From Pseudomonadota bacterium (GTDB taxonomy: Bacteria; Pseudomonadota; Alphaproteobacteria; Acetobacterales; Acetobacteraceae), in NCBI GenBank assembly GCA_021845595.1, contig JAJZVV010000002.1:186001-250000 (forward strand): 64,000 nt of DNA, in the 5' to 3' direction. Under the pieces are notes generated by a model. It was not told where the DNA came from and did no database searches. It was given only the letters and a program-made list of their open reading frames with translations. The position numbers were made by a program, and so were the translations under genes. Of the stretch, positions 1 through 64,000 are shown piece by piece; the first letter of the stretch is position 1; every line of letters starts with the position of its first letter.

Positions 1-653
1 GGCGCTGGAGCGAGACCGTCGGGGTGGACATTCTCGACGGCATCGGTTCGACCGAATTGCTGCATATTTTCATCAGCAACCGTCCGGGCGAGGTGCGCTA
101 CGGCACGTCGGGCCGGGCGGTGCCGGGTTATGAGCTCAAGATCATCGACGAGAACGGCGCCGAAGCGGCGGACGGGCAGGAGGGCGAACTGATCGTCCGC
201 GGCTGCTCATCGGCGGACGGCTACTGGAACCAGCGGGCCAAGAGCCGCCACACCTTCCGTGGCGAGTGGACCTATACCGGCGACACCTATCTGCGCGACA
301 CCGAGGGCTTCTATCACTATCGCGGCCGTTCCGACGACATGATCAAGGTGAGCGGCATCTGGGTCTCGCCCTTCGAGGTCGAGGCGGCGCTGATCTCGCA
401 TCCTTCGGTGCTGGAAGCCGCGGTAATCGGGTATGCCGATGCCGACGGGCTGATCAAGCCCAAGGCCTTCGTCGTATTGAAAGAGGAAAGCCCGATCGAT
501 CCCGCGACCCTGCGCGAGCTGCTCAAGGAGCATGTCAAGGAGCGCATCGGCCCGTGGAAATATCCGCGCTGGATCGAACTGGTGGAAAGCCTGCCGAAGA
601 CCGCGACCGGCAAAATCCAGCGCTTCAAGCTGCGCGCCGAGGCGCGCGAATGA
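1..653 (+). CDS. Benzoate-CoA ligase, C-terminal part (5' truncated by window)
   Basis: Activates benzoate (or a close aromatic acid) to its CoA thioester with ATP in the cytoplasm, the entry step of the box pathway encoded just downstream. The reading frame is open from base 3 with no start visible, so only about the last 217 residues are present. Visible are the GSTE-type adenylate motif, the hinge region YRGRSDDMIKVSG and the C-terminal catalytic lysine in TATGKIQRF, all characteristic of acyl-CoA synthetases of the benzoate/4-hydroxybenzoate ligase group. The stop overlaps the next start as ATGA, indicating one transcript. Exact acid specificity cannot be read from this fragment; the box neighbours favour benzoate. 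Confidence 0.85.
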   Translation, partial: RWSETVGVDILDGIGSTELLHIFISNRPGEVRYGTSGRAVPGYELKIIDENGAEAADGQEGELIVRGCSSADGYWNQRAKSRHTFRGEWTYTGDTYLRDTEGFYHYRGRSDDMIKVSGIWVSPFEVEAALISHPSVLEAAVIGYADADGLIKPKAFVVLKEESPIDPATLRELLKEHVKERIGPWKYPRWIELVESLPKTATGKIQRFKLRAEARE

Positions 654-1477
654 CCGCGCCGCCGATGCGGCCGGTGACGCTCGTCGTGGAGGGCGCGCGG
701 GTGGAGGCGGCGTGGTGGGGGGAGCCGCGCGCGGCGCCGGTGCTGGTGCTGCTGCATGAGGGATTGGGCTCGGTGGGGCTGTGGCGCGATTTTCCCGCCC
801 GGCTCGCGGCGGCCACCGGGCGCGCCGTGTTCGCGTTCTCGCGTTTCGGCTATGGCGGTTCGGATCCGCGGCCACTGCCCTGGCCGATCACCTACATGCA
901 CGAGGAGGCGCTGGAGGTTCTGCCGCGGGTGCTGGAAGCGGCCGGCATCGGCCCGCACGTGCTGGTCGGCCATTCCGACGGGGCCTCGATCGCTTCCATC
1001 GCCGCGGGCCGGCAAGGGGGGGCGGATCCGCAGCTGGCCGGGCTGGTGCTGATCGCGCCGCATTTCTTCGTCGAGGATATGGCGCTGGAGGCGATCGCGG
1101 CCGCCCGTGTGGCGTATGACGAGGGCGATCTGCGCCCGCGGCTCGCCCGCTATCACGCCAACCCCGATATCGCCTTCCGCGGCTGGAATCTGTCCTGGCT
1201 CGCGCCCGGCTTCCGCGCCTTCGACCTCCGCGACGAGGTCGCGCGCTGGTCGGTGCCGGCGCTGATCCTGCAGGGAGGCGCGGATCCCTATGGCACCATG
1301 GCCCAGCCGCAGTTCGCCGAGCGGGTGGCGCGCGTGCCGGTGCGCACGCGGCTGCTGGACGAGGCCCGGCACGCGCCGCATCTGGAGACGCCGGAGCCGG
1401 CGCTGGCCGCGATCCTGGCCTTTCTCGCGGTCGGGGATGAGGCATCTGGAGGGAAGGAAGTGCACTATAGCGCATAA
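650..1477 (+). CDS. Alpha/beta hydrolase fold protein
   Basis: A 275-residue single-domain alpha/beta hydrolase. The nucleophile elbow reads GHSDG, the oxyanion region is LLHEGLGS, and a C-terminal histidine in DEARHAPH completes a plausible Ser-Asp-His triad. The chosen ATG overlaps the ligase stop by four bases (ATGA). Hydrolases of this kind accompany box clusters in other bacteria, where they may remove misloaded CoA or hydrolyse a ring-opened intermediate; that role is inference from context. Its 3' end overlaps the candidate operator and promoter for boxC. Confidence 0.75.
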   Translation: MTAPPMRPVTLVVEGARVEAAWWGEPRAAPVLVLLHEGLGSVGLWRDFPARLAAATGRAVFAFSRFGYGGSDPRPLPWPITYMHEEALEVLPRVLEAAGIGPHVLVGHSDGASIASIAAGRQGGADPQLAGLVLIAPHFFVEDMALEAIAAARVAYDEGDLRPRLARYHANPDIAFRGWNLSWLAPGFRAFDLRDEVARWSVPALILQGGADPYGTMAQPQFAERVARVPVRTRLLDEARHAPHLETPEPALAAILAFLAVGDEASGGKEVHYSA

Positions 1478-1524
1478 TCCGTGTGAAATAGCTTGCGCGC
1501 TCGGCGGAGAAGGTATTATAGTGC
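1461..1524 (+). promoter_or_regulatory. Candidate boxC promoter with BoxR/BzdR-type operator
   Basis: A near-palindrome TGCACTATAGCGCA (1461-1474, one mismatch between arms) is followed by an inverted copy of its core, with GCACTATA at 1462-1469 answered by TATAGTGC at 1517-1524. A possible -35 TTGCGC (1493-1498) and -10 TATTAT (1514-1519) lie 15 bp apart, just before the boxC ribosome site. BzdR/BoxR regulators are known to recognise TGCA-containing palindromes, and a BoxR gene is encoded nearby. The operator assignment is inferred from pattern and context only. Confidence 0.45.
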
Positions 1525-1543
1525 GTTTCCGCAGGGGGATGGT

Positions 1544-3208
1544 ATGACAAGCCAGTTCATTGATTTCCAAACCGATCCGTCGCGCTACCGCCATTGGCGG
1601 CTCGCCTTCGATGGTTCGGTCGCGCATCTCATCATGGACGTCGATGCCAAGGGCGGCCTGGTCGAGGGGTACGAGCTGAAGCTCAATTCCTATGATCTCG
1701 GCGTCGATATCGAGCTCGCCGACGCGGTGCAGCGGCTGCGCTTCGAGCATCCGGAGGTCCATGCCGTCGTTCTGCGCTCGGCCAAGGACGGGGTGTTCTG
1801 CGCCGGGGCCAATATCCGCATGCTTGGCCAGTCGAGCCACGCCCATAAGGTGAATTTCTGCAAATTCACCAATGAGACGCGCCTGGCGATCGAGGATGCC
1901 AGCGCGGCCTCCGGCCAGATCTACCTTGCCGCGGTGAACGGCACGGCCGCCGGCGGCGGCTATGAGCTGGCCGAGACGACCGAGCACATCATGCTGGTGG
2001 ACGATCGGCGCAGTGCCGTTTCCCTGCCCGAGTTGCCGCTGCTCGCGGTGCTGCCCGGCACCGGCGGGCTGACCCGGCTGACCGACAAGCGCCGGGTGCG
2101 CCGCGATCTGGCCGATCTCTTCTGCACCACCGAGGAAGGCGTGCGCGGCGCCCGCGCCGTGGCCTGGAGGCTCGTCGACGAAGTGGTGCCGCCGTCGGGC
2201 TGGGAGGGTGCGGTGGCGGCCCGGGCGCGCGCCATCGCCGCGCGGTCGGACCGGCCGGCCGCGGCGCAGGGGATTGCGCTCACACCGCTCGATCGGCGCA
2301 TCACGCCCGACAGCCTGGTCTACCCGCACGTCACCGTGGCGCTGGAGCGCGCCGCGCGCCGCGCCGTGATCACGCTGCACGGCCCGCGGCCGGGCACGCT
2401 GGCCGCCGATCTCGCATCCATCCACGCCCAGGGCGCGAAATTCTGGCCGCTGGCGCTGGCGCGCGAGCTCGACGACGCGATCCTGCATCTGCGGCTCAAC
2501 GAGCCGGAAGTCGGCTTGCTGGTCTTCCGCAGCGAGGGCGATGCCGCGGCCGTGCGCGCGGCCGATGCGCTGCTCGAAACCCATGGCGGGGACTGGCTCG
2601 TGCGCGAGCTTCGTCTCTACTGGAAGCGCGTGCTCAAGCGCATCGACATGACCGCGCGCAGCCTGATCGCCCTGATCGAGCCCGGCTCCTGCTTCGTCGG
2701 AACGCTGGCCGAGATCGCCTTCGCCGCTGATCGGGCGGTGATGCTCTCCGGCAGCCGCGCCGGCGACAATCGCCCCCCGGCGGCCCTGACCCTGACGGCG
2801 CTCAATTTCGGCGCCTACCCGATGGGCAATGGCCTGACGCGTCTGGCCAACCGCTTCTATGGCGAGCCCGACAGCCTCGGCCGTGCCGAAGCCGCGATCG
2901 GCACGCCGCTGGAGGCCGAGGCGGCCGCGGCGATGGGCCTGATCACCGTGGCGCATGACGAGATCGACTGGGATGACGAGGTGCGGGTGATGCTCGAGGA
3001 ACGCGCCAGCTTCTCGCCCGACGCGCTCACCGGCATGGAGGCCAATCTCCGCTTCGCCGGCCCCGAAACGATGGAGACGCGCATTTTCGGCCGGCTCACC
3101 GCCTGGCAGAACTGGATTTTCCAGCGCCCCAACGCGGTTGGCGAGAGCGGCGCGCTGAAGCGCTATGGCAGTGGCGTGAAGCCGGAATTCAATCCGCAGC
3201 GGGTCTGA
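1544..3208 (+). CDS. boxC: Benzoyl-CoA-dihydrodiol lyase BoxC
   Basis: Opens the ring of the 2,3-epoxybenzoyl-CoA product hydrolytically, releasing formate and giving 3,4-didehydroadipyl-CoA semialdehyde, the second committed step of aerobic benzoyl-CoA breakdown. The 554-residue protein belongs to the crotonase superfamily in the long, two-lobed BoxC form. An N-terminal crotonase half carries FCAGANIRML and the GGGYELA oxyanion region, and a second degenerate lobe follows. Length matches BoxC. The ATG at 1544 follows a GGGGGA ribosome site; the in-frame upstream extension has no ribosome site. It heads the boxCBA genes behind its own candidate promoter. Confidence 0.93.
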   Translation: MTSQFIDFQTDPSRYRHWRLAFDGSVAHLIMDVDAKGGLVEGYELKLNSYDLGVDIELADAVQRLRFEHPEVHAVVLRSAKDGVFCAGANIRMLGQSSHAHKVNFCKFTNETRLAIEDASAASGQIYLAAVNGTAAGGGYELAETTEHIMLVDDRRSAVSLPELPLLAVLPGTGGLTRLTDKRRVRRDLADLFCTTEEGVRGARAVAWRLVDEVVPPSGWEGAVAARARAIAARSDRPAAAQGIALTPLDRRITPDSLVYPHVTVALERAARRAVITLHGPRPGTLAADLASIHAQGAKFWPLALARELDDAILHLRLNEPEVGLLVFRSEGDAAAVRAADALLETHGGDWLVRELRLYWKRVLKRIDMTARSLIALIEPGSCFVGTLAEIAFAADRAVMLSGSRAGDNRPPAALTLTALNFGAYPMGNGLTRLANRFYGEPDSLGRAEAAIGTPLEAEAAAAMGLITVAHDEIDWDDEVRVMLEERASFSPDALTGMEANLRFAGPETMETRIFGRLTAWQNWIFQRPNAVGESGALKRYGSGVKPEFNPQRV

Positions 3209-3233
3209 TCCGCGCGCAGGAAGGAGACGCACG

Positions 3234-4682
3234 ATGCCCGATGGCATGATGGTCGATTATGACGGCCTGATCCCGAACAATGTCGGCCTCAACCAGGATG
3301 CACGCCTGCGCAAGGCGCTCGAAACCTGGCATCCCGGCTATATCGATTGGTGGAAGCAGATGGGGCCCGAAGGGTTCCAGGAGAATCTGGTCTATCTCCG
3401 CACCGCCATCGGCGTCGACCCGAAGGGCTGGGCCAAGTTCGATTACGTGCGGATGCCCGAATATAAATGGGGCATCCTGCTCGCGCCGGCCGTCGAGGAT
3501 CGCCGCATCGGCTTCGGCGCGCACAAGGGCGAGCCGGCCTGGCAGGACGTGCCCGGCGAGTATCGCGCCATGCTGCGCCGGATCATCGTCATCCAGGGCG
3601 ATACGGAGCCGGCCTCGGTCGAGCAGCAGCGCCATCTCGGCGCCACCGCACCGTCGCTCTACGACATGCGCAACCTCTTTCAGGTGAATGTGGAGGAAGG
3701 GCGTCATCTCTGGGCGATGGTCTATCTGCTGCAGAAATATTTCGGCCGCGACGGGCGCGAGGAAGCCGAGGATCTGCTGCGCCGCCGCTCCGGCAGCCAG
3801 GATTCGCCGCGCATGCTCGGCGCCTTCAACGAGGCGACGCCGGACTGGCTCTCGTTCTACATGTTCACCTTCTTCACCGACCGCGACGGCAAGATGCAGC
3901 TCGAAGCCCTGGCGCAGTCCGGGTTCGATCCGCTCTCGCGCACCTGCCGCTTCATGCTCACCGAGGAAGCGCACCACATGTTCGTCGGCGAGACCGGGGT
4001 CGCGCGCATCATCGAGCGCACCTGCCAGGCGATGCGCGCGGCGGGGATCGAGGATCCCGGCGACAGCGAGCGCGTGCGCGCCCTCGGCGTGATCGACCTG
4101 CCCGCCGTGCAGCGCAAGATGAACCTGCATTTCTCGCTCACGCTCGATCTGTTCGGCGCTGAAATCTCCACCAATGCCGCCAACCTCTTCAATGCCGGCC
4201 TGAAGGGACGGTATCGGGAGGACAAGCTCACCGATGACCATGTCCTGCGCGACGCCACCTATCCGGTGCTGCGCTGCGTCGACGGCGCCATCGTGCCGGA
4301 AGCCGTACCGGCGCTCTCGGCGCTGAACATGCGGCTGCGCGACGATTACGTGGCCGACTGCCAGGGCGGCGTGGGGCGGTGGAACAAGATCATCGAAAAA
4401 GCCGGGTATGATTTCCGCCTCACCCTGCCGCACGTCGCCTTCAACCGCCATATCGGCGAATTCACCGCGCTGCCCGTCGATACCGAAGGCCGGCTGCTCG
4501 ATGCGGCCAGCTGGGCGGCGCGGCGCGACGCCATGCTGCCGAACGACGATGACGCCGCATACGTGGCCTCGCTGATGCGCCCGGTCTCGGCCCGCGGTGC
4601 CTATGCCAGCTGGATCGCGGCGCCGAAGGTCGGCATCGACAACAAGCCGGGCGACTTCGAGTATGTTCGCATCGAGGACTGA
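3234..4682 (+). CDS. boxB: Benzoyl-CoA 2,3-epoxidase oxygenase component BoxB
   Basis: Diiron monooxygenase that inserts one oxygen atom of O2 into benzoyl-CoA to give the 2,3-epoxide, receiving electrons from BoxA. The 482-residue length is typical. Diiron carboxylate/histidine motifs are visible as NVEEGRHLW and TEEAHHMFVGE, together with ISTNAANLFNAGLKGR. A strong AGGAAGGAG site precedes the ATG by a few bases. It lies 25 bp after boxC and 39 bp before boxA, consistent with one operon. Subunit assignment is secure because the neighbouring genes are BoxA and BoxC. Confidence 0.95.
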   Translation: MPDGMMVDYDGLIPNNVGLNQDARLRKALETWHPGYIDWWKQMGPEGFQENLVYLRTAIGVDPKGWAKFDYVRMPEYKWGILLAPAVEDRRIGFGAHKGEPAWQDVPGEYRAMLRRIIVIQGDTEPASVEQQRHLGATAPSLYDMRNLFQVNVEEGRHLWAMVYLLQKYFGRDGREEAEDLLRRRSGSQDSPRMLGAFNEATPDWLSFYMFTFFTDRDGKMQLEALAQSGFDPLSRTCRFMLTEEAHHMFVGETGVARIIERTCQAMRAAGIEDPGDSERVRALGVIDLPAVQRKMNLHFSLTLDLFGAEISTNAANLFNAGLKGRYREDKLTDDHVLRDATYPVLRCVDGAIVPEAVPALSALNMRLRDDYVADCQGGVGRWNKIIEKAGYDFRLTLPHVAFNRHIGEFTALPVDTEGRLLDAASWAARRDAMLPNDDDAAYVASLMRPVSARGAYASWIAAPKVGIDNKPGDFEYVRIED

Positions 4683-4721
4683 AACGGCTCCGATCGGGGC
4701 CGTGCGGACGGGGGCAAGGTG

Positions 4722-5948
4722 ATGGACGGCGTGCGGGAGGGGGAAGCCGCGGTCAAGCAGCATCTCATCGATCCGGAGATCTGCATTCGCTGCAATACCT
4801 GCGAGGCGACCTGTCCGGTCGGGGCGATCACCCACGACGACGCCAACTATGTCGTCGATCCCGGCGCGTGCAAGTTCTGCATGGACTGCGTCGCGCCCTG
4901 CCCGACCGGTGCGATCGATCACTGGCTGCTCGTGCGCGCGCCGTTCCCGGTGACCGAACAATTCACCTGGAGCGAACTGCCGGCGCCGGCTGCGGAGAGC
5001 GAGGACGGGGCGCGCGCCGACGCGCTCGACGACGAGGCGGCGGCGCTGATCGCCGAGGCGCACGCGCGCGGCGGGCATGCGCGCCCGCCGCGGTCCGCCT
5101 CGCAGCCGCGCATCAACCTCTTCACGCGCGATGCGCCGGCCATCGCGACGCTGACCGGCAATTACCGCATCACCGCCCGCGATGCCGAATCCGATGTGCG
5201 GCACCTCATCCTCGATTTCGGTACCACGCCGTTTCCCGTCCTCGAAGGGCAGAGCATCGGCCTGCTGCCGCCCGGCACCGACGCGGCCGGCCGGCCGCAT
5301 CTCATGCGTCTCTACTCGATTGCCTCGGCGCGCGACGGCGAGCGGCCCAACACCAACAATCTGGCGCTGACCGTCAAGCGGGTCGCCGAACCTCGGCCCG
5401 ACGGGAGCATTTTCCGCGGCGTGGCCTCCAACTGGCTGTGCGATCTGGAGCGCGGGGCGCAGCTGCGCGTCGTCGGTCCGTTCGGCGCCACGTTCCTGAT
5501 GCCGGACGATACCGACGCCGACATTCTGATGGTCTGCACCGGCACCGGGTCGGCGCCGTTCCGCGCCTTCACCGAGCATCGCCGGCGCAGCGCGCCGCAC
5601 GCCAAGGGGCGCCTGCATTTGTTCTTCGGCGCCCGCACGCCGCAGGAGCTGCCCTATTTCGGCCCGCTGCAGAAAGTGCCGCCAACCATTCTCGAGCAGG
5701 AACTCGTCTTCTCACGCCTGCCGGGCAAGCCGCGCGAATATGTCCAGGACCGCATGCGCGCCCGCGCCGACGTGCTTGGCGCGTTGTTGCAGCGCCCTGC
5801 CACGCATCTTTATGTCTGCGGGCTGCGCGGGCTGGAGGCTGGCGTCGAGTCCGCGCTGACCGACATCGCCGCTGCGCAGGGATTGGACTGGCCAGGGCTG
5901 CGCGAGGCGATGCGCGCCGATGGGCGGCTGCATATCGAGACTTACTGA
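4722..5948 (+). CDS. boxA: Benzoyl-CoA 2,3-epoxidase reductase component BoxA
   Basis: Iron-sulfur flavoprotein that passes NADPH electrons to BoxB. The N-terminal 65 residues carry two four-cysteine cluster motifs, CIRCNTCEATCP and CKFCMDCVAPCP, for two [4Fe-4S] centres. A linker leads to a ferredoxin-NADP reductase module with the FAD motif RLYSIAS and the NADP-binding CTGTGSAPFRAF, ending in a C-terminal ETY. About 408 residues from ATG 4722; an immediately upstream GTG at 4719 would add one residue. The gene is last in the box operon, and its 3' end overlaps the convergent regulator gene by 7 bp. Confidence 0.95.
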   Translation: MDGVREGEAAVKQHLIDPEICIRCNTCEATCPVGAITHDDANYVVDPGACKFCMDCVAPCPTGAIDHWLLVRAPFPVTEQFTWSELPAPAAESEDGARADALDDEAAALIAEAHARGGHARPPRSASQPRINLFTRDAPAIATLTGNYRITARDAESDVRHLILDFGTTPFPVLEGQSIGLLPPGTDAAGRPHLMRLYSIASARDGERPNTNNLALTVKRVAEPRPDGSIFRGVASNWLCDLERGAQLRVVGPFGATFLMPDDTDADILMVCTGTGSAPFRAFTEHRRRSAPHAKGRLHLFFGARTPQELPYFGPLQKVPPTILEQELVFSRLPGKPREYVQDRMRARADVLGALLQRPATHLYVCGLRGLEAGVESALTDIAAAQGLDWPGLREAMRADGRLHIETY

Positions 5949-6862
5949 ACGAGCCTCGACAGCGTCTCCAGGCTCTCGGCCGGGCCCTGCGCCGAGGTGT
6001 CGAGCGTCGCGTCGGCCTTGCCGTAGAGCGCCTCGCGGCTGGCGAGGATGGCCCGCAGATCCTCCATCGCCTGGCCCGTATCCTGCATCGGCCGCAGATC
6101 GCCCTGGTCCTGCACCCGCTGCATATGCTGCTCGGGCGAGGCGCGGATCCAGACCACGAAGCAGGTGCTGAGCAGCAGTTCATAGGTCGCCGGCTCGGCG
6201 ACGATGCTGCCGCCGGCGGCGATCACGGCATCCGGCGTCTCGGCGACCAGGCGCAGCAGCGCGGCGCGCTCGAAGCCGCGGAACCCGCGTTGGCCATGCA
6301 GCTCGAAAATCTCGCGCAGCTCCATGCCCGCCTCGCGTTCGACTTCGCGATCGAGTTCGAAGAACGGCACCCCGCGCTGCTCGGCCAGCATCCGTCCGAG
6401 AGTGGATTTGCCCGCCCCGCGCAGGCCGATCAGCGCAATGCGCCGCCGCCGTGCATCGAGCGGCGTGCCGCCGAAGCGCGCCACGAGCAGCGCACGCGCC
6501 TCCCGCAGGTCCGTCTCGTCCAGACGATCGAGCAGGCCCTCGATCAGCGCCCGCTCGGCTGGGCGGGTGGCGGCATCGGGCAGCAGATCCGGGGTGCGCA
6601 CGCCGAGGGCGCGGGCGAGGTCGCGCAGCAGCAGTGCCGAGCCGTTGCCGCGCCCGGACTCGAGCTGGGCGAGGAAGCGTTCGGAGACACCGGACTGGCG
6701 GGCGAGGTCGCGCCGGGTGATGCCGCGCCGGGCGCGCAGGGTGCGCACCTGCAGGCCGAGCGCCTGCAGGAACGCGGCATCCTCCGCCGCGCCGTGGCGC
6801 GGCGCATGCAGCGTGCGGTGCAGCGCCTCGGGTTGCGCGGCGGCGTCGCCTCCGCCGGTCAC
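5942..6862 (-). CDS. boxR: BoxR/BzdR-type benzoyl-CoA-responsive repressor
   Basis: Transcriptional regulator of the box genes. An N-terminal XRE helix-turn-helix (TRRDLARQSGVSERFLAQLE, about residues 50-85) is followed by a linker and a shikimate-kinase-like domain with the P-loop GLRGAGKSTLG. In the family this second domain binds benzoyl-CoA as effector rather than phosphorylating shikimate. The start is taken as a GTG overlapping the upstream gene's stop (GTGA), giving 306 residues, close to the known ~300. It is convergent with boxA. Effector identity is family knowledge, not seen here. Confidence 0.9.
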   Translation of the reverse strand: MTGGGDAAAQPEALHRTLHAPRHGAAEDAAFLQALGLQVRTLRARRGITRRDLARQSGVSERFLAQLESGRGNGSALLLRDLARALGVRTPDLLPDAATRPAERALIEGLLDRLDETDLREARALLVARFGGTPLDARRRRIALIGLRGAGKSTLGRMLAEQRGVPFFELDREVEREAGMELREIFELHGQRGFRGFERAALLRLVAETPDAVIAAGGSIVAEPATYELLLSTCFVVWIRASPEQHMQRVQDQGDLRPMQDTGQAMEDLRAILASREALYGKADATLDTSAQGPAESLETLSRLVQ

Positions 6863-7839
6863 GCGGTGTCGCCACCCGGCTCGCGGAAGCGGGCCAGCCG
6901 TACGGCGGTGTGCCCGCGGCTGGGGCGCAGGCTCGGCATCACCAGCAGACAGTCGTCGTACGGGCTGCGGATCTCGACCTCGCCGTCGCGCGCGATCAAC
7001 TCGCCCCGTCGCGTCAGCACCTCGCCGCCGCGAAACGGCCGGACGAAGCTGAACTCGGCGCTGGCGGCGGCGATGCAGGCGGTGACCTCGGCGAAGCGCG
7101 GGGTCGCCGCGGGCACCCGCGGCGGCAGCGCCGGCTCGGTCTCGCGCACGAGGCCGGTGGCGCGCAGCAACCCGCCGATCGCGGCCAGCGTCATCGCCAC
7201 GGACGGTGCCTCCCAGTGCTGGCCGGCCTCGACGAGGACCGCCGCGCGTTCGCCCGCGGGGTCGGTGAACGGGGTATAGTCGATGAGACGCGGCCCGGTG
7301 GCATGGCCCCGATCGGCGACGGCGAGCGACGGCTGGCCGATCGCCATCGCCAGCGCCCGCCCGCGCGCCGTGCTGCCGCACAGGATCAGCGGTTCAGAGG
7401 GCCACAGCATCGAATGCAGGTCGAGCAGCACATCGACCTCCTCGATCAGCGGGCGCATCTCGCGGGCGCGGTCGAGTTCGCTGCTATGCCTCGGGCCATC
7501 CAGCAACGGGGCGTCCCAGATCCGGTTGAGATCCTCGTCGACATAGCGCGAGGCCGTCGGCTGGCGCGGATCGAAGCGGGCAAAGGCGGCGAGGTTGGCG
7601 AAGCCGAAGGTCAGTCGGCCCCGGCGCGGGCGCAGCCCGGCGCGCAGCAGCCGGTCGAGCGCGATGGCGCCGGCGATCTCGTTGCCATGCATCAAGGCCA
7701 CGAGCGCCACGTGCGGGCCGGGCCGGCCGCTCTCGCGCGTGATGAACCCCGGGATGCCGACATTGCCGGGGATCCAAGCATCGAGATCGGGCGCCGCGAT
7801 CTCTACCGGGAACTGCGGCAGCGGTTGGAGCGCCGACAT
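6859..7839 (-). CDS. Succinylglutamate desuccinylase/aspartoacylase-family metallohydrolase
   Basis: Predicted zinc carboxypeptidase-fold deacylase of about 326 residues. Zinc-ligand motifs are visible as ALMHGNEIAG (His/Glu) and LLDLHSM (His), and VLVEAGQHWE supplies a candidate catalytic glutamate. A C-terminal beta-rich domain ends in RFREPGGDTA. The ATG at 7839 has a GGGGTGA ribosome site; an ATG at 7839+30 would extend it by ten residues. Its stop overlaps the boxR start, so the two are probably co-translated. Substrate is unknown: N-acyl amino acids are typical, and hydrolysis of an aroyl-amino acid conjugate feeding benzoate metabolism is a speculative fit. Confidence 0.75.
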   Translation of the reverse strand: MSALQPLPQFPVEIAAPDLDAWIPGNVGIPGFITRESGRPGPHVALVALMHGNEIAGAIALDRLLRAGLRPRRGRLTFGFANLAAFARFDPRQPTASRYVDEDLNRIWDAPLLDGPRHSSELDRAREMRPLIEEVDVLLDLHSMLWPSEPLILCGSTARGRALAMAIGQPSLAVADRGHATGPRLIDYTPFTDPAGERAAVLVEAGQHWEAPSVAMTLAAIGGLLRATGLVRETEPALPPRVPAATPRFAEVTACIAAASAEFSFVRPFRGGEVLTRRGELIARDGEVEIRSPYDDCLLVMPSLRPSRGHTAVRLARFREPGGDTA

Positions 7840-8040
7840 GAAGGTCACCCCGCGCTCAGCCAAACGCACCCGTCCGCACCGGCAGGCCGCGCGCGGCTAT
7901 GCTGAGTGCGAGAGAAGGTCGTTGGATGCCCATCGCGTTGCATTCTATCGCGGCCGGCCCCAACGGCAAACCGGGCCTGCGCGCAGTCCACGACGAGCCG
8001 GGCGCTTGCCGGCGGCGCCGAAGCGGAGGAAGACAGCGCC

Positions 8041-9186
8041 ATGGACACGCACCGGTTCGACGTCATCGTGATCGGCGCCGGCATCGCCGGGGTCAGTGCC
8101 GCCGCCGAACTCGCCGCTGAGCACCGCGTCGTCGTGCTGGAGGCGGAGGCGGCGGCAGGCATGCACAGCACCGGCCGGTCGGCGGCGATGTGGATCCTGA
8201 ATTATGGCACGCCGGACGCGCGCGTGCTGACCGGCCTCTCGCGCCACTTCCTGATGACGCCGCCCGCCGGCTTCTGCGACACGCCGCTGGTGCGCCCGCG
8301 CAGCATCCTCTTCGTCGCGCCACACGGGCAGGAGGCCGAGTTCGAGGCGATGCTGGCCGAGGGCAGCGGTCTGCGCGTCGCCTCGCCGGCCGAGGCGATG
8401 GCGCGGGTGCCGGCGCTGCGGCCAGGCTACGTCGCCGCCTGCGCCTTCGAGGATGATGCCTACGACATCGACGTCGCCGCGCTGCACCAGGGCTTCCTCC
8501 GGCAGTTCCGCCGCTGCGGTGGCACGCTGGCGCTGGACCAGCGGGCGCAGACCTTCGCGCGCCGCGATGGCATCTGGCAGGTGGGCAGTGCGGCGGGCGA
8601 GACCTTCACGGCGCCGGTCCTGGTCAATGCCGCCGGCGCCTGGGGCGACGTGGTGGCGGCCGCGGCCGGGCTGCGGCCGCTCGGCCTGACGCCCTGCCGG
8701 CGCACCGGCGTGATCATCGATCCGGCGCCGTGGGCGGTGGCCGATTGGCCCGTCGTGCACGACGTCGCGCACACATGGTATGCGCGGGCCGAGGCGCGCA
8801 CGCGGCTGATGGTCACCCCGGCGGACGAGACGCCGATGCCGCCCCACGACGTTCAGCCCGATGAGTTCGATATCGCGCTGGCCATCGACCGCATGCAGCA
8901 GGCACTGGCGATCGAGGTGCGGCGGGTCGAGCGGGCGTGGGCGGGCCTGCGCACCTTCACGCCCGATCGCGGCCTGGCGATCGGGTGGGATGCCGCGGCG
9001 CCCGGGTTCTTCTGGTGCGTCGGCCAGGGTGGCTATGGCATCCAGACCTCGCCCGCCGCCGGCCGCCTCGTCGCCGACCTGATCGCCGGGCGCGATCCGG
9101 GTGCCGCAGGCGCGGCGCTCGCGCGTCTCGATCCTGGCCGGTTCGCCGCGCGCGCGGCCCCCGGCGGTGGATTAGCCGGGGATTAA
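8041..9186 (+). CDS. FAD-dependent D-amino-acid (DauA-like D-arginine) dehydrogenase
   Basis: Soluble flavoenzyme of the DAO/glycine-oxidase family, 381 residues. The N-terminal dinucleotide fold VIGAGIAGVSAAAELA is followed by MHSTGRSAAMW and PPAGFCDTPLV, and the C-terminal FAD closure is GQGGYGIQTSPAAG. These motifs resemble D-arginine dehydrogenase (DauA), which oxidises D-Arg/D-Lys to 2-ketoacids. That substrate choice rests on remembered motif similarity. A GGAGGAAG ribosome site precedes the ATG. It diverges from the metallohydrolase gene across about 200 bp and shows no obvious tie to benzoate metabolism. Confidence 0.75.
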   Translation: MDTHRFDVIVIGAGIAGVSAAAELAAEHRVVVLEAEAAAGMHSTGRSAAMWILNYGTPDARVLTGLSRHFLMTPPAGFCDTPLVRPRSILFVAPHGQEAEFEAMLAEGSGLRVASPAEAMARVPALRPGYVAACAFEDDAYDIDVAALHQGFLRQFRRCGGTLALDQRAQTFARRDGIWQVGSAAGETFTAPVLVNAAGAWGDVVAAAAGLRPLGLTPCRRTGVIIDPAPWAVADWPVVHDVAHTWYARAEARTRLMVTPADETPMPPHDVQPDEFDIALAIDRMQQALAIEVRRVERAWAGLRTFTPDRGLAIGWDAAAPGFFWCVGQGGYGIQTSPAAGRLVADLIAGRDPGAAGAALARLDPGRFAARAAPGGGLAGD

Positions 9187-9233
9187 GCAAGCCCTGCCAT
9201 TCTGGGCCCGAGGCAAGGAGCAGAACCGGGTCG

Positions 9234-10466
9234 ATGAGCAAGAAGGGCGGCGCGCGCGGCAACGACAAGCCAACGATCGTCATCCGCAAGGAGGAAGTGG
9301 TCGAGGGCGGGCACCATGGCGGCGCCTGGAAGGTCGCCTATGCCGATTTCGTGACCGCGATGATGGCGTTCTTCCTGCTGATGTGGCTGATCAACGCGAC
9401 GACCGAGGCGCAGCGCCGCGGGCTCGCCGACTATTTCAGCAAATCCAATATTTTCAGCCACCAGATGTCGGGTTCCGGCAAGCCGTTCGGCGGCAAGACG
9501 CCATTCGAGGATGGCGCTCTCGTCTCCGATCGCGGGGCGGCCAAGGTGACCACCGGCACGGCCCAGGTGACGCCCGAGCCCGAGGACAACGATTCGGACA
9601 CCGAAGCGCAGGCCCGGCCGCCGCATCTTCCCGGCGATGAGGTCGCCCCCGACGAGGATGCCTCGGGGCCCGGCAGCGGGCGGACCGGGACGGCGCAGTC
9701 GCGTCTCGACGCGACCGGGACGGGCGTCGCCGAGATTCGCATCGACGAGCGGCCGGCGGCGCAGGCGGCGGCAGCGGCTCAGGCCAAGGCGCCAGCCGAA
9801 GCGGCCGAGGCCATGGCCCCTTTCGGGGCGAGCGAAGCCAAGGCGGCGCAGCTGATGGCCGAGCAGCAGGCACGCGCGGCCGCGCGCGCCGAGCACGCCG
9901 CCTTCGAACACGCGGCCCAGGAGATTCGCCAGGCCGTGCGCAGTGACCCCGGCCTGGCCAGCCTCGCCCGCCAGCTCGCGATCGACGAGACGCCGGACGG
10001 GTTGCGCATCCAGATTCTCGACGAGGACAAGAAGCCGATGTTCGCCACCGGCTCCGCCGACCCCAACGAGAGTGCGCGGCACCTGCTGGAGAAGATCGCG
10101 CCGGTCCTCGCCGGGCTGCATGAGGGGATCTCGGTCGCCGGCTACACCGACGCCGCGCCCTATCGCGGCACCGGCAAGTCCAACTGGGACTTGTCGACGG
10201 AGCGGGCCAACGCCACGCGCCGCCAGCTCCAGGAGTTCGGGCTCGACGAGGCGCGGTTCCGCAGCGTGACCGGCCATGCCGACCGGGATCCGCTGCTGCC
10301 GGCCGATCCGCTCGCCGCCGCCAATCGCCGCATCGCCATCGTGGTGCTGCGCGAGGCCCCCGCCGTGCCGAAGCGCCTGGCGCCCGCCCCGGCGCTCCCG
10401 GCCGCGGCGGCGAAGCCGGCACCGCCCCCGGCCGCCCCGCCGGGCGCCGCGGCCACGGCACGCTGA
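9234..10466 (+). CDS. motB: Flagellar motor stator protein MotB
   Basis: Inner-membrane stator subunit that couples ion flow to flagellar rotation and anchors to peptidoglycan. Near the N-terminus GGAWKVAYADFVTAMMAFFLLMWL forms the single membrane segment with the essential proton-binding aspartate (YAD). A 150-residue Ala-rich, charged linker follows, and a C-terminal OmpA-like peptidoglycan-binding domain contains VAGYTDAAPY and NWDLSTERANATRRQL. At 410 residues it is longer than the enteric MotB because of the linker and a Pro/Ala tail. It precedes motA by 10 bp, the reverse of the common motA-motB order. Confidence 0.92.
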   Translation: MSKKGGARGNDKPTIVIRKEEVVEGGHHGGAWKVAYADFVTAMMAFFLLMWLINATTEAQRRGLADYFSKSNIFSHQMSGSGKPFGGKTPFEDGALVSDRGAAKVTTGTAQVTPEPEDNDSDTEAQARPPHLPGDEVAPDEDASGPGSGRTGTAQSRLDATGTGVAEIRIDERPAAQAAAAAQAKAPAEAAEAMAPFGASEAKAAQLMAEQQARAAARAEHAAFEHAAQEIRQAVRSDPGLASLARQLAIDETPDGLRIQILDEDKKPMFATGSADPNESARHLLEKIAPVLAGLHEGISVAGYTDAAPYRGTGKSNWDLSTERANATRRQLQEFGLDEARFRSVTGHADRDPLLPADPLAAANRRIAIVVLREAPAVPKRLAPAPALPAAAAKPAPPPAAPPGAAATAR

Positions 10467-10476
10467 GCGCCGCGCC

Positions 10477-11340
10477 ATGCTCACCATCGGCGGCTTCGGC
10501 TTCCTGCTCGCCTGCGTCTTCGGCAGCTACATGCTGTCCGGCGGCAGCTTCGGGCCGTTGATCGAGGCGGTTCCGTTCGAGCTGCTGACCATCGGCGGTG
10601 CCGCGCTCGGCACGCTGGTGATGGCCAACTCGATGCACGACGTGAAACACACCGCGGCCGGCTTCGGCAAGATCATGAAAGGGGCGGTGTTCAAGAAGGG
10701 CGACTATGTCGAACTGCTCAGCCTGCTCTTCTACTTCACGCGGCTGGCCACGAGCAAAGGCGCCATGGCGCTCGAGCCGCACATCGAGAATCCGGAGCAG
10801 AGCGAGGCGTTCAAGAAATACCCGAAAATCCTGGCCAACCATCACGCCACCGCGCTGATCTGCGACTATCTGCGCATGGTCGGCATGAACGCCGACGATC
10901 CGAACCAGATCGAAGACGTCATGGCGCGCGAGCTGAAGAAGACACTGAACGAGGAACTGCACAGCGCGCACGCGCTGCAGACCATCGCCGATGCGCTGCC
11001 CGCGCTCGGCATCGTCGCGGCCGTGCTCGGCGTGGTCAAGACGATGTCGCACATCAACGATCCGCCGGCGGTGCTGGGCCAGATGATCGGCGGCGCGCTG
11101 GTCGGCACCTTCATGGGCGTGCTGCTCGCCTATGGGCTGGTTGGCCCGATCGCCACGCGCATTCGCGCCATCATCGAGGAAGAGGCCAAGTTCTACGAAG
11201 TCGTTCGTGCCGTGCTGGTCACGCACCTGCATGGCAACGCCCCGCAGGTCAGCATCGAGACCGGGCGCAAGATGGCTCCCAGCGAGCACATGCCGAGCTT
11301 CCAGGAGCTCGAGGAGGCGGTGCAGTCGGTGCGGGTCTAG
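10477..11340 (+). CDS. motA: Flagellar motor stator protein MotA
   Basis: Four-helix inner-membrane stator partner of MotB; 287 residues, the family's normal length. Membrane segments are visible at the N-terminus (GFGFLLACVFGSYML, FELLTIGGAALGTLVMANS) and near residues 170-230 (LPALGIVAAVLGVVKTM with the conserved prolines, GGALVGTFMGVLLAYGLVGP). The cytoplasmic loop contains the KKGDYVELL stretch. It follows motB closely, so the two form an operon. Its TAG stop lies inside the first arm of a long palindrome that probably ends the transcript. No other flagellar genes are in the window. Confidence 0.93.
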   Translation: MLTIGGFGFLLACVFGSYMLSGGSFGPLIEAVPFELLTIGGAALGTLVMANSMHDVKHTAAGFGKIMKGAVFKKGDYVELLSLLFYFTRLATSKGAMALEPHIENPEQSEAFKKYPKILANHHATALICDYLRMVGMNADDPNQIEDVMARELKKTLNEELHSAHALQTIADALPALGIVAAVLGVVKTMSHINDPPAVLGQMIGGALVGTFMGVLLAYGLVGPIATRIRAIIEEEAKFYEVVRAVLVTHLHGNAPQVSIETGRKMAPSEHMPSFQELEEAVQSVRV

Positions 11341-11400
11341 AGCAACGTCCGATCAGACTGAACCGCTTCGCGGTCAGTCTGATCGGGCAAAGTTGCTCTA
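11338..11400. repeat. Long imperfect palindrome after motA (TAGAGCAAC...GTTGCTCTA)
   Basis: Outer arms TAGAGCAAC/GTTGCTCTA and inner arms CCGATCAGACTGA/TCAGTCTGATCGG enclose a CCG-CTTCG-type loop, so the RNA would fold into a hairpin with a stem of roughly 25 bp. The motA stop lies in the left arm. No U-tract follows, so it may be a terminator without the classical tail, an mRNA 3'-end stabiliser, or a copy of a palindromic repeat family. A second palindrome with a related outer arm follows 12 bp later. Confidence 0.7.
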
Positions 11401-11412
11401 ATCATGTGGTTT

Positions 11413-11465
11413 CTAGAGCACGACCGTCCGATCGGATGATTCCATCCGATCGGACCGTGCTCTAG
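11413..11465. repeat. Second long palindrome (CTAGAGCACG...CGTGCTCTAG)
   Basis: Left arm CTAGAGCACG plus GTCCGATCGGATG, loop ATTC, and a matching right arm, with a three-base bulge (ACC) on the left. It shares the TAGAGCA outer end with the palindrome before it but has a different inner stem, as expected for members of an interspersed palindromic repeat family. The remaining gap to the next gene (11466-11644) shows a few short GC-rich inverted repeats and a ribosome site near its end, and nothing else I can support. Confidence 0.65.
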
Positions 11466-11644
11466 GCCCAACCGGCCGCGATGCCGAGGTGTCTCGGCCG
11501 GAGGGAGCGGGTCCTGGTTTCGCGCGCCGCCGCCCGAGCGGGGCCGCGCACCGGCGGGATGGGGCGTCGGTTGCCTTTGCCGCCGGGACCGGCAACGCTG
11601 GGGCGAGCGGCAAACGGCCGCGTCCGGGATGGAAGGCGGCGCCC

Positions 11645-12439
11645 ATGACCCACCACTACGAGACCCTTCAGATCGAGGCGGTCGACGCGGCGATTTTGCG
11701 GGTCACGCTCAACCGGCCCGAGGTCGGGAATGCGATGAACACCCAGATGGGGCGCGATCTGCTCGATTTCTGGACCTCCCTGGTGGCAGACCCGGATGCG
11801 GCGCGCTGCGTGGTCCTGACCGGCGCCGGGACGCGCGCCTTCTGCGCCGGCGGCGACCTCAAGCAGCGCCAGGGCATGAGCGACGCGGATTGGCGTGCCC
11901 AGCACCTGGTGTTCGAGCGTGGCCGGGATGCGCTGGTCGCATGTCCGGTTCCGGTGATCGCGGCGGTCAATGGCGCGGCCTATGGCGGCGGGCTCGAGCT
12001 CGCGCTCACCTGCGACTTCGCCTACGCCGCCGACACCGCGCGTTTCGCCCTCACCGAAGTCACGCTCGGCATCATGCCCGGCGCCGGGGGCACCCAGTTC
12101 CTGCCGCGCGCCGCCGGGGAGCGGCGGGCGAAGGAGATCATCCTGACCGGACAACCATTCGGTGCCGAGGAGGCGCAGGCCTGGGGCATCGTCAACCGTG
12201 TCTGCGCGCCGGAGGCGCTCATGGAGGCGGCCTTGGCCACGGCGCGGGTGATCGCCGCCAACGCGCCGCTTTCGGTGCGGCAGGCGAAGAAGTCGATCCA
12301 TCACGGGTTGCAGATGGACCTCACCCGCGGCACCCAGTTCGAGATCGAAGCCTACGACCGCCTGATCGGGACCGAGGACCGGCGCGAGGGCGTGCGGGCG
12401 TTCAACGAGAAGCGCAAGCCGCGCTACCAGGGACGCTGA
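11645..12439 (+). CDS. Enoyl-CoA hydratase/isomerase family protein
   Basis: Crotonase-fold enzyme of 264 residues acting on an acyl-CoA in the cytoplasm. Oxyanion-hole residues lie in AFCAGGDLKQ and NGAAYGGGLELAL. Both catalytic glutamates of true hydratases appear to be present, in GGGLELAL and in ALTEVTLGIMPGAGGTQ. The ATG at 11645 follows GGAAGGCGG; the frame is open further upstream but without a comparable site. It opens a run of same-strand genes encoding an importer, thioesterase, SDR and carboxylase subunit, suggesting a beta-oxidation-like step for the imported acid. Confidence 0.85.
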   Translation: MTHHYETLQIEAVDAAILRVTLNRPEVGNAMNTQMGRDLLDFWTSLVADPDAARCVVLTGAGTRAFCAGGDLKQRQGMSDADWRAQHLVFERGRDALVACPVPVIAAVNGAAYGGGLELALTCDFAYAADTARFALTEVTLGIMPGAGGTQFLPRAAGERRAKEIILTGQPFGAEEAQAWGIVNRVCAPEALMEAALATARVIAANAPLSVRQAKKSIHHGLQMDLTRGTQFEIEAYDRLIGTEDRREGVRAFNEKRKPRYQGR

Positions 12440-12528
12440 GCCGGCGGGTTGACCCGACGGCTTTGCGCGCCATAACGTCCGCGCGCTGGAACCAGAGACG
12501 CTGGCAGCAGGTAAAGGGGAGGGGCGCG

Positions 12529-13881
12529 ATGCGCCGTCGGATCGTCGTCTGCTTGCTCGCCCTTGCGTGCATGGCCGGGGCGCGTGCCGCATGGGCCCAG
12601 CAATCCCGACCCGCCGAGGAACGGCTGGGCGGCTGCTTCGATGGCTATCTCGACAAGGCCCAGACCGAGCAGGCCGCCGCTCAGCAGCCCGGCCAGCCGG
12701 CCGCGCCGGCGGAAATCCGCATCGGCCATCTGCACGCCAGTTCCGGCCCCTATGCCTCGATCTCGATGCCGGTCTATCTGGGCCTCAAACTCTGGGTCGA
12801 GCAGATGAATGCCGGCGGCGGCGCCGTGGTGAAGCCGTTTGGCAGGAAGCTGCCGCTGCGGCTGATCTCCTACGATGATCAGAGCAATCCCGGCACGGCG
12901 GCGACGCTCACCAACCAGCTCATCACGCAGGACAAGGTCGATCTGCTGATCGCCGACTCCGGCTCGGTCCTCACCGCGGTCTCGGTGCCGATCGCGCGCG
13001 AGCACAAGATGTTCCTGTTCGATCCGACGGGAACGGGCGCGGCGTTCTTCAGCAAGGACAATCCCTACATCGCCCTGCTCGCGGATCCGGTCTCGACAGT
13101 CTGGCCGCGATTCCTCTGGGAGTTTCTCAAGAGCGATGTCGCCGCCGCGGGCCTGACCCGGGTCGCCATTCTCTATTCGACCAATGATTTCACCGGCACC
13201 CAGGCGGCCTCGATCCGCGCGGCGCTGAAGGCGCCGGGCTCGCCGGTGCAGATTGTTTTCGACCAGGGCGTGCCGACCAGCACGTCCAATTACGCGGTGC
13301 TGATCGACAACATCGCCGCTGCCAAACCCGATGTGGTGCTCGAACTCGGCTATGTCGGCAACGACATCGCCTTCCTGCGTAATCTGCAGGAATCGGGTAC
13401 GAAATTCCCGATGGTGTTCACGCTCTACCCCGGTATCGAAACCTCCACGCTGCTCAAGAATGTCGGCCAGACCGGGCTCGCCGGCGTATTCTCCTACGTC
13501 ACGGCGCTGGCCTACAGCTATCCGCCCGAGGTCGGCATGACGCTCGAGCAGTTCCGCGGCAGCTGGGAGAAGGCCTACGCCAAGAGCGGCGTCGAGTTCG
13601 GCTGGAACGCCATCGCCGGCTACGTCACCGGGCTCGTGCTCGGCCAGACGCTCGCCTGCACCGACAGCATGGCGCAGCTCGACGTGCGGAAATCGGTCTT
13701 CTCGCTTTCGGGCAAGCTCAAGACACTGATCGGCACGTTCGAGCTGAACGAGCAGGGCGCACAGATCGGCGAGCTGACGCCGATCGGCCAGATCGCGCCG
13801 GCGGGCAGCGACGGTATCCACTTCACCGTTGTCTATCCATCGGCCATGTCCAGCGGCAAGCCGATCTTCGGCGCGAAGTAG
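12529..13881 (+). CDS. Branched-chain amino acid-type ABC transporter substrate-binding protein
   Basis: Periplasmic binding protein of 450 residues. A cleavable Sec signal peptide (MRRRIVVCLLALACMAGA, cleavage near AWAQ) precedes a type I periplasmic fold beginning IRIGHLHASSGPYASIS and containing LLIADSGSVLTAVSVPIAR. The GGGGAGGGG ribosome site marks the ATG. It is the first of five transporter genes in the order binding protein, two permeases, two ATPases. The ligand is unknown; in this setting an aromatic or other carboxylic acid is likelier than an amino acid, but that is inference from neighbours. Confidence 0.85.
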   Translation: MRRRIVVCLLALACMAGARAAWAQQSRPAEERLGGCFDGYLDKAQTEQAAAQQPGQPAAPAEIRIGHLHASSGPYASISMPVYLGLKLWVEQMNAGGGAVVKPFGRKLPLRLISYDDQSNPGTAATLTNQLITQDKVDLLIADSGSVLTAVSVPIAREHKMFLFDPTGTGAAFFSKDNPYIALLADPVSTVWPRFLWEFLKSDVAAAGLTRVAILYSTNDFTGTQAASIRAALKAPGSPVQIVFDQGVPTSTSNYAVLIDNIAAAKPDVVLELGYVGNDIAFLRNLQESGTKFPMVFTLYPGIETSTLLKNVGQTGLAGVFSYVTALAYSYPPEVGMTLEQFRGSWEKAYAKSGVEFGWNAIAGYVTGLVLGQTLACTDSMAQLDVRKSVFSLSGKLKTLIGTFELNEQGAQIGELTPIGQIAPAGSDGIHFTVVYPSAMSSGKPIFGAK

Positions 13882-13903
13882 CGATCGACGCCGCGTAGAC
13901 GCC

Positions 13904-14779
13904 ATGCTGGCCCACGCGATCCTCTCCGGGCTGGTGTTCGGCTGCTATTTCACCTTGGTGGGACTTGGGCTGAACCTGATTTTCGGCGTCATGCGCATCG
14001 TCAATCTCGCGCATGGCGACGTCGTCATGCTCGGCGCGTTCGCCGCATTCTGGCTGTTCGCGCTGGTCGGTCTGCATCCTCTGATGTCCTCGGTGATCGT
14101 GCTGGCGGCGTTCGCGCTGCTCGGCCTGCCGGTCTATTATCTCGTCGTGCCGCGGCTGCTGGCGGCGCGGGATTCGGAGATGCTCTCGATCATCCTGTTC
14201 TTCGGCGTGCAGCAGATCATCGAGGCGATTGCGACGATCGCGTTCGGTACCTCCGAGCGCTCGATCCCCGGGCGGGTCCTCGGGCGCGGACCGCTGCATC
14301 TTCTCGGCCAGGCCCTTCCGGTCGCCTGGGTCGTCTCCGCCGCCGTCAGCCTCCTGGCCGTTGCCTTGGTCTATCTGTATCTCTACCGCTCGCGCGTCGG
14401 AACGCTGACGCGGGCGGTGATGGTCAACCGGGACGAGGCGCTGGCCAGCGGCATCGACGTCAATCGTGTCTCGGCGCTCGCCTTCGCCATCGGCGTGGCA
14501 CTGGCCGGGCTGGCCGGCGTCTTCTCGCCGTTCATGCTCGGCAGTGCGACGCCGGCGATGGGCGGCGATGTCAATCTCGCCGCCTTCGCCGTGATCGTGA
14601 TCGGCAGCCTCGGCGACCCGCGCGGCACCATGCTCGGCGGGTTGATCTACGGTGTGGCGCTGATGCTGATGCAGACCTACATGAGCGCCTGGGCCAATCT
14701 TCTGCCCAATCTGCTCCTCATCGCCGTGCTGCTGGTCCGGCCCACCGGGCTCCTCGGCCGACAGGTGCGCCGTGCGTAG
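13904..14779 (+). CDS. Liv-type ABC transporter permease (LivH family)
   Basis: Integral membrane permease of 291 residues with about eight hydrophobic segments. It starts at MLAHAILSGLVFGCYFTLVG and carries the family-typical GLNLIFGVMRIVNLAHGD near the N-terminus and GALAGLAGVFSP-like and IGSLGDPRGTMLGGL elements in the second half. It overlaps the next permease gene by 8 bp. No clear ribosome site precedes the ATG, so translation may be coupled to the binding-protein gene 22 bp upstream. Confidence 0.88.
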   Translation: MLAHAILSGLVFGCYFTLVGLGLNLIFGVMRIVNLAHGDVVMLGAFAAFWLFALVGLHPLMSSVIVLAAFALLGLPVYYLVVPRLLAARDSEMLSIILFFGVQQIIEAIATIAFGTSERSIPGRVLGRGPLHLLGQALPVAWVVSAAVSLLAVALVYLYLYRSRVGTLTRAVMVNRDEALASGIDVNRVSALAFAIGVALAGLAGVFSPFMLGSATPAMGGDVNLAAFAVIVIGSLGDPRGTMLGGLIYGVALMLMQTYMSAWANLLPNLLLIAVLLVRPTGLLGRQVRRA

Positions 14780-15692
14780 AGGCGTGGGCGAATACGCTGC
14801 CGTCGCGCTGCCGCTGCTGGCGGCACTGGCGCTGGCGCCGCTGGTCTACAGCAACGAACTGCTGCTGTTCAATTTCATCATGTTCCTGATCCTGGCGCAG
14901 GGATTGAACGCGATCTACGGCTTCACCGGCTATCTGCCCTTTGGCTATGTTGGGTTTTTCGGAGCTGGTGCCTATGGATTCGCGTTGGCGGTGATGCATC
15001 TCGATGCCTCGCCGCTGCTGGCGATGGCCTGCGCCGGTGTGGCGGCGTTGGCGCTCGGGGTCGTGTTGACACCGCTCCTGCGGCTCTCGGGGGCTTATTT
15101 CGCGATCGCCAATCTTGCTGCCGCGCAGGCGGTGTATCAGGTCATTTCCAATCCGGCGCTGCAGGACATTACCAAGGGCCCGTACGGTGTGACGCTGTCC
15201 TCGGTGTTCGCACCGGCGCTCAGCTATGGCGTGGCGCTGGGCATTCTGGCGGCGACGCTGGCCCTCGTCGCCTGGCTGCGCAACGCGCGCCTCGGCCTGG
15301 CCTTGCAAGCGATCCGCGAAGATCCGGTGAGCGCGGCGATGGCCGGCGTCGCCGTGGTTCGCGGGCGGACGATTGCCTGGCTCCTGTCGGCGCTCATCGC
15401 CGGGCTCGCCGGCGGCGTCTTTGCGTGGCACATCTCGGTGTTCTACCCGGAGACGGCGTTCGATCTCAGCTTCAGCATCTTCGCCATCGTCTTCACGCTG
15501 TTCGGCGGTGCTGCGACGCAGCTCGGGCCCATCCTCGGCGTGTTGCTGCTCTACGGGCTGTACAACGTCATCGGCATCACCGTGCCGCAATATTTCCAGC
15601 TCATCTACGGTGTGCTCATCGTGCTCCTCGTGCTGTTCCTGCCCGATGGGCTCGCATCGCTGGCCACGCGGCGGGGGTTCCGTGTCCCCTGA
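14772..15692 (+). CDS. Liv-type ABC transporter permease (LivM family)
   Basis: Second permease subunit, 306 residues, strongly hydrophobic throughout. It contains the LivM-family signatures LAQGLNAIYGFTGYLPFGYVGFFGAGAYGFA and LQAIREDPVSAAMAGV, the latter being the cytoplasmic loop that contacts the ATPases. Translation begins at a GTG inside the 3' end of the previous gene, and the stop overlaps the next start. The tight overlaps show stoichiometric expression with its LivH-type partner. Confidence 0.88.
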   Translation: MRRGVGEYAAVALPLLAALALAPLVYSNELLLFNFIMFLILAQGLNAIYGFTGYLPFGYVGFFGAGAYGFALAVMHLDASPLLAMACAGVAALALGVVLTPLLRLSGAYFAIANLAAAQAVYQVISNPALQDITKGPYGVTLSSVFAPALSYGVALGILAATLALVAWLRNARLGLALQAIREDPVSAAMAGVAVVRGRTIAWLLSALIAGLAGGVFAWHISVFYPETAFDLSFSIFAIVFTLFGGAATQLGPILGVLLLYGLYNVIGITVPQYFQLIYGVLIVLLVLFLPDGLASLATRRGFRVP

Positions 15693-16410
15693 ACCGCTGC
15701 TTCGCGTCGAACGGCTCGGCAAGCGCTTCGGCGGGTTCCGCGCGCTCGATGGTGTCAGTTTCCATATCGATCGTGGCGAGGTGCTGGGGCTTGTCGGCCC
15801 CAACGGCTCGGGCAAGACGACCTGCATCAATGTCATCTCGGGCCTCTACGCGCCGGACGAGGGCAATGTGCTGTTCGCCGGACGGAGCGTCGGCGGACGC
15901 AAGCCGCACCTCCTCGCCCGCAGCCTGATCAATCGAACCTTCCAGTCGCCGCGACCGTTCCTCTCTCTCACCGTGCGTGAGAATGTCGAGATCGCGGCGA
16001 CTTACGGGCGCGCAAGTACGGCAGCGCCCGCCGTCGATGTCGTGCTCGAGCGGCTCGGCCTGGCGGCGGAGGCCGCGCGCCGCGCGGAAGATCTCAACAG
16101 CGCCCATCAGAAATTGCTGGATCTCGCCCGGGCGCTGGCCACGGGGCCGCGCCTGCTCCTGGTCGACGAGATCGCGGCCGGGCTCAATCCGGCCGAGCTG
16201 CTGCTGATGGCCGACCGGCTGCGTGCGCTCGCCGCCGAGGGCATGGCGCTGCTGGTCGTCGAGCACCTCATGGGCTTTCTCGAGCGGGTCACCGACCGGG
16301 TCATCGTGATGAATGCCGGGCGCGAGATTTTCGACGGCCGGCTGGCCGAAGCCGTGCGGGATACCGAGGTGGTGCGCGTTTTTCTCGGCGGGGCGGCGCA
16401 TGGCGGCTGA
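15682..16410 (+). CDS. Liv-type ABC transporter ATPase (LivG family)
   Basis: Nucleotide-binding subunit of 242 residues. Walker A is GPNGSGKTT, Walker B is LLLVDEIAAGL, and the H-loop lies in VVEHLM. The ABC signature is unusual: LNSAHQKLLDLARAL where LSGGQ or LSYGQ is expected. LivG proteins often vary here, but loss of both glycines is marked. A GTG start overlaps the LivM-type gene. It works with the second ATPase in the next gene as an asymmetric pair. Confidence 0.87.
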   Translation: MSPEPLLRVERLGKRFGGFRALDGVSFHIDRGEVLGLVGPNGSGKTTCINVISGLYAPDEGNVLFAGRSVGGRKPHLLARSLINRTFQSPRPFLSLTVRENVEIAATYGRASTAAPAVDVVLERLGLAAEAARRAEDLNSAHQKLLDLARALATGPRLLLVDEIAAGLNPAELLLMADRLRALAAEGMALLVVEHLMGFLERVTDRVIVMNAGREIFDGRLAEAVRDTEVVRVFLGGAAHGG

Positions 16411-17110
16411 CCTGCTCCGCGCCGACGAGGTTTCGTCCGGCTATGGCAAAGTGCAGGTCCTGTGGGGCGCCGGGCTGGCCGTGGGGGCGGCGGAGACGGT
16501 GGTGCTGCTGGGCGCCAACGGTGCCGGCAAGACCACCTTGCTCAAGGTGCTGATCGGTCTGCTGCCGGCGTGGACCGGACGCATCGCGTTCGGTGACGAG
16601 GACATCACGCGGCTGCGGCCCGATCAGCGGGTGCGCCGGCGCATGGCTTACATGTCCGAGTTGGGCGTGTTTCCTGGCCTCACCATCGAGGAGAATCTGC
16701 GGATCGGCGGTCAGTTCGTTGCGTCGGTGCCGTTGCGCGCGCGGTTGGCCGAGCTGTTCGAGACCTTCCCGGCCCTCGCCGACAAGCGCCAGGCGCTCGC
16801 CTCCAGCCTTTCGGGCGGGCAGCGCAAGATGCTGGGCATAGCCAAGGCGCTCGCCGCCGATCCGCTGCTGCTGGTGATGGACGAGCCGTCCGCCGGATTG
16901 TCGCCGCTGTTCGTCGCCGAAGTGATCGCGGTGCTGCGTCGCTTTCGCGGCTCCGGCCTGGCGCTTCTGATCGCCGAGCAGAACGTGGCTTTTCTCGATC
17001 TGGCCGACCGAGTCTATACGCTCGATGGCGGACGCATCGGATTTTCCGGTACGGTCGCGGCGCTGCACCAGGAGGATGCGCTGCACCGGGCCTATTTCGG
17101 ACTGGGATGA
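16400..17110 (+). CDS. Liv-type ABC transporter ATPase (LivF family)
   Basis: Second nucleotide-binding subunit, 236 residues, with all canonical motifs: Walker A GANGAGKTT, signature LSGGQRKMLGIAKAL, Walker B LLLVMDEPSAGL and an H-loop in IAEQNV. It overlaps the LivG-type gene by 11 bp. The canonical signature here against the degenerate one in its partner suggests that only one composite ATP site is fully competent. Confidence 0.9.
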   Translation: MAADLLRADEVSSGYGKVQVLWGAGLAVGAAETVVLLGANGAGKTTLLKVLIGLLPAWTGRIAFGDEDITRLRPDQRVRRRMAYMSELGVFPGLTIEENLRIGGQFVASVPLRARLAELFETFPALADKRQALASSLSGGQRKMLGIAKALAADPLLLVMDEPSAGLSPLFVAEVIAVLRRFRGSGLALLIAEQNVAFLDLADRVYTLDGGRIGFSGTVAALHQEDALHRAYFGLG

Positions 17111-17113
17111 CCG

Positions 17114-17554
17114 ATGACGAAACCGCATCGCGGCCGGCGCGCCGAATATCGCGTCTTCCACGCCATCACCACGCGCTGGAAGGACAACGACATCTACGGC
17201 CACGTCAATAACGTCGAGTACACCTCGTATTTCGACACGGCCGCCAATTATTTCCTGATCACCAACGGCGTGCTGGACATCGCCCGCGGTGCGACGATCG
17301 GCATCGTCGTCGAAACCGGCTGCCGCTACCACGAATCCGTTGCGTTTCCAGACCGGATCGAGGTCGGGCTCCGGGTCGCGAAGATCGGGCGCAGCTCGGT
17401 TCGCTACGAACTCGCCGTATTCCGCGAGGGCGCAGACTTGGCTGCCGCGGAAGGGCATTTCGTGCATGTCTATGTCGATCGCGCTAGCATGCGTCCGGTG
17501 CCGATCCCGGATGCAGTGCGGCAACTGCTGGTGACCGTCGAGGTCAGCGCCTGA
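17114..17554 (+). CDS. Acyl-CoA thioesterase, 4-hydroxybenzoyl-CoA thioesterase (hotdog) family
   Basis: Small single hotdog-fold enzyme of 146 residues that hydrolyses acyl-CoA thioesters in the cytoplasm. The segment TRWKDNDIYGHVNNVEY carries the conserved aspartate and the HVNN motif at the start of the hot-dog helix. It starts 3 bp after the LivF-type gene. In an aromatic-acid cluster such enzymes commonly recover CoA from dead-end thioesters; substrate specificity is not readable. Confidence 0.82.
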   Translation: MTKPHRGRRAEYRVFHAITTRWKDNDIYGHVNNVEYTSYFDTAANYFLITNGVLDIARGATIGIVVETGCRYHESVAFPDRIEVGLRVAKIGRSSVRYELAVFREGADLAAAEGHFVHVYVDRASMRPVPIPDAVRQLLVTVEVSA

Positions 17555-17570
17555 GAAAAGGGGAAACGTC

Positions 17571-18353
17571 ATGGATCTGGGGCTGAAGGGCAAGAGCGCG
17601 ATCGTCTGCGCGGCGAGCAAGGGGCTTGGCCGCGCCTGCGCCACGGCGCTCGCCCGCGAGGGCGTATCGGTGGTCATGACCGCGCGGAATGCGGCGACGC
17701 TCGAGCAGGCCGCGGCCGAGATCCGCGCCGCCACCGGCGCCAAGGTCACGCCGGTCGCCGGTGACATCACCACCGAGGCTGGCCGCGCCGCGGCGCTCGC
17801 CGCCTGTCCGGCGCCGGACATCCTGGTCAACAATGCCGGCGGCCCGCCGCCCGGCGACTTTCTCGGGTTCGATCATGACGACTGGATCCGGGCGCTGGAA
17901 TCGAACATGCTGACGCCGCTGGCGTTGATCCGCGCCGTGCTGGACGGCATGTGCGCCCGCCGCTTCGGGCGCATCGTCAATATCACCTCGGCGGCGGTGA
18001 AATCGCCGATCGCCACGCTCGGCCTGTCCAACGGCGCGCGGGCCGGCCTCACCGGCGCGGTCGCGGGCCTCGCCCGGCAGGTGGCGAAACACAATGTCAC
18101 CATCAACAATCTTCTGCCCGGCCCGTTCCTCACCGATCGGCTGCGCGCCAACTCGGCCGAGGCGGCGGCGAAGGCCGGGCGCAGTGTCGATGACATGATC
18201 GCCGAGCGGGCGAAATCCTCGCCCGCCGGCCGCGTCGGCGATCCGGCGGAGTTCGGCGAGGCCTGCGCCTTCCTCTGCGCCGCCTCCTCGGGCTTCATCG
18301 TCGGGCAGAATCTGCTGCTCGATGGCGGGGCCTTCAACGCCACCATGGCGTGA
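17571..18353 (+). CDS. Short-chain dehydrogenase/reductase family protein with altered active site
   Basis: Rossmann-fold SDR of 260 residues. The cofactor motif is CAASKGLGRACA, VNNAGG follows at the expected place, and the C-terminal GQNLLLDGGAF is typical of 3-oxoacyl reductase-like SDRs. The catalytic serine is present in NITSAAVKS, but the position of the YxxxK motif reads SNGAR, so tyrosine and lysine are replaced. I recall a branch of SDRs with this SNGAR-AGLTG pattern, so it is probably a genuine subfamily with another chemistry rather than a broken gene. Start ATG lies 16 bp after the thioesterase gene with AAAGGGGAAA ahead. Confidence 0.8.
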   Translation: MDLGLKGKSAIVCAASKGLGRACATALAREGVSVVMTARNAATLEQAAAEIRAATGAKVTPVAGDITTEAGRAAALAACPAPDILVNNAGGPPPGDFLGFDHDDWIRALESNMLTPLALIRAVLDGMCARRFGRIVNITSAAVKSPIATLGLSNGARAGLTGAVAGLARQVAKHNVTINNLLPGPFLTDRLRANSAEAAAKAGRSVDDMIAERAKSSPAGRVGDPAEFGEACAFLCAASSGFIVGQNLLLDGGAFNATMA

Positions 18354-18377
18354 GAGGGCGATGAGCGGGATCGGGCG

Positions 18378-19952
18378 ATGAGTTGGCAGCCCGAACTCGA
18401 GGAACTGCGCGACCGCGAGCGGCTGGCACGGGCGATGGGCGGGGCGGAGAAGGTGCGCCGCCAGCACGAGGCCGGGCGGCTGACGGTGCGCGAGCGCATC
18501 GCACGCCTGCTCGATCCCGGCAGCTTCCATGAGATCGGCGCCCTCGCCGGACGCGCGACCTACGGCAAGGACGGTGACCTGGCCGAGTTCGTTCCGGCCA
18601 ACTGCGTGATCGGCCGCGGCCGGGTGGAGGGGCGGCCGGTGGTGGTCACGGGCGACGATTTCACCGTGCGCGGCGGCTCGGCGGACGCCACCATTCCCGA
18701 GAAGACGCTGCTCGCCGAGCAGATGGCCGCGGAGATGCGCGTGCCGATCCTGCGCGTCATCGAGGGCTCGGGCGGCGGCGGCTCGGTGAAAACGATCGAG
18801 ACCACGGGGCGGGCCAATCTGCCCGGCGGGCTCGGCCGCAGTACGCTGGTGTTCCACTACACGACAGCGAACCTGGCCGCCGTTCCGGTGGTCGCGCTCG
18901 GCCTCGGCTCGGTCGCCGGGCTCGGCGCCGCGCGGCTGGCCGCCAGCCATTTCTCGGTGATGACGAAATCCTCCGCCGTGTTCGTCGCCGGCCCGCCGGT
19001 GGTGGCGCGCCTCGGCGGCTCGCACGAGCGCGAGACGCTGGGCAAGGAAACGCTGGGCGGGTGGGAAATCCAGACCGGCTGCGGCGCCGTCGACCACGCG
19101 GTGGACAGCGAGGAGGCGGCGTTCGCGGCGGCGCGGCGGTTTCTCTCCTATCTCCCCGCCTCGGTGCACGAGCTGCCGCCGCGGGCGGTGCCGCAGGACG
19201 ATCCGGCGCGGCGCGAGGAGATGCTGCTGGCCGCGATCCCGCGCGATCGCCGCGCCGCCTACATGATGCGCCCGATCCTCGACGCCGTGTTCGATCGCGG
19301 CTCGGTGTTCGAGACCGGCAAGTTCTTCGGTCGCTCGGTCATCACCGCCCTGGCGCGGCTGGATGGCTACCCGGTCGCGGTGCTGGCGAGCGATCCCTGC
19401 TTCCATGCCGGCTGCTGGACGGCCGATGCCTGCCAGAAAGTCGTGCGTTTCGTCGATCTCGCCGAAACCTTTCATCTGCCGGTGGTCTATCTGGTCGATT
19501 GTCCCGGATTTCAGATCGGCCCCGAGGCGGAACGGACGGCGACCATCCGCCACGGCGTGCGCGCGATGGCGGCGGTGAACCAGAGCACGGTGCCGTGGTG
19601 CTCGGTGATCGTGCGCAATGCCTTCGGCGTCGCCGGCGCAGTGCATCAGCCGGCCGGGCGCTTCGCCCAGCGCCACGCTTGGCTCTCCGCTTTCTGGGGG
19701 TCGCTGCCGCTCGAAGGCGGCATCGAGGCTGCCTATCGGGCCGATCTCGATGCGGCGGACGACCGCGCGGCGAAGCTGGCGGAGATCGAGGCGAGGCTGG
19801 AGCAGCTGCGTTCGCCGATGCGCACCGCCGAGGCGTTCTGGGTCGAGGAGCTGATCGACCCGCGCGATACGCGCCGGCTGCTGTGCGACTTTGCGGCGCA
19901 GGCTCGGACGCGGCTGCGGCCCGACCCGGCGCGGTTGGAGATGCGGCCGTGA
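18378..19952 (+). CDS. Acyl-CoA carboxylase beta (carboxyltransferase) subunit-type protein
   Basis: A 524-residue carboxyltransferase-family protein with the two crotonase-like halves typical of propionyl/methylcrotonyl/geranyl-CoA carboxylase beta subunits. RLTVRERIARLLDPGSFHEIG is the family N-terminal signature, GGGGSVKTIE and GLGSVAGLGAA mark the first half and VYLVDCPGFQIGPEAE the second. No biotin carboxylase or biotin carrier gene lies nearby, so the partner must be elsewhere or the protein may act differently. It is the last gene of this plus-strand run. Confidence 0.82.
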   Translation: MSWQPELEELRDRERLARAMGGAEKVRRQHEAGRLTVRERIARLLDPGSFHEIGALAGRATYGKDGDLAEFVPANCVIGRGRVEGRPVVVTGDDFTVRGGSADATIPEKTLLAEQMAAEMRVPILRVIEGSGGGGSVKTIETTGRANLPGGLGRSTLVFHYTTANLAAVPVVALGLGSVAGLGAARLAASHFSVMTKSSAVFVAGPPVVARLGGSHERETLGKETLGGWEIQTGCGAVDHAVDSEEAAFAAARRFLSYLPASVHELPPRAVPQDDPARREEMLLAAIPRDRRAAYMMRPILDAVFDRGSVFETGKFFGRSVITALARLDGYPVAVLASDPCFHAGCWTADACQKVVRFVDLAETFHLPVVYLVDCPGFQIGPEAERTATIRHGVRAMAAVNQSTVPWCSVIVRNAFGVAGAVHQPAGRFAQRHAWLSAFWGSLPLEGGIEAAYRADLDAADDRAAKLAEIEARLEQLRSPMRTAEAFWVEELIDPRDTRRLLCDFAAQARTRLRPDPARLEMRP

Positions 19953-19964
19953 GCCCGCGGCCGA

Positions 19965-21254
19965 TCAGTCCGGCTGCTCCAGGCTGAACTGTTCTTCTTC
20001 CTCGTCGTAGCTGTAGAGTTCGGCGAAGCGCCCCCAGGAAACGGCGGTGCGCAGCGTGTCCGCGGCGTAGTCCGGGGACATGTGCGATTCCATCTCCTCG
20101 AGAAACGTCGCCGCCGAGACGCGTCGGGACGGCGCAGCGTCGAGAGCCTTGCGGATCTCGGCGGCGAGCGGAACGTGCGCGAGCAGGGCGTTGGTGAACA
20201 GCGTCTTGCGGGCCTCCCGCCCGGCGTCGGCGAAGCGGCGGCCGGACTCGGTGAGCTTGAGGTCGCCCTCCGCCAGTTCGGCGAAGCCGAGCACGTGCAG
20301 CGCTTCGCCCAGCACCAGCAGCTCGTCCACCTCCATCTGCAGCACCGCGGCCAGCATGGGCAGATCGGCCTGCCCGGCGTAGGGCGGGCCGGCCAGCGCC
20401 TCCATGAGGCCGGAGAGCAGATTGGTCGAGACCGGGTGCAGCACCTGGGCCAGCGCCGGCGCGGAGACCGGTGCCGGGGGGCCTCGGCGCGTCATCAGCG
20501 CGTAGATATCGTCAACCAGGGCGCGGAACTCGGTGGCGTGGCGATCGCGCGGATGCGGGAAGCCGATGCGGATCTCGTGGGCGATGCGCCCGGGGTTGGC
20601 GGAGAAGACGAGAATGCGGTCGCACATCAGCACCGCCTCCTCGATGTTGTGCGTCACCATCAGCATCGCCTTCACCGGCAGACGGTTCTCGGACCAGAGC
20701 TCGATGAGGTCGGTGCGCAGCGTCTCCGCCGTCAGCACGTCCAGCGCGCTGAACGGTTCGTCGAGCAGCAGCAGGTCCGGATGCACCACCAGCGCGCGGG
20801 CCAGCCCGACGCGCTGGCGCATGCCGCCGGACAGTTCCTTGGGATAAGCGCTCTCGAAGCCGCCGAGGCCGATGAGGTCGATCGCCTCCTCCGCCCGCCG
20901 CTCGCGTTCGGCGCGGCCGATCCCCTGCGCTTCCAGTCCGAGTTCGACATTGCCCTGCACGGTGAGCCAGGGGAACAGTGCGAAATTCTGAAACACCATG
21001 GCGATGCCCGCCGCGGGGCCTGCCAGCGGCGCGCCGCGCCACAGGACCTCGCCGGCGCTCGGCGCCAGCAGTCCGGCGACGATGCGCAGCAAAGTCGATT
21101 TGCCCGAGCCGGAGCGGCCGAGCAGGCCGACGATCTCGCCGGCGCGCAGCGTGAGCTCGACATTGTCGAGCACGAGCAGATCGGCGGCGCTGTCCTTGTG
21201 GTAGCTCTGCCGGCACTGACGGACGGCGAGCAGCGGGTCGGCGGCGGCATCCAT
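19965..21254 (-). CDS. NitT/TauT-type ABC transporter ATPase with C-terminal associated domain
   Basis: ATP-binding subunit of 429 residues. The N-terminal ABC domain has Walker A GRSGSGKST, signature LSGGMRQRVGLARAL and Walker B LLLLDEPFSALD; FALFPWLTV is typical of nitrate/sulfonate/taurine importers. About 150 further residues form a winged-helix-like extension (the AAA-associated C-terminal domain found in this transporter group), ending in an acidic YSYDEEEEQF. It lies 11 bp downstream of its permease gene on the minus strand. Substrate unknown. Confidence 0.87.
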   Translation of the reverse strand: MDAAADPLLAVRQCRQSYHKDSAADLLVLDNVELTLRAGEIVGLLGRSGSGKSTLLRIVAGLLAPSAGEVLWRGAPLAGPAAGIAMVFQNFALFPWLTVQGNVELGLEAQGIGRAERERRAEEAIDLIGLGGFESAYPKELSGGMRQRVGLARALVVHPDLLLLDEPFSALDVLTAETLRTDLIELWSENRLPVKAMLMVTHNIEEAVLMCDRILVFSANPGRIAHEIRIGFPHPRDRHATEFRALVDDIYALMTRRGPPAPVSAPALAQVLHPVSTNLLSGLMEALAGPPYAGQADLPMLAAVLQMEVDELLVLGEALHVLGFAELAEGDLKLTESGRRFADAGREARKTLFTNALLAHVPLAAEIRKALDAAPSRRVSAATFLEEMESHMSPDYAADTLRTAVSWGRFAELYSYDEEEEQFSLEQPD

Positions 21255-21265
21255 CGAATGCTTCC

Positions 21266-22978
21266 TCAGAACGTGGCGCGGCGGGCGGTGTAGTCATAGA
21301 GCGGGCGCCACAGGGCGCGGTTGAACAGGACGACGAAGGCCGACATCACGGCGATGCCGAGGACGAGCTTGCGCATGTCCCCGGCATCGGAAGCCGCCGC
21401 GATGTAGGCGCCGAGCCCGTGCGCGACCAGCTTCGTCGAGCCCCACGAGGCGACCTCGGTGACGATCGAGGCGTTCCACGCCGCTCCGGAGGCGGTGATG
21501 GTGCCGGTGATGAGATAGGGCAGGATGCCCGGCAGGATGAGCCGCCGCCACCACAGCCAGCCGCGCAGGCCGAAATTTTCCGCCACCTCCTTGAGGTCGG
21601 CGGGCAGCGCGGCGGCGCCGGCGATGACGTTGAACAGGATGTACCATTGGGTGCCGAGCAGCATCAGCGGCGTCAGCCAGACATCCGCCAGCAGATCGAA
21701 CCGCACTATCAGCATCACCACCAGGGGGAACAGCAGATTGGCAGGGAACGCCGCCATGAACTGCGCCGCCGGTTGGACCCGTCGCGCCCATTGCGGGTGC
21801 AGCCCGACGCGCACGCCGATCGGCACCCACAGCAGGCAGGACAGCGCCACCACCACGAGAACCCGCGCCAGGGTCAGCAGACCGAGTTCGACACAGGTCG
21901 CGATCTCGCCCGGAGACAGGATCGGGCGGAGAAACCGCCCGGTCCAGCCGAGGCCGATGATCACGACGAGAAGCGAGACGATCAGCCAGAGCGTGTCCTT
22001 GCCGGCCCCGCCGCGCGCCCGCGCCCGCACCGGCAGCAGCCGCAATCCGCCGAGACGCGAGACCGCGCGGCCGAACGCCTCGGCGGCGACGCGCAGCACG
22101 CGCGTCTGGCGCAGCAACACCAGCAGCCAGGGATCTTCAGCCTCGGCGGAGGCAATGCTGGTCTCGTAGCGGAACTTGCCCGACCAGGCGACGAGCGGGC
22201 GGAACAGGAGCTGGTCATAGGCCAGGATCACCAGCCCCATCGCCAGAATTGCCCACAGCACCGCGGCGATGTCGCGCTTCTCCAGTGCCAGCGCGACATA
22301 GGAGCCGATGCCCGGGAGCTTCCACGTCGTATCGCCGACCGACACCGCCTCCGAGGCGACGACGAAGAACCAGCCGCCGGACATCGAGAGCATCGTGTTC
22401 CAGACCAGTCCCGGCACGGCGAACGGCACTTCCAGCCGCCAGAATCGCTGCCAGGCGGTGAGACGGAAGCTGTTGGCCGCTTCCTCGAGCTCGCTCGGGA
22501 TGGTGGTCAGCGACTGGTAGAGGCTGAACGCCATGTTCCAGGCCTGGCTCGTGAAGACGGCGAAAATCGCCGCCAGCTCGGCGCCGAGCACCTTGCCCGG
22601 GAACAGGCTCATGAAAAAGACCACGGTGAAGGAGAGAAACCCGAGGATCGGCACCGACTGCAGAATGTCGAGCAGCGGGATCAGCAGCCGCGCCGCCCGC
22701 GGGCTCTTTGCCGCCCAGGTGGCGTAGGTGAAGGTGAAGAGGAGCGAGGCGGCCAGCGCCGCCAGCATGCGCAGGGTCGTGCGCGCGGCATAGAGCGGCA
22801 GATGCAGCGGATCGAGGTTGACCGCCAGCGCCTCGGCCGCGTCGAGCGGCACCAGCGTGCCGCGCGCGACATGGCCGAGCGCCGCCAGCGCCGCGAACAC
22901 GCAGGCGATCGCAACGACGTCCCACAGGTTCGGCAGTCGCCGGGCGGGCAGCTGGGTCGGGTCGGAAAGGGCGGCCAT
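21266..22978 (-). CDS. NitT/TauT-type ABC transporter, fused double permease
   Basis: A 570-residue membrane protein made of two binding-protein-dependent permease domains in tandem. Each half ends in an EAA-type loop, ELEEAANSFRLTAWQRFWRLE near residue 160 and DLKEVAENFGLRGWLWWRRL near residue 460. The domains are joined by a basic linker. The fusion supplies both transmembrane halves in one chain, matching the single ATPase gene downstream. No binding protein is encoded next to it, unlike classical tauABC or ssuABC. Confidence 0.87.
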   Translation of the reverse strand: MAALSDPTQLPARRLPNLWDVVAIACVFAALAALGHVARGTLVPLDAAEALAVNLDPLHLPLYAARTTLRMLAALAASLLFTFTYATWAAKSPRAARLLIPLLDILQSVPILGFLSFTVVFFMSLFPGKVLGAELAAIFAVFTSQAWNMAFSLYQSLTTIPSELEEAANSFRLTAWQRFWRLEVPFAVPGLVWNTMLSMSGGWFFVVASEAVSVGDTTWKLPGIGSYVALALEKRDIAAVLWAILAMGLVILAYDQLLFRPLVAWSGKFRYETSIASAEAEDPWLLVLLRQTRVLRVAAEAFGRAVSRLGGLRLLPVRARARGGAGKDTLWLIVSLLVVIIGLGWTGRFLRPILSPGEIATCVELGLLTLARVLVVVALSCLLWVPIGVRVGLHPQWARRVQPAAQFMAAFPANLLFPLVVMLIVRFDLLADVWLTPLMLLGTQWYILFNVIAGAAALPADLKEVAENFGLRGWLWWRRLILPGILPYLITGTITASGAAWNASIVTEVASWGSTKLVAHGLGAYIAAASDAGDMRKLVLGIAVMSAFVVLFNRALWRPLYDYTARRATF

Positions 22979-23401
22979 GCAGCGACCTCTTTGCTTGCAG
23001 AGCGGCCCGGCCGGTCGCGCTTACCCCTCCGCCGGCGACCGTGGCCAGGGTCGCGGCCTCGGTCTGGCGCTCCCGCGCGGACACGGGCCGCGCGACACTA
23101 ACGGAGCGCCTGGGCCGTGTCATCGGCAGCGGCGATGACAGTTTCAAGCTGTCCGGGTGAGGGGGGCTTCGGCTCGCCGCAACGGATATTGGTTCCGCAA
23201 CACCACCATCGGATCCGAGGATGCCGTCAGGTCGCTCCGCGCACTCGCATTCCAGCAGGTTCATGGCGGCAAGCGCCTCCGGCCTCTCGCCGCTCGCGTC
23301 GCGCGTCGCCACGAAAAGCGGCGCGCCTGGGTTGACGCCGGCGCGCGCCGAACGGACGATCAGGGTCCGTAAACCCCCGAGCGACCGCCAGGAGCCCCGC
23401 C
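22979..23401. other. Divergent intergenic region with competing hairpins
   Basis: This 423-bp gap separates the minus-strand transporter operon from the plus-strand monooxygenase gene and should hold both promoters. At 23118-23140 TGTCATCG and CGATGACA pair around a 7-base loop. GACAG at 23137-23141 can instead pair with CTGTC at 23149-23153, so the two hairpins are mutually exclusive. I looked for known riboswitch cores (guanidine, manganese, Mg2+) and could not recognise one. No convincing gene is present. Confidence 0.35.
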
Positions 23402-24391
23402 ATGACGCTGCCCGCGAGCCTCGAGAGCCGACTGCGCCTGCCGGCCATCGGCTCGCCGCTGTTCATCATCTCCTGCCCCGCGCTGGTCATCGCGCAGTGC
23501 ACGTCCGGCATCATCGGCAGCTTTCCGGCCCTCAACGCGCGCCCGGACAGCCGGCTGGATGAGTGGCTGGTCGAGATCAAGGCCGCGCTCGCCGCCCACG
23601 ACGCCGCCCACCCGGAGGCGCCGTCGGCGCCCTTTGCGGTCAATCAGATCGTCCACAAGTCGAACGCTCGCCTCGAACACGATCTCGATGCCTGCGTCCG
23701 CCACAAAGTGCCCGTCGTCATCACCTCGCTCGGTGCCCGCGAGGAGGTGAACCAGGCGGTGCACTCCTACGGCGGCATCGTGCTCCACGACGTCATCAAC
23801 GACCGCTTCGCCCACAAGGCGATCGAGAAGGGCGCCGACGGGCTCATCGCGGTGGCCGCCGGCGCCGGCGGGCATGCCGGCACCACCTCGCCCTTCGCGC
23901 TGATCCAGGAGATCCGCGCCTGGTGGGACGGGCCGCTGGTCCTTTCCGGGTCCATCGCCACCGGCCGCGCGGTGCTCGCCGCGCAGGTGATGGGCGCCGA
24001 CCTCGCCTATATCGGCTCGGCCTTCATCGCCACGCGCGAGGCCAACGCCGATGCCGCCTACAAGCAGATGATCGTGGAGTCGAACGCCGCCGACATCGTC
24101 TACACCAATCTCTTCACCGGCGTGCACGGCAACTATCTGCGCGGCTCCATCGTCCGCGCCGGCCTCGATCCGGACGATCTGCCGACCTCGGACCCGTCGA
24201 AGATGAACTTCTCGTCCGGCAGCTCGAAGGCGAAGGCGTGGCGGGACGTGTGGGGCTCCGGCCAGGGCATCGGCGCGGTGAAGGAAGTGGTCGGCGCTGC
24301 CGATCTGGTGGCGCGGCTGGGACGCGAATACCGCGCCGCGCAGGCGGAGGTCGCCGCCGCCGCGGGCGGCGTCCGCGTCGCCGCCGAATAG
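23402..24391 (+). CDS. Nitronate monooxygenase (2-nitropropane dioxygenase family)
   Basis: FMN enzyme with a TIM-barrel fold that oxidises alkyl nitronates. The 329-residue protein has AAGAGGHAGTTSPF for phosphate and FMN contact, VVITSLGAREEVNQAVHSYGG, and the C-terminal barrel element GADLAYIGSAFIATREA followed by YKQMIVES. Start is the ATG after AGGAGCCCCGCC. The next gene is 21 bp downstream, probably co-transcribed. Some family members act on other flavin substrates, so the exact reaction is open. Confidence 0.85.
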   Translation: MTLPASLESRLRLPAIGSPLFIISCPALVIAQCTSGIIGSFPALNARPDSRLDEWLVEIKAALAAHDAAHPEAPSAPFAVNQIVHKSNARLEHDLDACVRHKVPVVITSLGAREEVNQAVHSYGGIVLHDVINDRFAHKAIEKGADGLIAVAAGAGGHAGTTSPFALIQEIRAWWDGPLVLSGSIATGRAVLAAQVMGADLAYIGSAFIATREANADAAYKQMIVESNAADIVYTNLFTGVHGNYLRGSIVRAGLDPDDLPTSDPSKMNFSSGSSKAKAWRDVWGSGQGIGAVKEVVGAADLVARLGREYRAAQAEVAAAAGGVRVAAE

Positions 24392-24412
24392 CGTCGGGGA
24401 CGGGACCGGTCC

Positions 24413-25024
24413 GTGCGCATTTTCATCATCGGCATCACCGGCCGGGTCGGGGCGCGGATCTCGGCCGAGGCGCTCGCCCGCGGCCACACCGTCGGTGGCT
24501 TGGCCCGCAACGCCGACCCCGGCTTGGTTCCGGACGGCGTGGCCCTGGTCCAGGGCGATGCGCGGATGTACGACCGGCTGCCGGACCTCGTGCGCGGGCA
24601 CGACGCGGTGGTGGTGGCTGCGTTCCTGCGCGATCTCTTTGTCGAATTCCTCGTCGGCGCGGTACGCCGGGGTGGCGTGAGCCGGCTGTTCGTGGTCGGC
24701 GGGGCGGCGAGCCTGGCCTTCGCCCCCGGACGGCTGCTGCTCGATCTGCCGGACTTTCCCGAGCCCTACCGGCCCGAGGCCGAGGGTGCCAAGCGGTTCC
24801 TCGACGACCTGCGCGCGATCGAGGATCTGGATTGGTCCTACCTTTCCCCCGCCGCCGAGTTCGAGCCCGGCGAACGCACCGGCCGGTTCCGCCTCGGTGG
24901 CGACGCGTTGCTCACCGACGCCGAAGGCCGCAGCCGCATTTCCATGGAGGACTACGCGATCGCCGCGCTCGATGAGCTCGAGGCCCCGTCGCATCTCCGC
25001 CAGCGCTTCAGCATCGCCTATTGA
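24413..25024 (+). CDS. NAD(P)-binding Rossmann-fold protein (NmrA/SDR-atypical type)
   Basis: Small 203-residue atypical SDR. The N-terminus RIFIIGITGRVGARISAEALARGH is a dinucleotide-binding fold with the GxxGxxG spacing. GGVSRLFVVGGAASL and WSYLSPAAEFEPGERTG follow as in NAD(P)H-binding epimerase-like proteins that lack a YxxxK centre. Translation starts at a GTG. It may act as a flavin or quinone reductase or as a sensor; nothing in the sequence decides. It ends in front of a long perfect palindrome shared with the convergent gene. Confidence 0.72.
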   Translation: MRIFIIGITGRVGARISAEALARGHTVGGLARNADPGLVPDGVALVQGDARMYDRLPDLVRGHDAVVVAAFLRDLFVEFLVGAVRRGGVSRLFVVGGAASLAFAPGRLLLDLPDFPEPYRPEAEGAKRFLDDLRAIEDLDWSYLSPAAEFEPGERTGRFRLGGDALLTDAEGRSRISMEDYAIAALDELEAPSHLRQRFSIAY

Positions 25025-25071
25025 GCCGCGCGCGCCGGGCTGGCGGGCGGCGGCGCGCGAAACCAAGACCC

Positions 25072-25117
25072 GATACCAACCGGCCGAGATGTGTCAGCAT
25101 CTCGGCCGGTTGGTATC
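25072..25117. terminator. Perfect 20-bp-stem palindrome between convergent genes
   Basis: GATACCAACCGGCCGAGATG (25072-25091) pairs perfectly with its reverse complement at 25098-25117 around the six-base loop TGTCAG. It fills the gap between two converging genes, and its right arm runs into the stop of the minus-strand gene. A symmetrical hairpin here would serve as a bidirectional transcript end, although neither side has a U-tract. It resembles in form, not sequence, the palindromes after motA. Confidence 0.6.
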
Positions 25118-26090
25118 AGTGTAGGCGCGGCGCTCGCAGGAACCGGGACCGGTCGGCGGATTCGATCGCGACGTCGAGGCGCTGGTCGCCGCGCTGCACC
25201 TGCAGGCGAACGACGCTCCCCGCCGGGCCGGCGGCCCAGACCCGCCGCCAGACACTGGCCAGATCCGTGATGCTCTCACCCTGGACAGCCATCACCCGGT
25301 CGCCGACCTCGATGCCGGCGCGGGCGGCCGGCCCGGTCTCGGCCAGCCCGCCGACGACGACGGCGTCGTCGCTCTCGCCGGCATAGAGCCCGAGCCACGG
25401 CCGCGGCGGCGCGGCCCGGCGCCCATAGGTCGTGAGCTCGTCGATCACGGGGGCCAGCCGGTCGATCGGCACCACCATGTTCATGTCCAGCCGCCGCCCC
25501 TTGCCGTCGGCGCGCTGCACGATCAGCGAACCGACGCCGAGCAGGCGCCCGTCGTCGCCGATGAGCGCCGAACCGCCCCAGAACGGATGCGCCGGCGCGG
25601 TGAAGATCGCGTCTTCCAGCAGATACTCCCAGTAGCCGGAAAAATCCTGGCGGGCGACGACCCGGGTCTCCACGGCGTGGCGCGGCCCGCCGGTGGCGGC
25701 GAGGATCGCGGCATCGCCGACCTGCAGTCCTGCCGAATCGCCGGCGTCCAGCCAGGGCAGGTCCAGCCGGCCCAGCGGCTGGATCAGGCCGAAGCCGGTT
25801 TCATGATCATAGGCGAGGGCGTGGCCGGGCACCGCGCCCTTCCGGCTGGTCAGCCAGATCGTTTCCGCCTCGGCGATGAGATAGCCGATCGTCAGCACCA
25901 GCCCGTCGGCGCGGATGACGACGCCGTTGCCGCTGCGCTCGGTGCCGAGAGCGCCGGCGGTGAAGGCGTCGGACGGCACCAGCGTGCGGACGCCGACCAC
26001 GCAGTCCAGCGCGCGCGCCAGCTCGAACCGATAGTCGGCCGGGTCGGGCTGCAACTGGTCGGGAATTTCCCAGTCCTCGTCATCGCTCAT
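25116..26090 (-). CDS. Trypsin-like (HtrA/S1C-related) PDZ protein lacking the catalytic triad
   Basis: A 324-residue protein with a degenerate HtrA-type protease domain and a C-terminal PDZ domain (GGLAETGPAARAGIEVGDRVMAVQGES). SGNGVVIRADGLVLTIGYLI matches the HtrA barrel, but the LTNAHV histidine is absent. ETGFGLIQP replaces the aspartate segment, and FWGGSALIGDDGRLLGV stands where GNSGGPL should carry the serine. No signal peptide is visible; the N-terminus is acidic. It is therefore likely a non-proteolytic scaffold or substrate-binding protein. Confidence 0.72.
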   Translation of the reverse strand: MSDDEDWEIPDQLQPDPADYRFELARALDCVVGVRTLVPSDAFTAGALGTERSGNGVVIRADGLVLTIGYLIAEAETIWLTSRKGAVPGHALAYDHETGFGLIQPLGRLDLPWLDAGDSAGLQVGDAAILAATGGPRHAVETRVVARQDFSGYWEYLLEDAIFTAPAHPFWGGSALIGDDGRLLGVGSLIVQRADGKGRRLDMNMVVPIDRLAPVIDELTTYGRRAAPPRPWLGLYAGESDDAVVVGGLAETGPAARAGIEVGDRVMAVQGESITDLASVWRRVWAAGPAGSVVRLQVQRGDQRLDVAIESADRSRFLRAPRLH

Positions 26091-26115
26091 CGCAGATTTT
26101 CCATGGCCCGAGCGG

Positions 26116-26754
26116 TCATTCGGCGTCGGGCTGGTTGGCCGGCAGCGCGCGTGCGAACGCCGGCAGGGCCATCGCCGCGGTGAAAATCCGCTGGACGGTC
26201 GGGTAGGGCGCCATGTCGAGCTTGAAGTTCGCCGCGTTCACCACTTGCGGCACCAGGCAGATATCGGCCAGTCCCGGCGTGTCGCCATGGCAGAAGCGGC
26301 CGGTCTCGGCGCTTGCCGCCAGCGTCGTTTCCAAGGCCGTGAACCCCTCGGCGATCCAGTGATTGTACCAGGCCTGCACCGTCGCCTCGTCGTGGCCGAG
26401 CGGCTGGCGCAGGTAGCGGAGCACCCGCAGATTGTCGATCGGGTGAATGTCGCAGGCGACGATCTGCGCCAGCGCGCGCACCCGCGCGCGGGCCAGCGGC
26501 GTCGCCGGCAGCAGCGGCGGGTTCGGCACGGTCTCGTCGAGATATTCGATGATCGCCAGCGACTGGGTGAGCACGGCGCCGCCATCCTCCAGCGCCGGCA
26601 CGAAGCCCTGCGGATTGAGGGCGAGAAATGCCGGCGCGCGCTGCTCGCCGCGGCGCAGATGGTGCGTCTGCTGCTCGAACGCGATGCCCTTCAGGTTCAG
26701 CGCGATGCGCACGCGAAACGATGCCGAGGACCGAAAATAGCCGTGCAGCCGCAT
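26116..26754 (-). CDS. maiA: Maleylacetoacetate isomerase (zeta-class glutathione S-transferase)
   Basis: Converts maleylacetoacetate to fumarylacetoacetate (or maleylpyruvate to fumarylpyruvate) using glutathione. The 212-residue length fits. The zeta-class active-site motif SSASFRVRIALN sits at residues 9-20, followed by LNPQGFVPALED and the glutathione-contact QSLAIIEYLDE. ADICLVPQVVNAANFKLDM is also typical of the isomerases. The partner genes of tyrosine or gentisate breakdown are not in the window, so which ring-cleavage pathway it serves is undecided. Confidence 0.87.
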   Translation of the reverse strand: MRLHGYFRSSASFRVRIALNLKGIAFEQQTHHLRRGEQRAPAFLALNPQGFVPALEDGGAVLTQSLAIIEYLDETVPNPPLLPATPLARARVRALAQIVACDIHPIDNLRVLRYLRQPLGHDEATVQAWYNHWIAEGFTALETTLAASAETGRFCHGDTPGLADICLVPQVVNAANFKLDMAPYPTVQRIFTAAMALPAFARALPANQPDAE

Positions 26755-26805
26755 GATGCTCTCCTTCGTCGCGGTCAGCCGCGCGCACCGTTTCCTGTGT
26801 CCTTG

Positions 26806-27594
26806 CTACTCGCGCATGAGCCGCGCGGCCAGAGCGGCGGCGAGGGGGCGGGGCGCGAGCCTGGTGCTCGCGGCGAGGGCGGCATTGCCGACGCCAGCGA
26901 CCACGCCCGCCCGCCCGGCGAGCAGCGCGCGAATGCCGATGCGCGCGACCGCCTCGCTGCTCATCGCCGTCCGCTCGACGAAACGGTTGCTGCGCTGCCC
27001 GGACACGAGGTGGAACTCGGTCCGCGTCACGCCCGGCGACAGCGTCGTCACGCTCACGCCGCTGCCGCGCAGCTCCTCGTTCAGCGCCACACCGAACGAG
27101 AGCACATAGGCCTTGCTCGCGGCGTAGACGGCATAGTTGGGCGTCGGCTGGAAGGCGGCGGTGGAGGCGACGAGCAGCACCCGGCCACGCCGGCGCGCGC
27201 GCATGCCCGGCAGGAACAGATGCGTCAGATGGGTCAGCGCGACGACATCGACCTCCAGCATCTGCGCGACCCGGTTCCAGTCGGAGCCGGCGAAATTGCC
27301 GAACACGCCGAAGCCGGCATTGTTGACCAGAAGGTCGACGTCGAGCCCGGCGGCGGCGAGGCGCGCGGGCAGCGCGGCGCGCGCGGCGGGATCGGCGAGA
27401 TCGGCGGGCAGCACTTCGACGCCGGTGCCGTGGCGGGCTCGGATTTCCTCGGCCAGCTGCGTCAGCGCCTCGGCCCGGCGGGCGACGAGGACGAGCGCCG
27501 CGCCCTCGGCGGCGAGGATGCGGGCGAAATCGGTGCCGAGCCCGCTGGAGGCCCCCGTGACCAACGCCGTCCAGCCGGCGAGTTTGCCGCTCAT
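26806..27594 (-). CDS. Short-chain dehydrogenase/reductase family oxidoreductase
   Basis: Classical SDR of 262 residues. GASSGLGTDFARIL is the cofactor loop, NNAGFG the structural motif, VASTAAFQPTPNYAVYAASKAY supplies catalytic serine, tyrosine and lysine (YAASK), and LSPGVTRTEF follows. The ATG overlaps the purD stop as ATGA, so it is translated from the purD transcript. Substrate unknown; similarity to DltE-like oxidoreductases is only general. Confidence 0.82.
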   Translation of the reverse strand: MSGKLAGWTALVTGASSGLGTDFARILAAEGAALVLVARRAEALTQLAEEIRARHGTGVEVLPADLADPAARAALPARLAAAGLDVDLLVNNAGFGVFGNFAGSDWNRVAQMLEVDVVALTHLTHLFLPGMRARRRGRVLLVASTAAFQPTPNYAVYAASKAYVLSFGVALNEELRGSGVSVTTLSPGVTRTEFHLVSGQRSNRFVERTAMSSEAVARIGIRALLAGRAGVVAGVGNAALAASTRLAPRPLAAALAARLMRE

Positions 27595-28871
27595 TCGCTC
27601 GTCCCCTGCAATGCGCGCCAGCCGATGTCGCGGCGGCAGAACCCGTCCGGCCAGTCGATCTCGCCGATCGCAGCATAGGCGGCGGCACGCGCCGCGGCGA
27701 GGTCGTCGCCGGTGGCCGCCACCGTCAGCACCCGCCCGCCATTGGCGACCAGCCGGTCGCCGCGCCGGTCGGTGCCGGCGTGGAACACCTGCACGCCGGC
27801 GACGGCGGCGGCGCGCTCGAGCCCGGCAATGACCCCGCCGCGCGCCGGGGTGGCGGGATAGCCGCGCGCGGCCAGGACCACGGCGATCGAGGCGCGGTCC
27901 GACCAGCGCAGATCGAAGTCCGCCAGCTCCCCGTCGCAGGCGGCGAGCAGGGCCGCCAGCAGGTCCGAGCGCAGGCGCAGCAGCAGGGCCTGGCACTCCG
28001 GATCACCGAAGCGGACGTTGAACTCGATCAGCTTCGGCCCGTCATCGGTCAGCATCAGCCCGGCGAACAGGATGCCGCGGAACGGCGTGCCGCGCGCGGC
28101 CATCTCGGCCAGCGCGGGGCGGATGACGCGCGCCATCGCCGCATCGGCCAGCGCCGGGGTGAAGGCGGGCGGCGGCGAATAGGCGCCCATGCCGCCGGTG
28201 TTCGGTCCGGTATCGCCCTCGCCGACGCGCTTATGGTCCTGCGCCGCGCCGAGAAACACCGCCTCGGTGCCATCGCACAGGGCGAAGAGCGAGACCTCCT
28301 CGCCGAACAGGCACTCCTCGATGACGAGGCTGGCGCCGGCCTCGCCCAGCGTGCGCTCGGCCATGAAGGCGGCGATCGCCGCCTCGGCTTCGGCCTCGGT
28401 CTCCGCCACCACCACGCCCTTGCCGGCGGCGAGCCCGTCGGCCTTGACCACGATCGGCGCGCCGCGGCGGCGGACGAATTCGACCGCCTCGGCCGGGTCC
28501 GTGAAGTGCTCCCAGCGCGCTGTCGGGATGCCCGCGGCGTCGGCGATCTCCTTGGCGAAGCTCTTGCTGCCCTCGAGCCGCGCCGCCGCCGCCGTGGGGC
28601 CGCAGCAGCGGATGCCGGCGGCGGCGAGGGCGTCGGCCAGCCCGGCGACCAGCGGCGCCTCCGGCCCGGGCAGCACCAGATCGACATGGTGTTCGCGCGC
28701 GAACGCGACCAGGGCGGCGATGTCGCTGGCGCCGATCGGCAGATTCTCGGCCAGTGCCGCGGTGCCCGGGTTGCCCGGAGCGCACCACAGCTTCGTCAGC
28801 AGCGAGCTGGCCGAGAGCGCCCAGCACAGCGCGTGCTCACGCCCGCCCGATCCGACCACCAACACCCGCAT
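27591..28871 (-). CDS. purD: Phosphoribosylamine-glycine ligase (GAR synthetase)
   Basis: Second step of de novo purine synthesis: joins glycine to phosphoribosylamine with ATP. The protein has 426 residues, the normal length. The N-terminal VLVVGSGGREHALCWAL, the central ATP-grasp stretch PIVVKADGLAAGKGVVVA, the signature GDTGPNTGGMGAYSP and EFNVRFGDPECQ are all family hallmarks. It diverges from xseA with 46 bp between the starts, so the two promoters must overlap, and it overlaps the downstream SDR gene by four bases. Confidence 0.97.
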   Translation of the reverse strand: MRVLVVGSGGREHALCWALSASSLLTKLWCAPGNPGTAALAENLPIGASDIAALVAFAREHHVDLVLPGPEAPLVAGLADALAAAGIRCCGPTAAAARLEGSKSFAKEIADAAGIPTARWEHFTDPAEAVEFVRRRGAPIVVKADGLAAGKGVVVAETEAEAEAAIAAFMAERTLGEAGASLVIEECLFGEEVSLFALCDGTEAVFLGAAQDHKRVGEGDTGPNTGGMGAYSPPPAFTPALADAAMARVIRPALAEMAARGTPFRGILFAGLMLTDDGPKLIEFNVRFGDPECQALLLRLRSDLLAALLAACDGELADFDLRWSDRASIAVVLAARGYPATPARGGVIAGLERAAAVAGVQVFHAGTDRRGDRLVANGGRVLTVAATGDDLAAARAAAYAAIGEIDWPDGFCRRDIGWRALQGTSE

Positions 28872-28917
28872 GCGTCCCCCTGTTCTGCCGGCCCTGCGCA
28901 TAGCATAGGCTGGCGGC

Positions 28918-30372
28918 ATGAACGACGCCCAGACCCCGCCGACCAGCGGCAATCTGCCCGAATTCACCGTCTCCGAGATTTCCGGGGCGGTGAAGCGCAC
29001 GCTGGAAACCGCTTTTGCCCGCATCCGGGTGCGCGGCGAGCTGACCGAGGTCAAGCGCTATCCGTCCGGCCACATCTATTTCTCGCTCAAGGACGAGGGC
29101 GGCAAGCTCGCCGCCGTGGCGTGGCGTTCGGCGGTGCCGCGGCTCGGGCTGGCGCCGGAGAATGGCATCGAGGTCATCGCCACCGGGCGGATCTCCGCCT
29201 ACGGCGAGCGTTCCAGCTACCAGCTCATCGTCGAGCGCCTCGACTATGCCGGCGTCGGCGCCCTGCTGGCGCGGATCGAGGCGCTGCGCCTCAAGCTCGC
29301 CGCGGAGGGGCTGTTCGAGCGCCGGCGCAGCCTGCCGCTGCTGCCGCGCGTGATCGGGGTGGTCAGCTCCGAGCAGGGCGCGGTGATCCAGGACATCCGA
29401 ACCACGATCGCCCGCCGCTTCCCGCGCCCGATCCTGCTCTGGCCGGTGCCGGTCCAGGGCGAAGGCGCGGCCGAGCGCATCGCCGCCGCCATCCACGGGT
29501 TCTCGGCCCTGCCGGCGCAGGGCGCGGTGCCGCGGCCGGACGTGCTGATCGTCGCCCGCGGCGGCGGCAGCCTGGAAGACCTGATGGCCTTCAACGACGA
29601 GGCGGTGGTGCGCGCCGCGGCGGCCTGCACCATCCCGCTGATCTCCGCGGTCGGCCACGAGACCGACACCACGCTGATCGACCACGCCGCCGACCGCCGC
29701 GCGCCGACGCCGACGGCGGCGGCCGAGCTGGCGGTGCCGGTGCGGGCCGAACTCCTCGCCGATCTGCAGCACCGCGCCGCCCGCCTCGCCGCCGCCGCCA
29801 ACGCCCTGGTCAAGGACCGTCGCCTGCGCCTGACCGCCGCGGCGCGCGCGCTGCCGGATCTGCCCGCGCTGCTCGGCACCTCGCGCCAGCGGCTCGATGA
29901 CCGGTCCGAGCGCCTGGCGCTGGCCTTGCCCAACCTGGTCGTGGCCCGGCGCGCCGCGCTCGACCGTCTCGCCGCCCGCCTGCCGGGGCCGCAGGCGCTG
30001 CTCGATGCGCGGGCGGCGGCGCTCGCCCTGCTCGGCCAGCGCCTCGGTGCGGCCCTGCGCCACAGCATCGCCGGGCGCCGTCAGCGCGCTGCGCCGGCGA
30101 TGGCCCGCCTGGGCCCGGCGCCGCTCCTCGCGCGGCTGCGCGAGGCCGGTGCGCGGCTCGAAGGGCTCGCCGCCCGGCTCGCTTCGGTCTCCCACGAGGC
30201 GGTGCTGGCCCGCGGCTTTGCGCTGGTCCTCGATGGCGGCGGCCGGCTGCTCACCCGCGCGGGCGAGGTGGCGCCGGGCGCCCGGCTGCGCCTGCGCTTC
30301 GCCGATGGCGAGATCTCCGCCAGGGCCGAACGCGGCGCGGCCCCGCCCGGGCAGGGGGCGCTGCCGCTGTAA
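28918..30372 (+). CDS. xseA: Exodeoxyribonuclease VII large subunit
   Basis: Large subunit of the single-strand-specific exonuclease that degrades DNA to acid-soluble oligonucleotides. The 484-residue protein starts with an OB-fold (FTVSEISGAVKRTLE, VRGELTEVKRYPSGHIYFSLKD). The catalytic domain contains VISSEQGAVIQDI, RPDVLIVARGGGSLEDLMAFN and AVGHETDTTLIDHAADRRAPTPTAAAE, followed by a long helical region. The small subunit gene xseB is not adjacent. Start ATG is 46 bp from the divergent purD start. Confidence 0.96.
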   Translation: MNDAQTPPTSGNLPEFTVSEISGAVKRTLETAFARIRVRGELTEVKRYPSGHIYFSLKDEGGKLAAVAWRSAVPRLGLAPENGIEVIATGRISAYGERSSYQLIVERLDYAGVGALLARIEALRLKLAAEGLFERRRSLPLLPRVIGVVSSEQGAVIQDIRTTIARRFPRPILLWPVPVQGEGAAERIAAAIHGFSALPAQGAVPRPDVLIVARGGGSLEDLMAFNDEAVVRAAAACTIPLISAVGHETDTTLIDHAADRRAPTPTAAAELAVPVRAELLADLQHRAARLAAAANALVKDRRLRLTAAARALPDLPALLGTSRQRLDDRSERLALALPNLVVARRAALDRLAARLPGPQALLDARAAALALLGQRLGAALRHSIAGRRQRAAPAMARLGPAPLLARLREAGARLEGLAARLASVSHEAVLARGFALVLDGGGRLLTRAGEVAPGARLRLRFADGEISARAERGAAPPGQGALPL

Positions 30373-30444
30373 CGGCCCGGCGAGGGCAGCGGCCCGGGTG
30401 CGATCGCGCTTTGACGCCGGCCGCCGCCCGGCTAGGCTGCCGCC

Positions 30445-31476
30445 ATGGATCAGGACAATCTGCGTACCATCATCGAGACCGATGTCGCCATCATCGGCGC
30501 CGGGCCGGTCGGCCTTTTCGCGGCGTTCGAATGCGGCATGCTGCGCCTGTCCTGCGTTCTGATCGACGCGCTGGATGCCGCGGGCGGGCAGTGCACGGCG
30601 CTCTATCCGGAGAAGCCGATCTACGACGTGCCCGGCTTTCCGCTGGTCGAGGCGGGGGCGCTGATCGAGCGGCTCGAGGAGCAGATCGCGCCCTTCAAGG
30701 TGCCGCGCCTGCTCGGGCGGCGCGTCGAGCGGCTGGCCGGCCGGTGCGGTGCGTTCGAGCTCGGCACCGACGCCGGGGACGTGGTGCGGGCGAAAGCCGT
30801 GATCGTCGCCGCCGGCGCCGGCGCCTTCGGGCCGAACCGGCCGCCGCTCGCCGACCTCGCCGCCTACGAGGCGAGTGGCGCGGTGCAGTACTATGTGCGC
30901 AAGCGCGAGGATTTCCGCGGCCGGCGCGTGGTCATCGCCGGCGGGGGCGATTCGGCGGTGGACTGGGCGCTGGCGCTGCGCGGCATCGCGGCCGAGATTC
31001 TCGTCGTCCATCGCCGCCCGCGGTTCCGCGCCGCCCCGGAAAGCGCGGCCCAGCTCGACGCGGCGGCGGCGTGTGGCGAAGTGGAGCTCGTCATCCCCTA
31101 CCAGCTCGCCGCGCTGCACGGCGCCGACGGCGCGCTGGAAGCGGTGGAGGTCGCCAGCCTGGAGGGTGAGCGCCGCATGCTCGCCGCCGACCGGCTGCTG
31201 CCGTTTTTCGGTCTCTCCACCGATCTCGGTCCGATCGCCGGATGGGGCCTCGACCTCGCGCTGCACCATGTCCGCGTCGAGCCGGCGACCTGCCAGACCA
31301 GCCTGCCGGGCGTGTTCGCCATCGGCGATGTCGCGACCTATCCCGGCAAGCTGAAACTGATCCTGCAGGGATTTTCCGAGGCCGCGATGGCGGCGCACGC
31401 CATCCACCCGATCGTCCACCCGGGCCAGGCGCTGCATTTCCAGTATTCGACCTCGACCGGCGTGCCCGCGGCCTGA
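30445..31476 (+). CDS. Ferredoxin-NADP+ reductase, thioredoxin reductase-like type
   Basis: FAD flavoprotein of 343 residues that moves electrons between NADPH and ferredoxin. The FAD fold is IIGAGPVGLFAAFECGM, followed by GGQCTALYPEKPIYDVPGFP, characteristic of the TrxR-like FNR group. The NADP fold is VVIAGGGDSAVDWALAL and the C-terminal GVFAIGDVATYPGKLKLILQGF is the second FAD contact. No redox-active CxxC is present, which separates it from thioredoxin reductase. It stands alone between xseA and nudC. Confidence 0.88.
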   Translation: MDQDNLRTIIETDVAIIGAGPVGLFAAFECGMLRLSCVLIDALDAAGGQCTALYPEKPIYDVPGFPLVEAGALIERLEEQIAPFKVPRLLGRRVERLAGRCGAFELGTDAGDVVRAKAVIVAAGAGAFGPNRPPLADLAAYEASGAVQYYVRKREDFRGRRVVIAGGGDSAVDWALALRGIAAEILVVHRRPRFRAAPESAAQLDAAAACGEVELVIPYQLAALHGADGALEAVEVASLEGERRMLAADRLLPFFGLSTDLGPIAGWGLDLALHHVRVEPATCQTSLPGVFAIGDVATYPGKLKLILQGFSEAAMAAHAIHPIVHPGQALHFQYSTSTGVPAA

Positions 31477-31494
31477 TCCGGTCGGGCCCGGCGG

Positions 31495-32421
31495 CTATTC
31501 GGCTGCCATCCAATCCTCGATCAGCCGCCGCGCGATCGAGTCGCCGCGTGGCAGCAGGAAGCCGTGATCCTTGTGGTTGCGGATCTCGGCGCGGCTGAAC
31601 CAGCGCGCATCGCGCAGTTCCTCGGGGTCGATGTTGATCTCGTCGCTGAGACCCTCGGCATAGAAGCCGAGCATGATCGAGGCCGGGAACGGCCACGGCT
31701 GGCTCGAATGATAGACCACGCGCCCGACCCGCACGCCGGATTCCTCGAACACCTCGCGCGCCACCGCTTCCTCCAGATTCTCGCCCGGCTCGACGAAGCC
31801 GGCGAGGGTGGAATACATGTTGGCGCGCGGAAACCGGTGCGAGTGCCCGAGCAGCGCCCGCCCGCCGCGCACGACCAGCATGATCACCGCCGGGTCGGTG
31901 CGGGGGAAATGCTGCGCCTGGCAGGCGCCGCAGACCATCACGTGGCCGGCGCTGCGCGGCGTGCAGGTGCCGCCGCAGACGCCGCAGAAGCGATGCCGGG
32001 TGCGCCAGTGCATCAGCCCGCGGGCGTGGGCGAGGATGGCGGCGTCGCTGGCGGAGAGCGTGCCGGCGACGCCGCGCAGATCCTCGAACGCGCCCAACCC
32101 CTCGGGCAGCAGCGGCAGCGGCTCCTCGGCCGCGCTCAGGTCGACGGCGAAGACCGCGCGCTCGCCCAGCAGCCCGAGAAATGCCCACGGCTCGCCGGTC
32201 GCGCGGCTCGGCGCGGCGGCGGGGGCGGCGACGAAGACCGCTTCCGGCTGCCCGTCGGCGAGGCCGCGCAGCAAGCTGCGGCCACGCCAGACGGGGACGA
32301 AGAGGCTGCCCGGATTGTCCAGCGCGGCCTCGATCCAGGCCGCATCCTCACGCCGGAGAACCGCCCGGTCGAGCGGGTTGCCGGTGTAGGCGTTGGCACG
32401 GGACGGGCCGGAGGGGAACAC
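31495..32421 (-). CDS. nudC: NAD+ diphosphatase NudC (RNA deNADding Nudix hydrolase)
   Basis: Hydrolyses NAD(H) to NMN and AMP, and in studied members removes NAD caps from RNA 5' ends. The 308-residue protein has a four-cysteine zinc site (CGVCGG and CGAC), the Nudix box GFVEPGENLEEAVAREVFEESG and the NudC-specific SQPWPFPASIML just after it. Length and domain order are typical. It lies 46 bp downstream of the rne gene on the same strand, so a shared transcript with RNase E is possible. Confidence 0.93.
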   Translation of the reverse strand: MFPSGPSRANAYTGNPLDRAVLRREDAAWIEAALDNPGSLFVPVWRGRSLLRGLADGQPEAVFVAAPAAAPSRATGEPWAFLGLLGERAVFAVDLSAAEEPLPLLPEGLGAFEDLRGVAGTLSASDAAILAHARGLMHWRTRHRFCGVCGGTCTPRSAGHVMVCGACQAQHFPRTDPAVIMLVVRGGRALLGHSHRFPRANMYSTLAGFVEPGENLEEAVAREVFEESGVRVGRVVYHSSQPWPFPASIMLGFYAEGLSDEINIDPEELRDARWFSRAEIRNHKDHGFLLPRGDSIARRLIEDWMAAE

Positions 32422-32467
32422 GGCGATGCCTCTTGGCTCAGGGCGGGGGTCAGGTTTCAGCGACGGC

Positions 32468-35455
32468 TCAACGGCGCCACCAGCCGCGCTTTTTCTCCGC
32501 GCTCACCGGATCGCGGCCGATGACGATCGGGCGGATCGCCGGCTCGGCCGCTTCGGGTTCCGCTGTCTCTGGCTCGGCCGTCTCTGGCTCGGCAGCCTCT
32601 GGCGCCGGGTTCGCGGCTGCGATCTCCGGCGCCGGCACCAGCACCGGCACCGGCTCGGCGGGCGGGGGGGGTATGACCGCTTCCGCGAGCGTGGCCGTCC
32701 CGGCATCGGGCACGGTGACCGCGTCGATCGGAATGGCGATCGGTTCGGAGATCGGTGCGGCGGCGGGCGCGGGCTTCGGTGCCGACCGGCGCCGCGGTGC
32801 TGGAGGCGGCGGCGGCGCCGCGGGCGGGGGCGAGAGCTCGCCTTCCAGTGCCTGATCGATCGCCGCGTAGATGTCGAAGGCCACGCCGCCGAACGGATTA
32901 GCCGGGGTCGGGCCGGTATAGGACGCGGCCGGCGGTTCGTCGGCGATGCCGATGGCGGGCTCGGCGGCCGCGCCCGACCGGCGCCGTCCGCCGCGTCGCG
33001 TCCGCTTGCGCGGCGCGGTGGCCTCGGCCGCCACGGCTTCATCGGCCGCTGCTGCGGCGGCGATCGTCAGGGTATCGATGGGCTCAGCGGCGGGCGCCTC
33101 GGCACCATCGGCCACGGTCTCCGCCAACGGCGCTTCGGCCGCGTCATGCGCCACGCCGTCGCCCGCAGCTCCGAGGGCGTCCCCAATGGCGTCCCCAATG
33201 GCATCCTCGCCGGCGCCTTCGATGGCCGTCTCGGGCGCGCCCTCCTCGCGCCGTCCCCCGCGCCGCCGCCGACGGCGACGGCGACGGCGGCGTTCGGCGT
33301 CCTCGCCGGCCGCGCTGTCCTCGCCGGCTGCGGCCGGAACCGGCGCCGCCTCGGCGAGCACGGGCTCCTCGGCGATCTCGTGCTCCGGTTCCGCCGGCAG
33401 CGCCGGGGCAAAATCCGGGGTCACCGCTGCCGGCGCTTCGATCGCCGACGGCGCGCGCAGGCGCTCGATGCGGATCTGCGGCGGGCGCAGGCTGTCATCG
33501 GCGGCGAAGCTCACGCGCATGCCGCTGCGCTGCTCGATCTCGCCCAGCCGGTCGCGCTTGTGGTTCAGGATGTAGAAGGCGACGGCGCCGGCGACATGGA
33601 CCAGAATCTCGCCGGCGCGCCGCTTGGCGCCTTCCTCGTCGATGCTCCGCAGCACGTGCAGGGCCGCATTCTCGGTCGAGCGCACGTGGCCGAGGCCGCC
33701 GCAATGCGGGCAGGTGACGAGGCTGGTCTCGGCGAGCGAGGGCCGCAGCCGCTGACGGCTCATTTCGAGCAGGCCGAAATGGCTGATATGGCCGATCTGG
33801 ATGCGGGCGCGGTCGCCTTTCAGCGCCTCCTTCAGCCGGCGCTCGACCATCGCGTTGTGCTTCTTCGACTCCATGTCGATGAAATCGATGACGATCAGCC
33901 CGGCGAGGTCGCGCAGACGCAGCTGCCGCGCCACTTCCTCCGCCGCCTCCATGTTGGTGCGCAGCGCGGTGTCTTCGATGTTGCGCTCGCGCGTCGAGCG
34001 GCCGGAATTGACGTCGATCGCGACCAGCGCTTCGGCCTGGTTGATGACCAGATAACCGCCGGAGCGCAGCGGCACGGTCGGCGACAGCATCGCATCGAGC
34101 TGCGCCTCGACCTGGTGGCGGGCGAACAGCGACTGTCCGCCGGGGCCGTCGTCGCGCCAGGCGATCACCTTGCGGGCGTGCGTCGGCATCAGCATGCGCA
34201 TGAACTCGTGCGCGGCCTGGAAGCCGGCTTCGCCATCGACGACCACTTCGTCGAGATCGCGCGAATAGACATCGCGGATGGCGCGCTTGATGAGCGAGGC
34301 TTCCTCGTAGATCAGCGCTGGCGCCACCGACCGCATCGTCGTTTCGCGTATGTCGTCCCACAGGCGCAGGAGATATTCGCAGTCGCGCTTGATCTCGGGC
34401 TTCGGCCGGTTGGCGCCGGCGGTGCGGACGATCAGGCCCATCGTGTCGGGGATCTCGAACTCGCCGACGATATCCTTCAGCCGCCTGCGATCGGCGGCCG
34501 AGGTGATCTTGCGCGAAATGCCGCCGCCGCGCGGCGAGTTCGGCATCAGCACACAGAACCGGCCGGCGAGCGAAATATAGGTGGTGAGGGCGGCGCCTTT
34601 GTTGCTGCGCTCCTCCTTGATCACCTGCACCAGAAGAATCTGGCGCCGATGGATGACTTCCTGAATCTTGTAGTTGCGCAGGAAGCGCGGCGGAATGCGG
34701 CGCTCGCGCATCTCGTCGGCGCCATCGGCGCCATCGGCGTCTCCGCCCACCGTTTCCGGCGGCGGCGCGTCGCTGGCAACCTCGTCGAGACCGCCTTCGC
34801 CGGACGGCGCCTCATCGCTCGCCGCTTGCTCCTCGCCGGCCGCGCGTTCGCCGGTGCCGTCCGCGTCCTCGCCGTCGCCGGAGGGCACAGGCTCGTCCGC
34901 GGACGCGATCGCCTCGCCGGCGAGCCGATCGGCCAGGATGGCCGCCGGCATTGCCGACGCCGCAAGCGGCTCCGGCGGGGTGTCGTCGGTTGCGTGACCG
35001 GCCGATTCCGGTGTGACGTGCGGCTCGGCATGCGCCTCGATTGGGGTCTCGGCGAGCGTCTCGGGCGGCGGCGCGGCCTCGCTCGGGGGTTCGGCGCCGG
35101 CCGCCTCCGCGGCCACCGGCGCTTCGAGCGTGTCCTCCGCCTCGTCGCGGGCGGCTTCGTCGCGCGCCTCCTGGACCTGCATCGCCAGCAGGCGCTGCCG
35201 GTCCGCGATGGGAATTTGGTAATAGTCCGGATGGATTTCGCCGAACGCGAGGAACCCGTGCCGGTTGCCGCCGTATTCGATGAAGGCGGCCTGGAGACTC
35301 GGCTCTACGCGGACGACCCGGGCAAGGTAGATATTTCCCTTGATTTGCCGCTTGGTCGAGGTTTCTACGTCGAAATCTTCGAGGCGATTACCATCCAGCA
35401 CGACGACGCGGGTTTCTTCCGCGTGCGTTGCATCGATCAGCATACGTTTGGTCAT
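32468..35455 (-). CDS. rne: Ribonuclease E/G family endoribonuclease (RNase E)
   Basis: Central endonuclease of mRNA decay and rRNA/tRNA processing. The 995 residues show an N-terminal S1 domain interrupted at about residue 82 by some 170 acidic Ala/Pro/Glu residues and resuming with NYKIQEVIHRRQILLVQ. A catalytic domain has the metal-binding aspartates in LVAIDVNSGRS and LIVIDFIDM, and a zinc-link reads CPHCGGLGH. About 330 disordered residues follow, with arginine-rich patches (a run of RRRRRRRRRRRRGGRR type) and TAEPE repeats, the usual RNA-binding and degradosome tail. A similar S1 insertion is, as I recall, seen in other alphaproteobacteria. Confidence 0.95.
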   Translation of the reverse strand: MTKRMLIDATHAEETRVVVLDGNRLEDFDVETSTKRQIKGNIYLARVVRVEPSLQAAFIEYGGNRHGFLAFGEIHPDYYQIPIADRQRLLAMQVQEARDEAARDEAEDTLEAPVAAEAAGAEPPSEAAPPPETLAETPIEAHAEPHVTPESAGHATDDTPPEPLAASAMPAAILADRLAGEAIASADEPVPSGDGEDADGTGERAAGEEQAASDEAPSGEGGLDEVASDAPPPETVGGDADGADGADEMRERRIPPRFLRNYKIQEVIHRRQILLVQVIKEERSNKGAALTTYISLAGRFCVLMPNSPRGGGISRKITSAADRRRLKDIVGEFEIPDTMGLIVRTAGANRPKPEIKRDCEYLLRLWDDIRETTMRSVAPALIYEEASLIKRAIRDVYSRDLDEVVVDGEAGFQAAHEFMRMLMPTHARKVIAWRDDGPGGQSLFARHQVEAQLDAMLSPTVPLRSGGYLVINQAEALVAIDVNSGRSTRERNIEDTALRTNMEAAEEVARQLRLRDLAGLIVIDFIDMESKKHNAMVERRLKEALKGDRARIQIGHISHFGLLEMSRQRLRPSLAETSLVTCPHCGGLGHVRSTENAALHVLRSIDEEGAKRRAGEILVHVAGAVAFYILNHKRDRLGEIEQRSGMRVSFAADDSLRPPQIRIERLRAPSAIEAPAAVTPDFAPALPAEPEHEIAEEPVLAEAAPVPAAAGEDSAAGEDAERRRRRRRRRRRGGRREEGAPETAIEGAGEDAIGDAIGDALGAAGDGVAHDAAEAPLAETVADGAEAPAAEPIDTLTIAAAAAADEAVAAEATAPRKRTRRGGRRRSGAAAEPAIGIADEPPAASYTGPTPANPFGGVAFDIYAAIDQALEGELSPPPAAPPPPPAPRRRSAPKPAPAAAPISEPIAIPIDAVTVPDAGTATLAEAVIPPPPAEPVPVLVPAPEIAAANPAPEAAEPETAEPETAEPEAAEPAIRPIVIGRDPVSAEKKRGWWRR

Positions 35456-35954
35456 TCAATCCGAAACTCCGCCTCATCGCCAGGCCGCGCGGCGCGCGCG
35501 CGGCTCGATGGCGGGAGGATGTTGGGTGTGGGGGTAAGCGGGAGGGTGGGGTCTGGCCCGACGGCGCACCGCTTGCTTCCCCGCCGCACGGCGCGGCGAA
35601 CGCCCACCTGCCGCGAATGGCGGCGGGGCAGACATTGCGGGGGAAAGGCAGGGCGGCGGCCATCGGTCCTTGGGCGTAGGGTGGGCGCGTCGCAATCGGC
35701 GGCGTCGCCCGGGGTTCGTCTGCGCGAATTCGGCTCGCAGCGAGCGGAAACCTTAGCCGGCGCCATTGGCGCGCGACAGCCCGGCGAGGCAGGAGACGTT
35801 GACCGTCCCTTGGACTCCATGCGCCTGACATGGAACCAACATGGACCAAACCGCCCTTCACCGCAAGCCATCGTGGCCGTGCTGCCACATGTCATTATAT
35901 TCATCAGAGCCGAAGCTCCGATTCCAGATCCATCGTGTTAAGGTCGGCGCCGAG
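35456..35954. other. Divergent upstream region of rne and the cell-wall amidase
   Basis: About 500 bp with no supported gene. It should contain the rne promoter and a long rne 5' untranslated region on the minus strand, which in other bacteria mediates RNase E autoregulation, and the amidase promoter on the plus strand. The last 90 bp before the amidase start are visibly more AT-rich (for example ATTATATTCATC around 35893), a plausible promoter site. I could not assign a -35/-10 pair with confidence. Confidence 0.3.
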
Positions 35955-36809
35955 ATGTCGAACGACAGGTTCTTCCCGCGTCGGTTGTTGATTGGCCCGG
36001 GCCTGCTCGCCAGCTTCCTCCTGCCGGCGGAGCTGCGCCCGCTCATGGCTGAGGCGCGCCCAACGCATCGTCCGGCGGGGCCGGCGGCGAACCACCGCGC
36101 CGTGCCGCCGGGCCGGCTGGTGATGCTCGATCCTGGCCACGGCGGCAAGGACCCGGGGGCGATCGGCGTCTCCGGCACGTACGAGAAGCACATCGCGCTG
36201 GCCGCGGCCCTCGAGCTCAAGCGCCAGCTCGAGGCGACGGGCCAGTATCGCGTCGAGCTGACGCGCCGGCGGGACGTGTTCATCCCGCTCGAATCCCGCG
36301 TCGGCCATGCCCAGGCGCGCGGCGCGGCCCTGTTCGTTTCCATGCACGCCGACGCACTGCCCGACCATGGCGTGCGCGGGGCCAGCGTCTACACGCTTGC
36401 CGCCCATGCGTCCGATGCCCAGTCGGCGCAGCTCGCACTGCGCGAGAACGCCGCCGACCGGTTCGCCGGCCGCGCCTTCCACGGCATGTCGCCGGAGGTG
36501 GCGCAGATCCTCGCCAGCCTGGTGCGGCGCGAGACCCGTCTCGGCTCGGCGAAAATGGCGCGGGACATGGTCGGTGCGCTCGAGACGAGCGTGCCCGTGC
36601 TGCCCAACCCCGAGCGCCATGCCGGCTTCGTCGTGCTCAAGGCCGCCGACGTGCCGAGCGTGCTGGTGGAGATGGGCTTCATGTCCAACCGGCAGGACGA
36701 GGCGGCGCTGCGCCGGACGGAGCACCGCGTGCGCCTCGCGGCGGCGATGCGCCGGGCGGTCGAGGCCTATTTCGCCACCTCCGACCATCTCGCGCGAATG
36801 GCAGGCTGA
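35955..36809 (+). CDS. N-acetylmuramoyl-L-alanine amidase (Amidase_3, AmiC type)
   Basis: Periplasmic zinc amidase that cleaves the peptide from muramic acid and splits septal peptidoglycan. It has 284 residues from the ATG at 35955. The N-terminus PRRLLIGPGLLASFLL looks like a signal peptide with two arginines, possibly a Tat substrate. The catalytic domain shows MLDPGHGGKDPGAIG, the glutamate ligand in TYEKHIAL and FVSMHADALPD. No AMIN domain precedes it. It is followed 37 bp later by the PBP gene, forming a cell-wall operon. Confidence 0.9.
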   Translation: MSNDRFFPRRLLIGPGLLASFLLPAELRPLMAEARPTHRPAGPAANHRAVPPGRLVMLDPGHGGKDPGAIGVSGTYEKHIALAAALELKRQLEATGQYRVELTRRRDVFIPLESRVGHAQARGAALFVSMHADALPDHGVRGASVYTLAAHASDAQSAQLALRENAADRFAGRAFHGMSPEVAQILASLVRRETRLGSAKMARDMVGALETSVPVLPNPERHAGFVVLKAADVPSVLVEMGFMSNRQDEAALRRTEHRVRLAAAMRRAVEAYFATSDHLARMAG

Positions 36810-36846
36810 CCGTCGAGGCCCCTACGCGCCGGCGCGGCGATTGTGT

Positions 36847-39720
36847 ATGACCGGTCTCATGAACGATCCCGTCACGGCGCGCGAACGCATGGTCCCGGAG
36901 CCGGGCCCGGAGCCGGCGCGCCGCTCCCGTCCGCCCGCGCGCCGTCCGCCGCTGGTCGTGCGCTGGCTCGCCCGGCTCGCCGGGGCGCTGGTCGGGCTCG
37001 GCGTGCTGGCGCTGGTCGTCGCGGCGGTCGCGGGCTACGCCGCCTATCGCCATTACGCCGCCGATCTGCCCGATATCGAGGGGCTGAAGCACTACCAGCC
37101 GCGGGTGATGAGCCGCGTCTTTGCCACCGACGGCACGCTGCTCGCCGATCTCGCCACCGAGCGCCGGATCTTCGTGCCGATCACCGCCATTCCCGATCAG
37201 CTCAAGGCCGCCTTCATTTCGGCCGAGGATCAGAATTTCTGGAGCCACGCCGGCGTCGACCCGGCCGCCATCCTGCGCGCCGCGCTCACCGATCTCGCCC
37301 ATCTGCACGAGGGGCGGCGGCCCAAGGGCGCCTCGACCATCACCCAGCAGGTGGCGAAGAACATGCTGCTCGGCGGCGAGGTATCGCTCTCGCGCAAGGT
37401 GCGCGAGGCGCTGCTGGCGATGCGCATCGAGCAGAGTCTGAGCAAGCAGCGGATTCTCGAACTCTATCTGAACGAGATCTATCTCGGTCAGGGCGCCTAC
37501 GGCGTCGCCGCCGCGGCGGAGGCCTATTTCGCCAAGCCGCTCGACGCGCTGACCCTGCCCGAGGCGGCCATGCTGGCGGCGCTGCCCAAGGCGCCCAACA
37601 ATTACAACCCGTTCCGCAACCCCGACGCGGCCCGGGCGCGGCGGGATTGGGTTCTGGACCGCATGGTCGAAGACCGCGCCATCACCCCGGCGGACGCCGC
37701 GGCGGCGAAGGCGGCGACGCTGCTGCCGGCGGCGCCGCGCCGGCCGGGATCGCCGCCCGGCGCGGCCTATTTCGCCGAGGAGGTGCGCCGCGACCTCGTC
37801 GCCCGCTTCGGCGCCGACCGCGCCACCCAGGGCGGGCTGATGGTCCGCACCAGTCTCGATCCGCATCTGCAGGACGCCGCCGACCGCGCCCTGCATGGCG
37901 GGCTGATGGCCTATGACCGGTCCCACGGCGGCTGGCGCGGCCCCGTCTCCCATCTCGATGACCCGGCGCTGGCGCGCGACTGGGCCGAGAAGCTCGCCGC
38001 TCTGCCGCCGGTTCCCGGCATGCTCCCCGGCTGGCGCCTGGCGGTGGTGCTGGAGAGTGGCGATGCCGTGGCGCGGCTCGGCTGGCTCGAACGGACCCCG
38101 GACGCGGCGCAGCCCGGCACGCAGCCGGCGGCGCACATGGCGCCGATGCTGCTCGCCGAGACCCGCTGGGCCCGGCCGCAGCGCGAGACCGCTTCCCATG
38201 AGCGGAGCTTCGGCCCGGCGCCGCGGCGGATGCGCGATGCGCTCATGCCCGGCGATGTGGTGCTGGTCGAGCCGGAGCCAGCGGTGGCGGCCCGTGGCAA
38301 GACGCCGGCCCTGCCGGAGCGGCTGGCGCTGCGGCAGATTCCGGAGGTGCAGGGGGCGCTGATTTCGCTCGATCCGCGCACCGGACGGGTGCTCGCCCTC
38401 TCCGGCGGCTGGAGCGCCGAGATCAGCCAGTTCGACCGCGCCACCCAGGCCAATCGCCAGCCCGGATCGAGCTTCAAGCCGTTCGTCTATCTCACCGCCA
38501 TGGAGCAGGGGATCGCGCCGAGCCAGCGCTTCCTCGATGCCCCCTTCGTCGTCGATCTCGGTGAGGCGGGGAAATGGCGGCCGAACAACTACGAGATGGA
38601 TTTCTCCGGCCCGGTGCCGCTGCACGTGGCGCTGATGAAGTCGTTGAATCTCGTGACCCTGCGCGTCGCCAACCGCGTCGGCATGGACGCCGTCGCCGCC
38701 ACGGCAGCCGGTTTCCACGTCACCGATGCCATGCCGCATGTGCTGCCCGCTTCCCTCGGCGCGGTCGAGACGACGGTGCTGCGCCTGGCCGGCGCCTATG
38801 CCGGGCTCGCGGAGGGTGGCCGGGCCGTGGCGCCATCGCTGATCGACAGCGTCCAGGACGCCGAAGGCCAGGTGATCTGGCGCCCCGATGCGCTCGCCTG
38901 CGCCGGGTGCGCCGCGGGTGCGGCCCAGACGCCGGAGCCGCCTCAGCCGCTGCCTTCCGCGTCGGCGCCCGATCCCGCCCAGCCGCCCGAGTTCACGGAC
39001 ACACGGCCGCAGATTGCCGACCCCGCCAGCACCTTCCAGGTCGTCACCATGATGCAGGACGTCGTGCGTCGCGGCACCGGGACCGCCGCCGGGGCGGGGT
39101 TGAACCGGCCGATCGCCGGCAAGACGGGCACCACCCAGGATTTCAACGATGCCTGGTTCGCCGGCTTCACGCCGGACCTCGTCACCATCGTCTGGGTCGG
39201 CTTCGATCAGCCGGCGAGCCTCGGCGAGAAGGAAACCGGAGGGGCGGTGGCGGCGCCGATCTGGCATGATTTCATGGCCGAGGCGCTGCGCGGCCGGCCG
39301 GTGCTCGACTTCGTCCCGCCGCCGGGCGTCACGCTCGCGACGTGGGAGAGCGGTGGCATGACCCTGACGGATGCGTTCAAGCCCGATCAGGTGCCGGGCG
39401 CCTCCGGCCCGCTCGACGCCCCGGTGACGGAAACCGCGCCGGCGCCCGCGGCCGAGCTCCCGCCCGGCCAGGCGCCAAAGGCTCAGGAATCGGGTCAGGC
39501 ATCGGGTCAGGCATCGGGCCAGGCATCGGGTCAGGCACCGGGGGGCCAGGCGCCGGGCCAGACCGCCGGGCAAACGGAGGGGCCAACGGCCGCGCCCGAC
39601 GGCGCGCCGCCATCGGCGGACGCCGCCCCGCGGCAAGCGGCGGGCACCCAGGCGCCGCCGCGCACGCCGGACAAGGCCAAGGTCGGCGGCCTCGACAGCG
39701 GCATGGGCGGGCTGTATTGA
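36847..39720 (+). CDS. mrcA: Bifunctional class A penicillin-binding protein 1A
   Basis: Polymerises glycan strands and crosslinks peptides on the outer face of the inner membrane. The 957 residues comprise a short cytoplasmic tail, one membrane anchor (LVGLGVLALVVAAVAGYAAY) and a GT51 glycosyltransferase (ISAEDQNFWSH, GASTITQQVAKNM, ELYLNEIYLGQGAYG). An OB-like insert separates this from a transpeptidase with QPGSSFKPF (SxxK), KSLN (SxN) and AGKTGTTQDFNDAWFAG (KTG). The C-terminal 120 residues are Pro/Gln/Ala/Gly-rich and disordered. A second ATG at 36859 is possible. Confidence 0.95.
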   Translation: MTGLMNDPVTARERMVPEPGPEPARRSRPPARRPPLVVRWLARLAGALVGLGVLALVVAAVAGYAAYRHYAADLPDIEGLKHYQPRVMSRVFATDGTLLADLATERRIFVPITAIPDQLKAAFISAEDQNFWSHAGVDPAAILRAALTDLAHLHEGRRPKGASTITQQVAKNMLLGGEVSLSRKVREALLAMRIEQSLSKQRILELYLNEIYLGQGAYGVAAAAEAYFAKPLDALTLPEAAMLAALPKAPNNYNPFRNPDAARARRDWVLDRMVEDRAITPADAAAAKAATLLPAAPRRPGSPPGAAYFAEEVRRDLVARFGADRATQGGLMVRTSLDPHLQDAADRALHGGLMAYDRSHGGWRGPVSHLDDPALARDWAEKLAALPPVPGMLPGWRLAVVLESGDAVARLGWLERTPDAAQPGTQPAAHMAPMLLAETRWARPQRETASHERSFGPAPRRMRDALMPGDVVLVEPEPAVAARGKTPALPERLALRQIPEVQGALISLDPRTGRVLALSGGWSAEISQFDRATQANRQPGSSFKPFVYLTAMEQGIAPSQRFLDAPFVVDLGEAGKWRPNNYEMDFSGPVPLHVALMKSLNLVTLRVANRVGMDAVAATAAGFHVTDAMPHVLPASLGAVETTVLRLAGAYAGLAEGGRAVAPSLIDSVQDAEGQVIWRPDALACAGCAAGAAQTPEPPQPLPSASAPDPAQPPEFTDTRPQIADPASTFQVVTMMQDVVRRGTGTAAGAGLNRPIAGKTGTTQDFNDAWFAGFTPDLVTIVWVGFDQPASLGEKETGGAVAAPIWHDFMAEALRGRPVLDFVPPPGVTLATWESGGMTLTDAFKPDQVPGASGPLDAPVTETAPAPAAELPPGQAPKAQESGQASGQASGQASGQAPGGQAPGQTAGQTEGPTAAPDGAPPSADAAPRQAAGTQAPPRTPDKAKVGGLDSGMGGLY
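39484..39543 (+). repeat. Tandem 12-bp repeats in the PBP1A tail
   Basis: Five head-to-tail copies of a unit close to CAGGCATCGGGT lie in frame and encode repeats of the type GQAS. They fall in the disordered C-terminal tail, where unit number can change by slippage without breaking the frame. Unit differences are single bases, indicating recent expansion. Confidence 0.75.
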
Positions 39721-39789
39721 CCGCGCCTCGCCGGCCTCCGTCCGCCCCGGAGGCGAGCGGGGCCAAGGACCGTGCCCAAGGAACCAGAG

Positions 39790-40921
39790 ATGTCCGCTGA
39801 AGCCGATGCTCTCAACGCTCAGATCCAGCAGTCGGTGAGCCTGCTGAGGAGGCATCTTTGACTGGGATGCCGCCAATCACCGCCTCGCCGAGCTGAACGC
39901 CCGCGCCGAGGAGCCGGATCTCTGGAACGATCCCGCCAGCGCCCAGGCGGTGCTGCGCGAGCGCACCCGGCTGGCGATGCAGATCGAGGGGGTCAGCCGG
40001 CTGATCCACGATGTCGGTGACGCGCTCGGGCTGATCGAGCTGGCCGAAGCCGAGAGCGATGCGGCGATGGTCGCCGACGGGCTCGCCTCGCTGCAGGCGC
40101 TGGCCGAGGAGGCCAAGCGGCGCGAGATCGAGAGCCTGCTGTCCGGCGAGGCCGACGGCAACGACGCCTATGTCGAGATCAACGCCGGGGCCGGCGGCAC
40201 CGAGGCGCAGGACTGGGCGGAGATGCTCGAGCGCATGTATCAGCGCTGGGCCGAGCAGCATGGCTACAAGGTGCAGGAGATCGAGCGCAGCGACGGCGAA
40301 CAGGCTGGGATCAAATCGGCCACGCTGCAGATTTCGGGCCCGAGCGCCTATGGCTGGCTGAAGACCGAGTCGGGCGTGCACCGTCTGGTGCGCATCAGCC
40401 CGTTCGATGCCGCGGCGCGCCGGCAGACCAGCTTCGCCAGCGTCTGGGTCTATCCGGTGGTCGACGAGAACATCGCCATCGAGGTCAACGAATCCGATCT
40501 GCGCATCGATACGTTCCGGGCTTCCGGGGCCGGCGGTCAGCACGTCAACAAGACCGAGTCCGCCATCCGCATCACCCATATTCCGACCGGCATCGTGGTC
40601 GGCTGCCAGACCGACCGCAGCCAGCACCGCAACCGCGCCACGGCGATGCAGATGCTGAAGGCGCGGCTCTACGAGCAGGAGCTGCAACGGCGCGAAGCCG
40701 CGGCGGCGGCGGCGGAGAGCGCCAAGACCGACATCGGCTGGGGCCACCAGATCCGCAGCTACGTGCTGGCGCCCTACCAGTTGGTGAAGGACCTGCGCAC
40801 GGGCGTCGAGAAGGGCAACCCGGCCGCCGTCCTGGATGGCGACCTCGATGCCTTCATGGCCGCCGCCCTGGCCGCGCGCGTCGGCGCGACGCGCAGCGAA
40901 GCGAGCGCCCAGGCGCGTTAA
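39790..40921 (+). CDS. prfB: Peptide chain release factor 2 with programmed +1 frameshift
   Basis: Releases peptides at UGA and UAA codons. Translation starts at ATG 39790, reads 23 codons to CTT (39856-39858) and meets an in-frame TGA at 39859. A +1 slip skips T39859 and continues at GAC 39860 to give about 376 residues, i.e. join(39790..39858, 39860..40921). The classical stimulators are present: AGGAGG (39847-39852) three bases before CTT TGA C. The protein shows the RF2 anticodon-like tripeptide in [15 protein letters not shown] and the catalytic [13 protein letters not shown]. Low RF2 favours the shift, giving autoregulation. Confidence 0.96.
39847..39862 (+). promoter_or_regulatory. RF2 programmed frameshift signal
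   Basis: An internal Shine-Dalgarno-like AGGAGG, spacer CAT, slippery CTT and the stop TGA followed by C form the standard autoregulatory frameshift site. The frame before the TGA ([11 protein letters not shown]) and the frame after it ([17 protein letters not shown]) join into a normal RF2 N-terminus, so this is recoding, not a sequencing error. Confidence 0.95.
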
Positions 40922-40922
40922 A

Positions 40923-40964
40923 GCGTGATGACCGGAGGCGGAACGCCGTAGGTCTGAATCACGC
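40923..40964 (+). terminator. Nested hairpin directly after prfB
   Basis: Three nested stems are visible: GCGTGAT with ATCACGC outside, GACC with GGTC in the middle, and GGCG with CGCC around GAA at the centre, separated by small internal loops. It begins one base after the prfB stop codon. No U-tract follows; it may be a factor-assisted or processed transcript end. Confidence 0.5.
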
Positions 40965-41061
40965 GATCAAAGAAAGAGAGCTGGAGTGGGGCCACTGAGC
41001 GAAAGCGATGTCATCCCGCTCTGAAGCGCGCGCCGGCGCCGCGCGGCGCCGCTTCGGGAGG

Positions 41062-41733
41062 CTACGCCCCGGCTTCGCGCTCGAACCGGTCCGCGCCGTC
41101 GTCCGCGGGGCGCCCGATCGCGCGCGGGTAGGTCGCCTCGAGATCGGCGCGGATGCGTTCGAACGGGACATCGGTGAAGCTGCCATGGTCGCGCAGATAC
41201 TGCATGTGGGCGCGCCCATCGGCGTCGAACGGGTGGAACAGCGCATCGTTGATGCCGTCGAAGTCCAGCGGGCGGACGCGGAAGCGTTCGCACAGCGAGA
41301 GATTGAAGGTCGGCGTCGCCTTCACCCAGCGCCCGTCCAGCCAGAGCTGGCTGTAGCCGTGATCGACGAAGATGTCGGTGCCGAGGCGTTCGAGCAGTTG
41401 CGGCGTCGCGAGATGGTTGCGCACGTCGGCGAGTCCGATCCGCGCCGGGATGCCGAGCGTGCGCGCCGCGGCGCTGAGCAGCGCCGCCTTGCCGACGCAC
41501 CAGCCGCGGCCCTGCGCCAGCACGGCGCTGGCGATGCAGGAGTCCGGCGCGGTGAGATCGATGTAGGGATCGTAGCGAATCTCGTCGCGGACCGCGAGGA
41601 ACAGGCGGATGGCCTGCGCGCGCGCGCCGCTCGCACCGGCGGCGGCGCGCGCGGCGAAGCTGCGCACGGTCTCGGCGTCGCTGTCGATGAAGCGGCCGGG
41701 GCGGAGAAATTCGCCGAGGTCCTCGCCGTTCAT
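41062..41733 (-). CDS. Transglutaminase-like cysteine protease-fold protein
   Basis: A 223-residue protein of the transglutaminase-like superfamily. The catalytic cysteine sits in GRGWCVGKAALLSAAARTLGIPAR, the histidine in FVDHGYSQLWLDG, and the acidic residue position is near KATPTFN, the usual Cys-His-Asp/Asn layout. No signal peptide is seen, so a cytoplasmic role is likely. It follows a 2-hydroxyacid dehydrogenase gene by 5 bp on the same strand. The substrate is unknown; the fold is used by peptidases, peptide N-glycanases and crosslinkers. Confidence 0.78.
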   Translation of the reverse strand: MNGEDLGEFLRPGRFIDSDAETVRSFAARAAAGASGARAQAIRLFLAVRDEIRYDPYIDLTAPDSCIASAVLAQGRGWCVGKAALLSAAARTLGIPARIGLADVRNHLATPQLLERLGTDIFVDHGYSQLWLDGRWVKATPTFNLSLCERFRVRPLDFDGINDALFHPFDADGRAHMQYLRDHGSFTDVPFERIRADLEATYPRAIGRPADDGADRFEREAGA

Positions 41734-41738
41734 CGCGA

Positions 41739-42704
41739 TCAGCTCCAGAGCGGATCTATGGCCGGCCGGCCGCCGAGGACGGCGGCGATGTTGTCGAGCG
41801 CGCGCATGCCCATCGCGGTGCGCGTCTCGATCGTGCCGCTGCCCATGTGCGGCATCAGGAACAGGTTCGGCAGTTCGGCCAGACGCAGGTCGAAATCCGG
41901 TTCGCTGCGATAGACGTCGAGCCCGGCGGCGTAGAGATGGCCCGAGCGCAGCGCCGCGATCAGGGCGTCCTCGTCGATCAGGCTGCCGCGTGCGGCGTTG
42001 ACCACCACCGCGCCCTTCGGCAGCAGCGCGATGGTCTCGGCATTGATCAGCCGGTCCGTCGCGGCGCCACCGGGGGCGTGCAGGGTGAGGATCTGGCAGT
42101 GCGGCAGCATCGCGCGCAGGTCCGGGAAATAGGTGGCACCCTGCTCGAGCGCTTCCGGCAGGCGGACGGCGTCGTGATAGAGGATGCGCATGCCGAACCC
42201 GCGCGCGCGCTGCGCCACTGCGCGGCCGATTCGGCCGAGCCCGACGATGCCGAGCGTCTTGCCGGAGGCGCGGATGCCGAGGAATTCGTCGAGGCCGAAT
42301 TTCTGCCGCCAGCCCTTGCGCATCAGCGCCTCGTATTCGTGCGCCCGGCGGCAGGCGCCGAGCAGCAACAGGAACGCCATGTCGGCGGTGCAGTCGGTGA
42401 GCACGTCCGGCGTGTTGGTCGCGATCAGCCCGCGCGCCTTGGCCGCCGCGACGTCGACGTGATCGAACCCGACGCTGCAGGTGGCGACGATCTTCATCTC
42501 CGCCGGCAGCCGGGCGATGATCGTCCCCGGCAGCGGCACGGTGGAGGTAAGGAACAGCGCCTCGGCGCGGCGCTCCAGGCAGACGGCGAGGATCTCCTCA
42601 GGCCCGGCCGCGGGGTCGGCGATCAGGGTGGTGTCGAACTCGGCTTCGGCGCGCGCGCGCACCGCGGGTGGCACGGTACGCGCCAGGATCAGACGAGATG
42701 TCAT
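41739..42704 (-). CDS. D-isomer-specific 2-hydroxyacid dehydrogenase (glyoxylate/glycerate type)
   Basis: NAD(P)H-dependent reductase of 321 residues interconverting 2-oxo and D-2-hydroxy acids. The Rossmann motif is LGIVGLGRIGRAVAQRA, and the catalytic arginine, glutamate and histidine fall in NAARGSLIDEDAL, DVYRSEPDF and MPHMGSGT. NTPDVLTDCTADMAF is typical of glyoxylate/hydroxypyruvate reductases. The ATG at 42704 has a GAGGAGG ribosome site eight bases ahead; an ATG 27 bases upstream lacks one. Confidence 0.87.
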   Translation of the reverse strand: MTSRLILARTVPPAVRARAEAEFDTTLIADPAAGPEEILAVCLERRAEALFLTSTVPLPGTIIARLPAEMKIVATCSVGFDHVDVAAAKARGLIATNTPDVLTDCTADMAFLLLLGACRRAHEYEALMRKGWRQKFGLDEFLGIRASGKTLGIVGLGRIGRAVAQRARGFGMRILYHDAVRLPEALEQGATYFPDLRAMLPHCQILTLHAPGGAATDRLINAETIALLPKGAVVVNAARGSLIDEDALIAALRSGHLYAAGLDVYRSEPDFDLRLAELPNLFLMPHMGSGTIETRTAMGMRALDNIAAVLGGRPAIDPLWS

Positions 42705-42782
42705 GCGGCCCTCCTCGATGGCGCGCATCATTGCTCAGACCTGCGCTGGCGGCAAACCGGCGTCGGCAGCGGGGCGCGTGCG

Positions 42783-42848
42783 ATTCCCATCGGACGGGAA
42801 TCGCTCTAGAGTCTGTCGCCGCTTCATTGCAGCGCTGACAGACTCTAG
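42783..42848. repeat. Two adjacent palindromes upstream of the dehydrogenase gene
   Basis: CGATTCCC and GGGAATCG pair around ATCGGAC (about 42781-42803), directly followed by CTAGAGTCTGTC (42806-42817) pairing with GACAGACTCTAG (42837-42848), whose interior also folds as CGCT/AGCG. The CTAGAG outer end matches the palindrome at 11413, suggesting the same repeat family. Their place between divergent promoters makes a terminator role less obvious than for the other copies. Confidence 0.6.
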
Positions 42849-42922
42849 CTCCCTGTTTACGCGTCTGTTTATCCGCCTCCGGCGGACAGACGCTATAGAC
42901 CGGACATGAAGAAAGACCGGAC

Positions 42923-44044
42923 ATGAAGGATGGGCTTTCGACGCCGGTGCTCGCCGGCGCACCGGAAGTGTCGGTGGTGGTGCCGTGCTACAACGAGCGG
43001 GCCAATGTTGCCCCGCTGGTGGCCCGCCTCGACGCCGCGCTGGGCGGCATCGCCTGGGAGGCGATCTTCGTCGATGACGACAGCCCCGACGGCACCGCCG
43101 AGGCGGCGCGGGCTGTGGGCGCGGCGGACGGGCGCGTCCGCTGCATCCGCCGGGTCGGGCGGCGAGGCCTGGCCTCGGCGGTGATCGAGGGGGCGCTCGC
43201 CTCCTCGGCGCGCTATGTCGCGGTGATCGACGGCGACATGCAGCATGACGAGACCCGGCTGCCGGCGATGCTGGCCGAACTGCGCGCGGGCGAGGCGGAT
43301 GTCGTCGTCGGCAGTCGCCACGTCGAGGGTGGCGGCGAGGCGGGGTTGGCGGGCGTCTACCGCCAGCGCCTCTCGCATGCCGGAATCCGCATCGCGCAGC
43401 ATTTCCTGCCCCCCGGACTGACCGACCCGATGAGCGGCTTCTTCATGCTGCCGCGTGCCCTGTTCGAGCGGCTGGCGCCGCGGCTGACCGGGCAGGGGTT
43501 CAAGATCCTGGTCGATCTCCTGCTCTCCGCGCCGGCCCCGCTCAGGGTGCGCGAGGTCGCCTACCGGTTCCGCAGCCGCGAAGCCGGGGAGAGCAAGCTC
43601 GACGTGCTGGTGATGGCGCAGTTCGCCGGGCTGCTGATCGACAAGCAGCTGCACGGGCTGGTGCCGCTGCGCTTCCTCGCCTTCGCCGCGGTCGGGCTGA
43701 TCGGCGTGGGGGTGCATCTCGCGGTGCTGACGCTGGCCCGCGAGGGCTTCACGCTGCACTTCGCCCTCGCCCAGAGCCTGGCCACGATCGTCGCCATGGT
43801 GGCGAATTTCGAGCTCAACAACCGGCTGACCTATCGCGATCAGCGGCTGCGCGGTGTGCGGCTGTGGCGCGGGCGGGCGCTGTTCATGCTCGTCTGCGGC
43901 CTCGGCGCCATCGCCAATATCGGCATCGCGCGGATGCTCTACGCGGAGAATACCACCTGGTCGGTGGCCGGGGCAGCGGGGGCGGTGGTGGGGGTGGTGT
44001 GGAACTACGCCGTCTCGGCGACGCTGGTCTGGCGGGGGCGGTGA
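42923..44044 (+). CDS. Dolichol-phosphate mannosyltransferase-like GT2 fused to a GtrA domain
   Basis: A 373-residue membrane glycosyltransferase. The N-terminal GT2 domain has SVVVPCYNERANVAPLV, FVDDDSPDGT and VIDGDMQHDE (DxD metal site) and continues to YRFRSREAGESKL, the polyprenyl-phosphate sugar synthase pattern. The C-terminal 130 residues form a GtrA-type four-helix membrane domain (LRFLAFAAVGLIGVGVHLAVL, FELNNRLTYRD). It likely loads a sugar on undecaprenyl phosphate for the next gene's transferase, with which it overlaps by 4 bp. Confidence 0.87.
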   Translation: MKDGLSTPVLAGAPEVSVVVPCYNERANVAPLVARLDAALGGIAWEAIFVDDDSPDGTAEAARAVGAADGRVRCIRRVGRRGLASAVIEGALASSARYVAVIDGDMQHDETRLPAMLAELRAGEADVVVGSRHVEGGGEAGLAGVYRQRLSHAGIRIAQHFLPPGLTDPMSGFFMLPRALFERLAPRLTGQGFKILVDLLLSAPAPLRVREVAYRFRSREAGESKLDVLVMAQFAGLLIDKQLHGLVPLRFLAFAAVGLIGVGVHLAVLTLAREGFTLHFALAQSLATIVAMVANFELNNRLTYRDQRLRGVRLWRGRALFMLVCGLGAIANIGIARMLYAENTTWSVAGAAGAVVGVVWNYAVSATLVWRGR

Positions 44045-45477
44045 TCGGCCCGGCGCTGGTGACGCTCGCCGCGCTGACATTGCTGCGCCTGGCGCTGGCC
44101 GCGGCCCTGCCGCTGTCGCCGGACGAAGCCTATTACTGGGTGTGGTCGCGGGCGCTGGCGGGCGGGTATCTCGACCACCCGCCGATGGTCGCGCTGCTGA
44201 TCCGCGCCGGCACGTCGCTGGTCGGCGAGAGCGAACTCGGCGTGCGGCTGGCCGCGCCGCTGGCGGCGGCGGCGGGGTCGCTGCTGCTGGCCAGCGCGGC
44301 GGAGGACCTCGCGCCGGGACGGCACGCCGGCCTGATCGCGGCGGCACTGCTCAACGCCTCGTTGCTGTTCGGCGCCGGCGCGGTGCTGATGACGCCGGAC
44401 ACGCCGCTGCTGCTGTTCTGGACCGCGACGCTGGCGGCCCTCGCGCGCGGCCTGCGCCGTGGCGACGGGCGCTGGTGGCTCGCCGCCGGGCTGGCCGCCG
44501 GCCTCGCGCTGGCGAGCAAGCTCACGGCGCTGCTGCTGCTCGCTGCCGTCGGGCTGTGGCTGCTCGCGCTGCCGGCGACGCGGCGGATGCTGGCCACTCG
44601 CTGGCCCTGGCTCGGCCTCGGCATCGCCGGGCTGGTCTTCGCGCCGACGCTGGCCTGGAACGCGGCCCATGGCTGGGCCGGCTTCGTCAAGCAGGGTGCA
44701 CGCGTCACCGCGTGGCAGCCGGCGCGGGCCGGGCAGTTCCTGGCCGAATTGCTGGCCGGGCAGATCGGACTCGCGACGCCGCTGGTGTTCCTGCTGTGCG
44801 CCGTCGGCACCGTGGCGGCGCTGCGCCGGGCGCGCACGGACGCGGCGGCGGCGCTGCTCGCGGCGAGCGTCGTGGTGCCGGGGCTGGTCTTCCTGGCCCA
44901 CGCGCTGGGTGACCGCGTCCAGGGGAACTGGCCCGCGGGGCTCTATCCCGGCGCGGCGCTCGCCGCGGCTGTCTTCGCCGGGCCGTCCTGGCGCCGGTGG
45001 TGGCGTCCGGCGGTGGTGCTGGGGCTGGCGATGACGGCGATCGTCTATGTCCAGGCCCTGGCGGCTCCGCTGACGCTGCCGGCCGGGCTCGATCCGAGCC
45101 TGCTGCGCCTCGCCGGCTGGCGGGATCTGGCCGCGGACATCGCGGCGGAACGGCAGCGGAGCGGTGCCGCCTATGTCGTGGCCGACAACTACGCCCTCGC
45201 GTCCATGCTCGCCTGGAGCCTTCCGGCGGATCAGCGCGTCGTCGGGATGGAGCCGCGTTGGCGGCTGTTCGCCCTGCCGGACGCCGCGCCGCTGCTGCGG
45301 GCGGGTCCGGGGCTGCTCGTGCGCAGCGCGCGCCGCGCCGCCGGCGACGGCGCCCCGGTCGCTGTTCTGACGCGGCGGCGCGGGGCATCGGTTGCGGAAG
45401 CGTATCGGCTGTTCCTGCTGCCCCCGGGCGTCGACCGCGCAACTGCGGCGCTGTTGCCGCAGCGGGTCGCGCGATGA
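44041..45477 (+). CDS. GT39-type polyprenyl-phosphate-sugar glycosyltransferase (ArnT/PMT-like)
   Basis: Multi-spanning inner-membrane transferase of 478 residues using a lipid-phosphate sugar donor. The periplasmic catalytic loop near the N-terminus contains LSPDEAYYWVWSR with the conserved Asp-Glu, followed by GGYLDHPPMVALLIRAG. About ten membrane segments follow, then a soluble C-terminal region. It begins at a GTG overlapping the donor-synthase stop (GTGA) and overlaps the DUF2147 start by four bases. The acceptor (lipid A, glycan or protein) is unknown. Confidence 0.85.
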   Translation: MIGPALVTLAALTLLRLALAAALPLSPDEAYYWVWSRALAGGYLDHPPMVALLIRAGTSLVGESELGVRLAAPLAAAAGSLLLASAAEDLAPGRHAGLIAAALLNASLLFGAGAVLMTPDTPLLLFWTATLAALARGLRRGDGRWWLAAGLAAGLALASKLTALLLLAAVGLWLLALPATRRMLATRWPWLGLGIAGLVFAPTLAWNAAHGWAGFVKQGARVTAWQPARAGQFLAELLAGQIGLATPLVFLLCAVGTVAALRRARTDAAAALLAASVVVPGLVFLAHALGDRVQGNWPAGLYPGAALAAAVFAGPSWRRWWRPAVVLGLAMTAIVYVQALAAPLTLPAGLDPSLLRLAGWRDLAADIAAERQRSGAAYVVADNYALASMLAWSLPADQRVVGMEPRWRLFALPDAAPLLRAGPGLLVRSARRAAGDGAPVAVLTRRRGASVAEAYRLFLLPPGVDRATAALLPQRVAR

Positions 45478-45911
45478 TCCGCCGGGCCGCCCTGCTGCTC
45501 CTGCTCGCCGCCGCCGCGCCGGTGCCGGACCCCAGCGGGCGCTGGCTGACGGAACGCGGCGATGGGGTGGTGGAGATCACACGATGCGGCGCTGCCCTGT
45601 GCGGGCGCATCGTTGGTGGACGGATCGCGCCGGGCGCATCGGACACCGGCCGCGACGTGCATGGCGCCCGGCTCTGTGGCCTGACGCTGTTCTCCGACAT
45701 GCGCCCCGACGAGGACGGTCCGGACCCTGGCGGACGCTGGCGCGGCCATGTCTATAATCCCCTCGACGGCAGGGTCTATGCCGCCCTCCTCACCATGCAG
45801 GGACCGGACCGGTTGCGGCTGCGCGGCTATATCGGCGTGCCCCTGTTCGGGGCGAGCGAAGTATGGACCCGCTTTACCGGAGCGTTGGACGCGGAGTGCC
45901 AGATGCGATGA
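45474..45911 (+). CDS. DUF2147-family secreted protein
   Basis: A 145-residue exported protein. A short signal peptide (MIRRAALLLLLAAAAP) leads to the DUF2147 core PSGRWLTERGDGVVEITRC, GALCGRIV-type, VYNPLDGRVYAALL and LRLRGYIGVPLFGASEVWTR. In the family, two cysteines near CGAALCG and the lipocalin-like barrel are typical; function is unknown. Its last codons and stop lie in the left copy of the 35-bp direct repeat bounding the inserted cassette, so the C-terminus AECQMR is the original one. Confidence 0.82.
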   Translation: MIRRAALLLLLAAAAPVPDPSGRWLTERGDGVVEITRCGAALCGRIVGGRIAPGASDTGRDVHGARLCGLTLFSDMRPDEDGPDPGGRWRGHVYNPLDGRVYAALLTMQGPDRLRLRGYIGVPLFGASEVWTRFTGALDAECQMR

Positions 45912-45927
45912 CCGCCCTCATCCCACC
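45893..45927 (+). repeat. Left copy of the 35-bp direct repeat bounding the cassette
   Basis: Begins GGAGTGCCAG and ends CATCCCACC, identical over 35 bases to 47002-47036; the flanking base differs on both sides (C against T before, A against G after). It includes the DUF2147 stop codon and the first seven codons of the downstream dehydratase frame. The distance between copies is 1,109 bp. Confidence 0.95.
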
Positions 45928-45934
45928 AACATAG
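45908..45934 (+). pseudogene. Truncated start of the threonine dehydratase frame left of the cassette
   Basis: ATG at 45908, overlapping the DUF2147 stop as ATGA, reads MTALIPPT and then stops at TAG 45932-45934. The first seven residues equal those of the intact dehydratase at 47017. This is the footprint of the ancestral coupled junction, cut off when the cassette entered. It might now act as a tiny leader peptide. Confidence 0.8.
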
Positions 45935-46136
45935 CGAGAATAGCGGCGATTGAGGCTGAGCCATCAAAAGTCCCGTTCGACCATGTTTTGCGTCGGCGCG
46001 AGCGCTGATGTGGCGCCTCAATGGGTTTCCAGCCATCTCGCAGGGGCTTTCGTTGGGCATCGGTTCCTGATAACGTCTCTGACTTAATGCAAACTGGCGG
46101 CCTTAATGATGGATAGGCTACACAGGGGAGGTTATT

Positions 46137-46298
46137 ATGAAAATCAGATCTATCGTTCGCAGAAACAAAAACGGAACAAGCCGCACAACAAAAATGAAAA
46201 TCGGCGCCACGACAACGACTAAGACTACAAAATTGGGAAGAACTACTACAACAGTATCAACGAAAATAAACAATCGAATATATAGTTCAAAATATTAA
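46137..46298 (+). CDS. 53-residue Thr/Lys/Arg-rich basic peptide, family unknown
   Basis: ATG at 46137 follows a strong AGGGGAGG site six bases upstream and reads 53 codons to TAA. The product starts MKIRSIVRRNKNGTSR, continues with threonine clusters (ATTTTKTTK, GRTTTTVSTK) and ends IYSSKY. It has roughly 16 threonines and about 15 lysines or arginines against no acidic residue. It contains no cysteine, no membrane segment and no recognised domain. Position directly ahead of the lipoprotein gene (45 bp) suggests a two-gene unit. It could bind nucleic acid or membrane, or be a small secreted factor; none is shown. Confidence 0.6.
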   Translation: MKIRSIVRRNKNGTSRTTKMKIGATTTTKTTKLGRTTTTVSTKINNRIYSSKY

Positions 46299-46343
46299 TG
46301 AGCTTCGCTCCGAAAAAATGCTCAGACGTATAACCTCGACAAT

Positions 46344-46970
46344 GTGAAGAGATTTGCTCGCGTGAAAGCATTTGTTGCATTACCAGTGCTATTAGCTATA
46401 GCGTTCATATTTTCTGGATGCTCGTTTCTTCTATCATACCACAACTTGACGTCCGAACAGAAAATAGCAAATTTGATTTTCGTTCCGGCCGATAGTAGCG
46501 ACAGCGATACAAAAAAAATGGAAATTATTTATCAAATAGATGCAATGAACTACAGAAAATTCCCATTGCGAGGTGGAGATGAATGGGAGATAGATTGCGT
46601 GATCGTTAAACCGAGATATCTATTAGAAGCAATCGGGATGTCGCCGCGATATAAAGTCGACAGAATTGTAACAAGATACAGAGATAAGGTAAAAGATTCT
46701 AAAGACTCAACAGATTTGATTGATTTATCAGAATATGCACAAGTCAATCAGCCACACCATAATATTCTCATGAGAATAATTAACGGGATAGGCAATATTA
46801 TATTTTGGTTATTCTTCGATGTAAGCTATGGAAGTGCCAATTATGCTCCAATCATAGGTGGAGCTTCCTTTGACATCTACATAACGCCAACTGGATTATT
46901 AACGAGGCCTGAGAACTCAGTCGCTCGTAACGCAATAGCAACCAAAAAATGGTGGCAGGAGTACAAATAA
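46344..46970 (+). CDS. Orphan lipoprotein of the AT-rich cassette
   Basis: A 208-residue protein with a lipoprotein signal: basic start (MKRFARVK), hydrophobic core and lipobox FSGC at cysteine 26, so it is probably lipid-anchored in the envelope. The mature part has MEIIYQIDAMNYRKFPL, EWEIDCVIVKPRYLLEAIGMS and a hydrophobic stretch near residue 150 (IINGIGNIIFWLFFD), and ends TKKWWQEYK. The start is a GTG at 46344; a GTG at 46362 would shorten the signal by six residues. Codon use (many AAA, AGA, TTA) differs sharply from the chromosome. I recognise no named family with confidence. Confidence 0.72.
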   Translation: MKRFARVKAFVALPVLLAIAFIFSGCSFLLSYHNLTSEQKIANLIFVPADSSDSDTKKMEIIYQIDAMNYRKFPLRGGDEWEIDCVIVKPRYLLEAIGMSPRYKVDRIVTRYRDKVKDSKDSTDLIDLSEYAQVNQPHHNILMRIINGIGNIIFWLFFDVSYGSANYAPIIGGASFDIYITPTGLLTRPENSVARNAIATKKWWQEYK

Positions 46971-47001
46971 TCGCGGTTCCTCTCTAATATGATATTGCCT
47001 T

Positions 47002-47036
47002 GGAGTGCCAGATGCGATGACCGCCCTCATCCCACC
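47002..47036 (+). repeat. Right copy of the 35-bp direct repeat bounding the cassette
   Basis: Identical to 45893-45927. It contains the start codon (ATG 47017) and first seven codons of the intact dehydratase gene and a remnant of the DUF2147 C-terminal codons, which are out of context here. Immediately upstream the cassette end reads TAATATGATATT, which could act as a -10 region for the dehydratase now separated from its former operon. Confidence 0.95.
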
Positions 47037-48000
47037 GAGTTTCGACACCGTCGCTGCCGCCGCCCGGCGCCTCGCCGGACGCATCGTGCGCACGCCGATG
47101 CTGCGCAATGAACGGCTGGACGCCCTGACCGGCGCGCGCGTCTTGGTCAAGCCGGAGCCGCTGCAGCGGACCGGCAGCTTCAAGCTCCGCGGCGCGACGA
47201 ACGCCCTGTTGCAACTGGCGCCCTCGGCGCGCGCCGAGGGGGTGCTCACCTATTCCTCGGGCAACCATGCGCAGGCGGTGGCGTGCGCGGCAGCGGCGGA
47301 AGGCGTGGCGGCGACCGTGTTCATGCCGTCCGACGCGCCGCGCATCAAACGCGAGAGCACCGAGCGCTGGGGCGCGCGGGTCGAGGTCTATGACCGCCTA
47401 ACCCAGAGCCGCGAAGACCTCGCCGCCGCCTTCGCCGCCGCCACCGGCGCCAGCCTCATCCCACCCTATGAGCACCCCGAGGTCATCGCCGGGCAGGGTA
47501 CTGCCGCGCTCGAACTGGCGGAGGACGCCGCCGCCGCCGGCCTCGCGATGGAGGCGCTGCTCGTGTGCACCGGCGGCGGCGGCCTGATCGCGGGCAGCGC
47601 CCTGGCGATGGAGGGGGCTTCGCCGGCGACGCGGGTCTATGCCGTCGAGCCCGAGGGCTGGGACGACACTGCCCGCTCGCTCGCCGCCGGCTCCCGCCTG
47701 GCCAACGGCCATGGCGGCTCGACCCTGTGCGATGCGCTGCTGGCGCCGACCCCCGGCGCGCTGACCTTCGCGCTCAACGCGCCACGACTGGCCGGCGGTT
47801 TCGCGGTCACCGACGACGAGGTGCTGAAGGCAATGGCGTTCGCCTTCCGCCATCTCAAGCTCGTCGTCGAACCGGGCGGAGCGGTGGCACTCGCCGCCTT
47901 GCTCGCCGGCCGGCTCGACGCGCGCGGGCGGGTGGTCGGCGTGGTGCTGAGCGGCGGCAATGTCGATCCAGCCATCTTCGGCCGCGCTCTGGCGTATTAG
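47017..48000 (+). CDS. Threonine/serine dehydratase (PLP-dependent)
   Basis: Deaminates L-threonine or L-serine to 2-oxobutyrate or pyruvate. The 327-residue, catalytic-domain-only enzyme carries the PLP lysine in GSFKLRGATN, the substrate loop SSGNHAQAVA and the phosphate-binding CTGGGGLIAG. There is no C-terminal ACT domain, so it is of the unregulated biodegradative/racemase-like type. The ATG at 47017 is the ancestral start (ATGA with the DUF2147 stop); a GTG at 47005 exists only because of the repeat. Serine racemase or a hydroxy-aspartate lyase are alternatives. Confidence 0.85.
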   Translation: MTALIPPSFDTVAAAARRLAGRIVRTPMLRNERLDALTGARVLVKPEPLQRTGSFKLRGATNALLQLAPSARAEGVLTYSSGNHAQAVACAAAAEGVAATVFMPSDAPRIKRESTERWGARVEVYDRLTQSREDLAAAFAAATGASLIPPYEHPEVIAGQGTAALELAEDAAAAGLAMEALLVCTGGGGLIAGSALAMEGASPATRVYAVEPEGWDDTARSLAAGSRLANGHGGSTLCDALLAPTPGALTFALNAPRLAGGFAVTDDEVLKAMAFAFRHLKLVVEPGGAVALAALLAGRLDARGRVVGVVLSGGNVDPAIFGRALAY

Positions 48001-48049
48001 ATATGTTTATGTAAAATTGAGATCACAAACGCCGCCGCGGGAGTCCGTC

Positions 48050-48826
48050 ATGCCCGATGCCACGCCGCCGCTCGCCGCGACGCGCGATCGCGTCTCGGAG
48101 GCCGAATGGCAGGCCCGGCTGGATGCCGCCGCCTGCTATCGGCTGATCGCCCATTACGGGATGAGCGACCTCGTCTATAATCACATCACGGTGCGGGTGC
48201 CGGGCGCGGAGGATCGGCTGCTGATCAACCCGTTCGGCTGGCTCTATGACGAGATCACCGCCTCCAGCCTGATCACCATCGACCTGGCGGGGACCATCCT
48301 GCTCAACCCCCACGCCGACATTGGCATCAACCCGGCCGGCTACGTCATCCATAGCGCGGTGCACGGGGCGCGTGACGATGTCGGCTGCGTGATCCACACC
48401 CATACGCGCGCCGGCATGGCGGTTTCGGCGATGCGCGACGGGCTGCTGCCGCTGACCCAGACGGCCATGCGCTGCATGCCGGTGGCCTACCACGATTACG
48501 AGGGGCCGGCGGTGGCGCTGGAGGAGCGCGCCCGCCTGGTGGCCGATCTCGGCACGGCGACCTGCATGATCCTGCGCAATCATGGGCTGCTGACGGCAGC
48601 GCCGACGGCGGCGGAAGCCTTCAACGCCATGTATTGGCTGGAGATGGCCTGCCGCGCCCAGGTGGACGCGATGGGCTCGGGCGCGGCGCTGGCGATGCCT
48701 TCGGAGGCGGTGATGGAGCGTTCGGTGCATCTCTACCGCCCGCAGACGCGGCGGCGCTTCGGCCTGCTGGAATGGCCCGCCATGCTGCGCCTGCTGGACC
48801 GGACTGACCCCGGCTGGCGGACGTGA
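48050..48826 (+). CDS. Class II aldolase/adducin family protein
   Basis: Zinc-dependent aldolase-fold protein of 258 residues. Histidine ligands are visible in VIHTHTRAGMAV (HxH) and in LRNHGLLT, with NHITVRVPG and NPFGWLYDEI near the start. Family members cleave sugar phosphates or act as adducin-like decarboxylases and epimerases; the substrate is not readable. It starts 49 bp after the dehydratase, and its stop overlaps the sulfotransferase-like gene's GTG start. Confidence 0.82.
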   Translation: MPDATPPLAATRDRVSEAEWQARLDAAACYRLIAHYGMSDLVYNHITVRVPGAEDRLLINPFGWLYDEITASSLITIDLAGTILLNPHADIGINPAGYVIHSAVHGARDDVGCVIHTHTRAGMAVSAMRDGLLPLTQTAMRCMPVAYHDYEGPAVALEERARLVADLGTATCMILRNHGLLTAAPTAAEAFNAMYWLEMACRAQVDAMGSGAALAMPSEAVMERSVHLYRPQTRRRFGLLEWPAMLRLLDRTDPGWRT

Positions 48827-49887
48827 AGCTGGACCAGGGCCTGGCCGTCTCGCCCGCCGCCGGTCTTGCGGCGCCGGGCGAGCTCTTTCCGGGCGTGCCG
48901 GACGAGCGAATCATCCTGTTGTTCGGCCTGCCACGATCGGGGACGACGTGGCTCGCCAAGCTGTTCGACAGCCACCCGGACGTGCTCTACCGGCACGAGC
49001 CGGACAGCATCCGGCGCGGGCGGCATCTGCCGGAGTGGCCGGGGGAAACTTTTTCGCCAGCCGAACTCGCGTCGGCGCGCGCCTATGTCGGGGAGCTGCT
49101 CGGCATCCGCACGCTGAAATCGGCCGGGTCGCTGCCGATGTTCGGAAAGAATTTTCGCGGCCCCATGGCCCTGGCGCTGCGCCTGCGGCTGGCGCAGGCG
49201 CTGCACGCGCTGGGTGTCGTGCGCAGCATGCGCAAGGTTTCGCGCGCCATCGCCATACCGGATCTCATCGGGCGCGCGGCGTCCGGCCGGCTCCATATCG
49301 TGTTGAAATCGGTAACTTCGCCGCATCGGCTCGGGCTGCTCGCCGGCGCCCTGCCGGGCTGCCGGACCATCCTGATTCTGCGCCATCCTTGCGGGCAGGT
49401 CGCCTCCATGCTGCGTGGCGCGCGCGCGGGTCTGTTCGAGGAGAAGCTCGAGCTCGATCTTCCCTGGCTGCTGCGCAGCCCGGCGGCGCGGCGGCATGGC
49501 CTCGCCGCCGCCGGCTTCGCCCGGCTGGAGCCGGCGGAACAGCTCGCCTGGCGGTGGGTGATCCTGGCCGAGCCGGCTGCGGCCGGTCTCGAGCGGCTTC
49601 CGGATGCGCGCCTGGTGCGCCATGGCGACCTCGCCGCCCGGCCGGAGACGGAGGTGCGCGCGCTGTTCGCCTTCGCCGGCCTCGACTGGACCGCGCAGAG
49701 CGACGCCTTTCTTCGCCGCAGCACCCGGGGCGCCGGCCCGCAGCGCTACTATGGCGTGGTCCGGGACTCCACGCAGGAGGTGGACAAATGGCGCCGTGAG
49801 CTGGATGGTCCGACGCAGCGGCGCATCTGGGCGGTGGTGAGAAACTCTTCCTTAGCCAAGCTCTGGCCTGATGGGCTAGACGGCTGA
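48823..49887 (+). CDS. Sulfotransferase-family protein
   Basis: A 354-residue P-loop-like sulfotransferase. The 5'-phosphosulfate loop reads LFGLPRSGTTWLAKLFDSHPDVLYRHE and the 3'-phosphate-binding element falls in TILILRHPCGQVASML, together the PAPS-binding pattern. Translation begins at a GTG overlapping the aldolase stop. It sits before a flippase gene and after two glycosyltransferase genes, so sulfation of a surface glycan is a reasonable guess, not a demonstrated role. Confidence 0.8.
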   Translation: MKLDQGLAVSPAAGLAAPGELFPGVPDERIILLFGLPRSGTTWLAKLFDSHPDVLYRHEPDSIRRGRHLPEWPGETFSPAELASARAYVGELLGIRTLKSAGSLPMFGKNFRGPMALALRLRLAQALHALGVVRSMRKVSRAIAIPDLIGRAASGRLHIVLKSVTSPHRLGLLAGALPGCRTILILRHPCGQVASMLRGARAGLFEEKLELDLPWLLRSPAARRHGLAAAGFARLEPAEQLAWRWVILAEPAAAGLERLPDARLVRHGDLAARPETEVRALFAFAGLDWTAQSDAFLRRSTRGAGPQRYYGVVRDSTQEVDKWRRELDGPTQRRIWAVVRNSSLAKLWPDGLDG

Positions 49888-49972
49888 GCCGGGCCGGTTG
49901 GCCACGGCCAGGGTCCCCGCGCCGAGGGCCGAGGGGCGATTATGTGCAACGATGGGCGGGGGGTTGGCCGCA

Positions 49973-51505
49973 ATGAGTGAGGCGCCGAGCCAAGGCTCGT
50001 TGCTGGCCCGAACGGCCAAGGCGACCGGGTGGATGATCGTCTGGCGGCTGGTGACCCGCGTGCTCGGCCTGGGCAGCACGCTGGTGCTCGTGCGCCTGCT
50101 GCTGCCGAGCGATTTCGGCCTCGTCGCACTCGGCACCAGCTTCGCGCAGGCGGTCGACGCGCTCTCCATCATCGGAGTGGATGATGCCCTGATCCGGGAG
50201 AAGCACCCGGACCGCGCGATCTACAACACCGCCTTCACGATGAACGCGATCCGCAATGTCTTCACGGCCATGCTCGTCGCCGCGACCGCGGTTCCGGTCG
50301 GGGCCTTCTTCAACGAGCCGCGGCTCGCCCATATCCTGCTGGCGCTGGCGCTGGCCACCGCGGTCGAGGCGTTCGAGAATGTCGGCATCATCGATTTCCG
50401 GCGCGATCTGACCTTCGACAAGGAGTTCAAGCTGCGCCTGGTGCCGCGCCTCGCGGCGATCGTCACCACGATCACCCTGGCCGTGCTTCTGCGCACCTAC
50501 TGGGCGCTGGTCGCCGGCATCCTGGTCGGGCGCATCCTGCGCGTCGGCATGAGCTACGTCATGCATCCCTACCGGCCGGGGTTCACCCTGAGCGCCTGGC
50601 GGCGGATCATCGGCTTCTCGCTATGGACGTGGGTGATCAGCCTCGGCGTGCTGGTGCGTGACCGCGCTGGCAGCTTCATCATCGGGCGGCTGCTGAACAC
50701 GACGCAGGTCGGGTTTTTCTCCGTCGCCGGCGAGATCGCGACGCTGCCGGGCTCCGAGTTGCTGCAGCCGCTCAACCGGGCCCTGTTCTCCACCTTCGCG
50801 GTGGCGAAACACACCGGGGAGAGCATCGCCGAGACCTATCTGCGCGTCGCCGGCACCGCCATGCTGCTGATCACGCCGGCGAGCGTCGGGATCGGGCTGG
50901 TGGCCGAGCCGATCGTGCGCATCGCCTTCGGCCCCGGCTGGATGGAGGTCGCGCCGCTGATCCAGGTGATCGTGATCGGCGGCATCATCGGCGTTCCCGG
51001 CGCTCTAAGCTGCACCTTGTTCAGCTCGCACGGTGTTCTGGCCCCGATGTTCCGCGTCCAGATGATCTCACTGGCGATCGGGGTGCCGCTCTTCGCCGTC
51101 CTGCTGCCGAAATTCGGCCTGCTCGGTGCGATGCTCCTCAGCATGCCGGTTGGGATTGCGGAGCAGGCCGTGTATGTCTGGCGGACCATGCAGCGCTATG
51201 ACGTGCGCGGACACGAATTGGTGGCGCAGACATGGCGCCCGGTTGTCGCCTCGATGGTGATGGCCGCGGTCGTCATTGCCAGCGGCCTCAACCACGCCAC
51301 CGCGGAAACGCTGCCGGCGACACTGGCGGCGCCGCTGGTGGGGGCGGTCACGCTCGGCGTGGTCACCTACAGCGCGACCCTGCTTGCGCTCTGGCTCGTG
51401 GCCGGCCGGCCGCGTGGCGCGGAAACCGACATACTGGGCGTCCTGCAGCGTGTCTCGGCGCCGTTCGGCTCGATGCTGCGCGCGAGCCGGGCCTTGATCG
51501 GATAG
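49973..51505 (+). CDS. Polysaccharide flippase, MOP superfamily (Wzx/MviN-like)
   Basis: Inner-membrane protein of 510 residues with about 12-14 hydrophobic segments, moving lipid-linked oligosaccharides across the membrane. GWMIVWRLVTRVLGLGSTLVLVRLLLPSDFGLVALGTSF is the family N-terminal signature, and the region VGFFSVAGEIATLPGSELLQPLNRALFSTFA is typical of the Wzx-C/TuaB branch. The ATG at 49973 was chosen because the protein then starts just before the first helix; a start at 49898 would add 25 residues. Confidence 0.85.
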   Translation: MSEAPSQGSLLARTAKATGWMIVWRLVTRVLGLGSTLVLVRLLLPSDFGLVALGTSFAQAVDALSIIGVDDALIREKHPDRAIYNTAFTMNAIRNVFTAMLVAATAVPVGAFFNEPRLAHILLALALATAVEAFENVGIIDFRRDLTFDKEFKLRLVPRLAAIVTTITLAVLLRTYWALVAGILVGRILRVGMSYVMHPYRPGFTLSAWRRIIGFSLWTWVISLGVLVRDRAGSFIIGRLLNTTQVGFFSVAGEIATLPGSELLQPLNRALFSTFAVAKHTGESIAETYLRVAGTAMLLITPASVGIGLVAEPIVRIAFGPGWMEVAPLIQVIVIGGIIGVPGALSCTLFSSHGVLAPMFRVQMISLAIGVPLFAVLLPKFGLLGAMLLSMPVGIAEQAVYVWRTMQRYDVRGHELVAQTWRPVVASMVMAAVVIASGLNHATAETLPATLAAPLVGAVTLGVVTYSATLLALWLVAGRPRGAETDILGVLQRVSAPFGSMLRASRALIG

Positions 51506-51609
51506 CGCGCGCTTGCATCATCGGAGCCTCCGGCCGAGACTGCGCCGGTGCTGTCACATCCGAGAGCAATGAGTTCGCAGGGCCGCACCCGAGCGCGCGG
51601 GGACATGAC

Positions 51610-52059
51610 GTGAACGACGATGCCGAACACCCGGCCGCGCTGTCCGGCCTCGAACAGTTGCGGTCGCTTCTCACCGGCCGGCGCGGCCCGGCCATCGGCG
51701 AGACGCTGCGCTTTCGCCTGGTCGAGGTCGGGGAGGGGCGGGCCGTGTTCGAAGGCACGCCCGACCGGCATGTCTACAACCCGATCGGAACGGTCCATGG
51801 CGGGTATGCGGCGACGCTGCTCGACTCCGCGTGCGGCTGCGCGGTGCATTCCAAGCTGGGCCCGCACCAGGGCTATACCACGCTCGAACTGAAGATCGCC
51901 TATCACAAGGCGATGACACAGGATACCGGCAAGGTGCGCGCCGAAGGCCTGGTGCTGAGTTTCGGCCGCCGCGTCGCGTTCGCCGAAGCGAAACTGACCG
52001 GCTCGGATGGCCGGCTCTATGCCTCGGCGACGTCGACGCTGCTCGTCTTCGAGCGCTGA
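51610..52059 (+). CDS. PaaI-family hotdog thioesterase
   Basis: Acyl-CoA thioesterase of about 149 residues. VYNPIGTVHGGYAATLLDSACGCAV carries the HGG motif and the catalytic acidic residue of the PaaI/DUF4442 group, and YTTLELKIAYHKAM and GRRVAFAEAKLTGSDGRLYA complete the single hotdog fold. The start is a GTG at 51610 with GGGGA seven bases ahead; the ATG just upstream is out of frame. It stands between the flippase and the convergent amidase gene. It probably hydrolyses phenylacetyl- or medium-chain acyl-CoAs. Confidence 0.8.
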   Translation: MNDDAEHPAALSGLEQLRSLLTGRRGPAIGETLRFRLVEVGEGRAVFEGTPDRHVYNPIGTVHGGYAATLLDSACGCAVHSKLGPHQGYTTLELKIAYHKAMTQDTGKVRAEGLVLSFGRRVAFAEAKLTGSDGRLYASATSTLLVFER

Positions 52060-52068
52060 ACGAACGAA

Positions 52069-53511
52069 CTACCCGAGCACGGGTGGACGACGCTGCCGCC
52101 ATGGCCGCGCGGCCTCGAAAGCGGCAGACGCGCGCAGCACCATCGGATCATCGAGATGCCGCCCGACGATCTGCATGCCGACCGGCAGACCATCGGCGGT
52201 CCAGCCCGCGGGAACGGTCGCCGCGGGCTGCCCGGTCATGTTCATCGGGAACGTGAAGGCCAGCCACTGGAAGGGCGCGACGATGCGCCCGTCGATCTTT
52301 TCCGGCCCCTGGACGTGGACCGGGAAAGGCGGCACCGCGAGCGTTGGTGTGAGCAGCAGGTCGTAACGCTCCATGAAGCGCCACATCCGATTGTTCACCG
52401 CCTTGCGGGTCATGACCGCGCCGGTGAGTTCCTCCGCGGTCCACGGGCGGCGGATGAAATCGAGCAGATGCGGCGTCATACGGTCGGCAAACCTGTCGGC
52501 AAGGGCACGCATGCCGGCGAGATCGGACTCGAGCGCGACGAGACCCCAGAAGGCCGGGTAGGGGTCCGTCCAGCCCGGATGGGCTTCCTCGACAATGCAG
52601 CCGAGATCACGCTCGAAGACGCGGGCCGCGTCGGCGACGATGGTGCGCACGCGCGGATCGACCGCCGCGTAGCCCCAGTCCAGCGAGAGCGCAACCCGCT
52701 TGCCCTTGAGATCGCCTTTCAAACACTCCATCCAATCGAACTCGGGGCCGGGCAAGGTATGACGGTCGCGCGGGTCAGGGCCCGAGCCGATGACGGACAG
52801 CATGAGCGCGGAATCGGCAACCGTCCGACTCATCGGGCCGATATGCTCGAGGCTCTCCCAACTCGATACGCCCGGATAGCGCTCGTCCTTGGTGCCGGGA
52901 TAGAGCGGCACCCGGCCCATCGATGCCTTCATGCCGAAGATGCCGCAATGCGCCGACGGAATCCGCACCGAGCCGCCGCCATCGCTGCCAATCGCGAACG
53001 GGCACATCCCGGCCGCGACGGCAGCGCCCGACCCGGCGCTCGATCCACCAGGCGTCATGTCCAGATTCCACGGATTGCGCGTGGTCTCGAACACCGGATT
53101 GTGGCCGACACCACTGTAGCCGAATTCGGGGACGTTGGTCTTGCCGAGGATGATCGCGTCAGCCGCCTTGAGGCGCTCGACCACGACGTCGTCCTCATCG
53201 GGAATGAAATTCTCGTACGCGAAGGAGCCGGAGACCGTGCGAATACCCTTCGTGCAAACGAGATCCTTGATCCCGACGGGCACGCCGGCCAGTGGACCGA
53301 CCGCCTCCCCGGCCGCGATCCGTTGTTCGAGCCGCCGCGCAGCCTCGCGCGCGAGGTCCGGTGTGGGCGTGCAGAAGGCGTGCAGCTTCGGCTCGAGCGC
53401 CTCCATGCGCGCGATATGCGCTTCCGTCACCGCAACGGGAGAGACTTGCCGCTCCCGCACCAGGCGCGCGGTCGTGATCGCGTCGAGCTCACAGAGTTCC
53501 ATATCCGCCAT
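52069..53511 (-). CDS. Amidase signature family enzyme
   Basis: Hydrolyses a carboxamide to acid and ammonia. The 480-residue enzyme has the amidase signature Ser-cisSer-Lys triad: lysine in GVPVGIKDLVCTKG and the serines in TPGGSSAGSGAAVAAGM...GSDGGGSVRIPSA. IIGKTNVPEFG-type and LAFTFPMNMTGQPAATVPAG segments also fit. The ATG at 53511 has GGGAGGCGA ahead. It is the last gene of a minus-strand operon with a hydrolase and an NCS1-type permease. Aryl amides, indole-acetamide or hydantoin products are possible substrates. Confidence 0.88.
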   Translation of the reverse strand: MADMELCELDAITTARLVRERQVSPVAVTEAHIARMEALEPKLHAFCTPTPDLAREAARRLEQRIAAGEAVGPLAGVPVGIKDLVCTKGIRTVSGSFAYENFIPDEDDVVVERLKAADAIILGKTNVPEFGYSGVGHNPVFETTRNPWNLDMTPGGSSAGSGAAVAAGMCPFAIGSDGGGSVRIPSAHCGIFGMKASMGRVPLYPGTKDERYPGVSSWESLEHIGPMSRTVADSALMLSVIGSGPDPRDRHTLPGPEFDWMECLKGDLKGKRVALSLDWGYAAVDPRVRTIVADAARVFERDLGCIVEEAHPGWTDPYPAFWGLVALESDLAGMRALADRFADRMTPHLLDFIRRPWTAEELTGAVMTRKAVNNRMWRFMERYDLLLTPTLAVPPFPVHVQGPEKIDGRIVAPFQWLAFTFPMNMTGQPAATVPAGWTADGLPVGMQIVGRHLDDPMVLRASAAFEAARPWRQRRPPVLG

Positions 53512-53567
53512 ATTCGCCTCCCTTCGATCGGGGGATACGGGCGGCCTCACGGCCGCCCGCCGTCCCT

Positions 53568-54590
53568 TCAGCTCGCAAGCAGTTCCTTGAGCTTGTCGTC
53601 GATGAACTTCACGTCCACCGGATTGGTCCCCGGCCCGCCGGCGAAGTGGCCCCAGATCGATGGCACCGGGATCAGCTTCGCGTTCGGCATGTTGGCAACC
53701 TCGAACTCGCTGTCCGCCGGCGGGAAGTAGAGATCGGTCGCGCCCGGCATCACATAGGCCCGGGCCTTGATGGCGCCGAGCGCCTTCCTGAAGTCGCCGT
53801 GATAGAGCTCGTTGTCGCTGATATCGCCGTGCTGCCACGTCCACAGCATGGTGAGCAGGTTGTTCGCGTCCTTGGGAAGGAAGAATCCCTCCCAGAATGC
53901 GACCAGGAAGTCCTCCAGCGACGAGTAGCCGAGCGTCTTGAGGTCGAGTTCCTCTCGATAGAATGATTGGGAGAATCCCCAGCCCGCATAGACTCTCGCC
54001 ATCGCGCGCAGGCCGATGTTGGGCTTCTCCGTGTACCACCCGCCGGCAAACGCTGCGTCCGCGGTGAGCGCGGCCTTGACGCCTTCGAGAAAGACGAAAT
54101 TGTGACGCGAGCATTTGGCAGAGCCGCAGAATGGTGCGATCCGCTCCACCATGTCTGGATAGAGCGCGCCCCAATGAAACGTCTGCAGCGCGCCCATCGA
54201 CCAGCCCGTCACCAAGCGAATGCGGCTGATGCCGAACTTCTCGGTCACCAGCCGGTGCTGCACGCGGACGTTGTCGCACGCAGTGATTTTGGGGAAGCGG
54301 GGGCCGTTATACGGCTCGGGGGTGTTGGACGGGGACGAGGAAAGGCCATTGCCGAGCATGTTGGGGATGATGATGAAGTACTTTGCCGGATCGAGCGCCA
54401 TCCCCGGGCCGACCAGCCACTCGTTCTCATAATGCTGGCCGGAATACCAGGTCGGGTAGACGATGACATTGTCCTTGGCCGCGTTCAGCGTGCCGAAGGT
54501 CTTGTAGGCGAGCCGGCAGCCGCGCAGTGTCGCGCCCCCTTGCAGCCGGACATCGCCGAGTTCGAAGATTTCGTAGTCCATGTCGATCAT
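53568..54590 (-). CDS. Homoserine O-acetyltransferase-like alpha/beta hydrolase
   Basis: A 340-residue alpha/beta hydrolase of the MetX-like group. GCRLAYKTFGTLNAAKDNVIVYPTW near the start, the nucleophile elbow VTGWSMGALQTF, an aspartate in PGATDLYFPP and a histidine in IWGHFAGG form the triad. True MetX has GGSMGG and a different lid, so this is probably a hydrolase or acyltransferase on another substrate. Lying between an NCS1 permease and an amidase, it may cleave an imported amide or ester; that is inference. Confidence 0.75.
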   Translation of the reverse strand: MIDMDYEIFELGDVRLQGGATLRGCRLAYKTFGTLNAAKDNVIVYPTWYSGQHYENEWLVGPGMALDPAKYFIIIPNMLGNGLSSSPSNTPEPYNGPRFPKITACDNVRVQHRLVTEKFGISRIRLVTGWSMGALQTFHWGALYPDMVERIAPFCGSAKCSRHNFVFLEGVKAALTADAAFAGGWYTEKPNIGLRAMARVYAGWGFSQSFYREELDLKTLGYSSLEDFLVAFWEGFFLPKDANNLLTMLWTWQHGDISDNELYHGDFRKALGAIKARAYVMPGATDLYFPPADSEFEVANMPNAKLIPVPSIWGHFAGGPGTNPVDVKFIDDKLKELLAS

Positions 54591-54639
54591 ATCCCTGTCA
54601 TTGTGGCGGGCCTGCAGGCGCGCCTGTGGACCGCGACGG

Positions 54640-55980
54640 TCAGGCGTAGCGGGGCGCGAGCCGCATCACGCGTGCGAGAATGCCGTAGGCGACACCAGCG
54701 ACGATAAAGGCCGAGAGCGCGGTTGAATATTCGGGCGCGGTTTCGCTGACGATGAAGGCGATGATGGAGCCGGCCGCCCAGGCGAGGAAAGCCGCAGGAC
54801 TCCACTCCACACTCGCCTCCGCGCCGGGGCGGACGATGTACTGATCGACCAGAATGATCGCGCCGATCGGCGGCACCAGGACGCCCAGCAGCGTCAGCCA
54901 CTGGATGAAAAACGCCCAGACATTGCCCGCGGCGACGATGATGCCGATGGCTCCGAGGACGATGGCCAGCAGCCGCATATGGCTGCCCATGATTCGCGAC
55001 CAGCCGGTGGCCGCATTGTACAGGCAGTGCGAGCAGACGGAGCCGAGATTGAAGTAAAGGAAGAGGAAGGCGAGACCGCTCAGCCACGCCGTCTCCTTGG
55101 TGTTCAGGTAGCCGAACATGTTGTCGGCGCCGAAGGGGTTCTGGTCCGGTGTGGCGAGAGCCGCGGTTGTGATGCCGCCCACGAGCATCGCGGCGAGGTT
55201 GGCGAACGGGAACGCACTGAAGGTGGAAATCAGCGAGCTGGCGCTATCCTTTGCCCAGCGGTTGAAATCGGCGGTGACGGTTCCCGCGTCGACGAACAAT
55301 GTCAGGACGATGGTGAGACCGACGCCCATCGGCATCGAAGCCTGGCCGTGATTGCCGGCGTAGGAGAGGACCGCATCCCAGCCATGGGCGGCGACCGCAT
55401 CGGCGGCGACGTAGACCCCCAGAAGCACGAAGAGCGGCACCGAGACGAGGCCGATATAATGCAGGCCGCGCACGCCGACGAACGTGATGGCGATGTAGAG
55501 CAGGCCCGCGATGACGGTCATCATCACGTAGTTCAGATGGTACGTGCTGGCGACTAGGTTTCCGGTGATCCCGGTCTGCACCGCATACCAGCCGAGGAGC
55601 AAGGTCGAGAGAAGGCCCGAGGCGAAGACATACCCTTTGCGTCCGAAGACGATGCTGGCGAGGAGCGCGAAATTCAGCCCCCGCCGAGTTCCAAGGACGC
55701 CGAGCGCCCCGACATAGGCGAACATCAGCAGATTGCCGATGATCATGGCGGCCAGCGCGCGCTGGAATCCCATGCCAAGCACGAGAACGGAACCGGTCAT
55801 CGCGCCGGTGATGATCATGGGAAAGCCGATCCAGACCATGGTCACGGAAAAAAGGCTCCGCCGGGCGCTGATCGGCACCGGCAGATGTTCGTATTCTTCG
55901 CCGAGGACATGATCGATCTGGTTTTCGACGACTTCGACCTCGGCGCGCACGGAGTGCCCGTGCGGGTCATGCTGACTCAT
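54640..55980 (-). CDS. NCS1-family purine/cytosine (nucleobase or amide) permease
   Basis: Inner-membrane cation symporter of 446 residues with about 12 hydrophobic segments. The N-terminal LPVPISARRSLFSVTMVWIGFPMIITG is typical of CodB/allantoin-type NCS1 transporters, and FVDAGTVTADFNRWAKD matches the helix-6 region. The ATG at 55980 has an AGGAG site. It is first in the operon with the hydrolase and amidase, so it probably imports their substrate, for example a pyrimidine, hydantoin or cyclic amide. Confidence 0.85.
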   Translation of the reverse strand: MSQHDPHGHSVRAEVEVVENQIDHVLGEEYEHLPVPISARRSLFSVTMVWIGFPMIITGAMTGSVLVLGMGFQRALAAMIIGNLLMFAYVGALGVLGTRRGLNFALLASIVFGRKGYVFASGLLSTLLLGWYAVQTGITGNLVASTYHLNYVMMTVIAGLLYIAITFVGVRGLHYIGLVSVPLFVLLGVYVAADAVAAHGWDAVLSYAGNHGQASMPMGVGLTIVLTLFVDAGTVTADFNRWAKDSASSLISTFSAFPFANLAAMLVGGITTAALATPDQNPFGADNMFGYLNTKETAWLSGLAFLFLYFNLGSVCSHCLYNAATGWSRIMGSHMRLLAIVLGAIGIIVAAGNVWAFFIQWLTLLGVLVPPIGAIILVDQYIVRPGAEASVEWSPAAFLAWAAGSIIAFIVSETAPEYSTALSAFIVAGVAYGILARVMRLAPRYA

Positions 55981-56551
55981 GAAGAACTCCTGGTGTGTAG
56001 GATGGGGAGTGCAATTGCCCGCGCGCAATGGCAGGTGGCTGTAAGGCGCAAACACAGGGCCCGGCGGACGGTTCCCAGGACCATTTGGCGCGTACACTGG
56101 ACGGGCGACGCTGCCCGCCGGCGGGTCACGGCGAGGTGCCGGACCGCGATCAGACCCATAGACTACCGCCTCTTGGTCATGCCAGCAAGTTCACAAACTC
56201 GTGAATGGACTCCCGATGCCCCCAGGGCGGCCATTGAGCGCGCGAATAATAGGCATTGAAGGCCGATCGCCGGCATGATAGACCGAATTGCGCGGAAAAT
56301 ATGCAACTCAACAGCCGCTTTCCCTGCGCGGCAGGCGTATCGCCGGCTTCGGACGGCCAGCGGCAAAGGCGAGGGTGCGGCGACGGGGGTGATCAGCGGC
56401 TCGATGCGCAATCTGCGGGGGTGGGTCCGATGCGACGGTGGCATGGGCGGCGGCTGTGGTCTTGCTCCAGCCGACCGGCCGGGCGATAAACCGTCACGCG
56501 TCGGATGCAAGGGTACGACGACGGTACCTACCCCGACGACAGGAGGATGCG
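55981..56551. other. Divergent control region between the permease operon and amiC
   Basis: A 571-bp gap containing the promoters for both arms of the amide locus. On the minus strand a strong hairpin with hexaloop AGCGTC lies at 56119-56100 within the permease leader. On the plus strand AGGAGG at 56541 serves amiC, and GGTAC/GTACC pair around 56514-56532. No convincing coding region is present and no clear -35/-10 pair could be assigned. Confidence 0.4.
56100..56119 (-). promoter_or_regulatory. Candidate ANTAR-target hairpin upstream of the permease operon
   Basis: Read on the minus strand, GGCGGGC (56119-56113) pairs with GCCCGTC (56106-56100), with one G-T pair, around the six-base loop AGCGTC. 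ANTAR proteins bind hairpins whose hexaloops have A at position 1 and G at position 4, both true here, and the loop equals that in the leader after amiR. I could not find a convincing second hairpin or terminator following it, so this is tentative. Confidence 0.4.
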
Positions 56552-57703
56552 ATGGCTCGAACGAGTGATCGCCGCGATGATGCATGGCGCGTGGGCGTTC
56601 TGTTCTCGCACAGCGGGTTCATGGCGATCATCGAGGAGACGCAGCTTCGCGGGACGTTGCTGGCGATCGACGAGATCAACGCCGCCGGCGGCGTCAACGG
56701 CCGTGAACTTGTCCCCGTCATCTACGATCCCGGCTCCGAGCCCGTCGTGTTCGGCCAGCTCGCCAAACGATTGATGGTGGACGATGCCATCAGCACCATC
56801 TTCGGTTGTTATACGTCGAGCAGCCGAAAGGCGGTCATTCCGGTGGTGGAGCGGCTCAACGGGCTGCTCTGGTACCCAACCCTCTACGAAGGGTTCGAGT
56901 TTTCCCCGAACGTCATCTATACGGGTGCGGCGCCGAACCAGAACAGCGTCGTGCTCTCGCGTTATTTGATGGAGAATTTCGGTCCTCGCATCTTCTTCGT
57001 CGGCTCGGATTATATCTATCCGCGCGAATCGAACCGGATCATGGCGGAGCTGGTGCGCCGACAGGGTGGAGACGTCGTCGGCGAAGTCTACGTGCCATTG
57101 CGCGCGCAGAGATCGGATTTCCGGTCCGCCATGCGTCTGATCAAGGCGGCCCGGCCGGACGCGATCTTCTCCACTGTCGTCGGCGACGGGACGGTCTATC
57201 TCTACCAGTCCTATTTCGATGCAGGGTTCGATTCCGCAAACATGCCGATCGCGAGCCTCACCACTACCGAGGCCGAAATTCGTGCCATGGGGTTCGATGT
57301 CGGGAAGGGACACATCACCGCAGCGTCCTATTTCCAGAATATTGGCGGGTCGTGCAATGAACGGTTCGTCTCCCGATACCAGAAGCGGTACGGCGCGGAC
57401 GAGCCCACCAATGCGTGTGTCGAAGCGGCTTATTTCCAGGTCCATGTTTTCGCCAAAGCGCTGGAGAGCACGAACTCCATGGCGACGGACGTGCTGCGTA
57501 CCATGGTTCTCGGAACGGAGTACGAGGCGCCACAGGGCGCGATCAGTATCAACGAGACATCCAACCACGCCGATCTCTGGACGCGGATCGGTCGGGTCAA
57601 CCGATGCGGGCAGTTCGACGTTGTCCTGCAGTCCCAGGATGTGGTGCCCGCCGACCCGTACATGGTCGGGGCCGGTTGGGGTCTTGCGGCAGGGTTGACG
57701 TGA
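56552..57703 (+). CDS. amiC: Amide-sensing negative regulator AmiC (periplasmic-binding fold, cytoplasmic)
   Basis: Ligand-sensing partner of AmiR: without amide it holds AmiR inactive, with amide it releases it. The 383-residue protein has the type I periplasmic-binding fold (VGVLFSHSGFMAIIEETQLRGTLLAI, FGCYTSSSRKAVIPVVE, LLWYPTLYEG) but no signal peptide, as expected for a cytoplasmic sensor. AGGAGG precedes the ATG. amiR follows 3 bp later. It resembles the true binding protein two genes downstream, a typical paralogue pair. Confidence 0.9.
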   Translation: MARTSDRRDDAWRVGVLFSHSGFMAIIEETQLRGTLLAIDEINAAGGVNGRELVPVIYDPGSEPVVFGQLAKRLMVDDAISTIFGCYTSSSRKAVIPVVERLNGLLWYPTLYEGFEFSPNVIYTGAAPNQNSVVLSRYLMENFGPRIFFVGSDYIYPRESNRIMAELVRRQGGDVVGEVYVPLRAQRSDFRSAMRLIKAARPDAIFSTVVGDGTVYLYQSYFDAGFDSANMPIASLTTTEAEIRAMGFDVGKGHITAASYFQNIGGSCNERFVSRYQKRYGADEPTNACVEAAYFQVHVFAKALESTNSMATDVLRTMVLGTEYEAPQGAISINETSNHADLWTRIGRVNRCGQFDVVLQSQDVVPADPYMVGAGWGLAAGLT

Positions 57704-57706
57704 ACG

Positions 57707-58336
57707 ATGGTGCTCTCCGGCTCTGACCGACGGACCGCGGGCGGAACGGGTGGCGAGGCTTCGTCGCTGCGCGGCGAACTGGCGCGGCTCGACATTCTCG
57801 TTGCCGTTCCGGGCGACGAGTCCGGCATCTTCCTGATCCGCGAGCTGCAGCGCACGCGCGCCACCGTACGCCATCTCTGGCCCTTACCGGAGACACTGCC
57901 GGAGAGTGCGGACGTGATCTTCAGTGATCTGACGGATGGACTCTCCGCGCGGCTTGCGTGGGTGCCCGGTTGTGCAAAGTCGGCCCTGGTCGGCATATTG
58001 CCGGCGCAGTTCGAGGGAGACCTGGACCTTCTCCGCACGCTGGCGGTGGATGCGGTGCTGCATCGCCCATTCACGGCGCGCGCCGTGCTGACGAGCCTGG
58101 TGATGGCCTGGACGCGGTTTGGCTATGAGCGCCGCCTGCGGCAGCGCATCGCGAAGCTGGATGAGACCTTGCGCTCGGTCCGCATCGTCGAGCGCGCCAA
58201 GGCGATTCTGATCACCGGCCGGAAGCTCAGCGAGGACGATGCCTATCGTTTCATGCAGCGCCAGGCGATGGATCGGCGCGTGCCGATTGCCGCGATCGCG
58301 ACAGCGATCATTGACTCCCAGCGGATGCTCGGCTAA
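57707..58336 (+). CDS. amiR: ANTAR-domain transcription antitermination regulator AmiR
   Basis: RNA-binding antiterminator of 209 residues. The N-terminal pseudo-receiver domain (LARLDILVAVPGDESGIFLIRELQ) lacks a phosphorylation aspartate pattern. A coiled coil (ERRLRQRIAKLDETLRSVRIVER) joins it to the three-helix ANTAR domain AKAILITGRKLSEDDAYRFMQRQAM. It is expected to bind the hairpin leader that begins 26 bp after its stop and to prevent termination ahead of the transporter and amiE genes when AmiC is relieved by amide. Confidence 0.92.
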   Translation: MVLSGSDRRTAGGTGGEASSLRGELARLDILVAVPGDESGIFLIRELQRTRATVRHLWPLPETLPESADVIFSDLTDGLSARLAWVPGCAKSALVGILPAQFEGDLDLLRTLAVDAVLHRPFTARAVLTSLVMAWTRFGYERRLRQRIAKLDETLRSVRIVERAKAILITGRKLSEDDAYRFMQRQAMDRRVPIAAIATAIIDSQRMLG

Positions 58337-58362
58337 CCATCCCTGCTAGGTTGCTTGCAACC

Positions 58363-58438
58363 GACGGCAGCGTCGCCGTCTGAAACAGTGGCAGTTTCGC
58401 CCCCGCTGGGGCCCCATTGGGGCCGCTCGGGGGCTTTT
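58363..58438 (+). promoter_or_regulatory. ANTAR-responsive leader with intrinsic terminator
   Basis: Hairpin 1: GACGGC (58363-58368) and GCCGTC (58375-58380) close the hexaloop AGCGTC, with the A1 and G4 that ANTAR proteins require. Hairpin 2: GAAAC (58382-58386) and GTTTC (58394-58398) around AGTGGCA, whose first six bases also have A1 and G4. One base on, GCCCCCG (58399-58405) pairs with CGGGGGC (58428-58434) and is followed by TTTT, an intrinsic terminator. The order amiR, tandem hairpins, terminator, transporter is the expected antitermination layout. Confidence 0.8.
58399..58438 (+). terminator. Intrinsic terminator controlled by AmiR
   Basis: A 7-bp GC stem (GCCCCCG/CGGGGGC) with an inner GGCCCC/GGGGCC helix and a short T-run ends immediately before the transporter ribosome site. 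It abuts hairpin 2 of the ANTAR leader, so stabilising that hairpin should disfavour terminator formation. It lies 16 bp ahead of the substrate-binding protein start. Confidence 0.8.
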
Positions 58439-58454
58439 GCGTTTGGGAGGCTTC

Positions 58455-59711
58455 ATGGCACAATTCTCAAGGCGCGGCGTCGTCAAAGGCGTCGCGGGGC
58501 TGGCCGGCGCTGCGACATTCGGATTTCCGCAGATCTGGATCAAGAACTCCGGTCTGGCGCGTGCGGCGGGTGGCGAGATCAAGGTCGGCGTGCTGTACTC
58601 GCTGACAGGGACGACGGCGATCATCGAGACGTCGCTCAACCAGGCGACGCTGATGGCGATCGAAGAAATCAATGCGGCCGGCGGGGTCAACGGCCGCAAG
58701 CTGGTTCCGGTCGTGGAGGATCCTGCGTCCGATCCGGCGACGTTCGCCGAAAAGGCGCGGAAGCTGGTGATCGGCGAGAAGTGCGTGAGCGTGTTCGGTT
58801 CATACACGTCCGCCAGCCGCAAGGCGGTGTTGCCGATATTCGAACGCTACCACAATCTCTACTGGTATCCCACCCTCTACGAGGGTCGGGAATGCTCCAT
58901 GAACGTCATCTACACCGGTGCGGTGCCCAACCAGCAGCAGCGCGACTTCGTCCCGTGGCTCGTGAAGAATTTCGGCAAGCGGTTCTATCTGATCGGATCG
59001 AATTACATCTATCCGAAGGAGGAGAACAACGTCTGCAAAATTCTGCTCCAGAAGCTCGGCGGCGAGGTCGTCGGCGAGGAATATGTGCCGCTGGGGCACT
59101 CCGAGTTCAGCTCCGTAATCGAGAAATTCAAGAATACGAAGCCGAACGTGATCTTTTCGACCGTCGTCGGGGACTCGGTGGTGGCGCTCCATCGGCAATA
59201 TAAGGCCGCCGGGCTCGATCCCGCGAAAATGCCGATGGCCAGCCTGACGACCTCCGAGGAAGAAGTGCGCGCGATGGGCGGTGAATTTGCCCTCGGTCAC
59301 TTCACCTCGGCGCCCTACTTCATGTCGTACGAGTCACCGGAGAACGCGAAGTTCGTCGCCGCCATCCAGAGCAAATACGGGAAAAACGCGGTGACGAATT
59401 TCGTGTCCGAGCCGGCGTATTTCCAGGTCCACTTGTTCGCTCAGGCGGCGGCGAAGCTTGCCGGGTCCGACCTGACCCCTCCCACCATCCGCGAGGCGGC
59501 GTGGGGCCAGGAATACAAGGCGCCCGAAGGGCTGGTGAAGATCGACGGGCAGAATTCCCATACCTATCTGTGGCCGAAGATCGGCGAGGCGCAGATGAAT
59601 GGGCAGTTCAAGATCATCGAGCAATCCAAGGAGTGGGTCGAGCCGGATCCCTATTGGGCGTACCCCGGCCAGGTCTGCACGCCCAAGGGCATGGTGGAGA
59701 AGAAAGCCTGA
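58455..59711 (+). CDS. Amide/urea ABC transporter substrate-binding protein (FmdD/UrtA-like)
   Basis: Periplasmic binding protein of 418 residues for short-chain amides or urea. The N-terminus SRRGVVKGVAGLAGAATF is a twin-arginine type signal, then the type I fold starts at IKVGVLYSLTGTTAIIETSL with VEDPASDPATFAEKARKL, FGSYTSASRKAVLP and WYPTLYEGRE, typical of the UrtA/FmdD group. GGGAGG precedes the ATG. It is the first gene behind the AmiR-controlled terminator, and amide rather than urea is favoured by the linked amiE. Confidence 0.9.
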   Translation: MAQFSRRGVVKGVAGLAGAATFGFPQIWIKNSGLARAAGGEIKVGVLYSLTGTTAIIETSLNQATLMAIEEINAAGGVNGRKLVPVVEDPASDPATFAEKARKLVIGEKCVSVFGSYTSASRKAVLPIFERYHNLYWYPTLYEGRECSMNVIYTGAVPNQQQRDFVPWLVKNFGKRFYLIGSNYIYPKEENNVCKILLQKLGGEVVGEEYVPLGHSEFSSVIEKFKNTKPNVIFSTVVGDSVVALHRQYKAAGLDPAKMPMASLTTSEEEVRAMGGEFALGHFTSAPYFMSYESPENAKFVAAIQSKYGKNAVTNFVSEPAYFQVHLFAQAAAKLAGSDLTPPTIREAAWGQEYKAPEGLVKIDGQNSHTYLWPKIGEAQMNGQFKIIEQSKEWVEPDPYWAYPGQVCTPKGMVEKKA

Positions 59712-59769
59712 GCAGGCTTGACGGGCGGCGGCGGACCTCGGTCCGTCGCCGTCAACGCGAGGACCATGC

Positions 59770-60642
59770 ATGACGGATATCTTCAACCAGGTTTTTTCGG
59801 GCCTCAGCATCGCCTCGATTCTGCTGCTGATATCGCTCGGCTTGGCGATCATCTACGGCACTGTCGGGGTCATCAACCTGGCGCATGGCGAGTTTGTGAT
59901 GCTCGGGGCCTACGCAGTGTGGTTCCTGGAAGACCATTTTGGATTAGGGCTGTTTCCCTGCATCGTGCTGGCGTTTTTCGCGGTCGGCACGCTGGGTTGG
60001 GTGGTCGAACGACTGATCATTCGCCGGCTCTATGGGCGGGTGTTGGACACGATCCTGGCGACGTGGGGTCTTGGCGTCATCCTTCAGCAGGCAATCCGAC
60101 TGAGCGCAGGGGCCGAGCTGCGATATGTGCAGATGCCGCCCGGCCTCAGCGCCGCGGTCCATTTCGCCGGGGTCGACGTGTCGGCTTACCGGCTGTTCGT
60201 GCTGGCTCTGACCGCCATTCTCCTGGCCGTCACCTACGTGCTGATCTTCCGCACCCGCTTCGGGATGCGTCTGCGCGGCGTGGTGCAGAACCCGGAGATC
60301 GCCCGGTGCTTCGGCGTGAACACCTCGCAGATCTATGCGATGACGTTCGCGTATGGCGCCGGCCTCGCCGGTATCGCCGGCGCGCTGGTCTCGCCACTCA
60401 AGAGCGTCTCGCCGGACATGGGCACGGGCTATGTCGTTGATGCGTTCATGGTGGTCGTGGTCGGCGGCGTCCAAAGCCTTCTCGGCACGGTCGCGAGCGC
60501 GGGGATCATTGGGGAGTTGTCCGGTGGGCTTGCCTATCTCTCGAACGATACGATCGCCAAGGCCATCGTTTTCCTTGGCGTGGTGGTGCTGATCCGCTTC
60601 CGGCCGCAAGGCCTGTTCGCCCTCCGCGTGCGGCGAGGCTGA
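59770..60642 (+). CDS. Urt/Liv-type ABC transporter permease 1 (UrtB/LivH family)
   Basis: Inner-membrane permease of 290 residues with about eight hydrophobic segments. ASILLLISLGLAIIYGTVGVINLAHGEFVMLGAY at the start and MRLRGVVQNPEIARCFGVNTSQIYAM in the cytoplasmic loop are family hallmarks, with GGVQSLLGTVASAGIIGEL following. It is shorter than urea-specific UrtB proteins that carry a long N-terminal domain, consistent with a short-chain amide importer. It starts 58 bp after the binding-protein gene. Confidence 0.88.
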   Translation: MTDIFNQVFSGLSIASILLLISLGLAIIYGTVGVINLAHGEFVMLGAYAVWFLEDHFGLGLFPCIVLAFFAVGTLGWVVERLIIRRLYGRVLDTILATWGLGVILQQAIRLSAGAELRYVQMPPGLSAAVHFAGVDVSAYRLFVLALTAILLAVTYVLIFRTRFGMRLRGVVQNPEIARCFGVNTSQIYAMTFAYGAGLAGIAGALVSPLKSVSPDMGTGYVVDAFMVVVVGGVQSLLGTVASAGIIGELSGGLAYLSNDTIAKAIVFLGVVVLIRFRPQGLFALRVRRG

Positions 60643-60644
60643 CG

Positions 60645-61766
60645 ATGGAGGGACAGCACAAGCACCCGATCTGGGCCAAACTCGTCGGCTACGCGGCCTT
60701 CTGCGTCGTCATCCTGATTCTTCCGCTGTTCATCACCGATGATTACCTGCTCAACAAACTCGCCCGGTATCTCGTGTTCGGCCTGGTCGCGATGGCCTTG
60801 TCGATCTCATGGGGGTACGCTGGCATCCTCAATCTTGGCCAGGCCGTGAGCTTTGGCCTGGGCTCCTACTGCATGGCGATGGCGCTGAAGCTCCGCACCA
60901 TTCCGATCCAGACCGGGGCCGAGGGCCTGCCCGACTTCATGGTCTGGAACAACGTGAAGTCGCTGCCGTGGTTCTGGGAGCCGTTCCACTCCTACGGCTT
61001 CGCGATCGCGGCAGGCGTGCTGGTGCCAACGATCCTGGCGTTGCTGATCGGCACCTTCGTCTTCCGCGCCAGGGTCACGGGCGTGTATGTCTCGATCATC
61101 ACGCTTGCGCTGCTCGTCGTGATCAACCTCGTCGTCATCGACCGCCAACGCCTGACCGGGGGCTTCAACGGGCTCACGGACCTGGCACCGCTTGAACTCT
61201 TCGGGCTGACATTCGATCCCTACGCGCACGCGACCTACTATCTCATCGCTGTGTCGCTCGGAGCGGCGCTGTTTCTCGGTCTTGCGGTCGTGCACAGCAA
61301 GACCGGCCTGATCATGCAGGCGATCCGTGACGATGAGAACCGGGTCCGCTATTTCGGCTACGACGTCGCCGCGTATCAGACTTTTGCGCTGTGTCTTTCC
61401 GCAGCGGTCGCCGGCTTCGCCGGAATGCTCTACACCTTGGTGATGGCGTTCGCGTCGCCGACATTCCTTGCCGTCCCCGTCAGTCTCTCGATCGTGATCT
61501 GGTCCGCGGTCGGTGGCCGCGCGTCGCTGCTCGGATCGGCGATGGGGGCGATCATCGTCACCGGCGTGCAAGGGAGCTTGTCGGACACACCGGCCTTTCT
61601 GGAGACCTGGACGCTCATCATGGGCGCGCTGTTCATCATCGTCGTTCTGTTCCTGCCGCGCGGACTGATCAGTCTGGTGGATCGAATTCCCCTTGGCGGC
61701 AGCGCGCGGCGCCGCGCCGCGGCGGCAACGGGTGCAGCCAGCAGGAGCGGCATCAATGCCGGCTAG
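60645..61766 (+). CDS. Urt/Liv-type ABC transporter permease 2 (UrtC/LivM family)
   Basis: Second permease subunit of 373 residues. ALSISWGYAGILNLGQAVSFGLGSYCMAMALKL and VIDRQRLTGGFNGLTDL are the UrtC/LivM signatures, and MQAIRDDENRVRYFGYDVA is the ATPase-contact loop. The C-terminal tail is basic and Ala/Arg-rich. It starts 2 bp after the first permease gene and overlaps the ATPase gene by 11 bp, indicating tight co-translation. Confidence 0.88.
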   Translation: MEGQHKHPIWAKLVGYAAFCVVILILPLFITDDYLLNKLARYLVFGLVAMALSISWGYAGILNLGQAVSFGLGSYCMAMALKLRTIPIQTGAEGLPDFMVWNNVKSLPWFWEPFHSYGFAIAAGVLVPTILALLIGTFVFRARVTGVYVSIITLALLVVINLVVIDRQRLTGGFNGLTDLAPLELFGLTFDPYAHATYYLIAVSLGAALFLGLAVVHSKTGLIMQAIRDDENRVRYFGYDVAAYQTFALCLSAAVAGFAGMLYTLVMAFASPTFLAVPVSLSIVIWSAVGGRASLLGSAMGAIIVTGVQGSLSDTPAFLETWTLIMGALFIIVVLFLPRGLISLVDRIPLGGSARRRAAAATGAASRSGINAG

Positions 61767-62532
61767 GGCAGTGGCCACGACCGGGGCGATTCTCGAGCTG
61801 CGGGACATCACCGTCGAGTTCGCGGGGTTCGTCGCCATAGCCGGGCTGACCCTGGACGTGCATGAAGGCGAATTGCGCTGTCTCATCGGGCCGAACGGTG
61901 CCGGAAAAACGACGGCGCTGGATGTCATTTGCGGGAAGGTGAAGCCGGCGTCCGGCAAGGTCGTGCTCGGCGGCCGGGAGATCACGCGCCTCGAGGAGCA
62001 CCAGATCGCGCGGCACGGGGTCGGGCGGAAATTCCAGGTACCGAGTGTATTCCGGGACCTCACGGTGCGGCAGAACATGGAAGTGGCGTTGTGCCGTGCA
62101 CCCGGTGTGCTGGGCAATCTGTTCCGGTTCGGCAATTCCGGCGCCAGCGAACAGCTGGAGAAGCTGGCCGAACTCGTCGGGCTCGAGGAGGCGATGGATG
62201 TCGCGGCCGGCGCGCTATCGCACGGCCAGACGCAGTGGCTGGAGATCGCGCTGCTCCTCGCGCAGGACGCACGGCTGATCCTGATGGACGAGCCGACGGC
62301 GGGAATGACGGCCCATGAAACGGCGAAGACCGCGGAGCTGTTCAACAGGCTCAAGGGCAGACACACGCTCATCGTGGTCGAGCACGACATGGGGTTCATC
62401 AAGGAGATCAGCGACATCATCTCGGTGATGCACCAGGGCCGCCTTCTTGCCGAAGGCACCGTGCGAGAGATCGAGACGAACGCGGAGGTTCGGGCGGCGT
62501 ATCTGGGTTCGGGAGGGATCAGCGGTGCTTGA
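61756..62532 (+). CDS. Urt/Liv-type ABC transporter ATPase 1 (UrtD/LivG family)
   Basis: Nucleotide-binding subunit of 258 residues. Walker A is GPNGAGKTT, the signature region reads LSHGQTQWLEIALLLAQ, as usual for UrtD (LSHGQ), Walker B is LILMDEPTAGM and the H-loop lies in VVEHDMGF. The ATG at 61756 with GGAG ahead starts the protein shortly before the conserved core; an in-frame start 63 bases upstream is less likely. It overlaps the second ATPase gene by 8 bp. Confidence 0.9.
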   Translation: MPARAVATTGAILELRDITVEFAGFVAIAGLTLDVHEGELRCLIGPNGAGKTTALDVICGKVKPASGKVVLGGREITRLEEHQIARHGVGRKFQVPSVFRDLTVRQNMEVALCRAPGVLGNLFRFGNSGASEQLEKLAELVGLEEAMDVAAGALSHGQTQWLEIALLLAQDARLILMDEPTAGMTAHETAKTAELFNRLKGRHTLIVVEHDMGFIKEISDIISVMHQGRLLAEGTVREIETNAEVRAAYLGSGGISGA

Positions 62533-63220
62533 GCTGGCTTCGGTGGATGCGTTCTATGGCAACATTCGCGCGCTGCAGGACGTCAGCCTCTCGGTCGATG
62601 CTGGCGAGTTCCTGGCCGTTCTCGGCCGCAACGGCGTCGGGAAAACGACGCTGATGCGCGCGATCCTGGGCCTGATGGACCGGACGACCGGCAGCATTCG
62701 CCTGGACTCACAGGAGATCGGGCGTTGGCGGACCGATCAGCGCGCGCGCGCAGGCATCGCCTATGTGCCGCAAGGGCGCGGTATTCTGCCGCGATTTTCC
62801 GTGCTCGATAATCTGCGGTTCGGATTGTTTGCGAACACCAAGGGACGACGCGAGATCGATGAAGGGGTGTTCGAGTTCTTCCCCGCGCTGCGCGAGCACC
62901 TCTCGCGGCTGGGCGGCAACCTGTCGGGCGGCCAGCAGCAGCAGCTCGCCATTGCGCGGGCGCTGATGGTTGAGCCGAAGGTGATGCTCCTCGACGAGCC
63001 GACGGAGGGCATCCAGCCGAACATTGTCGAGGAGATCGAGCACATCATCTCGCGGATCAATGCCGAGCGCGGCATCACCGTGATTCTCGTCGAGCAGAGC
63101 GTGAGCTTCGCGCGACGGGCAGCGCGGCGGTTCGTCATCATGAACAAGGGAAGCGTGGCTGCCGCGGGACCGACGGCGGAGCTCGATGATGGGCTCGTTC
63201 ATCGGTACATGGCGGTTTGA
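62525..63220 (+). CDS. Urt/Liv-type ABC transporter ATPase 2 (UrtE/LivF family)
   Basis: Second nucleotide-binding subunit, 231 residues, starting at a GTG inside the previous gene. Walker A GRNGVGKTT, YVPQGRGILPRFSVLDNL, signature LSGGQQQQLAIARAL, Walker B MLLDEPTEGIQPN and EQSVSFARRAARRF follow the UrtE pattern closely. It completes the five-gene importer; amiE starts 63 bp later. Confidence 0.91.
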   Translation: MLELASVDAFYGNIRALQDVSLSVDAGEFLAVLGRNGVGKTTLMRAILGLMDRTTGSIRLDSQEIGRWRTDQRARAGIAYVPQGRGILPRFSVLDNLRFGLFANTKGRREIDEGVFEFFPALREHLSRLGGNLSGGQQQQLAIARALMVEPKVMLLDEPTEGIQPNIVEEIEHIISRINAERGITVILVEQSVSFARRAARRFVIMNKGSVAAAGPTAELDDGLVHRYMAV

Positions 63221-63283
63221 GAGTGCCGGTCAGCCGCGCCGCGCCCTGACCAAAGCGACTTTGTCTTAACCAGGAGGAGTGTG

Positions 63284-64000
63284 ATGCTTCACGGGGATAT
63301 TTCCAGCAGCGCCGATACGGTCGGTGTTGCGGTCGTAAACTACAAGATGCCGCGCCTGCATACGAAGGCGGAGGTTCTCGAGAACGCGCGGAAGATCGGC
63401 GACATGCTGGTCGGCATGAAGCAGGGTCTGCCGGGGATGGATCTGGTGATCTTCCCGGAATACAGCACCCACGGCATCATGTACGACGCCAAGGAGATGT
63501 ACGAGACCGCCGCCAGCGTGCCGGGCGAGGAGACGGAGATTTTCGCCGCGGCATGCCGCAAGGCGAAAGTCTGGGGTGTCTTTTCGCTGACGGGCGAGCG
63601 TCACGAGGAGCATCCCAACAAGGCGCCGTACAACACGCTGATCCTGATGAACGACAAGGGCGAGATCGTTCAGAAATATCGCAAGATCATGCCCTGGGTG
63701 CCGATCGAGGGCTGGTATCCCGGCAACTGCACCTTCGTGTCGGAAGGGCCGAAGGGCCTCAAAGTGAGCCTGATCATTTGCGATGACGGCAACTACCCGG
63801 AGATCTGGCGCGATTGCGCGATGAAGGGCGCCGAACTGATCGTTCGCTGCCAGGGCTACATGTATCCGGCGAAGGACCAGCAGGTGCTGATGGCCAAGGC
63901 GATGGCCTGGGCCAACAACACCTACGTTGCGGTGGCCAACGCGGCGGGGTTCGACGGCGTGTACTCGTATTTCGGGCACTCGGCGATCATCGGCTTCGAT
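63284..64000 (+). CDS. amiE: Aliphatic amidase AmiE (3' end beyond window)
   Basis: Nitrilase-superfamily enzyme that hydrolyses short aliphatic amides to acid and ammonia. The first 239 residues are present. The catalytic triad is visible: glutamate in IFPEYSTHG, lysine in [10 protein letters not shown] and cysteine in [29 protein letters not shown] and [22 protein letters not shown] match AmiE very closely, which separates it from formamidase AmiF. AGGAGG precedes the ATG. It is the metabolic output of the amiC-amiR-controlled operon. Confidence 0.95.

What the first reader, a model, noticed from the sequence alone, without database searches (positions are those of the whole stretch)
45893..47036. 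Small AT-rich cassette split a coupled gene pair and left a perfect 35-bp direct repeat
The DUF2147 gene and the threonine dehydratase gene would share an ATGA stop/start junction. A 1,109-bp block now separates them, and 35 bp across that junction occur on both sides, so both genes remain complete. The left copy even leaves a stump frame (MTALIPPT, stop). The block carries two foreign-looking genes and no recombinase. A 35-bp duplication is far too long for ordinary transposition and sits on a gene junction, not a tRNA. This points to an unrecognised integration route for accessory gene pairs: a circle integrated by a trans-acting recombinase, or capture through microhomology.
Basis: partly seen in the sequence, partly recalled or inferred. 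Interest (0 to 1): 0.85.

Follow-up and report, generated by a model that had tools for sequence, protein, structure and literature searches.

The report
Foreign gene islet with 35-bp duplication
A small piece of foreign DNA carrying two genes slipped between two neighbouring bacterial genes and duplicated 35 letters of the junction, so both neighbours survived; it is real, but most likely a one-off repair accident rather than a new integration machine.

Summary
A perfect 35-bp direct repeat (45893-45927 and 47002-47036) brackets 1,074 bp of 41% GC DNA in a 69% GC window. It is the longest exact direct repeat in the window (next: 19 bp). A sister species holds the empty site: DUF2147 and threonine dehydratase overlapping at ATGA, with one copy of the repeat (30 of 35 identical). 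Both window copies share the 5 letters that differ from the sister, so host sequence was duplicated when the DNA came in. The insert has two small genes; I found no recombinase, terminal inverted repeats, dif-like site or known family. What looks like the same gene pair (second gene 37% identical) lies in one other genome of the family. There it replaced an intergenic region and has no long flanking repeat. So the 35-bp repeat does not belong to the module, and a dedicated integration route for such pairs is not supported. Searches for Ku and Cas1 in the genome found nothing. Best reading: a one-off illegitimate capture of horizontally acquired DNA with a 35-bp target duplication (template switching, or fill-in of a staggered break). 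An unseen trans-acting recombinase or long-duplication transposase stays possible.

The parts
45474..45911 (+). DUF2147 gene (145 aa), left neighbour, complete; its last 19 nt lie in the left repeat copy
   Evidence: PF09917 E 6.8e-24
45893..45927 (+). left copy of the 35-bp direct repeat (holds the ATGA stop/start overlap 45908-45911)
45908..45934 (+). stump frame MTALIPPT-stop, left by the duplicated start codon
   Evidence: read from the sequence
45928..47001 (+). inserted DNA, 1,074 bp, 41% GC (first 193 bp 54%, the rest 38%)
   Evidence: absent from the sister site
46137..46298 (+). ORF1, 53 aa, Thr/Lys/Arg-rich, Shine-Dalgarno-like AGGGGAGG upstream; no known family; a small counterpart (39% over the aligned residues of a 36-aa piece, weak because short and biased) beside the ORF2 homologue in G297/L070
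46344..46970 (+). ORF2, 208 aa, hydrophobic N-terminus with a lipobox-like FSGC (motif recalled); 37% identical to a 184-aa protein in G297/L070, 23-25% to three others
47002..47036 (+). right copy of the 35-bp direct repeat; supplies GGAG, 11 nt and the ATG of the downstream gene
47017..48000 (+). threonine dehydratase-like PLP enzyme gene (327 aa), right neighbour, complete
   Evidence: PF00291 E 1.5e-66

Best explanation
A horizontally acquired 1.07-kb fragment holding a two-gene module was captured once, by illegitimate recombination, at the DUF2147/threonine dehydratase junction. Shown: insertion into an ATGA-coupled pair that is intact in a sister species, with 35 bp of this lineage's own junction sequence duplicated and no target base lost. 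Inferred: the duplication arose either when a replication or repair polymerase left the junction, copied the foreign fragment and resumed 35 bp upstream of where it had left (template switching), or when a break with about 35-nt protruding strands was joined to the fragment and both overhangs were filled in. Because the duplicated 35 bp span the stop codon, the start codon and the GGAG ahead of it, both genes kept their ends and the insertion could persist. No dedicated recombinase is needed.
For: Empty site with one copy in G001. Both copies share the 5 of 35 positions in which this lineage differs from G001, as expected if host sequence was copied rather than brought in. No terminal inverted repeats beyond chance: best score 8, reached by 121 of 1,000 shuffles. 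No dif-like site: 7 of 22 matches, reached by 93.7% of 1,000 window 35-mers (one published dif used). The other copy of the module has no long repeat at its borders, so the module carries no evident integration signal. Insert DNA is in none of the other 396 of 397 family genomes; neither its DNA nor its ORF2 protein was found in the plasmid and phage collections. A second low-GC islet in this genome (C28:115351-116800) also has no flanking exact repeat of 18 bp or more. Template switching by limited homology is proposed for E. coli (PMC5542668, passages). Repair of breaks with 46-nt protruding strands duplicates protruding sequence in mouse cells (PMC5730883, passages).
Against: No bacterial precedent with this exact outcome appeared in the titles and abstracts listed by my searches. 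Such duplications in mouse cells depended on Ku80 and Lig4, and this genome gave no Ku match, which weakens the fill-in variant. Microhomology at the joins cannot be seen because it would be hidden inside the repeat. A clean insertion with no lost target base, exactly across a gene junction, is also what site-specific integration would give. One occurrence cannot establish a mechanism.
Confidence: 0.58

Rival explanations
1. Site-specific integration of a circle by a tyrosine recombinase acting in trans (or a larger element whose integrase was later lost); the 35 bp would be attL and attR.
For: Repeat length and a core spanning a gene end look like att sites; the genome has 12 tyrosine recombinase matches. 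The repeat holds an imperfect palindrome TGCGATGA-CCGCCC-TCATCCCA.
Against: The palindrome is not rare: 7.7% of 1,000 window 35-mers do as well. Near the ten recombinase loci read, the best match to the repeat is 19-21 of 35, inside the 18-23 of 90 control stretches of C28. No exact match to its 24-bp core in viral contigs and none to the 35 bp in plasmids; phages were not searched for it. An attP would have to match all 35 bp of this lineage's junction, including 5 positions not shared by its sister.
Confidence: 0.2
2. Transposition in trans by a transposase that makes very long target duplications (as in the IS1202 group), the insert being a transposase-less passenger.
For: Long duplications of 16-28 bp exist in the IS1202 group (PMC10132070, passages).
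Against: 35 bp is beyond that range; members have terminal inverted repeats (24-26 bp, TGT ends, in the Acinetobacter members; abstract), not seen here. No second copy in the genome. The G297 copy of the module has no comparable duplication.
Confidence: 0.1
3. Assembly artefact, or an excised circle threaded into the contig by the assembler.
For: Draft assembly of 50 contigs; no reads were available. An assembler could thread a free circle with one 35-bp copy into the chromosome path (inference).
Against: Both insert/repeat junctions must exist in real DNA for such a path (inference); the contig is collinear with G001 on both sides of the site.
Confidence: 0.06

Closest known systems
Illegitimate capture of foreign DNA (template switching / MMBIR, or end joining with fill-in)
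   Same: Unique foreign insert, no recombinase found, target duplicated by tens of bp, no target loss
   Different: The duplications of this length that I read about are from mouse cells; bacterial captures known to me (recalled) usually delete rather than duplicate target
Minimal mobile element of Neisseria (PMC3898611, passages)
   Same: Whole-gene cassette between two conserved genes; the G297 copy of the module fits this pattern
   Different: Such elements are exchanged by recombination in the flanks (recalled) and no target duplication is part of the definition; here the target was duplicated
IS1202-group insertion sequences (PMC10132070, passages)
   Same: Unusually long target duplication
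   Different: 16-28 bp rather than 35; have transposase and terminal inverted repeats, not found here
Integrase-mediated genomic islands / integrative mobilizable elements (recalled)
   Same: Direct repeats at both ends, gene ends kept
   Different: No integrase found, 1.1 kb only, core not found elsewhere in the searches made

Membership tests
Tyrosine-recombinase integrative element | recombinase gene in the element | tested here: not met
   two ORFs, no Pfam/NCBIfam match at E 1
Tyrosine-recombinase integrative element | att core shared with other copies or with loci of the recombinases in the genome | tested here: not met
   ten recombinase loci (of 12 matches) scanned: 19-21 of 35 against 18-23 in 90 controls; no exact 24-bp core in viral contigs, no 35-bp match in plasmids
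Tyrosine-recombinase integrative element | excised circle | not testable with these tools
   no reads, no bench
Xer/dif module | dif-like 11-6-11 site in the repeat | tested here: not met
   7 of 22 matches to one published dif (row of PMC10132070); 93.7% of 1,000 control 35-mers reach that. The genome's own dif was not located
IS / transposon (incl. IS1202 group) | terminal inverted repeats | tested here: not met
   best score 8, not at the very ends, reached by 121 of 1,000 shuffles
IS / transposon (incl. IS1202 group) | multiple copies with constant duplication length | tested here: not met
   single copy in own genome; none in the other 396 of 397 family genomes
Ku-dependent end joining | Ku present in the genome | tested here: not met
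   PF02735: 0 matches, genome 97.26% complete; the control rang in 1 of 14 genomes
Cas1-type integration | Cas1 in the genome | tested here: not met
   PF01867: 0 matches; the control rang in 9 of 14 genomes
Illegitimate capture | unique event with arbitrary ends and local target duplication | tested here: inconclusive
   consistent in the features examined, but one event cannot prove it
Minimal mobile element | different gene content between the same two conserved genes in relatives | tested here: inconclusive
   filled in G000, empty in G001; among 100 genomes (own included) the DUF2147 half matched strongly only in these two

The most novel reading that the evidence does not exclude
An unrecognised recombinase or repair pathway in these bacteria inserts small recombinase-less gene pairs at gene junctions and duplicates about 35 bp of local sequence, so that both neighbours always survive.
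Probability: 0.07. Interest if true: 0.75.

Novelty: new member of a known kind. Interest (0 to 1): 0.3.

Why it matters
If it is what it seems, it is a clean trace of recombinase-free gene acquisition in a bacterium with no Ku match, with the empty site known: a useful example of how new genes enter operons without breaking them. It does not show a new machine. It would matter more if sister strains gave further duplications of constant length.

Tried and rejected
Looked for relatives of the insert: ORF2 protein in viral contigs, genome contigs, plasmids and phages; ORF1 in viral contigs and plasmids; the G297 ORF2 in plasmids; the insert DNA in plasmids and phages. None gave a relative. The G297 ORF2 searched in 396 family genomes matched only G297 itself; G000 is not among the rows shown there. 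The two-row profile A3 found only L070, which is the G297 contig (same length, same ORFs).

Rfam on 45700-47300: nothing at E 1. The DNA fold of the left end is no better than shuffles (z 0.61), so no sign of an attC-like hairpin. Promoter-like sites: 6 against 2.3 (sd 1.6) in shuffles, terminator-like 2 against 1.3; not used. The ORF2 structure model is poor (pLDDT 54.9, pTM 0.50) and was not searched. PDB by profile A2 gave nothing better than E 0.37; Pfam on the five A2 members one match at E 0.016 (CfaA_B_C, one member), NCBIfam none.

The 12-bp CCTCATCCCACC at the end of each repeat recurs at 47454-47465. I considered a templated patch, but 136 of 63,988 window 12-mers have a copy within 430 bp, so for the 24 12-mers of the repeat this is about a 5% coincidence (my estimate).

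Import of the insert together with its flanks from another strain: 150-bp identity steps against G001 run 0.81-0.97 on both sides with no break at the site.

Small Thr-rich ORF within 600 bp upstream of the more distant ORF2 homologues: not seen in G168, G181, G063; not examined in the four further homologues.

The ten control windows were forward strand only; one search repeats the test on both strands with 90 controls. Neither changed the reading or the odds.

Full report
Observation. The 35-bp repeat GGAGTGCCAGATGCGATGACCGCCCTCATCCCACC is present exactly at 45893-45927 and 47002-47036. It is the longest exact direct repeat in the window; the next is 19 bp and an independent-base estimate for 35 bp is about 3e-10. 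Between the copies lie 1,074 bp of 41% GC in a 69% GC window. In the 278,553-bp contig this is the only place where 500-bp windows fall under 50% GC. The DUF2147 gene ends at 45911 inside the left copy; the threonine dehydratase-like gene starts at 47017 inside the right copy. Both have strong family matches. The stump frame MTALIPPT-stop is there (45908-45934).

Empty site. One search covered 100 genomes, own included, with 45475-48000. Besides the window's own, only same-genus genome G001 matched both halves of the site strongly (89% each), side by side on contig C177 with a 27-bp overlap of the two matches, i.e. one copy. The match list was cut, but it is ordered by E-value. Aligned, G001 reads straight through DUF2147 and the ATGA overlap into the dehydratase, with no insert. 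Its single copy differs from the window's copies at 5 of 35 positions, all in the last 13, and both window copies carry the same letters there. So 35 bp of this lineage's own junction were duplicated, most simply after the split from G001. G002, the other genome of the genus, matched this query only weakly (best E 1.1e-6).

What was inserted. ORF1 (46137-46298, 53 aa) is Thr-, Lys- and Arg-rich. ORF2 (46344-46970, 208 aa) has a hydrophobic start with a lipobox-like FSGC (motif recalled). Neither matched Pfam or NCBIfam at E 1. The insert DNA was found in 1 of 397 family genomes, its own, and not in plasmids or phages. ORF2 had a relative in 4 of 195 genomes including its own and in 2 of 397 family genomes including its own. 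With profile A2 it had one in 8 of 385 class genomes, of which four (own, G063, G168, G181) are members of the profile, so four are new. It is a thinly spread family in these samples. I did not establish what it does; an envelope-anchored protein is my inference.

The second copy of the module. In G297 (the same contig as MAG contig JAJZBM010000013.1, L070) a 37% identical ORF2 follows a small ORF that is 39% identical to ORF1 over the aligned residues. The ORF1 match is short and compositionally biased, so I take it as likely, not proven, that this is the same gene pair. It lies between an aldehyde dehydrogenase-like and a glutathione reductase-like gene (names from reading, no family search). 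Of the five other genomes of that genus, three (G260, G104, G213) matched both sides, with 126, 190 and 177 bp between the matches where G297 has about 860. The alignment to the sisters ends within a few bases of the stop codon and resumes at or a few bases past the next start codon. No long direct repeat flanks it; the pairs listed near the borders are short and imperfect. The pair appears to travel, but the 35-bp duplication is not a constant part of how it travels.

Tests of mechanisms. Tyrosine recombinase: 12 matches in the genome. I scanned ten loci with up to 1.5 kb on each side; the best matches to the repeat are 19-21 of 35, inside the 18-23 of 90 control stretches (a first, smaller control gave 19-20 and three loci at 21). 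Xer: no resemblance to one published dif; the genome's own dif was not located. Transposase: no terminal inverted repeats beyond chance, single copy. Ku and Cas1: no match in the genome; the control panel rang in 1 of 14 genomes for Ku and in 9 of 14 for Cas1. Other repeat-flanked foreign DNA: in 674.5 kb read, no second low-GC stretch is bracketed by an exact repeat of 18 bp or more at 150-8,000 bp spacing (55 of 63 C18 rows come from one tandem array at 176-179.5 kb and were set aside). A second low-GC islet (C28:115351-116800) has none.

Reading. The data show a single insertion of foreign DNA with 35 bp of target duplicated and none lost. It can be explained without a recombinase: template switching with resumption 35 bp upstream, or fill-in of a staggered break. 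The first is proposed for E. coli stress-induced rearrangement (PMC5542668, passages), and bacterial tandem duplication by illegitimate recombination is described in PMC11111574 (passages). The second is shown in mouse cells for 46-nt overhangs but needed Ku80 and Lig4 there (PMC5730883, passages), so with no Ku match here I favour template switching. That the duplication spans a stop, a start and a GGAG explains why both neighbours survived; selection among many events would favour such survivors, so the neat position needs no targeting. A recombinase acting in trans cannot be excluded with one occurrence and no reads.

Literature. I ran 9 library searches. None of the titles and abstracts listed described a ~35-bp duplication around a recombinase-less gene pair in bacteria; I read passages of five papers only, so this is no claim that none exists. 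Verdict: observation confirmed, interpretation partly supported, interest modest.

Noticed in passing
window 52069-64000: Identity to G001 rises from about 85-89% to 95.5% to the right of about 52.1 kb, suggesting a recombined block. At its border G001 carries an extra 115 bp of hairpin-pair element (TAGAGCA...TGCTCTA) with a 14-bp overlap of the flanks; an 82% identical element lies at window 11327-11465.
   Followed up: partly
G000:C32:1417-3795 (L081-L083): Three tyrosine recombinase matches in a row, like a recombinase-in-trio (RIT) element (name recalled); two more side by side on C33.
   Followed up: no
G000:C28:115351-116800 (L106:15351-16800): A second low-GC islet with a 311-aa ORF, at a place where G001 and G002 have other lengths of DNA between the same flanks; no flanking exact repeat of 18 bp or more.
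   Followed up: partly
window 47454-47465: The last 12 bp of the 35-bp repeat recur inside the dehydratase gene 429 bp downstream of their place in the right copy; probably chance.
   Followed up: yes
G000:C18:176460-179000: A tandem array of 519-bp units with long exact repeats.
   Followed up: no
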